A stretch of 64,000 nucleotides of DNA from Colius striatus. Lineage: Eukaryota > Chordata > Aves > Coliiformes > Coliidae. A program made the position numbers and the translations under genes. Shown here piece by piece: positions 1 through 64,000 of this stretch. Location of the stretch: assembly GCF_028858725.1 (NCBI RefSeq), contig NC_084790.1, positions 560,501 through 624,500 of the forward strand, written 5' to 3'. A model generated the notes under the pieces. The model searched no databases. It was not told the origin of the DNA and saw nothing but the letters and a program-made list of their open reading frames with translations. Within the stretch, counting starts at the first letter, position 1. Every line of letters begins with the position of its first letter.

Positions 1-2
1 TG

Positions 3-951
<949 letters not shown>

Positions 952-952
952 G

Positions 953-3900
953 TGAGCGGCTGAGGGCAGGGCGAGGAGCGGGGTCGGTGCCGGTGTGAGC
1001 CCCGGGCTGTGCCGGGTGTTGTGGCGGCGCCGGAGCTGCTGGAGCCCCGCAGCGGGAGCCGGGCGGGGAGCCGCGGGAGGGGGCTCGGGGTGAAGCCCCC
1101 CGGCCGGGGAGCGGCGGCCGGAGCTTGGGCCGGTGGGGGGGCAGGAGTGGGGGGGCGGGTGTCGGCGCGGTCGGACCTTGTTGGGGACTGCGGCGGCTGC
1201 CGCCTGCGGCTGCAACGGGCGGACGGACCTAATTGAAACCCGCGAGGGCTTCAGCTGCCGGCGGCTTTGGGCTGGAGCCCGGCAGCAGCCCCGGGACTGG
1301 GGGGCACTGGGGAGGCAACGAGAGGTGTCTGAAAGCTGCCCCAGGAGGGTTTTGTTTGGCTCCCGGGGGGCATCTGCTGTGGGTTTGTGCCGTCTCCAAA
1401 TTGCTGGGTTACAGGGACCCAGGACTTTGTGATTCTGCTGCTGCGGGGAACCTCAGCTCACTCTGTGGTGCTGCCCCATTGCTGTGTCCCATGACAGCCC
1501 CACGTGTTCCCCCAGCACAGGAGGGAGGCTGAGCCTGGGCAGTTCCTCACCGTTCCCTGTGTCCATGTGCCCACTGAGCTGCAGCCCGGAGCAGCACCAA
1601 GGCTCTGGGTCTCTGCCCCGACGAGGTCTGAGCCTCTCGCAGCAGCAGCTAGGAAGAAAGTATTACTTTTCTTAAACAGAGCCCAATCCCTCTGCTGTGA
1701 AAAGGACAGGGGAGTAAGAGCTGGAAGCTCTGAAGAGGACACAAATGGCTGAGGCCAGAAAAGCTGCTTTTGGGCAAGTCTCCAGGAAATAAAAACGGGT
1801 GTTTAATGTAGTAAGTTAGAACAGTTTATTATCTCTTACTTTAATAACCAGCAGGGGAACAGAAACCCCTGACCAAAGGGGGGGCTTAAACCTCTCACCC
1901 AAATAACCCAACCAAGATTGTAAGCCCTCACCCAAACCGGGTTATTTATGTGAGCTAATGCGAGGGTCACATTCCCAATCCACCCTGCTCGCTCTACCAT
2001 GGGCCGTCCTTTCTGGTGCCAGAGGTGGGTCCATGGTGTGGGCGGGGGATTGGTGTGGGCAGAGCTTCTCGTAACGCCCCGGTGTGAGGGGAAGGGCAGA
2101 AGTGAGTGCGAGGCGCCGGGGCTGCGTGTGAGCCCGGGCGCTGAGCAGTCGGTGTCGGCTGGTGGGAGCGGCTGAGGGCAGGGCGAGGAGCGGGGTCGGT
2201 GCCGGTGTGAGCCCCGGGCTGTGCCGGGTGTTGTGGCGGCGGCGCCGGAGCTGCTGGAGCCCCGCAGCGGGAGCCGGGCGGGGAGCGGCGGGAGGGGGCT
2301 CGGGTTGAAGCCCCCCGGCCGGGGAGCGGCGGCCGGAGCTCGGGCCGGTGGGGGGGCAGGAGTGGGGGGGGGCGGGTGTCGGCGCGGTCGGACCTTGTTG
2401 GGGACTGCGGCGGCTGCCGCCTGCGGCTGCAACGGGCGGACGGACCTGATTGAAACCCGCGGGGCTTCAGCTGCCGGCGGCTTTGGGCTGGAGCCCGGGA
2501 GCAGCCCCGGGACTGCGGGGCACTGGGGAGGCACCGAGAGGTGAGAACCTGAAGTTATTTGCCCATCTTTGGCGTCAAACCTCTGTGAGCACAACGAGCG
2601 CCACAGGGAACCATCGCCCAGGGCAGCACAGAAACAGCCTTTGCCGTGAGCACATCACAAACAGCTTTTTGACTGCAAGCTCCACTCGTCTGCCAGGGGC
2701 TGAGTTTCTGCTGCAGCTGGTCCGTTATTGCCATGTCAGGGACTCTTGTTCCTAAGGTCCACGTTCCCTTCCATGCTGGGGGAAATGCTGCTGTGGGGTT
2801 CATTTCCACACAACCAGGGACTCAACCCCCTCACCCAAATAACCAAATGGGGACTTGAACCCCTCATCAGACCCTGGACTCTTTAGCTGAGCTGCTCAGA
2901 GGCTCTATAATCCCTGCCAGACCTACTCCCTGTTCTCTCTGACATGAGCCATCGGGTCTGTCACACGTGGAACGTCTCGTTCCCTCCGACTTTGTGCTGC
3001 CCGCAGCAGTTGATGCAAACAGCTACAGAGGGTGGGGACTGATCTGAAAAGCGAGCAGCGGGCAGCCCGTGTCCATCGCTGCTGGACTTGTGCAGCTGCA
3101 GCAGCTCCTGTGGGTGCCGCTGTGCTGGGCCCTTCAGCCCCTTGGCTGCACAGTCTGGGTTTGCCCAGCTCTGATTGGTGCTGTTCAGCCCCTTTGCTGC
3201 CTCGTGATTGGCGAAGCCGCGCCGGGCTGTGATTCCACCAGGTCCACAGCACATGCCCTTGGTGCGGCTCTGAGGCTCAACACACACGTTACAGTTGGGG
3301 TCTGTCTGTTACCTGAACAGCCGGCTGGGGAACACGAAGCCCTGAGCAGAGGGGGACTGCAGCTCCTGACCCCGATAAGCCAACAGTGATTTGAAGCCCT
3401 CATCTCCCGCGGGTTTCTCCAGGCTTTCGTGCAGCAGAGCGTGCGGCAATGAGCGGCTCTGCTGTGTGCCTGCGGGGGGCTGCTGCCGGGGCTTTGGAGG
3501 CTGAGAGCTGCCGGGGGCTGGTGCCAGAGGTGGGTTCATGGTGTGGGCGGGGGATTGGTGTGGGCAGAGCTTCTCGTAACGCCCCGGTGTGAGGGGAAGG
3601 GCAGAAGTGAGTGCGAGGCGCCAGGGCTGCGTGTGAGCCCGGGCGCTGAGCAGTCGGTGTCGGCTGGTGGGAGCGGCTGAGGGCAGGGCGAGGAGCGGGG
3701 TCGGTGCCGGTGTGAGCCCCGGGCTGTGCCGGGTGTTGTGGCGGCGCCGGAGCTGCCGGAGCCCCGCAGCGGGAGCCGGGCGGGGAGCGGCGGGAGGGGG
3801 CTCGGGTTGAAGCCCCCCGGCCGGGGAGCAGCGGCCGGAGCTTGGGCCGGAGGGGGGGCAGGAGTGGGGGGGCGGGTGTCGGCGCGGTCGGACCTTGTTG

Positions 3901-6900
3901 GGGACTGCGGCGGCTGCCGCCTGCGGCTGCAACGGGCGGACGGACCTGATTGAAACCCGCGGGGCTTCAGCTGCCGGCGGCTTTGGGCTGGAGCCCGGGA
4001 GCAGCCCTGGGTCAGCGGGACCCGGGGAGGCACCGAGAGGTGTCTGAAAGCTGCCCCAGGAGGATTTTGTTTGGCTCCCGGGGGGCATCCGCTGTAGTTT
4101 GTGCCCTCTCCAAATTGCTGGGTTACAGGGACCCAGGACTTTGTGATTCTGCTGCTGCGGGGAACCTCAGCTCACTCTGTGGTGCTGCCCCATTGCTGTG
4201 TCCCATGGCTGCCCCACGTGTTCCCCCAGCACAGGAGGGAGGCTGAGCCTGGGCAGTTCCTCACCGTTCCCTGTGTCCATGTGCCCACAGACCTGAGCTG
4301 CAGCCCGGAGCAGCACCAAGGCTCTGGGTCTCTGCCCCGACGAGGTCTGAGCCTCTCGCAGCAGCAGCTAGGAAGAAAGTATTACTTTTCTTAAACAGAG
4401 CCCAATCCCTCTGCTGTGAAAAGGACAGGGGAGTAAGAGCTGGAAGCTCTGAAGAGGACACAAATGGCTGAGGCCAGAAAAGCTGCTTTTGGGCAAGTCT
4501 CCAGGAAATAAAAACGGGTGTTTAATGTAGTAAGTTAGAACAGTTTATTATCTCTTACTTTAATAACCAGCAGGGGAACAGAAACCCCTGACCAAAGGGG
4601 GGGCTTAAACGTCTCACCCAAATAACCCAACCAAGATTGTAAGCCCTCAGCCAAACCGGGTTATTTATGTGAGCTAATGCGAGGGTCACATTCCCAGTCC
4701 ACCCTGCTCGCTCTGCCATGGGCCGTCCTTTCTGGTGCCAGAGGTGGGTTCATGGTGTGGGCGGGGGATTGGTGTGGGCAGAGCTTCTCGTAACGCCCCG
4801 GTGTGAGGGGAAGGGCAGAAGTGAGTGCGAGGCGCCAGGGCTGCGTGTGAGCCCGGGCGCTGAGCAGTCGGTGTCGGCTGGTGGGAGCGGCTGAGGGCAG
4901 GGCGAGGAGCGGGGTCGGTGCCGGTGTGAGCCCCGGGCTGTGCCGGGTGTTGTGGCGGCGCCGGAGCTGCCGGAGCCCCGCAGCGGGAGCCGGGCGGGGA
5001 GCGGCGGGAGGGGGCTCGGGTTGAAGCCCCCCGGCCGGGGAGCAGCGGCCGGAGCTTGGGCCGGTGGGGGGGCAGGAGTGGGGGGGCGGGTGTCGGCGCG
5101 GTCGGACCTTGTTGGGGACTGCGGCGGCTGCCGCCTGCGGCTGCAACGGGCGGACGGACCTGATTGAAACCCGCGGGCGCTTCAGCTGCCGGCGGCTTTG
5201 GGCTGGAGCCCGGGAGCAGCCCCGGGACAGGGGGACCCGGGGAGGCACCGAGAGGTGAGAACCTGAAGTTATTTGCCCATCTTTGGCGTCAAACCTCTGT
5301 GAGCACAACGAGTGCCACAGGGAACCATTGCCCAGGGCAGCACAGAAACAGCCTTTGCCGTGAGCACATCACAAACAGCTTTTTGACTACAGCTACAGAG
5401 GGTGGGGACTGATCTGAAAAGCGAGCAGCGGGCAGCCCGTGTCCATCGCTGCTGGCCTTGTGCAGCTGCAGCAGCTCCTGTGGGTGCCGCTGTGCTGGGC
5501 CCTTCCAGCCCCTTGGCTGCACAGTCTGGGTTTGCCCAGCTCTGATTGGTGCTGTTCAGCCCCTTTACTGCCTCGTGATTGGCGAAGCCGCGCCGGGCTG
5601 TGATTCCACCAGGTCCACAGCACATGCCCTTGGTGCGGCTCTGAGGCTCAACACACACGTTACAGTTGGGGTCTGTCTGTTACCTGAACAGCCGGCTGGG
5701 GAACACGAAGCCCTGAGCAGAGGGGGACTGCAGCTCCTGACCCCGATAACCCAGCAGTGATTTGAAGCCCTCATCTCCCGCGGGTTTCTCCAGGCTTTCG
5801 TGCAGCAGAGCTGGCGGCAATGAGCGGCTCTGCTGTGTGCCTGCGGGGGGCTGCTGCCGGGGCTCTGGAGGCTGAGAGCTGCCGGGGGCTGGTGCCAGAG
5901 GTGGGTTCATGGTGTGGGCGGGGGATTGGTGTGGGCAGAGCTTCTCGTAACGCCCCGGTGTGAGGGGAAGGGCAGAAGTGAGTGCGAGGCGCCAGGGCTG
6001 CGTGTGAGCCCGGGCGCTGAGCAGTCGGTGTCGGCTGGTGGGAGCGGCTGAGGGCAGGGCGAGGAGCGGGGTCGGTGCCGGTGTGAGCCCCGGGCTGTGC
6101 CGGGTGTTGTGGCGGCGCCGGAGCTGCTGGAGCCCCGCAGCGGGAGCCGGGCGGGGAGCGGCGGGAGGGGGCTCGGGGTGAAGCCCCCCGGCCGGGGAGC
6201 GGCGGCCGGAGCTCGGGCCGGTGGGGGGGCAGGAGTGGGGGGGCGGGTGTCGGCGCGGTCGGACCTTGTTGGGGACTGCGGCGGCTGCCGCCTGCGGCTG
6301 CAACGGGCGGACGGACCTGATTGAAACCCGCGGGGCTTCAGCTGCCGGCGGCTTTGGGCTGGAGCCCGGGAGCAGCCCTGGGTCAGCGGGACCCGGGGAG
6401 GCACCGAGAGGTGTCTGAAAGCTGCCCCAGGAGGGTTTTGTTTGGCTCCCGGGGGGCATCCGCTGTAGTTTGTGCCCTCTCCAAATTGCTGGGTTACAGG
6501 GACCCAGGACTTTGTGATTCTGCTGCTGCGGGGAACCTCAGCTCACTCTGTGGTGCTGCCCCATTGCTGTGTCCCATGGCTGCCCCACGTGTTCCCCCAG
6601 CACAGGAGGGAGGCTGAGCCTGGGCAGTTCCTCACCGTTCCCTGTGTCCATGTGCCCACAGACCTGAGCTGCAGCCCGGAGCAGCACCAAGGCTCTGGGT
6701 CTCTGCCCCGACGAGGTCTGAGCCTCTCGCAGCAGCAGCTAGGAAGAAAGTATTACTTTTCTTAAACAGAGCCCAATCCCTCTGCTGTGAAAAGGACAGG
6801 GGAGTAAGAGCTGGAAGCTCTGAAGAGGACACAAATGGCTGAGGCCAGAAAAGCTGCTTTTGGGCAAGTCTCCAGGAAATAAAAACGGGTGTTTAATGTA

Positions 6901-9900
6901 GTAAGTTAGAACAGTTTATTATCTCTTACTTTAATAACCAGCAGGGGAACAGAAACCCCTGACCAAAGGGGGGGCTTAAACCTCTCACCCAAATAACCCA
7001 ACCAAGATTGTAAGCCCTCAGCCAAACCGCGTTATTTATGTGAGCTAATGCGAGGGTCACATTCCCAGTCCACCCTGCTCGCTCTGCCATGGGCCGTCCT
7101 TTCTGGTGCCAGAGGTGGGTTCATGGTGTGGGCGGGGGGTTGGTGTGGGCAGAGCTTCTCGTAACGCCCCGGTGTGAGGGGAAGGGCAGAAGTGAGTGCG
7201 AGGCGCCAGGGCTGCGTGTGAGCCCGGGCGCTGAGCAGTCGGTGTCGGCTGGTGGGAGCGGCTGAGGGCAGGGCGAGGAGCGGGGTCGGTGCCGGTGTGA
7301 GCCCCGGGCTGTGCCGGAGCTGCTGGAGCCCCGCAGCGGGAGCCGGGCGGGGAGCGGCGGGAGAGGGCTCGGGGTGAAGCCCCCCGGCCGGGGAGCGGCG
7401 GCCGGAGCTTGGGCCGGTGGGGGGGCAGGAGTGGGGGGGCGGGTGTCGGCGCGGTCGGACCTTGTTGGGGACTGCGGCGGCTGCCGCCTGCGGCTGCAAC
7501 GGGCGGACGGACCTGATTGAAACCCGCGGGGCTTCAGCTGCCGGCGGCTTTGGGCTGGAGCCCGGGAGCAGCCCCGGGACAGGAGGGCACTGGGGAGGCA
7601 CCGAGAGGTGAGAACCTGAAGTTATTTGCCCATCTTTGGCGTCAAACCTCTGTGAGCACAACGAGTGCCACAGGGAACCATTGCCCAGGGCAGCACAGAA
7701 ACAGCCTTTGCCGTGAGCACATCACAAACAGCTTTTTGACTACAGCTACAGAGGGTGGGGACTGATCTGAAAAGCGAGCAGCGGGCAGCCCGTGTCCATC
7801 GCTGCTGGCCTTGTGCAGCTGCAGCAGCTCCTGTGGGTGCCGCTGTGCTGGGCCCTTCCAGCCCCTTGGCTGCACAGTCTGGGTTTGCCCAGCTCTGATT
7901 GGTGCTGTTCAGCCCCTTTGCTGCCTCGTGATTGGCGAAGCCGCGCCGGGCTGTGATTCCACCAGGTCCACAGCACATGCCCTTGGTGCGGCTCTGAGGC
8001 TCAACACACACGTTACAGTTGGGGTCTGTCTGTTACCTGAACAGCCGGCTGGGGAACACGAAGCCCTGAGCAGAGGGGGACTGCAGCTCCTGACCCCGAT
8101 AAGCCAACAGTGATTTGAAGCCCTCATCTCCCGCGGGTTTCTCCAGGCTTTCCTGCAGCAGAGCTGGCGGCAATGAGCGGCTCTGCTGTGTGCCTGCGGG
8201 GGGCTGCTGCCGGGGCTCTGGAGGCTGAGAGCTGCCGGGGGCTGGTGCCAGAGGTGGGTCCATGGTGTGGGCGGGGGATTGGTGTGGGCAGAGCTTCTCG
8301 TAACGCCCCGGTGTGAGGGGAAGGGCAGAAGTGAGTGCGAGGCGCCGGGGCTGCGTGTGAGCCCGGGCGCTGAGCAGTCGGTGTCGGCTGGTGGGAGCGG
8401 CTGAGGGCAGGGCGAGGAGCGGGGTCGGTGCCGGTGTGAGCCCCGGGCTGTGCCGGGTGTTGTGGCGGCGGCGCCGGAGCTGCTGGAGCCCCGCAGCGGG
8501 AGCCGGGCGGGGAGCGGCGGGAGGGGGCTCGGGGTGAAGCCCCCCGGCCGGGGAGCGGCGGCCGGAGCTCGGGCCGGTGGGGGGGCAGGAGTGGGGGGGC
8601 GGGTGTCGGCGCGGTCGGACCTTGTTGGGGACTGCGGCGGCTGCCGCCTGCGGCTGCAACGGGCGGACGGACCTGATTGAAACCCGCGGGGCTTCAGCTG
8701 CCGGCGGCTTTGGGCTGGAGCCCGTGAGCAGCCCCGGGACTGCGGGGCACTGGGGAGGCACCGAGAGGTGAGAACCCGAAGTTATTTGCCCATCTTTGGC
8801 GTCAAACCTCTGTGAGCACAACGAGCGCCACAGGGAACCATCGCCCAGGGCAGCACAGAAACAGCCTTTGCCGTGAGCACGTCAGAAACAGCTTTTTGAC
8901 TGCAAGCTCCACTCGACTGCCAGGGGCTGAGTTTCTGCTGCAGCTGGTCCGTTATTGCCATGTCAGGGACTCTTGTTCCTAAGGTCCACGTTCCCTTCCA
9001 TGCTGGGGGAAATGCTGCTGTGGGGTTCATTTCCACACAACCAGGGACTCAACGCCCTCACCCAAATAACCAAATGGGGACTTGAACCCCTCATCAGACC
9101 CTGGACTCTTTAGCTGAGCTGCTCAGAGGCTCTACAATCCCTGCCAGACCTGCTCCCTGTTCTCTCTGACATGAGCCATCGGGTCTGTCACACGTGGAAC
9201 GTCTCGTTCCCTCCGACTTTGTGCTGCCCACAGCAGTTGATGCAAACAGCTACAGAGGGTGGGGACTGATCTGAAAAGCGAGCAGCGGGCAGCCCGTGTC
9301 CATCGCTGCTGGCCTTGTGCAGCTGCAGCAGCTCCTGTGGGTGCCGCTGTGCTGGGCCCTTCCAGCCCCTTGGCTGCACAGTCTGGGTTTGCCCAGCTCT
9401 GATTGGTGCTGTTCAGCCCCTTTGCTGCCTCGTGATTGGCGAAGCCGCGCCGGGCTGTGATTCCACCAGGTCCACAGCACATGCCCTTGGTGCGGCTCTG
9501 AGGCTCAACACACACGTTACAGTTGGGGTCTGTCTGTTACCTGAACAGCCGGCTGGGGAACACGAAGCCCTGAGCAGAGGGGGGACTGCAGCTCCTGACC
9601 CCGATAAGCCAACAGTGATTTGAAGCCCTCATCTCCCGCGGGTTTCTCCAGGCTTTCGTGCAGCAGAGCTGGCGGCAATGAGCGGCTCTGCTGTGTGCCT
9701 GCGGGGGGCTGCTGCCGGGGCTCTGGAGGCTGAGAGCTGCCGGGGGCTGGTGCCAGAGGTGGGTTCATGGTGTGGGCGGGGGATTGGTGTGGGCAGAGCC
9801 TCTCGTAACGCCCCGGTGTGAGGGGAAGGGCAGAAGTGAGTGCGAGGCGCCAGGGCTGCGTGTGAGCCCGGGCGCTGAGCAGTCGGTGTCGGCTGGTGGG

Positions 9901-12690
9901 AGCGGCTGAGGGCAGGGCGAGGAGCGGGGTCGGTGCCGGTGTGAGCCCCGGGCTGTGCCGGGTGTTGTGGCGGCGCCGGAGCTGCCGGAGCCCCGCAGCG
10001 GGAGCCGGGCGGGGAGCGGCGGGAGGGGGCTCGGGGTGAAGCCCCCCGGCCGGGGAGCAGCGGCCGGAGCTTGGGCCGGAGGGGGGGCAGGAGTGGGGGG
10101 GCGGGTGTCGGCGCGGTCGGACCTTGTTGGGGACTGCGGCGGCTGCCGCCTGCGGCTGCAACGGGCGGACGGACCTGATTGAAACCCGCGGGGCTTCAGC
10201 TGCCGGCGGCTTTGGGCTGGAGCCCGGGGGCAGCCCCCGGGACAGGGGGACCCGGGGAGGCACCGAGAGGTGTCTGAAAGCTGCCCCAGGAGGGTTTTGT
10301 TTGGCTCCCGGGGGGCATCCGCTGTAGTTTGTGCCCTCTCCAAATTGCTGGGTTACAGGGACCCAGGACTTTGTGATTCTGCTGCTGCGGGGAACCTCAG
10401 CTCACTCTGTGGTGCTGCCCCATTGCTGTGTCCCATGGCTGCCCCACGTGTTCCCCCAGCACAGGAGGGAGGCTGAGCCTGGGCAGTTCCTCACCGTTCC
10501 CTGTGTCCATGTGCCCACAGACCTGAGCTGCAGCCCGGAGCAGCACCAAGGCTCTGGGTCTCTGCCCCGACGAGGTCTGAGCCTCTCGCAGCAGCAGCTA
10601 GGAAGAAAGTATTACTTTTCTTAAACAGAGCCCAATCCCTCTGCTGTGAAAAGGACAGGGGAGTAAGAGCTGGAAGCTCTGAAGAGGACACAAATGGCTG
10701 AGGCCAGAAAAGCTGCTTTTGGGCAAGTCTCCAGGAAATAAAAACGGGTGTTTAATGTAGTAAGTTAGAACAGTTTATTATCTCTTACTTTAATAACCAG
10801 CAGGGGAACAGAAACCCCTGACCAAAGGGGGGGCTTAAACGTCTCACCCAAATAACCCAACCAAGATTGTAAGCCCTCAGCCAAACCGGGTTATTTATGT
10901 GAGCTAATGCGAGGGTCACATTCCCAGTCCACCCTGCTCGCTCTGCCATGGGCCGTCCTTTCTGGTGCCAGAGGTGGGTTCATGGTGTGGGCGGGGGATT
11001 GGTGTGGGCAGAGCTTCTCGTAACGCCCCGGTGTGAGGGGAAGGGCAGAAGTGAGTGCGAGGCGCCAGGGCTGCGTGTGAGCCCGGGCGCTGAGCAGTCG
11101 GTGTCGGCTGGTGGGAGCGGCTGAGGGCAGGGCGAGGAGCGGGGTCGGTGCCGGTGTGAGCCCCGGGCTGTGCCGGGTGTTGTGGCGGCGCCGGAGCTGC
11201 CGGAGCCCCGCAGCGGGAGCCGGGCGGGGAGCGGCGGGAGAGGGCTCGGGGTGAAGCCCCCCGGCCGGGGAGCGGCGGCCGGAGCTTGGGCCGGTGGGGG
11301 GGCAGGAGTGGGGGGGCGGGTGTCGGCGCGGTCGGACCTTGTTGGGGACTGCGGCGGCTGCCGCCTGCGGCTGCAACGGGCGGACGGACCTGATTGAAAC
11401 CCGCGGGCGCTTCAGCTGCCGGCGGCTTTGGGCTGGAGCCCGGGAGCAGCCCCGGGACAGGGGGACCCGGGGAGGCACCGAGAGGTGAGAACCTGAAGTT
11501 ATTTGCCCATCTTTGGCGTCAAACCTCTGTGAGCACAACGAGTGCCACAGGGAACCATTGCCCAGGGCAGCACAGAAACAGCCTTTGCCGTGAGCACATC
11601 ACAAACAGCTTTTTGACTACAGCTACAGAGGGTGGGGACTGATCTGAAAAGCGAGCAGCGGGCAGCCCGTGTCCATCGCTGCTGGCCTTGTGCAGCTGCA
11701 GCAGCTCCTGTGGGTGCCGCTGTGCTGGGCCCTTCAGCCCCTTGGCTGCACAGTCTGGGTTTGCCCAGCTCTGATTGGTGCTGTTCAGCCCCTTTGCTGC
11801 CTCGTGATTGGCGAAGCCGCGCCGGGCTGTGATTCCACCAGGTCCACAGCACATGCCCTTGGTGCGGCTCTGAGGCTCAACACACACGTTACAGTTGGGG
11901 TCTGTCTGTTACCTGAACAGCCGGCTGGGGAACACGAAGCCCTGAGCAGAGGGGGACTGCAGCTCCTGACCCCGATAACCCAGCAGTGATTTGAAGCCCT
12001 CATCTCCCGCGGGTTTCTCCAGGCTTTCCTGCAGCAGAGCTGGCGGCAATGAGCGGCTCTGCTGTGTGCCTGCGGGGGGCTGCTGCCGGGGCTCTGGAGG
12101 CTGAGAGCTGCCGGGGGCTGGTGCCAGAGGTGGGTCCATGGTGTGGGCGGGGGATTGGTGTGGGCAGAGCTTCTCGTAACGTCCCGGTGTGAGGGGAAGG
12201 GCAGAAGTGAGTGCGAGGCGCCAGGGCTGCGTGTGAGCCCGGGCGCTGGGAGCTGTCGGTGTCGGCTGGTGGGAGCGGCTGAGGGCAGGGCGAGGAGCGG
12301 GGTCGGTGCCGGTGTGAGCCCCGGGCTGTGCCGGGTGTTGTGGCGGCGCCGGAGCTGCCGGAGCCCCGCAGCGGGAGCCGGGCGGGGAGCGGCGGGAGGG
12401 GGCTCGGGGTGAAGCCCCCCGGCCGGGGAGCGGCGGCCGGAGCTTGGGCCGGTGGGGGGGCAGGAGTGGGGGGGCGGGTGTCGGCGCGGTCGGACCTTGT
12501 TGGGGACTGCGGCGGCTGCCGCCTGCGGCTGCAACGGGCGGACGGACCTGATTGAAACCCGCGGGGCTTCAGCTGCCGGCGGCTTTGGGCTGGAGCCCGG
12601 GAGCAGCCCCGGGACTGCGGGGCACTGGGGAGGCACCGAGAGGTGAGAACCTGAAGTTATTTGCCCATCTTTGGCGTCAAACCTCTGTGA
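953..12690. repeat. Tandem array of ten GC-rich CpG-island cores with two alternating linker types
   Basis: A ~520 bp core recurs ten times with very high identity by eye. Approximate copies: 953–1322 (5'-truncated), 2015–2540, 3521–4041, 4735–5255, 5891–6412, 7106–7608, 8244–8768, 9748–10270, 10965–11485, 12120–12643. Each core is CpG-dense, carries GC boxes (GGGGGGCGGG) and ends ...GGAGGCACCGAGAG. Type A linkers (~692 bp; after copies 1, 3, 5, 8) start GTGTCTGAAAGC and contain AATAAA. Type B linkers start GTGAGAAC: long (~980 bp) after copies 2 and 7, short (~635 bp) after copies 4, 6, 9. A stub follows copy 10. Period is 1.14–1.5 kb, and an A+B pair is 2.37–2.7 kb. The array fuses at its left edge to the donor of the kinase exon ending at 951 and decays into unique DNA near 12690. 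It resembles no transposon I recognise. High identity implies recent expansion or gene conversion. Confidence 0.93.
3174..3558 (+). promoter_or_regulatory. Inverted CCAAT boxes in type B linker leading into a CpG core (representative copy)
   Basis: Three ATTGG motifs (inverted CCAAT, candidate NF-Y sites) lie at 3174–3178, 3207–3211 and 3554–3558. The first two are 33 bp apart and the third is at the start of the next CpG core, with GC boxes following. The same layout recurs in the other complete B linkers (for example from about 5540, 7895, 9400 and 11770). The third motif is kept at the head of the cores in general. This looks like a TATA-less CpG promoter, but promoter activity is an inference. 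Confidence 0.4.
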
Positions 12691-13175
12691 GGAGGAGGAA
12701 GGTGGGAGTGCTGCAGCTACAGGGGAGGCTGGAGCAATGCCAGCGTGGCCGTGCCACCCCAGCTCTGGAGCTCTTCGAGCAGTGGGGAGAGGAGTGGGGA
12801 GTGATGGGGATGAAGCCTCCACTAGCAGCTCCCACCGTGACCCAGCCAGGGCTCCTGTCCCAGGGGAGCTCTGGAGTCCCATAAGAGGAGGTCGCTGTGG
12901 TGTGTCAGAGCTGGAACCTGCTCTGCCTGGGGCTCACTGGTCTCTTCCCTTCTTGGAAACAGCATATGCAAATTGAGAAGGAACTTAATTAGGAAGGTGG
13001 TGCGTGGCGCTCCGGGCTGGAGCACAGGGAGCCCCTTTGAACCATGTGAATGTCTCTCTCCATCACTTGCCAGGCTGGAGGTGATTCCTCTCAGGGTTCA
13101 GCCATGGCTTGTTCACAGCCAGGCAGACATCTCCTGCCAGAGCTCACCTGCTTTCTCTTCCTTCCGTCTCTTCAG

Positions 13176-13414
13176 TGGCAGAAGTGGATTCTTCCTTAGA
13201 GACAAACAATCTAAACCGTTCCATATTCTATCCCTGGTGTTTGTTTTCCCTTCCCAGAGGAAGGAAGGGAAGCTCCTCTACCCTTCTCTTGATGTTCACA
13301 CACATCATGTCCCATTTTTTTACCCAATATCTGCTCCGTGTTTTCCTCGTCCCACAGACTCTGAACTCACAGCCCCCTTGGGAAGCAGGCTGCATGCCTC
13401 CAAGCTGCAGATGA
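13176..13414 (+). CDS. Candidate terminal exon of the MYLK-like gene
   Basis: A strong acceptor, with a long pyrimidine tract ending CTCTTCAG at 13175, precedes an open frame. In phase with the exon ending at 951 it reads VAEVDSSLETNNLNRS and continues to a TGA at 13412–13414. The join would give ...SEARDEE|VAEVDSSLE. The frame match and the following AATAAA at 14257 support it, but I recognise no domain, and the second half (IFYPWCLFSLP...) does not look protein-like. A competing acceptor at 13257 would give a tail of about eleven residues ending at 13292. If either is right, the repeat array is intronic. Confidence 0.3.
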
Positions 13415-14665
13415 TAAGCAAACACCAAGTTACATATAATCAATCCCTTGATGAGCTATTTACCATGTGACATTACCAAAATATTTCTGTTTGGGAACTA
13501 TGTTTATCTTCATCTGTTTTCCAAACTCCTGGCAGCCCTGAAAATCCACGTCCCAGGCCTCCAGACATGAGCTTTCTTGCTGTGCTCCTGTGTTTTATGC
13601 TGTGAAAACTGATTTGCCTACAGAAGCAGCTCATTTACTGACAGAAAGCACAGGTTTCTTCTCCTTCCTCTGCTTCCCATGGCTTAACACATCAAAATGT
13701 GTGCTTGAGACATGAATGAAGAGTGGAGTTATACCTGGAATTCATTACAGCCACTGAGAAATTCAGCAGTGCTGAAAATAGAAATCCAATCTCAGCAGCT
13801 CAGAGGCAAAGGAAGATTTTGACCTTTCCATCTAGGAAGATTTTTGAGTGAATCTTCACTTCAGCCACATGACTTCAGAGTAAGTCCTGAAATCATCAGA
13901 ACTCCTCCAGCAAGGCAGAAAGGGAGAGCAAAGCCTTTGGGAGGATTCACTCCCTGTCTCGGGTGCCCCTCAGTCCAGCTCCTGGCAGGTAGCTGAGGTG
14001 GGCTCAGCACTTCAAACACCTTCAAGCTTCTGGAGCTTAATCCTTCAGTGCCAAGTTCTGGTGATAATCTTGGGTTCATTCTGGGCTGCACAACGCAGGC
14101 CTAGGGATGCTTTATTTGGGTGAGGAAATATGGCCTGGGTAGCTCTAAGGGCAAAAAGTAGGGGAGGGGGGATTTTGGGGACCTGCACATTCAGGGGCAA
14201 AATCCCCACCAAGAGTGTGATGTTCTGCCCTAGAGTGGAATGGAGTTCACTGAGAAAATAAACCTCAGCCTTCCATCAGATGCTGAAATGTCTGATGAAA
14301 CAAAGAGAGTTCAGGTGCAAAACTGAGCTTCAGAGAACCAGAACAAACCCCAGTGTGGGTGACCCCGATTCGGGTGCCGCCCGTGGCTCCTCGCTGGCCT
14401 CCCGACCCCTGACACGGGGAGAGGGACGTGGCATCGCTCCCAGGGCAGCTGGGGCTGTGGGGGCAGCTTTGGAGGCAGCTGCCGCTCGCCTGGCTGGGGC
14501 TGGGGCTGGGAGAGGGTGGCAGAACGGGTCTGGCGTGTTCCCCCGGTCCCTGCGGGACACCGACACCGCGGCGGGTCCTGTCAGACAGGAGGTGCCACGA
14601 GAGCCAGAGGGACACGGTGACGCTGGGGACTGAGCCCAGGGCTGAGCGGGGGCTTCCAGAGCGTG
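13415..14665. other. Non-coding spacer downstream of the kinase gene
   Basis: Mixed-composition unique DNA without a convincing exon. It contains the candidate poly(A) signal listed separately and could be 3' UTR plus intergenic DNA. An octamer-like ATGCAAAT lies just upstream, at about 12964. Confidence 0.4.
14257..14262 (+). terminator. Candidate poly(A) signal AATAAA
   Basis: AATAAA on the + strand, between the MYLK-like exons and FMNL1. It is the first + strand canonical signal I noticed downstream of the candidate terminal exon, apart from those inside the A linkers. Assignment to the kinase gene is inference. Confidence 0.35.
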
Positions 14666-15310
14666 ACAGGTCACAGAATCCCACAGTGGTGGAGGCTGGA
14701 AGGGCCTTGTAGAGCTGCTCCAGCCCCAGCCCCTGCTCAAGCAGCTTCCCCTCGCTCGGGAACGTGTCCAGGTGGGTTTGGGAACCTCCTGAGAAGGAGC
14801 CTCCACACCCTCCCTGGGCAGCCTGGGCCAGGGCTCCCTCACCTCAGCACCAAAGGGGCTTCTTCTCCTGTGCCTGTTACCCTTTGTCCTGGCACTGGCC
14901 ACCACAGAAGAAAAGTGCCCTGAGCATCTTGGTGCCCTGTGCTGGCCTCTCTCCAGCAGTTCCCTGTCCCTCTGCAGCTGGGGAGCCCAGAACTGGACAC
15001 AGGACTCCAGATGAGTTTATTATCCCCCAGCACTGCCAGGTCTCTCTCCTGGAGCTGCTCTCCAGCAGGTCACCCCCAGCCTGTCCTGGTGCAGGGGGTT
15101 GTTCCCCCCCAGCTGCAGGACTCTGCCCTTGCCCTTGTTGAACCTCAGCGGGTTCTTCCCTCTCCAACCCTCAGATTCTGGGGATGCCAGGATCCCACCT
15201 GGGCCCATCCTCCACCCATCCCTCAGCAGATGTTTCCTCAAATCTGAAATTTCAGCAAATTTTGCCAAATCCCAGGAGCTCCCAGCCCTGCTGTCACACA
15301 CTTGAGGTCC
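14666..15310 (-). mobile_element. CR1 LINE fragment (3' part, 5'-truncated)
   Basis: On the + strand the block begins with the reverse complement of a CR1 3' end (TCACAGAATCCCACAGTGG) and runs through typical CR1 blocks: CTCAAGCAGCTTCCC, GGGCAGCCTGGGCCAGGGC, AGAACTGGACACAGGACTCC and CAGGGGGTTGTTCC. The element is therefore on the minus strand, with its 3' end near 14666 and truncation near 15310. It is visibly diverged and lacks segments. CR1 is the dominant avian non-LTR retrotransposon. Confidence 0.85.
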
Positions 15311-15429
15311 CCAGGGGTGCGGTGAGTTTGTTCGGCCTCAGCTTTCCCTCCCACAGTGGCTGAGATGGGGAAAGAAGGGAAAAGGAGACGAGGGGAGGGA
15401 GCCCAACACCTCCTGGCTCCCACCTGCCC

Positions 15430-15862
15430 CTGATAAAAGAGAAAATAGAATCAAATTCTGAGGTAAAATGTTAAAGTAACTTAAATTCTGAAACAAGGGG
15501 GGAAATGAGGTTAAAAGGGGCTGAAAAGGAAAGAATTGATACAAGTTTAGGTTAAAAATTAAAGTGAAATAAAGCAATAATGGTAAAATTAAAGGGGAAG
15601 AAGAAATAAGCAATGGCCTGAAGGAAAAATGGAACCAAGTTAAGAGCCAGCAGAGATACTGAAAGGATAAAATAAACAGGGAAATGATATTTAAAGTAAT
15701 GAATGAAATACAGTGTAAGTTTAAAACAGAAAATGGTTAAAGCAATGAACGGGAGGCGAGAAAATGATGAACAGAGAAACTGCAACTGAGGGTGATGGAG
15801 AGAAGGGGGAAAATACATTCACGAGTTCTTTGGAACGAAAGTCAGTTTAAAATGACGAAAAC
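15430..15862. repeat. C-poor, purine-rich block with degenerate GTTAAAG motifs
   Basis: About 430 bp with a strong A/G bias on the + strand and very few C, sitting between the CR1 copy and the FMNL1 CpG island. Motifs of the form GGTTAAA / TTTAAAGTAATGAA recur many times at irregular spacing, suggesting a degenerate short tandem repeat. No gene is evident; the hydrophobic minus-strand frame here is a by-product of T-rich composition. Confidence 0.5.
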
Positions 15863-15879
15863 GAGCCCAAATGCAGGGA

Positions 15880-16320
15880 GCTGAAATTAACCGGGTGAGG
15901 GCAGCGGGGAGAAAGTGCCCCGGGGGGGCGGGCGGCGGGGCCGGGGGCGGGCGCAGGGCGGGGGGAGGCGGCCACGGCGCGATAACGCCCCGCAGAAGTT
16001 GCAGCCGCCGAGGAGCAGCCTCGGGGAAGAGTCGTGTCCGTCCCCCCCGCCATGGGTAACGCGGCCGGGGGCCTGGACGGGGCGGCCGCGGGGCGGGAGA
16101 GCCGCGAGGCGCGGCTGCCGCTGCCCCCGCCGAGCCCCGCCGCCGCGCCGCCGCCGCCCCGGCAGCCCATGCCCGATGCCGCCGAGCTGGAGGAGCGCTT
16201 CGGCCGCGTCCTGGTGAGCGGGGGCTGCGGGGGGCTGCGGGGGCACCGCGGCTGCGGGGGGCTGCCCCGAGACCCGGCCCGGGCTCTGCCTTACGCCCAT
16301 TAGATTTCGGTCAGGATGAC
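15880..16320 (+). promoter_or_regulatory. FMNL1 CpG-island promoter and first exon
   Basis: Abrupt switch to CpG-dense sequence with several GC boxes (GGGGGGCGGGCGG, GGGGGCGGGCGC) and no TATA box, immediately before the FMNL1 ATG at 16052. The composition change marks a TATA-less CpG promoter. The start site cannot be placed exactly, but 15900–16000 is likely. Confidence 0.7.
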
Positions 16321-19300
16321 GGCGTATTGTAACGGTCGCTATTTGGTCATCGTGGGTTCATTAACGACCATCGTTACTAATTTCCCCTCTCTCGCCCCAT
16401 TCCTCGCGCGGATGCTCGACCCTGCCGGTGCCGTTACCCCCTCGCCGCGCTCTCCCGTTGCGGAGGGCTGGGATCCAGCCCCGCACTTTTGGGGTGTCCC
16501 CGTCTGTCCCCGCCATGGCGGGGGCCGGCAGCGCGCCGCAGCGGCTGGCGAAGGGCTCGCCTCCTCCTCCTCCTCTTCATCCTCCGGTGCCCGGGGACCG
16601 CGGCGGCACGGGCGCTGCCGGGCGCGCTGCCGCGGGCTGGCAGCTGCGGCTCGGGGCTGCGGGAGATCCGGGGGCTGCGGGAGATCCGGGGGCTGCGGGA
16701 GATCCGCTGCCGCCCGCTGCCTCCGTCCTTGAGCGGGGCCGCTCCGCGCTGACCTTCGCACCGCGCGGCCGGGACACGCCGCATCCCCCTCCCTGCCCTC
16801 CCTCAAAGCGCTCCGCCGCGGAAGGTCAGGCTGGGAGCGGGCAGAAAGCGAAGCCCCTGCTCGAGCTGCTTGAAGCTTTTTTATCGCCCGGCGTTTCTAG
16901 GAGGGTTATTTGAGGCCGAGCATCGCAGCCGGAGCTGCTGCTGCTCCTCAGCCGCCGGCAGCATCGGCTCTGGCTCGGCGCAGGGCTGTGCACGGCGGGG
17001 ACCTGCACGGGACCCCCCACGCCCCGGGGATGGGGCTTTGCCGTGGGACACCCGTCAGGGGAGGCGCAGGAGGACTGAGCTGTGCTGGCAGAGGGGACGG
17101 GTGGCCGGGGACCTTGGGGTGCTTCCGCTGCTGCTGCGGGGCCTCAGGAAACGCTTTCAGCCGGCCTGTGTGGTGGCAGCTGGGAAACCCAGAGCTGAGA
17201 AACCATCAAAACAGGGGGAAATGCTGCTGCAGGTCCCCGGCAGCACCCACAGCCCCTGCAGCCCGAGGGAGGGGCCTTGCCCCGGAGCCAGGGGGCACGC
17301 AGGGGGCTGCGCTTGCCTGTCAGGAACCGGGCATCTTGTGAAAGCCTCTGTCCCAATCTCGCTTCCTCCTTTCGCAGGTTCCCTTCCCCTTCCCGGGGCG
17401 GGGGCGCAGCGGGACCCCTGTGGGGACACGGACGGGGAGCTCCCTCAACCACCTTCCTTGGCTTGAGGTTCCCTTTTCCCACCTCCCCGGCTCGTGGGCT
17501 GGGATGGAGCAGGAGGTGGTGGGTTGGGAATGCCCCCGCTGGGGCAGCATCCGGACCTGGCGCGTTGCCACAGTTACCGTGATGCCACGAACGCACCTCA
17601 GGGCCAACCAGTTTTAGGTTGGACACCCCGGACTGGGGGAGCTGGTGGAGCAAAGGCCGTCAGAAAGGCCAACAGCAGAGCCCGGGGGATCCCAGCTGCC
17701 ACTGGCAAGGGGCTGGATAATCCCCCCACGTGCCCAGAAGTGGGGAATTTAGTTTTACTCTCCACAAGCTGGCTTCTTCCCAGCTAGGGCACTGGGGCAG
17801 GTGCCACTTTGGCAGCGCCATGGGAGGGTTGTCCCAGTGCCAGGCGGTTTGGGATGTGCCGAGGTGGCTTTTGGGGAGGGAGCAGAGGAGCGAGAGCGTT
17901 GCTGCTGCTGCAGTGGCCACGTGCAGAGGCTCCTGCGCACACCAGGAGGGATCTTTCCCCTCTTGGCACGTTGAAAGGTGGTAACTGGGGACGTGGAGGC
18001 AAAATTGTGAGGCCAGAGCGTTCTGGAGGAGAAGCTGAAAAGGGCTGGGGGTGTTCGGCTGGGGCTGAGGGAGCCGGTGGCTGCTCCAGCAGGAGGTTTT
18101 GCCAAGGAGGGCTTTGCTGCTGCTTCTCCTGGGACCTGGAGGACAGAGAGCACAGCAGACGTCACGGCTGCAGATGTTTGCAGATGTGCCGTTGGCCTCA
18201 GCCCTGGGCCCAGGCACCAGTGAGCCCCGGCACCAGCGGTGGGTGCTCGACTTGCTGCTGGATCCAGCCCCGGCGTGGGGGGCAGGTCTGGGGGGGCTGT
18301 GCCGGGGTGTCCCCAGGGGGATGTGTGCCCTGGGCAGGAGGGGAAGTGCCTGTGAGCTGAGAGCTGCAGGAGGTAGCCAGATCTGTCCCTGGCTGTATGA
18401 GGAATGTGTCCTGGTGCAGGGACCCCCCTGCCCTCCTGAATCCAGCCCCGGGTGATGTTGAGGTGATGTGCTGGAGGGAGTGCAGTGGCTGGATGGGGCT
18501 TGTGTCCACCCCCCCGTAAGAGCTGCTTTGCCTCCCCCCACTCACAGGTTTAGGTGTAGGATGGGGGGGGTCTTGGTGTCACCTTGGGGGGTCCCAGCCA
18601 GCTGCATCCTGGTGCTGGGTGTTGGGAGATGACACTGTGGGCTCTGTGGCACCTCGTGTCCCCGGAGGGGGGTGGGGGATGTTTGGTGGCCTCTGTGCAG
18701 TGATGCTGTGACACTGCTGGAGGGGAGGGGCGGGGGAAGCCCCACGCAAGCTGCTGGAGGCAAATCCCTGTGGCCCCTCCATCCTTGTCACCCCAAGGAA
18801 AAAGAGGAGGAGGACCAAGGCCTGCCTCTGTCACTTCCAAGGTGCTGGGCCACTGCCCTGCCCCACATCCCCCACCCAGCCCCACATCACCCGCTCTGGC
18901 AGGAAACGAGAACCAGTTTGTTCGCGCCACCGGCTGCCGTCAGGGACCACAGCGGAGCCGCTTCCTCCCTCCCCGGCACCACGTGCGCGCCCAGGGCTGA
19001 GCTGGGATGTGGCCACCACCCAGTTTGTACCCCAGGCGTGCCACATCCTGCCACCCAGCCCAGCCCTGCCTGTGGGGGCAGAGCCACCTCCGTAGGGACC
19101 CCCGGCATCCCCCTGCCCGCCTGCTGGGAACCCACCGCGGCTCCCGTCCCACCCGTGACGCTCGCTCCCGGTGTCTCCAGGTCCCACACGTGGTCACTTC
19201 TCCAGTGACAGCACAAGGGGTGAGGGACATAAGCTGGAACACAAACAGTTCTACTTAAGCACAGGGAGAAGCTCCTTTGGTGCTGAGGGGAGGGAGCCCT

Positions 19301-22300
19301 GACCCAGGCTGCCCAGGGAGGGTGTGGAGGCTCCTCAGGAGGTTCCCAAACCCCTCTGGACACATTCCTGTGCCCCCTGAGCCAGGGGAAGCTGCTTGAG
19401 CAGGGCTGGGGCTGGAGCAGCTCTGCAGGGCCCTGGCAGCCCCCAGCACTGTGGGACTGTGTGATTCTATAGTCTATGTGGCAGGTGCCACAATGTCCCC
19501 TCTGCCGAGGGCACCCAACAGTGTCCCAGGGAGGGTGCAGGTGGGATGTTCAGGTGTGCAGCCCCTCAGCACAGATGCTGGGATGGCAGCTTGGGGCCAT
19601 GAGGACTGGGGTCCCTGGCAAAGGCTTCCTCTGGGTGCTGCTTCCATCCTGCCCATCCTCAGTGGCTTCGCCTCCAGGCTGTTCCTGCCCGGCTGCTGAC
19701 TTTGCCCCCTGCGCAGGGGCTGTCCCTGGCCCCAGACAGTGAGCTCAGCTCCTCCCTACCCACAGCTCTGGGCTTTGGCTTCCTGCAAAAGCAGCTCCAC
19801 AGGTCCTTGGGGGAGGCAGGCACAAGGCTTCTGCTCCTGCTCGCCGCCGTGGCACCTCGCCTCTTGGATCTGCTCCACTGTGGGCAACCAAAACCGCTGT
19901 GAGATGCCTTTTCGCCGAGGAGGTGGATGTCCCAGGGGTGCACGCACCCTGCCTCCCATCCTCAGCAGGGTGACCTGGGGCTGGGCATCACCTCCACATG
20001 CCAGCTTGCCTGGGATCTCCAGGTGGGCAGCGACCTCAGCTCCTGCTTTTCTCTGGGGGCTGCGTCACCAAGAAACGCATCATTTGGGAGAACAAATTGA
20101 GCTGCCAGCACGGCCCAGGCCACGGTGGGTGCCCCAGTAACGGCTCCACCAGCCACCTCACGGTGTCCCTCAGGGACCCACCGTGTCCCTCAGAGCCCAG
20201 CCCCGCGCCCCGGCCGCCACACGCGGCGGTTCCGGCAGCAGCCTCGTGCGCGCAGAGCGGGAAGCGCGTCACGTCCTGCCGGGGTGGCCGGGGGGGTGCT
20301 GGGGACGTGGGTTGTGCAATGGTGGCACGGAGGGATGTGGTGACACACCAGACCCTGCCCTGACATCACGTCTCTGAAGAAGCTGGTTTCCCCAGCCGGG
20401 CTCGTCACGCACCCGCAGCGGTGGCTGTCCCCAGCCCTTCCCCAGCTGGCTCTGTGCTGGCTGAGGCTGGGAGTGTGGTGCACTCATGACAGGGATGGAC
20501 TGGGCTAGCTTTATCCTACTGTTCCCCCTAACACCCCCTGCCTTGGGAACCCCCAAGATGGGGATGTTTCTGAGGCTGGTGGGATGGGGATCCCTGCAGT
20601 GTCCCCTCCCTGCCACCCCTGAGCAAGGACACCCAGTGCTGGGTGAGCAGGGGGTGCTGCAGCTCTGGGCCGGGGGGCAGGTGTTGTTCTTTATGGGGGT
20701 GACCCTGATGTCTGACACCCATCACCCCACAGAACTCCATGAACCTGCCCCCGGACAAGATGCAGCTGCTCAACCAGTATGACAACGAGAAGAAGTGGGA
20801 GCTGATCTGTGACCAGGTGAGGTCTGAGCCTCGCACCGTCCCCGTCCCCAGGCGCCACCCCCGTGGGCATCGACCCAGCGCCCACCTCCACTGGTGCCAC
20901 AGCACCTTCTTCACCCAGTGAACATCGCTGCAGTGTGAGGTGTGGACAGGGGCCGGGTGGCAGCCGTGGGACGGTGGCCTGTGCCCATGCCACGGGCGGG
21001 TGGCCCCGTTTCAGCCTCTCTCTGGGGCTCGTAGGAGCGTTTCCAGGTGAAAAACCCCCCGTCCGCCTACATCCAGAAGCTGAGGAGCTACCTGGACACG
21101 GGCGGCGTAAGCAGGAAGGTGAGGCTGCCCCCTGCACCCTTTGGCCCTTGCCGGGTCGGGCACAGGGACGGTGCCAACGGCTCTCCCTGGCCCACAGTTC
21201 AAGAGGCGAGGGCAGGAGTCGACGCAGGTGCTCCGGGAGCTGGAGATTTCCTTGAGGACCAACTACATCGGGTAGGGATGGGGGTGTGGGGCAGGGCTGG
21301 GGTGTCAGTGGGAGATGAGGCTGTTGAGCAGGGGTGGGGGTGTTGGTAGGGAATGGGGGTGTCCTCATTGGCACCCAGAGCATCGTGAGGACAGGGACTG
21401 GCACACGGGTAGCTGCTGGCTGTGGGCGTGACAGCGGGATGTGGGGGCTGGTGGCCTCATCCTGCCCCTCTGGGTGGCTCTGAGGGGATGACAGAGATGC
21501 TGTAGGATCCCAACCTCATTTTAGCTCTGTGGTACCCCCTGAGGCCCCAAGCCCTCGTGGGGTGGTGGGTGCTGGGCTGTGGCTGCCTGTGGTCCTGCTG
21601 TGGTGGCAGCAGAGCTCAGGCTGTGTCCCCACAGCACCTGGGTGAGGTGCCAGCCCACAGTGCCACTGGGTGTACCCAGCATGTCCCACCCTCACTGGGG
21701 ACCAGGGGGTGGCTTCACCAAGGGTCTGTCTGGGGGGAGAAAGGAGAACGAGGAGGGCTGGTGGAGCCCACTAACCCCCTGCACCCCCCCCCCCAGCTGG
21801 GTCCAGGAGTTCCTCAACGAGGAGAACAAGGGGCTGGATGTGCTGCTGGAGTATCTCGCCTTCGCCCAGTGCTCCGTCACGTACGTCCCCAGCGCTGCCC
21901 CTTCCCCAGGGCCGGGACTGCAGGGGGGTCCCTGGGGTGGAGGGTCCCCACTCATCCCAGTGTCAGAGCTGAGGGTGCTCCACAGCTGGGCTTGAGCAGA
22001 GCATCCCCATCACCTCCGTGCCCGCATCCCCTGCCCTGGGCAGCGCAGAGCTGCCACGTCTCACCCGTCCCTGTGTCCCCACGGGCCGCAGGTACGACAT
22101 GGAGAGCGCCGAGAACGGCAGCCCGGGCTCGGACAGGGACAGGGGCAAGGGCACGGAGAGGTCACTGGAGGACCTGAGCAAGACCAGCTCCTCGTCCCCC
22201 ACCCAAGGCATCTCCAAAGTGCGGCACCTCACCATCAGGTAACGTGTGGGTGCGTCCCCCCGTCCCCTGCCGTGTCCTGCCCCCCCTGCCGTGTCCTGCC

Positions 22301-25300
22301 CCCCGTGCCGTGTCCTGCCTCGCTGCCCCCTGGCTGTGCCGCGCTTGCAGAGGGGCTGGGCAGGGAGACACAGACCTGCTCCTTAACAAATGAGTCCCTG
22401 TGGCTGATTTGGGGGCACAAAGCCCCATCCCCACGTGGGATAAGCCCTGCTGGGAGCTGGGCTGGCTCAGCATCCCCAGCCCAGCCCCACGGCCCTCGGG
22501 GACCACCCGGGGCTGAGAGAAAACAGGCGATGGGTGAGATTGTGGGGCAGCGAATCGTACCCACCCCGGTTTTAAACCAGGCTGGGGGAACGGGCCTGTG
22601 CCCCCTCGCAGCCGGTCCCGCTGGCTCTTGCTTGGCGCCCGCCCCGCAGCCCCCTCCTAACCCCGCTCTTCTCTTGCACGCTGCCGGGGATGCGCTGACG
22701 GTAGGTGCCGGGCCGTGGCACCGGCGGGACAGGGACACCCCGGTGGGCTTGGGGACGGTGCTGCCGGGCATCCCCGGCGAGGGGGGCGGGGGGTCCCGGG
22801 GGACACCCACCTGCAGCCACCCAGGAGCCGTAACGTGGCAGCTCAGGGGTCTGGGGGTCCCTCCCTTCCTGCAGCAGTTCCAGGGCAGTCAGGGTGTCCC
22901 CCCCAGCCCCAGGGACAGGTCAGGAGCGAGGTGGCACCGGCGGGGGTCCCAGCCCTTGTCTCCCCCCAAGCCCGGGTGTGCCAGGGGCGAGGCGGGAGCC
23001 CCGATTCTCCGTCCTGTCCTGCAGGCTCTAACGTGCCTCCAGCTGCTGCCTCTCGAACCGGCACCTCCACACCCTCCTCCGCCACGTCCACCCCGCTGTC
23101 CCCTGCGGGTCCAGGTCACCCGGCAGCTCCTGCCCGCCCCGGTGAGCCTCCGCGACCACCCGTGCGCACGAGGGCGACCCGGACACCCCCCCGCCCCCCC
23201 CCCCCATGCACTTGCACATGACACAGGGGTCTCTCTCTCTCTCTCTCTGTCTCTGTCTCTCTCCTGCGGGGATGCAGCTGCCCGGGTTCCCTGGTGTGTG
23301 TCCCCCCGCCCCAGCCTCGCAGCCCCCCGCTTTGCCGTGCCCCCCACCCCGCCTCGGCCCCGCTCAGCCGCCCTCTGCCCCCCAGGCTGAACCCATCGCA
23401 CAGCAGGAAGGCGCTGAGGAACTCCCGTCTCGTCAGCCAGAAGGACGACGTCCACCTCTGCATCATGTGTCTCCGCGCCATCATGAACTACCAGGTGGGA
23501 GAGGGCAGCGGCTTGGGGGGGCACAACTGGGGCTCCCCTAAAAGCTCCCTGTGGAGCCGTCTCTTGGGGTGGGACCCGTTCTCCAGCCCCGTGGCTGTGG
23601 GGATGTGGCACAGGGATGGCTCAAAGCCCTGGAGCAGCCCCAGGCTGGGGGGGCTGTGTGACCCCATTAATGCTCCTTTTACCCCAAAGTCTGGCTTCAG
23701 CCTGGTCATGAACCACCCAGCCTGCGTCAACGAGATCACCCTCAGCCTCAACAACAGGAATGCCAGGTGGGACCCTTCCCTTGTCCCCGACCCCCTCGTC
23801 CTCTCCCCCAGCTGGTCGCCCTGACCCCCTCAGCCCCTGTATCTCTGCAGGACCAAGGCGCTGGTGCTGGAGCTGCTGGCTGCTGTCTGTCTGGTCCGGG
23901 GAGGCCACGACATCATCCTGGCTGCCTTTGATAACTTCAAGGAGGTGAGTCCCCATGCTGGCACCCCTGCTGCAGCTGGGATCGTGCCTCAGTTTCCCCG
24001 AGTCAGGCAAACCCCTGTATCGTTGGGGCACCCTCCAACCTAGAAATGCCCACCCCATGACTCACCCCAGCCGGTGGGCTTGATGTCCCTGTGCCAGTGC
24101 ATGTGCCCAGGGCCATGTCACAACTGGAGCAGGCCTTAAGCAACACCCAGCAGGGCTAGGATGGTGTCACCAACGGATGCCTCCTGCCCTGCCACCCCCT
24201 GGGTGCCCAGCGTGGCCGTGTCCCTCCTGGGCCTCAGCCCCCTGCTCCCACCCCAGGTCTGCGGGGAGAAGAACCGCTTCGAGAAGCTGATGGAGTATTT
24301 CCGAAACGAGGACACCAACATTGACTTCATGGTGAGCAGCTGGCAGGGCTGGGGCTCTGCTGTCCCCAGGGCACCGTGTCCCCAGGGGCTGCTGGGCCAC
24401 CTCACTGTGCCAGGGCAGCGTGTCCCCAGGGGCTGCTGAGCCACCTCACTGTGCCAGGGCAGCGTGTCTCCAGGGGCTGCTGGGCCACCTCACTGTGCCA
24501 GGGCAGCGTGTCCCAGGGGCTGCTGGGCCACCTCACTGTGCCAGGGCAGCATGTCCCCAGGGGCTGCTGGGCCACCTCACTGTGCCAGGGCAGCGTGTCC
24601 CCAGGGGCTGCTGAGCCACCTCACTGTGCCAGGGCAGCGTGTCCCCAGGGGCTGCTGAGCCACCTCACTGTCCCCTGGGCACCGTGTCCCCAGGGGCTGC
24701 TGAGCCACCTCACTGTCCCCTGGGCACCGTGTCCCCAGGGGCTGCTGAGCCACCTCACTGTGCCAGGGCAGCATGTCCCCAGGGGCTGCTGGGCCACCTC
24801 ACTGTGCCAGGGCAGCGTGTCCCCAGGGGCTGCTGAGCCACCTCACTGTGCCAGGGCAGCATGTCCCCAGGGGCTGCTGGGCCACCTCACTGTCCCCTGG
24901 GCACCGTGTCCCCAGGGGCTGCTGAGCCACCTCACTGTGCCAGGGCAGCGTGTCCCCAGGGGCTGCTGGGCCACCTCACTGTGCCAGGGCAGCGTGTCCC
25001 CAGGGGCTGCTGAGCCACCTCACTGTGCCAGGGCAGCGTGTCCCCAGGGGCTGCTGAGCCACCTCACTGTGCCAGGGCAGCGTGTCTCCAGGGGCTGCTG
25101 GGCCACCTCACTGTGCCAGGGCAGCGTGTCCCCAGGGGCTGCTGGGCCACCTCACTGTGCCAGGGCAGCGTGTCCCCAGGGGCTGCTGGGCCACCTCACT
25201 GTGCCAGGGCAGCGTGTCCCCAGGGGCTGCTGGGCCACCTCACTGTGCCAGGGCAGCGTGTCCCCAGGGGCTGCTGGGCCACCTCACTGTGCCAGGGCAG

Positions 25301-28300
25301 CGTGTCCCCAGGGGCTGCTGGGCCACCTCACTGTGCCAGGGCAGCGTGTCCCCAGGGGCTGCTGAGCCGCTGGTCCCCGAGTGCCCATGTCCACGGCACC
25401 GCGGCGCACTCCCCGGGCTCCGTGTGCCTGGGTTCCGCGTGCTGCGGGCAGTGCCCGGGGCAGGCGGCGTGTGCCCGCGCCGTGGCTGAGCCGCTGCCCG
25501 CCCGCAGGTCGCCTGCATGCAGTTCATCAACATCGTGGTGCACTCGGTGGAGAACATGAACTTCCGCGTGTTCCTGCAGTACGAGTTCACCCACCTGGGG
25601 CTGGACCGTTACCTGGAGGTGGGTGCCCCGTGCCAGCCCCGCGGGCGGGAGGGTGCCGGGGGACCCCGCCGGTGACGGCCCCGCCGGCGTTGCCGTGGCA
25701 GAGCCTGCGCCTCACCGAGAGCGACAAGCTGCAGGTGCAGATCCAGGCCTACCTGGACAACGTGTTCGACGTGGGGGCCATGCTGGAGGACTCGGAGACC
25801 AAGACGGCGGTGCTGGAGCACATGGAGGAGCTGGAGGAGCACGTCGGCCAGGTGGGCCGTGGGCGCGGGGGGTGGGCGGCTGACGCAAAGGCGCCGCGGT
25901 GGGCTCGGCGCTGAGCCTCGGCGCCGCGTCCCCCGCAGCTCACGGAGAAGCTGCAGCATGCGGAGAACGACTCGATGGCCAAGATAGCGGAGCTGGAGAA
26001 GCAGCTGAGCCAGGCGCGGCGGGAGCTGGAGGCGCTGCGGGTGAGCGGCGGGGCCGGGGCGGGCGGGCTGCGGGGCTGCGGCCGCACACGGCGACGAGCC
26101 GGGCTCTGTCACCGCCGCAGGAGCAGCTGAGCCCGCCGCGGCCCCGCAGCCCGCCCGCCCCGCAGCCCCGCGACCGCTACCGCCTGGCGCTGGAGCGGCG
26201 GCTGGCCGAGCTGGAGGAGAAGGGGCTGGTGCACATCCTGCGCGGGCCCGACGGAGACGTCGCCATCGAGATCGTCCCCGTCGTCATGGAAACGCCGGCA
26301 GCCCCCGCCGGCAGCGGGGAGCCCGGCGGCAGCGGCGCAGGTACCGGGGGTGGCGGCAGCATCCCGGGGGGCGGGGGGGGCTCTCGGCACAGTGTCCCTG
26401 GGCAGGGAAGCTGAGGCGGGGGCGCAGAGGCGCGCCCGGGAGTGCGGCGTCGCTGGGGACCGCGGCCCCCCCCGTGCCCTCCCGCGCCCTCGCCTCACCC
26501 AGCGCTTCCTTCTGTTGCAGATGCTCCGGCTCCGGCGCCGCCTCCCCCGCCGGCCCCCGCCGCCCCCCCGGCTCCCCCTCCTCCGCCACCCCCCCCGCCG
26601 CTTCCAGGGGCTGAGCCCGGCCCCCCGCCGCCCCCTGCGCCCCCCCTGCCCGCGGGCACCGGTCCCCCGCCGGCCCCTCCGCTCCCCGGTGCCCCCGTGC
26701 CGCCCCCACCCCCGCCCCCGCCGCTCCCCGCGGGGTCGGAGGGCCCCGCGCCCCCCCCTCCGCCGCCCCTTCCCCTCGGCGGGGGGCTCCCAGCCGGGCC
26801 GGGGGTCCCTCACAGCAGCGGCAGCTCAGGTGAGTGCAGCCCCCCCGAGCGAAGGCTGGGGCAGCGTGGGGTGGGGCTCGGGACCCTCCAGCTGGTGACG
26901 TGCCCCCCTCTGCACCCCCCGCAGTGAAGGTGAAGAAGCCGATCCAGACCAAGTTCCGGATGCCCGTCTTCAACTGGGTGGCGCTGAAGCCGAGCCAGAT
27001 CGACGGCACCGTCTTCACCGAGCTCAACGACGAGAAGGTTCTGCAGGTGAGGACACAGCGGGGCTTGGGGGGTCCAGGGGGCCCAGGGGTTCCAGTCACC
27101 GGGTGCTTAGCTGGGCCAGTGCCCCAGTCCACTCTGCACCCACACTGCAGGAGCTGGAGAGAGATAACGAGGGCTCTGCCATCCTTTGCCTTGTCCCCTT
27201 GCTCCACCCTCCTCCTCACATCCTGGCCATGTGTTCTTCCTCATCTTCCTCCTCCGATCCCCTCATCCCTTCCTTGCACCCTCTCTGTCCCCTTGTCCTT
27301 TCCCTGTCATTCTCCCCTTCCCTTTGACCCCTCCCCTCGCTCCATCTTCGTCCTCTCACTCCTCTGCACCTTGTCCCGCTCCTCTGGCCCCGTCCTTGTC
27401 CCAGATGTCCGGCGTCCCCCCCCTGCCGTGCCCTCAGCCCCGTCTCCCCGCAGGAGCTGGACATGAGCGACTTTGAGGAGCAGTTCAAGACCAAAGCTCA
27501 GGGCCCCGGCTTGGACATCAGTGCCCTCAAGGTGAAAGCCACACAGAAAGCCCCCAGCAAGGTCACCCTCATGGAGTCCAACCGAGCCAAGAACCTGGCC
27601 ATCACCCTTCGCAAGGCTGGCCGCAGCATCCAGGACATCTGCACAGCCATCGAGACGTGGGTGTGGGGGAAGGTCGGGCGCGGGGGGATGCTGTGGGTGG
27701 GCTGGGGTTGGAGGGGCGCCGGCACCCGCCGCGGGGATGGAGGGGAGGGGGGAGCGGTGGGGGGCGCTGAGGGACCTTGCTGGGGGCTTCCCACCGCCGC
27801 AGGTACGACCAACAAGCCCTGAGCCTCGACTTCCTGGAGCTGCTGCTGCGCTTCCTGCCCACCGAGTCGGAGCGGGCGCTGATGGGGAAGCTGGAGCGCG
27901 AGCAGCAGCCGCCCGAGGAGCTGTCGGACGAGGATCGGTTCATGCTGCGCTTCGGCCGGATCCCGCGCCTGGCCGAGCGCATGAACGTCATGATCTTCCT
28001 GGGCAGCTTCGGCGACACGGCCCAGCTGCTCACGCCGGTGGGTGCCGCGGCAGGGGCCGGGGAGCCGCTGGGGGATCCCCGTGGCGGGGCACTTGACGCT
28101 CCTCCTCCCGCCCGCAGCAACTCAACGCCATCATCGCCGCCTCCATGTCGCTCAAGTCCTCCAGCAAGCTGCGCAACATCCTGGAGGTGAGGAGCGCGGG
28201 GGACGCCGGGCGCCGCCGGGCCGTGCGTGGGCACCGTGCCCTCTCCCTGCCGAGCCCGGCGGGCACCAGCCGTGTCCCTTGTGTCCCCGCAGATCGTCCT

Positions 28301-30946
28301 GGCCTTCGGCAACTACATGAACAGCAGCAAACGCGGCGCAGCCTACGGCTTCCGCCTGCAGAGCCTCGACGCGGTACGGCCGGGGGGCTGCCGGTGCCCA
28401 GGGACCAGCCTCGGGGATGGAGGGGCACGGGAACTGGCTGTGGGCATGGAGGGATGCAGGGGCCACCTGCAGGGTTTGGAGAGGTGTGGGGAGCAGCTGT
28501 AGAGGTGTGGGGATGGAGGGGCAGAGGAGTCAGCTGTGGGCACGGAGGGACAGAGACTGTAGGGCTGGAGAGGCACATGGAGGAGCTAAGGGATGGAGCT
28601 GCACAAGAACTGATTGTGGGGGTTGGAAGGGAGCAGAGGTGGGGAGATGGAGGGCTGCAGATCCAGCTGTGGGGATGGGGAGCTGCAGATCCAGCTGTGG
28701 GGACTGAGATGTGCAGATCCTGCTGTGAGGATGGAGGGCCACCAGAGCCTGCCGTGAGCAGGGGTGAGGTGGTGGCGTTGGGAAGCTGATGCCACCTTCT
28801 CCCAGCTGCTGGAGATGAAGTCGACGGACCGCAAGCAAACGCTGCTGCATTACCTGGTGCGGGTGATCATGGAGAAGTACCCCGAGCTCACCGGCTTCCA
28901 CACCGAGCTGCACTTCCTCGACAAGGCTGGCACAGGTAGTGCCCGCGGGCACCAGGCTGCGGGGGGCACACAGGGCACTGCCTGGCCTGACCCCGCCGCC
29001 CACCCTCCCCGCAGTGTCCCTGGACAGCGTGCTGCAGGACGTGCGGGGGCTGCAGCAGGGCATGGAGCTGACCCGCAAGGAGTTCATGCGGCAGGACGAC
29101 AGCCTCGTGCTCAAGGAATTCCTCAAAGTCAACCTGGAGGTGATGGAGAAGCTGCAGGCTGACAGCAAAACCGCCAAGGTGGGTGCTGGGTGGTGGGGCA
29201 GGATTGGCACCCCTCGTTCCGAGGTGGGGGCACCCTGAGGTGCCCTCTGCTCACACCTCTGCCACACGGGAGAGGCTCCTGGCTGGGACGTGGCTCCAGA
29301 GAGATTGCCGGGAGCTGGGGGGGTGCAGAGGGGCACATGGAGGTGGAAGGAGGCAGTGGGTGATGGGGTGCTGCTGCCCAGCCCCAGCCCCTGCACCGGG
29401 GTGTCTCTGCCTGCAGGAGGCTTACGAGTCAGCTGTGGAGTATTTTGGGGAGAATCCCAAGACCAGTCCCCCAACCACCTTCTTCCCCATGTTCATGCGC
29501 TTCATCAGAGCCTACAAGGTATGAGGGGACAGGGGGGGCCTTGTTCCTGGTCTGAGGGGGCCTGGCTCCACTTTGGAGTGAGCAGCAGAAGCCACCCCTG
29601 AGGCCAAGGGCTGACAGGGCAGCTCTGTGCTGCCCTTCGAGGTGGGTGGAGGAGATGCTGAAGAGGAGCTGGGGGCTGCTGAGGGGAGGAAAAGGAGGGG
29701 CTGCAGTCCTGCTGCAGGGCCCTCCCTGGCTCAGCAACCCCCCCAGCTCAGCATCCCCCCAGCTCAGCACACCTCTGTGCTTCCCCCAAGAAAGCAGAGC
29801 AGGACATTGAGCTGTGGAAGAAACAAGAGGCTGCGGCCAAAGAAGCAGAATGCAGCCCCCCTGGCAGCGAGGACCAGCCTGAGGTGAAGGTGCTCCCAGT
29901 GTCTGTCCTGGGGGCAGCCCACAAGTGGGCTGAGTGGTGGGGAAGTGCAAAACAGGGCTTGGCAGAGAGGGGGCTGAGTGGGGAGCGAGGATGGGGCCCC
30001 TCTCTCATGTGAGGAGGCCACATCGCTCACCCCACGCTGTCCCCACTGCAGATGCCCGTCCAGAAAGCCAAGAGGCAGCAGATGGACATGATTGCTGAGC
30101 TGAAGAAGAGGCAGATGGTGAAGGAGCCTCTCATCTACGAAGGGAAGGACGGGGCCATCGAGGATATAATTTCAGGTGAGGGATTGGGTGTCACTGTCGC
30201 TGTGGGGGGCTGTCACAGCCTGGAGCTGGAGGGCCACTGAGCCCGACTGGGGGACTAAAGCCACTTGTAGCACCTCATCCCACACGGTGCTGAGCGCTCT
30301 CTGTCCTGGCTCATAGCTCTTCCTCCTCTTCTGCTTCTTTCTCCTCCCTCCTCTTCCCTCCTCCTCCTCACTGTGGCTCTGGATTGCTCTGCTCAGCTCT
30401 GAAAACTGTTCCTTTCACGGCCAGGACGGGCAAGCGCTCGTCCCGGCTCTTCTGCGACGTCAGCTTCAACGAGGAGAGTCCTCTCTAGGTACCAGGGCCG
30501 GGCAGGCTCGGGGCGGGCACGGCACGGGCAGGGGCTCCCGGTGCCCATCCTCCCCTCGGCCGTGGGGCAGGGCAGCCGGGCTCTGCCTCATGCTGAAAGT
30601 CAGCCCCAGCCCCAGCGCCAGGATAAGGTGCTGAGCACACAAAGTGCTGAGAGAACGGGGTCTCCCAGGCTGGTTGCTCGTGGCTCTGTGTGCAGCGGGT
30701 CAGGCCTCTCCCCAGTACCCGTCTGCAGGCGGGGGGTGGCTGTGGGGGCTGTGGGGGGCTGTGGGGGCTGTGGGGGGCTGTGAGTGGCTGTGGGGGGCTG
30801 TGGGGCAGCAGCTCCCAGCCCTCACGTGTGTCGGCCTCCCCGGTGCAGACCTGCGGAACAACCCGTACCGGCGGGCGGACAAGGGCCGTGGCAGCGCCAA
30901 GAAACGGGGGCAGAGCCTGCAGCCCACGCCGGACATCGCGCTGTGA
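16052..30946 (+). CDS. FMNL1: Formin-like protein 1, complete, 26 coding exons
   Basis: Diaphanous-related formin that nucleates and elongates actin filaments at the cortex of blood cells. Exons: 16052–16213, 20733–20816, 21035–21118, 21198–21271, 21797–21880, 22092–22238, 23386–23494, 23690–23766, 23851–23944, 24257–24331, 25508–25618, 25702–25851, 25939–26040, 26121–26340, 26521–26829, 26925–27046, 27454–27656, 27803–28037, 28118–28186, 28293–28373, 28806–28935, 29015–29178, 29417–29518, 29791–29883 (or 29889), 30052–30175, 30849–30946. All phases join, giving 1100 aa (1102 with the second donor of exon 24), the usual length. MGNAAGG gives a myristoylatable Gly2. The GTPase-binding/FH3 region is about 20–450 ([41 protein letters not shown]). 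A coiled coil at about 400–450 and a polyproline FH1 at about 525–625 (exon 15) precede FH2 at about 630–1030 ([10 protein letters not shown]-like, [20 protein letters not shown]). The DAD-like [11 protein letters not shown] comes next, and the tail is [15 protein letters not shown]. Relative to recalled human FMNL1, the exon 3/4 junction (SRK|FKRR) lacks a VAADWMSNLG-like insert. Confidence 0.97.
16653..16706. repeat. 18-bp tandem repeat, three copies, FMNL1 intron 1
   Basis: GGGGCTGCGGGAGATCCG occurs three times in perfect tandem in the CpG-rich start of intron 1. Confidence 0.9.
19258..19478 (+). mobile_element. CR1 LINE 3' fragment
   Basis: About 220 bp with CR1 3' blocks in sense orientation (GACCCAGGCTGCCCAGGGAG, GAGGTTCCCAAACCCC, GCTGCTTGAGCAGGG), ending in TGTGATTCTATAGTCTATG, the decayed CR1 3' microsatellite-like tail. 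Inserted in FMNL1 intron 1, sense to the gene. It is the same family as the 14.7-kb copy but in opposite orientation. Confidence 0.85.
23230..23263. repeat. (CT)n microsatellite, FMNL1 intron 6
   Basis: Run of CT dinucleotides with two GT interruptions, about 120 bp upstream of exon 7. Confidence 0.9.
24364..25371. repeat. 44-bp minisatellite, ~23 copies, FMNL1 intron 10
   Basis: The unit starts GTGTCCCCAGGGGCTGCTG and continues through CCACCTCACTGTGCCAGGGC. Copies differ mainly at TGAGCC versus TGGGCC, GCAGCGTG versus GCAGCATG, and a CCCCTGGGCACC variant in four copies. The array fills most of intron 10 and begins about 30 bp after exon 10. Because 44 is not a multiple of 3 and the unit lacks stops, long + strand frames run through it; they are artefacts. 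Confidence 0.96.
30397..30488 (+). CDS. FMNL1: FMNL1 alternative terminal exon
   Basis: After DGAIEDIIS (exon ending 30175, phase 1) a good acceptor (TGCTCTGCTCAG) opens a frame reading [20 protein letters not shown] and then VSFNEESPL, with TAG at 30486–30488. This matches the known alternative FMNL1 C-terminus ([14 protein letters not shown]...). It is phase-equivalent to the exon at 30849–30946, so either can follow exon 25. The swap replaces the tail just after the DAD-like segment. Confidence 0.88.
30738..30806 (+). repeat. G-rich GGCTGTGGGG repeat before the last FMNL1 exon
   Basis: Repeats of GGGGGCTGTG with runs of 5–6 G on the + (transcribed-sense) strand, 43 bp upstream of the alternative terminal exon at 30849. 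The sequence could form G-quadruplexes in DNA or pre-mRNA (inference) and lies between the two competing terminal exons. Confidence 0.8.
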
Positions 30947-31741
30947 CCGGCCCAGCACCGGCCCAGCACCGGCCCAGCACCCGCAGGACGTCCCGCGGGG
31001 CACGGGGGCCGCTGCCCGCTCCCGGCCGCTCCGCGCCTGCTCCCGCCCGCACGGCCCCGGCTCCGGCCAGGGCGCTCCTGGTGCTTGCTTAGCCGTGCCC
31101 CAGCTGCTCTCCTGCAGGCCTGCACGGCTGGGGGACCCTCCTGGGAACGTGCAGGGAGCAGACAGCGGGCTCCAGCTTGTCCTGGAAGGGAGGAAACCCA
31201 AAGGGGCTGCCCCAGCCCTGCCCCAGAGCTGCTCCGGTGCGCGCTGGCCTCGGGCCGGCCCCGGGCGCTGCTGTGCCCCGCTTCAGCTTGCTGGTGCCTT
31301 TGATGCCCCGCTGCGGGAGGGGTGTGGGGCAGGGGCACAGCCGTCCCTGCACCTCTCCCCCATGTCCCCCTGCCCTCTCTGAGCCCCGGGAGCACCTCCC
31401 CAGCGAGGGGCGCGCTGCAAAGCTCCCACGCTGGGCACTGCCCGAGCCCCAGGAGCTGGCAGGGCTGCTACTTTCTATGTCTTCCTTCAAGTCTCCCAGT
31501 GCACGGGGAGCAGGGACTGGAACACCCCCTGTGCCCAGGCCGGGCTGCGTGGCTCACACAGGGGTGTGTGAGCGGCAGGGCGCGGGGCTGCCTGCTGTAA
31601 TGAAGCTGCTCGCGCTCGGGGCTGCGCCGGGAGCGAAGGTGTAACATAAATGCCTGGAAGCCACCGTGTAAAACAGCAACTGCTCCTTTGTACACATTAT
31701 TTTTCTATACTGAAGGCCTGTCAATGTAAAGCAGAACCGGG

Positions 31742-31747
31742 AATAAA
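31742..31747 (+). terminator. FMNL1 poly(A) signal AATAAA
   Basis: AATAAA about 0.8 kb after the FMNL1 stop at 30946. An AT-richer stretch typical of the end of a 3' UTR precedes it. Transcript end is expected near 31,760–31,770. Confidence 0.8.
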
Positions 31748-31805
31748 GTGACTGCGAGGACGAAGCTCTGGTCTGGGGGAAGGGGAGAGCTTGGCGTGGC
31801 ACCTG

Positions 31806-31838
31806 AGGGAGGGAGGGAGGGAGGGAGGGAAGGAGGGA
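31806..31838. repeat. (GGGA)n microsatellite
   Basis: Seven or so GGGA/GGAG units just past the FMNL1 poly(A) site. Confidence 0.85.
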
Positions 31839-32835
31839 TGCAGCAGCTGGTGCTTGTTGCTGCACTAACAAGTGGGACCTTGTTAAGGAGGAGCTGCCAG
31901 GAGCAGGTATCACACTCCTGGGAGTGGTTTGAAGCAGAGGATGTGTTTTTGACCTGCTGCCTGAGGCTGGGTGACTCCAGGGTTCCTGGCAGCCTCCTGG
32001 CTGGGGTGGGTGAGGAGGAATTAGAGTGCCAGAGGATGACAGAAGGGAAAAGCCAGGACTTGGGGCTCTTCCCAGGAGTAGCCCCACTTCTTGCTGGCTG
32101 TGTCCTTAAGGAGAAGGCTCCCAGCTCTCTCTGCTGAGTGAGGGGGGCACAGCTTCTGCCGCCCCCAGTGTGAAGCTGAGGCTGGGTGCAGCACAAGAAT
32201 CAGGGCAAAGCCCCCCAGCAGCCCTTTTACAGGGGCTGTCCTCAGAGACAAGGGCTGCTCTGGTTCTTCCCCGAGCTGATCTGCATCTGCAAGGACGTCT
32301 GGTGACAACACATCTGCCTTTCTGAGTGGAGACACCTGACTTGCCTTCTGCCTTCACGGGACAAACACAGGTAAGTGACAACAGCACCCCTCCCAGCTCA
32401 GCCTGGGGTTCACAGGGGCAGATACCTGCCCTCACTCACTGGCCACCAGCACAGCCCAGGGCCCTGCACCCATTTCAGAGCCACACACCACCCAAGCTGA
32501 GCCCAGCAGCTCCCTGTGCTTGCCCAGAGCTGTGGGTGCCTCTCCCAAGCTCGGCCTCTCTGCACCCCACAGCTGCTGTTCCCACTGTTGGGAACACTCA
32601 CAGTGACAGGAGGAGGGATGCTCTGCCTGATAACAGATACAAGCGCATTTAGCTCAGACCTGACAGAAGTGCTGCTGCCTCTTCAGACCCAGAAACACAT
32701 CCCTCAGAAAGTAGGGCAGGAGAGAGCAGAGTTTAACCAGGACAGGCTTCCCTTGAACCAGCTCTGACTCAGCACCTCTGGGACAATGTATCAAACCACT
32801 ACCCATGAGAAACAAGCAGCTTTTTGTTATCCAGC

Positions 32836-32841
32836 TTTATT
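32836..32841 (-). terminator. Candidate MAP3K14 poly(A) signal
   Basis: TTTATT on the + strand is AATAAA on the minus strand. I found no canonical signal on that strand between here and the MAP3K14 stop at 38004, which would make a 3' UTR of about 5.2 kb that includes the 29-bp minisatellite. A non-canonical nearer signal is equally possible. Confidence 0.35.
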
Positions 32842-34134
32842 CTCCTTTCCCCTGTGCAAATCCAGCTCCACAATGTTCATTTCCAGAAGTCACAGTGTGA
32901 TAAAGTGTCATCTGCTGGGTACAAACTGTCTGTCCCATGGCCTCCCCCAGCACTGCCCAGTCCCCCCACCAGCAGCTTCCTGCTGCTTTGCACAGTGACC
33001 CTTCCACACCCTGGGAAAGCAGCTACAGGCCAAGAGCCCTCTGTGTCTGGGCCTCTGGGATTCCTCCCTACCCTGAATGGGGTTCTGCCTCAACACCCTG
33101 GTCTGTTAGGCACAGCTTCAGCCAAGTCTTACGGTACATAATGAACAGTTCTGACTTTCTGTCAGTGCTGCAGCACAGGCCTTGGGCTGGAAGCTGCACT
33201 TTTGATGCCTGTCACTGCAACAACGACCAGGCACATCAAGAGGAAATTGTCTTGGTGGCAGGAGAGAGCTGAGGTGGTAAAAGCCTGAGAGTGCCAGAGT
33301 CCCTCCTGAGAGGAGAACGTGTGTCTGGGCAGGGCCCAGAGCCCTGCTGCTGGGCTGAGGGGTTTGGACAGCACAGACAGGCTGCAAGAGGCTAATGCTG
33401 ATGTGAGAGAGGAGCAGGGGGACAGCATCTGCCTGGTTCTGGCAGTGGGGGCTGACTGCTCCCCTTCCCTTTGCACTGCTGCCCCCAGATGCAGGTTAAT
33501 GCTACGGACGAAGCATGAGGCTGGGGAGCCCTGGCAAGGGAGAGAGAGCTGCTGCCTCCTGCACAGCTGGAGCTGAGCACCAGCCAAGGAGCTGGGCACT
33601 CAAGCCTCGATGCAGACAACAGCCAAAGCCTCAGCCCAGGGGAAGGGCCCAGGCTGTTTCACACTGACACATCATCCCCAGCCCTGCCTCACAGCCACAC
33701 AGCACCAACGGGCTCTTAGAAACAGCCAACAGATTTCTCCCCTTCCCTTCCTTTCCCCCCCTGCCATGGGGGAGACGCCAGGCGTGGGGTTTGGCTGGTG
33801 CACTGGACTCAGCAGCTCCTGGGAGCCCTGAGGAGGCATTTTGCTCCCTCCTGCTCCAGAGCCTAGAATTCTTAGCAGTTTATGGCATCTGAAAAGACCA
33901 AGTCGAGACAGCCTGGCCCTTCCCCCCACTCCTTCCTGGCAGGGACTGCATCATGTGTTAACTGCTCACTACAATGTCTCTTAAGGTGGTGTTTGAGATA
34001 CAATTAGGTGCCTATTTGGGACAGGGGATTAAGTGCTTTAGAACAAAAAGTGCTACAAAAACTATGCCCACAGTGCTGAGCAGGTGCAGTTCTTCCACAG
34101 GAGTTCTACTTTTTAACAGATGTCTGCTCAGTGC

Positions 34135-36575
34135 TGGCCCTGCCTCGGTTTTGTGCTCAGGGGTGTCTCTGCCTTGGTTTTGTGCCCAGGGGTGTCTCTG
34201 CCTTGGTTTTGTGCTCAGGGGTGTCTCTGCATTGGTTTTGTGCTCAGGGGTGTCTCTGCCTTGGTTTTGGGCTCAGGGGTGTCTCTGCATTGGTTTGAAG
34301 ACTGATATTGCCTTGGTTTTGGGCTCAGGGGTGTCTCTGCCTTGGTTTTGTGCTCAGGGGTGACTCTGCCTTGGTTTGAAGACTGATATTGCCTTGGTTT
34401 TGGGCTCAGGGGTGTCTCTGCATTGGTTTTGGGCTCAGGGGTGTCTCTGCATTGGTTTTGGGCTCAGGGGTGTCTCTGCATTGGTTTGAAGACTGATATT
34501 GCCTTGGTTTTGTGCCCAGGGGTGTCTCTGCATTGGTTTTGTGCTCAGGGGTGACTCTGCCTTGGTTTGAAGACTGATATTGCCTTGGTTTTGGGCTCAG
34601 GGGTGTCTCTGCCTTGGTTTTGTGCTCAGGGGTGACTCTGCCTTGGTTTGAAGACTGATATTGCCTTGGTTTTGTGCCCAGGGGTGTCTCTGCATTGGTT
34701 TTGTGCCCAGGGGTGTCTCTGCATTGGTTTTGTGCCCAGGGGTGTCTCTGCATTGGTTTTGTGCCCAGGGGTGTCTCTGCATTGGTTTGAAGACTGATAT
34801 TGCCTTGGTTTTGGGCTCAGGGGTGTCTCTGCATTGGTTTTGGGCTCAGGAGTGTCTCTGCATTGGTTTTGGGCTCAGGGGTGTCTCTGTATTGGTTTAG
34901 GAGTGACACTGCATTGGTTTTGTGCTCAGGGGTGTCTCTGCATTGGTTTGAAGACTGATATTGCCTTGGTTTTGTGCTCAGGGGTGTCTCTGCATTGGTT
35001 TTGTGCTCAGGGGTGTCTCTGCATTGGTTTAGGAGTGACACTGCATTGGTTTTGGGCTCAGGGGTGTCTCTGCATTGGTTTTGTGCTCAGGGGTGTCTCT
35101 GCATTGGTTTAGGAGTGACACTGCATTGGTTTTGTGCCCAGGGGTGTCTCTGCATTGGTTTTGTGCCCAGGGGTGTCTCTGCATTGGTTTTGTGCCCAGG
35201 GGTGTCTCTGCATTGGTTTTGGGCTCAGGGGTGTCTCTGCATTGGTTTTGGGCTCAGGGGTGTCTCTGCATTGGTTTTGGGCTCAGGGGTGTCTCTGCCT
35301 TGGTTTTGTGCTCAGGAGTGTCTCTGCCTTGGTTTTGTGCTCAGGAGTGTCTCTGCCTTGGTTTTGTGCTCAGGGGTGTCTCTGCCTTGGTTTTGTGCTC
35401 AGGGGTGTCTCTGCCTTGGTTTTGTGCTCAGGGGTGTCTCTGCATTGGTTCGAAGAGTGACATTGCCTTGGTTTTGGGCTCAGCGGTGTCTCTGCCTTGG
35501 TTTTGGGCTCAGGGGTGTCTCTGCCTTGGTTTTGGGCTCAGGGGTGTCTCTGCCTTGGTTTTGGGCTCAGGGGTGTCTCTGCCTTGGTTTTGGGCTCAGG
35601 GGTGTCTCTGCCTTGGTTTTGGGCTCAGGGGTGTCTCTGCCTTGGTTTTGTGCTCAGGGGTGTCTCTGCCTTGGTTTGAAGACTGATATTGCCTTGGTTT
35701 TGTGCTCAGGGGTGTCTCTGCATTGGTTTTGTGCTCAGGGGTGTCTCTGTATTGGTTTAGGAGTGTCTCTGCATTGGTTTTGGGCTCGGGGGTGTCTCTG
35801 CATTGGTTTTGGGCTCGGGGGTGTCTCTGCATTGGTTTTGTGCTCAGGGGTGTCTCTGCATTGGTTTTGTGCTCAGGGGTGTCTCTGCATTGGTTTTGTG
35901 CTCAGGGGTGTCTCTGCATTGGTTTTGTGCCCAGGGGTGTCTCTGCATTGGTTTTGTGCCCAGGGGTGTCTCTGCATTGGTTTTGTGCCCAGGGGTGTCT
36001 CTGCATTGGTTTTGTGCTCAGGGGTGTCTCTGCATTGGTTTTGTGCTCAGGGGTGTCTCTGCATTGGTTTTGGGCTCAGGGGTGTCTCTGCATTGGTTTA
36101 GGAGTGACACTGCATTGGTTTTGTGCCCAGGGGTGTCTCTGCATTGGTTTTGTGCCCAGGGGTGTCTCTGCATTGGTTTTGTGCTCAGGGGTGTCTCTGT
36201 ATTGGTTTAGGAGTGTCTCTGCATTGGTTTTGTGCTCAGGGGTGTCTCTGCCTTGGTTTGAAGACTGATATTGCCTTGGTTTTGGGCTCAGGAGTGTCTC
36301 TGCATTGGTTTTGGGCTCAGGGGTGTCTCTGTATTGGTTTAGGAGTGACACTGCATTGGTTTTGTGCTCAGGGGTGTCTCTGCATTGGTTCGAAGAGTGA
36401 CATTGCCTTGGTTTTGGGCTCAGGGGTGTCTCTGCCTTGGTTTTGGGCCCAGGGGTGTCTCTGCCTTGGTTTTGTGCCCAGGGGTGTCTCTGCATTGGTT
36501 TTGTGCTCAGGGGTGTCTCTGCATTGGTTCAGGAGTGACACTGCCTTAGTTTTGTGTTCAGGGCTGGCACTGCCT
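34135..36575. repeat. 29-bp minisatellite, ~84 units, between FMNL1 and MAP3K14
   Basis: Consensus unit on the + strand: GGTGTCTCTGCATTGGTTTT plus GTGCTCAGG. Variable positions define families: GTGCTC, GTGCCC or GGGCTC, and CATTGG or CCTTGG. Two shorter variants are interspersed (TTTGAAGACTGATATTGCC and TTTAGGAGTGACACTGCA). Blocks of identical variants sit together, for example about seven GGGCTC/CCTTGG units at 35465–35645 and four GTGCCC/CATTGG units near 35130–35215, showing local block duplication. All three + frames stay open because the unit has no stop and 29 is not divisible by 3; these frames are not genes. Confidence 0.96.
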
Positions 36576-38003
36576 AGTGTAACAAATTCAGCTGATGCTG
36601 CAGGAGACCAAAGGGAAAGAGCATCACTTTCTTAAGGAGCATATGACTCAAAAAGACAGCCCCAGTGCTGAACGTTGCCCTGCTGTTTTTTAGGTGAACT
36701 TCACTTGAGAACCGCCAGTGCTCCTGCTCCTCTGTGTTCCCCCAGAGCAGGATGGATGTGGCAGGGCCTGCCTGGCTTTTGGGGAGCTGTTTCTCTGTTC
36801 AGCCTGGGTGCAGACAGCCCCTGGAAAAGCCACAGCACCCTGCCTAGCACCTGTGATTTCCTGGTGTGCAAAGGCTTCAGCAAGCACTCTCAGAGCTCAC
36901 ACCTCCCTCTGCTCGTGCTGTGGGTCACACAAGGGTGAGCATGCATGAATATACCCAAAAAATCCTCAAACCACTCTGAAAATACACCCCAAGAGCTCAA
37001 AGCTTAAGGCACTGAGGGCCCAGCTGCCCAGCCGAGCTGTGAGCGTGTTTTGACATGAGGGGAGCAGCACAGAGCCTGGTGCCACCCCGTCAGGGCTGAG
37101 CAGGGCCTGGCAGAGCCAGCACTGAGAGCTTCCACCAAGGCTGCAGCGAAACCCAGACCCTGCCTGAGCCCTTCCCCCTCCCTGGGACGGTGCCTGGATG
37201 GGACAGTTCCCATCAAGGCCCAAGTCAGCGGTGGGAGGATGGAGAGATAAACCCCTCCCTGTGCACACCGAGGAACAGCACAGCCTCTTCCTGCCCCCGC
37301 CGCCAGCAAGGCCTCGGAGAGCAGCAGCTGCCAGGGCAGGGGGGAGAGCTGAAGGTGAGGGCTGCAAGCAAAGCTCTTTCTGGGAACAAAGTCCTTCTCT
37401 GATTCAAGAAACAAGTGTCTGCGGGGAAGGGTGGGAGGTGAAACCAAGAACCCAGCTACTCATGGCTGTTATTTTCCCCCTGCAGAAGGCTTGATGTAGA
37501 GATGATGCTACTCAAAGCCCTACAGAGACGTGAAGTTTCTTCTGCAGCTGAGGAGGAAGTTTGCCAGCTCTTCTTGGCACAAACAACCGCAGCTGCACTG
37601 AAGATACCCAACCTCCTGCCGGGGCAAGCGCCGCCGCTGCCGGGCTCACGTGGGAAGCCGAGCACCAGGCGTCCTGGCCCAGCCCCTGGGCTGCTGAGAA
37701 GCACAACCACGTTCCTCTGAAAAGCAGGAATTTCCACCCACCACTCTCAAGCTCAATCTAACGCTCACACCCAAAACAAGTGACTCCCCCTGTGCCGGGG
37801 AACACCTCAGCTCGGGCCGTGGCCTGGAACTGGATCGGAAGAGACGCCAGAAGCGAGGCCCGAGCGCAGCGAGCTGCTGCTCCGCTATCCTACTTCAGCA
37901 CAAGCCACCAGTACCTGCACTTGCTGCTCCCCTGCAGGGCTGGCTGGAAGCTTTTGCAATTCCTTCTTTCACCAAGGTAAAAACCTCCAGAGCAGGAAGA
38001 GCT
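36576..38003 (-). other. MAP3K14 3' flank or proximal 3' UTR
   Basis: Unique sequence directly after the MAP3K14 stop codon on the minus strand. No further coding exon is supported on either strand. It must include at least the start of the 3' UTR. Confidence 0.5.
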
Positions 38004-51204
<13,201 letters not shown>

Positions 51205-51224
51205 TTCCCAGCTTCAGAGAGTCA

Positions 51225-53134
51225 CTGAGGAAGAACAAAAACACCAAAAGCAAAACACTTGTCAAAATACTTCAGAGGCAGGAGCGGCTTCAAGCTCAGG
51301 AGAAACAGGAGGCTGCTCAAGGTCCTACCCAGCCTCTGAGCAGGGAGCTGAAGAGGAACCCAAGACTGCCAGCTCTCCATCCCCAACTCATATCACTCAA
51401 GAGCTGAATAATCAATATTGCTCTCAGGGCTAAAGACGTGAGACCACACAGGTATCAAAGGGAGATTTATTCCATAGTGTATTCCATTAGCTGAAATGCA
51501 AACAGTGGCACCATGAGGAAGTGGGAACTCCTGGATCACTGAACAGGAACAACAGTCACTCAAACAAAAGGAAAAAGAGAGGACAAAAGCTTTTCTTCTG
51601 GAGTGCACCAAGGAGAAATGGCACTGCTCTCACACCACACCAATGGCTATGAAACCCTGCTCATTGCCTCCTTCCCTCTACTCAGCCACCCTCAAACCAT
51701 TTCTCAATTTGCCTTCCAAAGAAAGAAGGCCAGGCAACGAGCCTGCCCTGCAGAACTCCTCCCTCCCTTCCCTTCATCCCAAACAACTTTTGAAAGCCTT
51801 GGTCAGGCCTGACAAAAGCAGAGCTCAGGCAGTGTGTGGGGTTAGTGCAAGTTGGTGAAGAGAGAGGCCAGTGCTGGGGCTGGAAAAGACCATCCCTTGG
51901 CTTGGCAGCAGCTGGTGAGTCACTGAGGGCGAGCTGCTGGCTGACCAGGGAGCCTCAAAGGGTTCCACACAAGCCTCAGCACATGCCAAATCTTGGCAGC
52001 ACAGAGGAAGGTGGGAGGGAGGCTGAGGTGGAAAGGGAGAAGCTTCAAAGCATCACGGAAGCAAGGCACTGCAGGGCAGCACAGGGGTGTATTGTGAGGG
52101 GAAAGCCAGGCACGTGCAGGAGGAGTTCCCTGGACTGAGGAGCAGCCTGCAGGAACTGAGGCTTTGCTTTAGCCCTTGATCCCCTCACCTTGGGTTCTGC
52201 AAAGGTTATAATCAGAGTATGTCCTATTGCCCCTTAACTGTAGAGGTCACTTCCTCGTGCCAGTCCTCTCACAGCTGGAGCTCCAAGTCTTAAAAAGAAC
52301 ATTTCCACCATTAAACCCCCTGTGAAAAACCCAGCAACAGGTGTCCAGCGCTACCAACCCAGCACAAGACGAGGAGCAGGGGCGCTGGAACAGAGGCCAG
52401 CAAAACAACACCTCAGGACTCCCTCAGAAGCACACCTTTGAGGCCTCCAAGTTTTGGGTTTCCCTTTCCCTTTTTCATTTTACCTCCTGCCTGGGGCAAG
52501 AGGGCATTTACTCTAACAGGCTCCTGGCAACACAGAGCTCAATCAGGAAAATGACAAAGCCAGTGGGTGCCTAAAGGACCACCAAGGGAAGGGGAAGGGA
52601 GCCCTTCTGGAGCCAAGTGAACCTTGGTGTGATGTGCAAATGAGTCACCTAACAACCTGGCAGGTATACAAGGAAAGTCAACAATGACCACATTCAGTGC
52701 TAAACAGAGAACAGCTGCTGTGCAAAAGAAGTGCTGATGACAGTATCCCACTCATTACCCCGTTCTGCTCCCTCTCCTCTACACAAATTATGTCAAATCT
52801 CAGTGCTGTAAAATAATCCCTTGGAGCAGCAGAAAGAGGCCCTGCCAGATGACTAACCCAAGCCACCAGTGACCAAACTGACAAGTTCCCAGCTATTTTT
52901 ATACTCACTCTCTCCTGATTTGCATTAACTCCTCACCCTCCTCTCACCTTCAAGGACCTTCAAGGTCCGTGGAGCAAACCTATCCCCATCACTTCATTCT
53001 ACCTGTCACTCCTCAGCTTAGGTAAAGGACAGCAGAGGGAGGGCAGAAGCAAAACCACAAGCCCTTGTAGCCCTCTGAAATGGAAGAGAGTCACAAGGAA
53101 ATGCTACTGAGTTTAAAGTCAACAAAGCACATAC
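51225..53134 (-). other. MAP3K14 intron upstream of the ATG exon
   Basis: The acceptor (GTTCTTCCTCAG on the minus strand) ends at 51225 and the exon runs from 51224 through the ATG. Upstream DNA shows no coding potential I can support and no recognised repeat. Confidence 0.6.
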
Positions 53135-53215
53135 CTCACTGAGAAGAGAGAGGTAGGTGTCGGGCGCAGCAGTTGCGCTCCAGCGGCACTCAGACAGCTT
53201 AAGTGTGACTCAGGT
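53135..53215 (-). other. Candidate non-coding 5' exon of MAP3K14
   Basis: On the minus strand an acceptor-like CCTCCTAG at 53216–53223 and a donor CAGTGAG|GTATGTG at 53135/53134 bound an 81-bp segment. It lies between the CpG-island exon and the ATG exon and has a more CpG-rich core (GCGCCCGACACC). It could be an optional 5' UTR exon; expression data are needed. Confidence 0.3.
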
Positions 53216-53223
53216 CTAGGAGG

Positions 53224-56200
53224 CTGTGTGGGCACAGAGGCTGCAAGCCCTGCCCAGGTTAACTGCTGCCACACAGTTTTCAGGTTCTTCTAAGAATCAC
53301 AAACCCAACCATTACAAACAAAAGGCATAAGTTGTGATGAAAACAACAAGAACCAGGACTTGGAGCTGAGTTGTGAAGCGAAACTTGTCTCGAAGTTGCG
53401 TGCTCAGAACTGAACAGGCTGATCTCGGCTCTGTGCCCTTGGAGGGGCAAAGCATTTGCAGGCCCTGTCAGCTGGATGTAGGCACTGGGTCTCTCAGGCA
53501 CAGGCCCTGTGGGCAGCCCTTCTTAGGGCCACTTTAGACCAAAGGGAGCCTCGGGAGCACCAAACGGGTACCTGAGGTTCCACGGCGAGACCACTAAGAA
53601 CAGGATTTACCCACATGAGCTGCAGTTGCATCTGCCTGTTTACTTGCCACCACTCCAGGATGAGCACAGCTTCCTGTACAGACATAAGCTACGTCCCTGC
53701 AACATGAGGAGCTTCAAGTTCCTGAGCAGGAGGGTGGTTGCTCATACCCCAAACTGTTTCTCTGCTTTTCAAGTTCTCCTCTCCCTCATCCAGATCACTC
53801 AGACACAACTGTAACTCTTGATTTCTGTGCCTCTGACCTTCCTCCTCCTGGAGACGTGTGTATGGGCTCATTATTTGCAAGGGAACAAAGGGAAGTTGGG
53901 TAATGATGCAGTAAATAGAAGTGCACACTGCAGTCCCAACCCACAGCGGGCTTTGCCAGCAGTGCTAAAGACAACTCGCTCCTTACGTTCACTGAGCCCT
54001 TCCTCTCAGCTCTGGGTAACCAGTGCTAGTTCTCACTGCTGTGAAAAGGAAAGTGTGTTTTTACAGCAGGAAAGGCAAACCCAGTGCCAGTTGTGCTGGG
54101 GGAGGCATTGGTCTTCCCTGTGCTCTTGGGAGAAAGGAGCACCCTGGTGCTGTCAGCTGAGATTTGCATGGAGGCAGCACTAAGGAGACACTCAACCGTC
54201 ACTACTGTAAGACAGAACCGTGCACTTTCTGCTCCTTTAAAACCTCCTCCCTCCACCCTTCTCTAAACAAGTCCCTCTTCAGCTCTTCCATCTCAACTGG
54301 AAGTTATTTGTAGCAAGGACCTTAAAAGAACATGTCTGTGTTTCATGGAGTTACCGTGTATACAGAGACTGAGAGCTGGGAAAAGCACTGAAACGCTGCA
54401 GCACAGCCTAACATGGGATCCTGCTCCCTCTGCCTGCCTGGGATCTCCCTTAACAACGGCTTTGGGGAGAATTCCAGTTAACATTTTGTGGAGTAGCTCA
54501 TAGATTTGGTTCAAAAAGATGTGGGAAAGAGCTTTAAAACACACATGAGGCCTCATGAGTCTGCTTCCAAGGGTGTAGATTTCTTCTCCCTGTCTGAATG
54601 TGACTGTTCAGCTGCAGTTTCACATTGACATTTAGTTTGACAAGAAAAAAAAATGATGTTGTCTGAGTGAGGTTTCCCACTTCCTTATTGAGAAGAGTTT
54701 TATGAGCAATGCATTCACTTGGGTCAGCCACCTCTGCTGCTGCTATACTCAAACACAACCAGCATTTCAGCACTGTTGCTTTGCTGACCACTACAACAAA
54801 GCAACAGCTGGGAAGAGCAGGGAACTTATGCATCCCTAGAGTGGGACTGAGAAGAGCACACACACACTTTTTGGGAACCTTCTAGTCCTACCAACTGCCA
54901 GTAAGTACTCAAGCAAAGTGCCAATGCAGCCAAAGGAGCCTTTCCTCAGTACTAACCACAAAATCATCATACAAAGACACTGAACCTTGTCAAAAAGCAT
55001 ATGTTTCACCCCCAAAAGCACACATTTCACCCCTAAACCCCTAAAAGCACACATTTCACCCCAAAAGCATGTGTTTCACCCCTAAACCCCCAAAAGCACA
55101 CATTTCACCCCCAAAAGCATGTGTCTCACCCTTAAACCCCCAAAAGCACACATTTCACCCCCAAAAGCATGTGTTTCACCCTCAGACCCCCAAAAGCACA
55201 CATTTCACCCCCAAAAGCATGTGTTTCACCCTCAAACCCCCAAAAGCACGTTTCACCCCCAAAAGCATGTTTCACCCCTAAACGCCCAAAAGCACACATT
55301 TCACCCCCAAACCCCCAAAAGCACACATTTCACCCCCAAAAGCATGTTTCACCCCTAAACCCTCAAAAGCACACGTTTCACCAGAGGAAAAACCCAAAAA
55401 GATGACGCTTGTTGAAACACCAAATCCCACTACAGACCTGGTCTGGGGCCCAAGGAGCAGACAAATACATACAGCCCCTTCAATCCCCCACCCCACTCCC
55501 CTCCGTCCCTGCCTCCTTGCCACTGCCTTTCTCTGCCTGGATGCCATGGAGAGCTCCCTTGCCTGCCCCTGTTTCAGATGGAACTGAAATTAAGAGGGTT
55601 CCGGTTTCAGCTGTGTCAGTTTGAGGCTTGTTATTGTAGCATGAGCTGGGGGTGATTATTTAAACAAGCTGAGTGCTGTCAGCAAAGAGGAGTTTCAATT
55701 TGTGTCAGAAAGGACTTAATAATAATTAGAAAAAAGTTGTAGCACTCACCACACCCCCTGCCTTCAAACACCCCTGATGCTGTTTTAGGAGAAACTTCCC
55801 TTGTGTATCTAAGAGTTCCAAGGTAAAAATAAATTGAATGCCTGACTGATTAAAATCCTGATGAGTCAGATCACCAGTTGCTATTCCAGGATGCTCACAG
55901 CCTTCACCTCCTCATCTCTAACCACTGTTATCCATCTGTCTGTCCAAGGGGCTCCTGGACACCCTTGTCTGCTTCCCCCCAGTCCCTTGCAGGTTGTCTG
56001 GTACCTGCTGCACACAGGTTTAGCTGAACATCACCAGGTAAGGCTGCAAGTTCTGCCTAAACAGCTGAAAGGTGGCTGAAAGCTCTGCCTAAACCACCAC
56101 AGAAGTGCCTGTTGCAAGGATTTTGCTATCAGCCATGTGTTCATGAGCAAGTTATGGTACAAGTGATAGTGAGTATGTAAACACATCCTTTAAAGTGGTT

Positions 56201-58629
56201 TGATAGTAAATACTTCAAAATCCTGCTTCAGCCACCTGGGCTGCTTACTCTAAACATCAGGATAATGAGCTGCATCTGTCTTTTTAGTTGCCAGACATGA
56301 GGATATTGCACTAGTTTTGTTACAAAGTCTGTAGGAAAATATTTGACTGGGTTTAAACCATCAGCAGAATTTCCAACAGGATCTAAACACACCTCTCTCC
56401 ATTTCCTCAAGTGCAAGCCTGGCTGCAACTCACTCCTCAACAATTCTCTTCATGTTGTTGAACAAATATATGAATAACACCATTTGCCCAGAGTTTATAA
56501 ACACAACCACATCCCCATTCATTCAAAGAAGAGGCTAATTTTTCCAAACTGCTTTGCAAACAAGTAGAACAGAACAAACTTCAACCTGGCGAGGTTTTGT
56601 TTCCCAGCCTGGCTCAGCTGTTCCCACACAGACCAAACTACATCCTGCTTTTTAAGATCCACTTGTGGAGTGAAGCAGTTTCCTGAATTATAACAAGATG
56701 ATATCACAAAGCACCTAAGTGGGCAACTTCCATCAATACCCACAAATACAGATGAAAACCAATTCTGCCCAGGCAGGCAGGACCCAGTTTTCCCCAGTTG
56801 ATCCTACACAGTGCTTTGCAGCCTTACATTTGAAATCCCATTCATGAAATGTCATGTAGGTCTACAAGGAAGCAGTAAGGCTGAAAAGCAAGTTCCATTC
56901 AGTATAGACAGAAGCATTTCTGTGTAAGCTTAATTTATGATTGGTCCTGCAAATTCAGTTATGATGATTTCATGCTGTAAAGTACAAGTGTGAACTGACC
57001 AGAAGAGTTTCTAACTGTCCAGCCTGAGCAAACTCCCATGAGACAAACTCCCATACCAACTGCAAAAGAGAACCTGCCTTTTCAACAAGACAAGGTCCAT
57101 GTTCTTTGAGTCCAGGGCACTAAACTGTGGCACTAAACTATGATCAGCAAAGCCCAGTTTCCTACAGACTGAAGTCTGACCTGTCTAACCCTCACAGGCC
57201 TCCCTCTGCTCCTTCCAAGCATCCTCTTGGTCTCCCCTCTCCAGCATCTCCAGACTTTCCCAACTCAGTTCTCTTTTACTCTGAGCCAGCTGCTCCTCTT
57301 GGAGCTTGGAAATCTTTCTCTGTGCCTTTGTCTCCATCACACAATTGGACAGCAAACTTCAAAAGTCACAGAGGCAGCATGATCACCTTTGCCTCCATCC
57401 TCTTAACAATAGTTAGGCACCACAGCACTGTTACAACCAAAGCTCAGCTCTACCATCTCACATTTAACAATGAAATAAGATGAAGCACAGACAGTGGCAA
57501 AGTTTATTAACTCCAGCAACGTCAGATCAGGTCCCACCTAAACCCTTTGGGTGTTTTAGTTGTTGTGTGTTTGTTTGGTTTACTCCTTCTCCACAGCATG
57601 CTATACAAAGATCCACTCTCTTAAAGCAGTTAAAATTTAATAGTTAATAGCAAATGACTCATTCTGAAGGAATCTGGTGGCTGTGCCAATAGCAGATTTT
57701 AACTCAGTTAAAAGGCAGTAAAGCAGCACTCTGCAGACAGGGATTTCAGAGCCTGATTCAATTTGCTTTTATCACCAATGTCACAGCAAAGAGGCTGCGA
57801 GTTATTACTCATAAAAGAGCTGAGAAAGCCAGTTGAAAAAGAAATGTAGACGTTGTTTATGGATGCCAGTTTCAGATTGCTGCTTCTTACACGTGCAAAG
57901 CACTCAACACACGTTTCTAATGTAACCGATTAAAGCAGACAGGAAGCATCTGAGATCAACCACAGCAGCAACTTATTAATCAGCAACGAAGCCCGAAGAA
58001 AAAAAAAGAGTCATGTCAAAGAGAAGCAGGAGGGAGCGGTGAATATGCGAGGCGAGCAGACGGGCAGCTTCACCCAACTCCAGATCCTATTCAGCTGTGT
58101 ATTTTGATTAGCTGATCTCAGGCCTGCCTCCTGCTTCCCTCTCCGGGGCCAGCGATCGCTTTGGCAAGCGGCACCCCGCAACACCCGATGGACGCGGCAA
58201 CGCCTGCGGCTTCACCTCTCTCTCCGACGGGTGCTCCTGGACGGGCGCGGCGGGCGGCGGGGTCGGCCAGCTCCAGAGGCCGAGGACAGGAGCTCCTGAG
58301 CTTCCCAGGCTGCAAGACAAGCACCCGGGATCAGCGCTGCGCAGAGCGCAGGAGGGCGCGCTGCAGCGGGTGCCGGGAGCAGCCCGTTAGCCGGCAGGTC
58401 CCGCCCGGGGCTCCCCGCGGGCGGCCAGGGCCCAGGGTCCCACTCTGCGGCCGGGGCCGGGCACGGGGCTCCCTCACACTCTCCTCCCGCCGGCGGCCGC
58501 GGAAGCGGCGGCACCGGGCCCTGCGGGACACACGTGCCGCGGGGCTCCCGCGCCCAACGCCACGGCCGCGGCCCAACGCCGCCGAGGCGGGTACCGGCCC
58601 CAGCCCCGCTCCGCGCCCCCCGCACGTAC
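53224..58629 (-). other. Putative MAP3K14 intron 1
   Basis: 5.4 kb of mostly AT-balanced unique DNA between the CpG-island exon and the candidate second 5' exon. The only clear structure is the ~50-bp minisatellite at 55 kb. No coding exon is supported on either strand. Confidence 0.55.
54992..55385. repeat. ~50-bp minisatellite in MAP3K14 intron 1
   Basis: Two related half-units alternate: AAAGCACACATTTCACCCC and AAAGCATGTGTTTCACCC, the second followed by TAAACCCCCA or TCAAACCCCCA. There are about seven to eight full units, with half-unit losses towards the right. Open frames in both directions reflect the repeat only. Confidence 0.93.
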
Positions 58630-58740
58630 CGGCTCGGCTCGGCTCGGCACAGCCCGGCGCGGCCCCTCAGGCCTCCCCCGCGGCGCGCCGCTCACTGACA
58701 GGCGGCGGCCGCCGCTGGCCCCGCCCCCTCCCGCCCCGCA
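58630..58740 (-). other. MAP3K14: Predicted non-coding first exon of MAP3K14
   Basis: On the minus strand GAGCCGAGCCG|GTACGTGCGG gives a donor at 58630/58629 within the CpG island. The repeated GAGCC just before it and the start boundary (end coordinate approximate) are unproven. The exon would feed the 5' UTR that enters the ATG exon at 51224. Confidence 0.4.
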
Positions 58741-58766
58741 GCCAATCGCCGCCGCTCCCCGCCGCG

Positions 58767-58774
58767 TGACGTCA
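58767..58774. promoter_or_regulatory. Palindromic CRE (TGACGTCA)
   Basis: Perfect CREB/ATF consensus, 25 bp from a CCAAT box, close to the predicted MAP3K14 start. The palindrome could serve either direction. Confidence 0.6.
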
Positions 58775-59392
58775 CCCCGCTCCCGCCGCGCCTCCCGCCG
58801 CGCGCCACCAACCAGCGCGCCGGGCCCGGCGGGCCCCGGTGTGGCGGGGGAAGGCCGGAGGCGGGCGGCGAGCCGGCGGGGCGGGGCGGGTTTCCCAGAA
58901 GCGGGCGGGGCTTCCTGCTAAGCATTCCCCGCCTCACCCCCGCTTCCGCCCTCCGGGCGCCGCCGCCGCGCCGCGGACGCGCCTGCAGACAGAGGGGCTC
59001 CGCGAGGCCGGCGGCGCGGGGCAGCGCAGGCGCAGAGTGCGCAGGCGCGCGCGGAGGGAGACGGGGCGCGCGCTGTGCCCGTTAAGAGGCCGCCGGTGCC
59101 CTCACGCGCCTCACTCACGTCGCTTCGCGCCCCGAGCCCTCGCCTCCGTACCTCGCCCCAGGCCCCGGCCCCTCGCCCCGCCGGCCCCGGCCCCTCGCCT
59201 CAGGCCTCGGCCCCTCGCCCCGCACGCTCCCCTGGCCGGCAGCGCTCCCGGCTGCCCCGCCGCCCGCCGCCGCCTGAGGAAGGAGAGAAGACGGGCGCGG
59301 GCCGCAGCGGCGCTGGCCAGGCCGCGGTCCCGGGGCCGTAGCGGCTCGGTGTCCGTCCCGTCGCGTACGAGTCAGGGAGCTGCTGTAAAGCG

Positions 59393-59425
59393 ATGGCGCC
59401 CGGGCAGCTTTCCCCAGAAGATTTA
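59393..59425 (+). CDS. First coding exon of an unidentified gene (MAPGQLSPEDL...)
   Basis: The ATG at 59393 is in a favourable context (AAAGCGATGG) and is the first ATG after the GC-rich leader. Eleven codons read MAPGQLSPEDL, then a consensus-like donor TTA|GTAAGT in phase 0. I do not recognise the N-terminus. In human the next gene upstream of MAP3K14 that I recall, ARHGAP27, is on the other strand, so this gene may be inserted or rearranged relative to mammals. Too short for a function. Confidence 0.55.
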
Positions 59426-62400
59426 GTAAGTGCGGTTTGTGTGTAGGGGCAGCAGGGCTGTGGCGAGGGGAGCAGAGCTGCCGCAGCAGCGCTCGGGTTG
59501 TGGGCTGCCCCTGAGGTTTCTCTCTCAAGGAGCTCAGGCCTTCGAGTGACTTTTTGGTTGGTTTTTTCTCCCTCTGGGCTAAGACCTTGTTCCCTTTTAC
59601 CATTTCAATACTCAGAGGAAAGCTGCGAGGGGGGGGTGACTGCCTCAGATGGCAGAGCTGCATCAAGGCTACGGTAGAGAGGAGAGGAGCCTTCATCCCT
59701 GGCCATTGCAAGTGACTAGAAGAGTTTCAGTCCTGCCACGGACATAATAGTTTTGAGTAGTGCCAATCTCTGGTAACCTTGAAAGGTTTTCTTTTCCCCT
59801 CAGTCTCTGAAACTCTCCAGTAAGGAAATTACTCTTCTCATTCTTATTTGCCCAAGTAGCATTACCCTTTACTTTGATCCTAAATAAAGGGCTCAGTTGG
59901 GGTGATTCCTGCCCTTCCTTCAGAGACCTGGGGGCCATGGCAATGAAAAACTCTCAGAGCTTTCAAGAAAAAACCTGATAGACTCGCATACTCCTTGTGT
60001 GACACACAACATGCATTGCCCTGTGCTGCAGAATGGCTCGGTCTGGGTATGATCATTACTGCAGCAGTGCCCTGAGCTGGCTTGGAGTTTGCAGTAGCAA
60101 GATCCCATCTCCCTGCTCAGTACAGGCTCCATACAGGTGCTGTTCTTCCTCAGATTCTTCATGTAGTTTGGAGAGAACTCCTCAGTCCTGAGGGATCTCT
60201 CTGTAGCCCTGTATTGTGCAGAATACGCCACCGTTACCTGGTCACCGTTACAAAAGCAGAGTTAAGTGAACCTGTCAGGAGGTCACTATCCCACATGGTG
60301 TGTTGTAGCCCACAGGCTGTTCTGCAGGGTTACTGCAGTACTTCTGGAAATTATTAAAGTGGAAATCTAGGAGTGAGGTTGCTGTCATCAAGTCAGCTCT
60401 TGCAGGGTCTCTGGTCTTATGGTCAGCTCTGAGTAGGGTGGATGGAGAGAACTGAGCTTCAGGGATGGGCTCATGCTCTGTGTTCTCCTTTGCTGAGGCA
60501 GCATGTGCTACTGTCACTGAACCTGAGATCCCTCCCACCTCTAATGTCCCCTGAGTAAAGAATCACCCTTGTGTTCAAGCAGTAGGAAAACCTCAGTGGG
60601 GAAGGAGTTGCAAAGAGTGCTAATGACTGGTTACATCTTTTTCCACCTTTCTTGCTATCTTAATGCTTGCTTAAAGAGTGTGGGAAGTCTGCTGGTTGAG
60701 TTAAAGAACAATTAGAAATGATTACAATGCAGTACTCTTCAGAACTTTGATAACAGTTCTGCCTTTAGAAATGTGAGGGAGTCTTTACTGGGTTGTTTTT
60801 GCAGTTGAGGTGATCATCATGTTGCATGTGGAGGTATTTTATGACGTTGATATTTTTATCACAGTGAAGGCAAAAAAAAGCAAAGCTTTAGACAAAATAT
60901 ATCAGACTTTAATCCTCATGGTGTGGGTTTGGAACCAGCCACACTTTCTATTCAGCTTGCATTCTGTAATCTGAAGAGGGCAGACAGGTGTATGGGATGG
61001 AGAGTTTGGGAAGCATATTGCCAGGTTCATTACTGAAATGCAGAATACTCTGCTTCTCTTTTGTTAAGTTAGTTGAAATGAATCAATGGTCTCAATCATC
61101 TTACTGGGAGAGGAGCTTGTCACTCTTGAAGCTGTAAAGAGTGTCTTGAAAGCAGGAACAAAGTGTAAATAATGCAATAATGAGTGCTGCAGTAAGGGAG
61201 CAGTACTCACAGCAAACTAATAGCTCCAGGTGCAAGGAGTCCATTAGTTGGAAGTATCAGGAACACGTACTGATGTGTCAGAGTGCTTCTGACACCTCTG
61301 CAGCAGCAGAAGCCCGTTTGCAGGAGGATGAGGACATGCTGTGCCTGACCCAGCGACGCAGAAGCAGCCTGGCTGGTGAAGGCAATGCTGGGAGAGGGAC
61401 ACTGGCTGCCCAACCTCTGCTATACCCCTCCCCTGTAGTTAACAGGAGCCTGTTAAGCCAAGCTCTGGTTTCTGTTGCAGCAATAAAACCCACAAGCAGC
61501 TCAACGTGAGTACAGATGTAGCAAAGGCAAATGGAACTGTGGTCCGGTTTATGTGAATTGCACATGGTGTCTCAGTTACTCCATTTGGAGAGTTAACACA
61601 AACAGCTGCATCAATAATTGGTGCAAAATATGCATAACCCGTCCTTTGGGTGACCCAATAATGTCAAGACCTACTTCTCAGAATGTGTCCTGTGACTGGA
61701 GTTCCAGCTCAGAGAGCACAGCTTCACAAAAGGCCTTTTGTTCCTGCCTGGCTTGATTACTGGGATCTACTCTGAGACCAAAAAAAAAGCTTTTAACTTG
61801 GGGTTTTCGATGTGTTATTCCATCTTGTGCTCGCTGTGTGTGTGTGTGAGCCAAGAGCAGCGTGTTACAGATCGGGAGTTGTAAAGAACTTGAACCACGT
61901 GAGCCCTGGGTAGTGTGGACTTCACTCTGGATCTGGAGGTGGGGACAGCTCACACCACCTTGGCTGATCTTCAGCTCCTGTGGCACGTCACTGTCTTAAC
62001 AAAGGAGAATTCTGACTGCTTCCCCCTCCCTGCTGCCACCCTCAATGTTATGTGGCTACAAGTCTGTGCTCTCTAGTCCTAATCCCTCTTTTAGAAACCG
62101 AGGTCCAGCCCTTGTGTGCCGTGCTGAGCTGATGGCGCGGGAGGTGTGAGCCTCAGCTGCTGGCTTTCCCAGAGCTGCTTGCTTTGATTCAAGGTCACCT
62201 CTTGAAAAGAGTCACCTACTTCCACCTGAGTTGAAGTTTAATGCCCAGCCACGGCTCAGCCCTGCAGAGTATCACGGTGGGGTTTGGGGGTGCTGAGGCA
62301 GCTGGGTTGCCGGGTGAGCAGTGTCCCCCGGAGACGCACGCCTGCCATGGGCTGACCCCCCACCTCATGTGTGGGACGAGCTCCCCCAGCGTGGGTGAGG

Positions 62401-64000
62401 GTGACAGAGAGAGCCCTGACCTGGTGGGGACATGGATTGCTGTCAGCTGCAGAGGCTCTTTGGTGTGGACAGAGACCTGAGGTGACGGGGCTCAGCCTCC
62501 ACTTCTTTCTCTGTCACATTCTGAGCCAATGAGAGCCAGAAAGTGTAAACTGAGGTTCTTGGGTGGTTCATTCTTCAGAACTTAAACCTGAAGCAACTGG
62601 TTGAAAACTTCACCATTAAAAAGTTTCACTTCCCAAATAGTACCATTCTATAAATACCCTGTGCAGTGGGATATGACATTTACTCCCACACATGAGACTC
62701 AGCCTGCTTTGTAACTTGCATTCTCTGCCTTAACCCTTGAGCTGGACTCCGAGTAAGCCCAAGGCAAGGGACTCGCCTCTTGTGGCCCCGGGTGATGTTG
62801 CAGCCTGTGAGCTGCTGCAGCTTGGTGCAGAGTAAACAGGAGTAGACTTGCACCCAGAATTAGTGTACTCGGTATGGCAAAACTCCTTCAGGCTCTTTGG
62901 CTTTCATGTAGCTAAAGATGTTGCCTTAGGAATAACAATGCTTTAAACAAACTCTTATCAACAGATTTCAGCATTTTCCTGCCCAAACCAAGAGAAGGAC
63001 TTAAGGGTACTTTGCTTTCATTTCCCATTCTGCCTCTGATTTACAACCCTTGACAAATTCCTTACCTCCTTGGTTTCAGTCCCATCTAAACCAGAGCATA
63101 CTGCTTGTCCCTCGTTCTTCACGTGTGTCTAGAGAGTGGAGACTCCACTCTGTAAAGCGCCCCAAAGTGCTCGGGTGCTGGTGGTTTATAAATATCCTCT
63201 TTCTATCTATATCTCAGCAGGTCTGTAATATCCCTTATTGAGAAAGAGATGAAGATACCCAGATTGCTAGCTTTAAAATTAAATGGGTCATCTAATCTCA
63301 TCCTCTTGCCCAGATAACGTGAGGCAAGCTGATGGCACAGCCAGACTGGAACATGAGGAAGGTTAGCAGAGCAGTCTGGCACTGCAGCCACCCCTCTATG
63401 GGAGAGGGAGCCCACGATTGTAAAAGCCCTCTCGTGTAGAGCTTTGGCATGTGCCTCTGTCTGGTGTTCCAAGGCTACACAGGAGAGGTTGACCCTACTG
63501 TTGGAAAGAAGTTGGATTTGTTACCTTGCTGGGATGGGAGATGGGGAAACAAACAAATGTAGGCCCTGTAGAATGGGGCTGCTGCTGCTCTGGGTTCCAC
63601 AGGGCTGATGTCATTCCTTCCAGAATATTCATCACTGGTGGCAGGAAAAACAAGAAGCAGCCCCAGCAGCCTGCAGAAGTTTCTCCCCAGCTCTTCTGAA
63701 TACCATGCAGTTCCAATTAATTGGAGTTTGGCCCCTGCAGGGAATACACTTCTCTACAGCTTCCTCTTATCTCTGCCAAAATATGATCCAACTGCTTGTG
63801 TTCCTGCAGGGGTTTCTGCTTTGGGCTCTGCTCTCTCCCCAGGAGCACACAGCAGCGTTTGCACCGCTGCATCCCGGGCAGGAGCAGCTCTGAGTGGGAG
63901 CTGGGTGCAGAGGGAGCAGGGCCAGGGCTGGCCATCCTTTGCTCATTTATGGTTCAGAGGATCGAGTACACGTTCTCTTTACTCTGGAGGTCATCTGAGG
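59426..64000 (+). other. Putative first intron of the divergent gene
   Basis: 4.6 kb of unique sequence with a short (TG)n at 61835–61849 and no recognised transposon. One weak exon candidate is listed separately; otherwise no coding exon is supported on either strand. Confidence 0.5.
61282..61505 (+). CDS. Weak candidate exon
   Basis: An open frame reads SASDTSAAAEARLQEDEDML and on through LCLTQRRRSSLAGEGN, ending at a good donor CTCAAC|GTGAGT at 61505/61506. A phase-0 acceptor compatible with the exon at 59393–59425 exists (TGTCAG at 61281), but its pyrimidine tract is poor. The acidic and RRRSS stretch is protein-like, but I recognise no family. Confidence 0.2.

Follow-up and report, generated by a model that had tools for sequence, protein, structure and literature searches.

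Our analysis of a tandem repeat in Colius striatus indicates that it very likely arose within the final two introns of an avian MYLK-like kinase gene, that two copies of the locus carry different numbers of units, and that its GC-rich cores and one of its linker types (B) are related to a sequence family found mostly near contig ends. The window, that is, the whole stretch of DNA analysed, is 64,000 nucleotides long and lies on the contig that we call C40; positions given without a contig name are positions in this window. A second, longer copy of the array lies on contig C39.

Architecture of the array

A similarity search revealed ten cores in an array at 954–12691 (11,738 bp in total), consistent with the first-pass annotation, which had described a ten-copy, nearly identical array with edges at 953 and 12690. 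Nine of the cores are full-length (508–531 bp each, about 525 bp), and in pairwise comparison the window cores are 96.0–99.6% identical; kilobase-long identity between copies is far above chance. The cores (c) are separated by linkers of type A, type B and a shortened B (b); the A linkers are listed further below with the exon that they carry.

954–12691, + strand: whole array, c A c B c A c b c A c b c B c A c b c, then a 46-bp B stub
954–1331, + strand: core 1, partial, without ~152 bp at its start; begins at the donor of exon 861–951
2013–2543, + strand: core 2
2544–3517, + strand: linker B1 (full), with relatives near contig ends
3518–4042, + strand: core 3
4732–5257, + strand: core 4
5258–5888, + strand: linker b2 (B with internal deletion)
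5889–6413, + strand: core 5
7103–7610, + strand: core 6
7611–8241, + strand: linker b3
8242–8770, + strand: core 7
8771–9746, + strand: linker B4 (full)
9747–10272, + strand: core 8
10962–11487, + strand: core 9
11488–12119, + strand: linker b5
12120–12645, + strand: core 10
12646–12691, + strand: B stub, 46 bp, abutting the ancestral last exon

Linker A has four copies in the window (681–689 bp) and linker B two full copies (974–976 bp), while b, with three copies, is B minus an internal deletion of ~343 bp. The two linker classes and the higher-order structure that had been proposed are thus both present, and the linker order A B A b A b B A b departs from alternation at one place, where b is followed by B, because one block has been duplicated: 2013–6413 and 8242–12645 are 98.98% identical over 4407 aligned bases. 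Linkers A and B have a 112-bp module in common (score 85 versus a maximum of 42 in 100 shuffles).

In line with the first-pass annotation, the cores are CpG-island-like, with GC of 0.75–0.77, a CpG observed/expected ratio of 0.79–0.85 and a GC skew of +0.29 to +0.35 in the window. By the same ratio linker A is CpG-poor (0.28–0.30) and linker B intermediate (0.43–0.45, with 0.42 in the stub). We evaluated CpG decay at majority-rule CpGs as a sign of germline methylation and found no significant contrast, with variable sites at 3 of 106 CpG versus 23 of 420 other positions in cores and at 2 of 80 versus 22 of 1240 in linkers. G-quadruplex motifs on the + strand occur in all ten window cores and all 20 cores on C39, and in none of the nine window linkers.

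By eye, the linkers appeared tRNA-like, and we rejected a tRNA-derived origin when ARAGORN found no tRNA and Rfam gave no match at gathering score (two snoRNA matches only, at chance level, E 3.8). The B-box motif was not enriched, with 6 sites at ≤1 mismatch versus 7.3 expected, two of them perfect. The array is absent from the listing of Tandem Repeats Finder, in which the longest reported period is 500. Elsewhere in the window are a 44-bp minisatellite (24366–25368, ~23 copies, 95% match) and a 29-bp minisatellite (34125–36529, ~87 copies).

Host gene and ancestral exon order

The array stands between exons of a gene whose last conserved exons before the array end just upstream of core 1.

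130–253, 331–483, 670–790 and 861–951, + strand: last four conserved MYLK-like kinase exons before the array, donor GT at 952–953; ends and splice sites by eye
12689–12976, + strand: ancestral last coding exon (EEEEGGS...), placed by tblastn with relatives' tails; frame open to TGA at 12974–12976
16052–16213, + strand: FMNL1 first coding exon, next gene downstream, outside the array; phmmer match to PDB 4ydh, Formin-like protein 1, E 0.001; exon end by eye

The best named protein matches of exons 130–951 are avian MYLK proteins, and 163 window exon residues form an exact stretch of P0130 (MYLK smooth muscle isoform X1, Colius striatus). In many relatives, the residues after ...DEE read DLGCSPEEDQASGSLPQRGPSFSELLTDQ and then EEEEGGST.... 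We compared window positions 1–16500 by tblastn with 32 distinct C-terminal tails taken from 120 listed matches (29 named bird proteins, two of which are isoforms from one falcon, together with P0002, P0142 and P0151). Linkers A2, A3 and A4 were matched by 28 of the 32 tails at E≤0.01 and by 30 up to E 1, with a best match of 6e-8 (Pogoniulus), and linker A1 by 30 tails, 26 of them at E≤0.01. The right flank at 12689 was matched by 17 of 32 tails at E≤0.01 and by 28 up to E 1, the best being P0138 from Balearica (E 4e-18, spanning 12689–12847). Because the first 16.5 kb also contains chance-level matches at other places (at E≤0.01 for 11 of the 32 tails, best 6e-4), the weaker right-flank matches are not independent proof. 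Three of the 32 tails align across the end of exon 861–951.

Reading phase is consistent with this placement, as the exon end at 951 leaves one base that completes D at the A acceptor, and models with a retained intron extend the homology into the intron before the A exon (Otus, E 3.6e-10; Phasianus, 6.5e-9; Ficedula, 7.7e-8). From the tail matches, the phase and the intron homology together, it follows that the array spans from the donor of exon 861–951 to the start of the last exon. Judged by these comparisons, the ancestral penultimate exon is within unit A and the ancestral last exon is at the right edge of the array, at 12689. Since the Ficedula gene model reads ~60 residues between the two ancestral exons, it suggests that the ancestral intron would have been short and without a core. 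The first-pass annotation had called the repeat gene-proximal; proximity to a gene stands, but the array is not merely beside one, as it lies inside the MYLK-like gene and linker A carries a coding exon of it.

Two other readings of the array edges were considered. That the core is the start of the ancestral intron is not supported: four bird models read through the donor as DEE-GDG, unlike the core. The other is a transposon with a target-site duplication, for which GAGGAAGGTG at both edges (by eye) had been the sign; it was rejected because, in relatives, the right copy starts one ancestral exon and the left copy ends another.

The kinase and what we take to be its calmodulin-binding region are left intact by the array. 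By eye, the last exon (12689–12976) is read in a frame other than the one used in most relatives and looks like the models from Haliaeetus and Balearica, because of which the C-terminal tail looks weakly constrained.

The captured exon and a predicted alternative 3′ end

Each A linker carries the segment of the ancestral penultimate exon and, deeper in the linker, a predicted alternative terminal exon.

1332–2012, + strand: linker A1, captured exon segment with the ancestral acceptor lost (5-bp deletion); alternative terminal exon coding at 1680–1717; AATAAA at 1788
4043–4731, + strand: linker A2, with the ancestral exon beginning at 4291 (acceptor CCCACAG); coding part of the alternative terminal exon at 4399–4436; AATAAA at 4507
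6414–7102, + strand: linker A3, with the ancestral exon beginning at 6662; coding part of the alternative terminal exon at 6770–6807; AATAAA at 6878
10273–10961, + strand: linker A4, with the ancestral exon beginning at 10521; coding part of the alternative terminal exon at 10629–10666; AATAAA at 10737

The ancestral acceptor CCCACAG is kept in three of four window and four of seven C39 copies of A, and the remaining copies share one 5-bp deletion. After the ancestral exon in A we found no convincing donor among the GT candidates (TGG/GTCTCT, GAG/GTCTGA and AAA/GTATTA). The C-terminus of P0130 is a 12-residue tail, EPNPSAVKRTGE, and splicing from 951 to the acceptor TTACTTTTCTTAAACAG, deeper in A, yields this very ending. 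Both the tail and AATAAA are present in 11 of 11 A copies across the two contigs; the C7 relative does not preserve AATAAA. For the gene, the most likely effect of the array is a shifted 3′ end, with the predicted splice from 951 into the alternative terminal exon of A replacing the longer ancestral tail. We infer the shortened C-terminus from one annotated protein, possibly itself a computed model, and from splice signals, by which any A copy can serve as the source of the putative terminal exon.

A 400-bp stretch of A that includes the exon, the alternative tail and AATAAA has zero substitutions among the four window copies (permutation P 0.00085), and both recent homogenisation and constraint fit this uniformity. 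The stretch bears on whether the repeat matters to the protein at all. The array could be a neutral satellite in a loosely constrained gene tail, recombination debris with no protein effect of consequence; consistent with this, the C-termini of relatives vary widely in sequence and length past the calmodulin-binding region, the last exon of the window has, by eye, a frame unlike most relatives, and the ancestral acceptor is deleted in one of four window and three of seven C39 copies. The substitution-free stretch argues the other way, although recent homogenisation would also yield it and the 5-bp deletion of A1 falls inside it. We regard such neutrality as a real possibility, though less likely than not.

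A second array on contig C39

The locus on C39 possesses 20 cores, 7 A, 8 B and 4 b linkers in 25,470 bp, versus 10 cores, 4 A, 2 B and 3 b in 11,738 bp for the window locus on C40, the two lengths being those of two contigs of a single assembly. The flanks are nearly the same, with 100% identity over 953 bp on the left and 99.65% over 7452 bp on the right, and both contigs have the same two array edges and a different interior order. A tree built from all 30 cores has just two inner branches that clear both support cut-offs, and these unite the left-edge pair and the right-edge pair of the two contigs. Among the C39 cores, 13 of 20 fall into four groups of identical sequences, and the array there repeats in higher-order units of ~3.86 kb. 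Groups of identical cores together with spared edges are the pattern expected from unequal exchange. With tandem units on the kilobase scale and 10 versus 20 cores at the two locus copies, the macrosatellite-like layout proposed earlier is borne out.

The second locus also speaks to assembly error, which the first-pass annotation had asked to be checked. GC-rich repeats are difficult assembly targets, and a false tandem expansion could give an array of similar copies; given the structured differences between copies, and the 20 cores that the second contig carries between identical edges in a different interior order, we consider an artefact highly improbable. Core and B sequence is moreover encoded by P0122, a Colius protein annotated separately, although the record behind it could represent the same chromosome in another version.

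C40 measures 89.0 Mb and C39 42.3 Mb. C40 starts with 2500 N followed by telomeric repeat, C39 ends in telomeric repeat, and the arrays lie 561 kb (C40) and 552 kb (C39) from those telomeric ends. Sequence at 800 kb on C40 is 98.0–99.7% identical to C39, and sequence at 300 kb and 1.5 Mb had no clear counterpart in the C39 pieces compared (10 and 20 kb), save for one 83% match of 237 bp for the 1.5-Mb piece. The shared end could represent Z and W with a pseudoautosomal region, allelic contigs or paralogous places. Farther along, C40:1447432–2338184 holds a very dense local repeat of ~600 bp (10,179 first-look candidates, of which the best 40 were scored), and none of the 44 listed matches of this repeat lies on C39.

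A dispersed family near contig ends

Genome searches with the core and with B, in each of which the best 40 candidates were scored so that all counts are lower bounds, placed core matches in at least 42 places, 10 and 20 of them in the two arrays. A core fragment at 487 kb on C40 is 93–94% identical to the array core and has a mirror copy on C39, and at least 10 further core pieces (73–86%) lie on C7 (both ends), C6 and C3. Outside the arrays, core or B relatives occupy at least 16 loci (C3 start, C3 end, C4, C6, C7 start, C7 end, C8, C9, C10, C15, C16, C17, C23, C27, C30 and the single C40/C39 locus), 15 of them less than 0.5 Mb from a contig end, the lone exception being C9 at 3.5 Mb. Here "near the end" means near a contig end, telomeric repeat having been examined at the C40 and C39 ends. 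Eleven of the 16 loci are known from B pieces alone, of ~110–210 bp. Core pieces occur at five loci, and at each of these the core comes after the end of B; at C7 (end) and C6 it is also followed by the start of B, which is the order of the array itself; C17 has two B pieces in an order unlike the array. C7:58731001–58749000, ~0.39 Mb from the C7 end, holds a diverged, partly inverted tandem cluster of the core/B family. The first-pass annotation could assign the repeat to no known family; within this same genome, at least, the core and B do have diverged relatives, near many contig ends. A 53-base core piece had no exact match in viral contigs.

Linker A behaves differently from this family, being confined to the two arrays (11 copies) bar one 66-bp piece with two matches on C7, which is what single-copy gene sequence would be expected to show. 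Its near-confinement to the arrays therefore implies that A joins gene sequence (the exon segment) to family sequence, from about base 426 onward.

At the 487-kb locus of C40, 74 kb from the array, the core piece is 93–94% identical to the array and the adjacent B piece only 84%, a mismatch that we take as a sign of recent exchange with the array. Because core and B differ in identity there, exchange between loci blurs the history of the family. The surrounding C40:483501–491500, which holds this single core fragment, carries a kinesin-8-like gene on the minus strand (best PDB match KIF18A).

P0122, which carries the Colius annotation "proline-rich protein HaeIII subfamily 1-like", corresponds to core plus B read on the minus strand and is likely a spurious gene model. 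A minus-strand coding function of the core was rejected, given that P0122 is the one match at E≤0.01 among those listed for 7990 scored candidates.

Relatives outside the array also inform a functional alternative, in which the repeat would be a tandem promoter array, each core being a CpG-island promoter and first exon, with CCAAT boxes ahead of it, a G-rich sense strand and a donor at its end, and starting transcripts within the gene. GC skew is positive in all 30 cores (+0.29 to +0.36), the core end before B is donor-like (GAG/GTGAGA, with GAG/GTGAGT in two C7 relatives), and two ATTGG boxes stand 311 and 344 bp before core 3, which B precedes; two C7 cores have such boxes at distances of 333 and 364 bp. 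Before A, however, the core ends in GAG/GTGTCT, and among the relatives compared no such donor is found in the second C7 core or in the C6, C7-start and single C40 copies. Nor is there ATTGG or CCAAT in the 500 bp before the core in the C6, C7-start, C3 and single C40 copies. Core 2, which A precedes, has the motif in the other orientation only (at −330 and −38); in the second C7 core it occurs once in each orientation. Judged on these motifs, a promoter reading would hold for the B-type units of the window and the two C7 copies and would fail for the other relatives compared, and overall we think such promoter function unlikely.

Proposed origin

We favor growth of the array within the gene from family fragments. 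An insertion or exchange would have carried repeat sequence into the gene near the chromosome end, leaving the penultimate exon flanked by family fragments. These fragments may then have recombined unequally and so multiplied the units, type A with the exon and type B without it. The process behind the growth was presumably unequal crossing-over or gene conversion, and the order of events is likewise our reconstruction; the G-rich, quadruplex-prone cores may promote breaks and misalignment. As a consequence the 3′ end would have moved, with the exon ending at 951 joined to the alternative terminal exon of A, which would supply EPNPSAVKRTGE and then AATAAA.

One could go further and see the core as a subtelomeric promoter-like repeat that colonised the kinase gene and made its 3′ end a copy-number-variable module. 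Each unit would then bring a CpG-island promoter and a donor, type A also a terminal exon with a polyadenylation signal, and array length would set the 3′ ends and internal transcripts. We deem this extension quite unlikely.

Comparison with known systems

Among the papers listed in literature searches, none deals with this locus. D4Z4 is a subtelomeric, GC-rich macrosatellite with kilobase-scale units and variable copy number, linked to transcript 3′-end signals, and its units carry the DUX4 reading frame; type A units of the array instead contain a host-gene exon and are themselves located within the host gene. D4Z4 is an analogy of layout only. Subtelomeric duplicons are related sequences common to many chromosome ends, with exchange between places. 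The array resembles them in that core/B relatives lie near many contig ends with signs of exchange between loci, and differs in that a single member expanded, inside a gene, to an ordered array that took in an exon.

The closest published phenomenon is the sequence or exon stuttering of chicken dot-chromosome genes (Hron et al. 2026, PMC12954441). As described there, stuttering has three main features, namely repetitive introns, exon sequence in the repeat and length variation; its blocks are tens to hundreds of bases long, less organised and generally of local origin; it occurs mostly on dot chromosomes (46 of 236 introns lie off them); and no case of blocks crossing to adjacent exons is reported as seen (PMC12954441). 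The MYLK-like array is similar in being a GC-rich tandem expansion in introns of a bird gene, filling the space from exon 861–951 to 12689, and in having copied an exon with its adjacent splice site (the acceptor in three of four window and four of seven C39 A copies). A length difference is seen between two contigs of one assembly, which may be alleles, Z and W copies or paralogous places. The array is dissimilar in its units, which are 1.2–1.5 kb long and ordered, with a 3.86-kb higher order on C39; in engulfing a whole ancestral exon in unit A; in its contigs of 89.0 and 42.3 Mb, which are not dot chromosomes; and in its core and B, to which related sequences lie near many contig ends, although the exon-bearing part of A is local. 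Because block size and order, exon isolation, dot location and local origin all differ from stuttering so described, we interpret the array as working like stuttering without being a member of it.

Implications

The array represents an exon-engulfing expansion within a bird gene off the dot chromosomes, tied to a family that lies mostly near contig ends. Caution is warranted for gene models at such places, since the truncated MYLK tail and the "proline-rich protein" may be products of the repeat. If C40 and C39 were Z and W, the array would differ twofold between sex chromosomes in a shared pseudoautosomal end. The locus also offers a before-and-after comparison, in which relatives give the ancestral exon order and the two contigs give two lengths between the same edges, and with it both the mechanism of growth and the effect on the 3′ end of the gene become directly testable.
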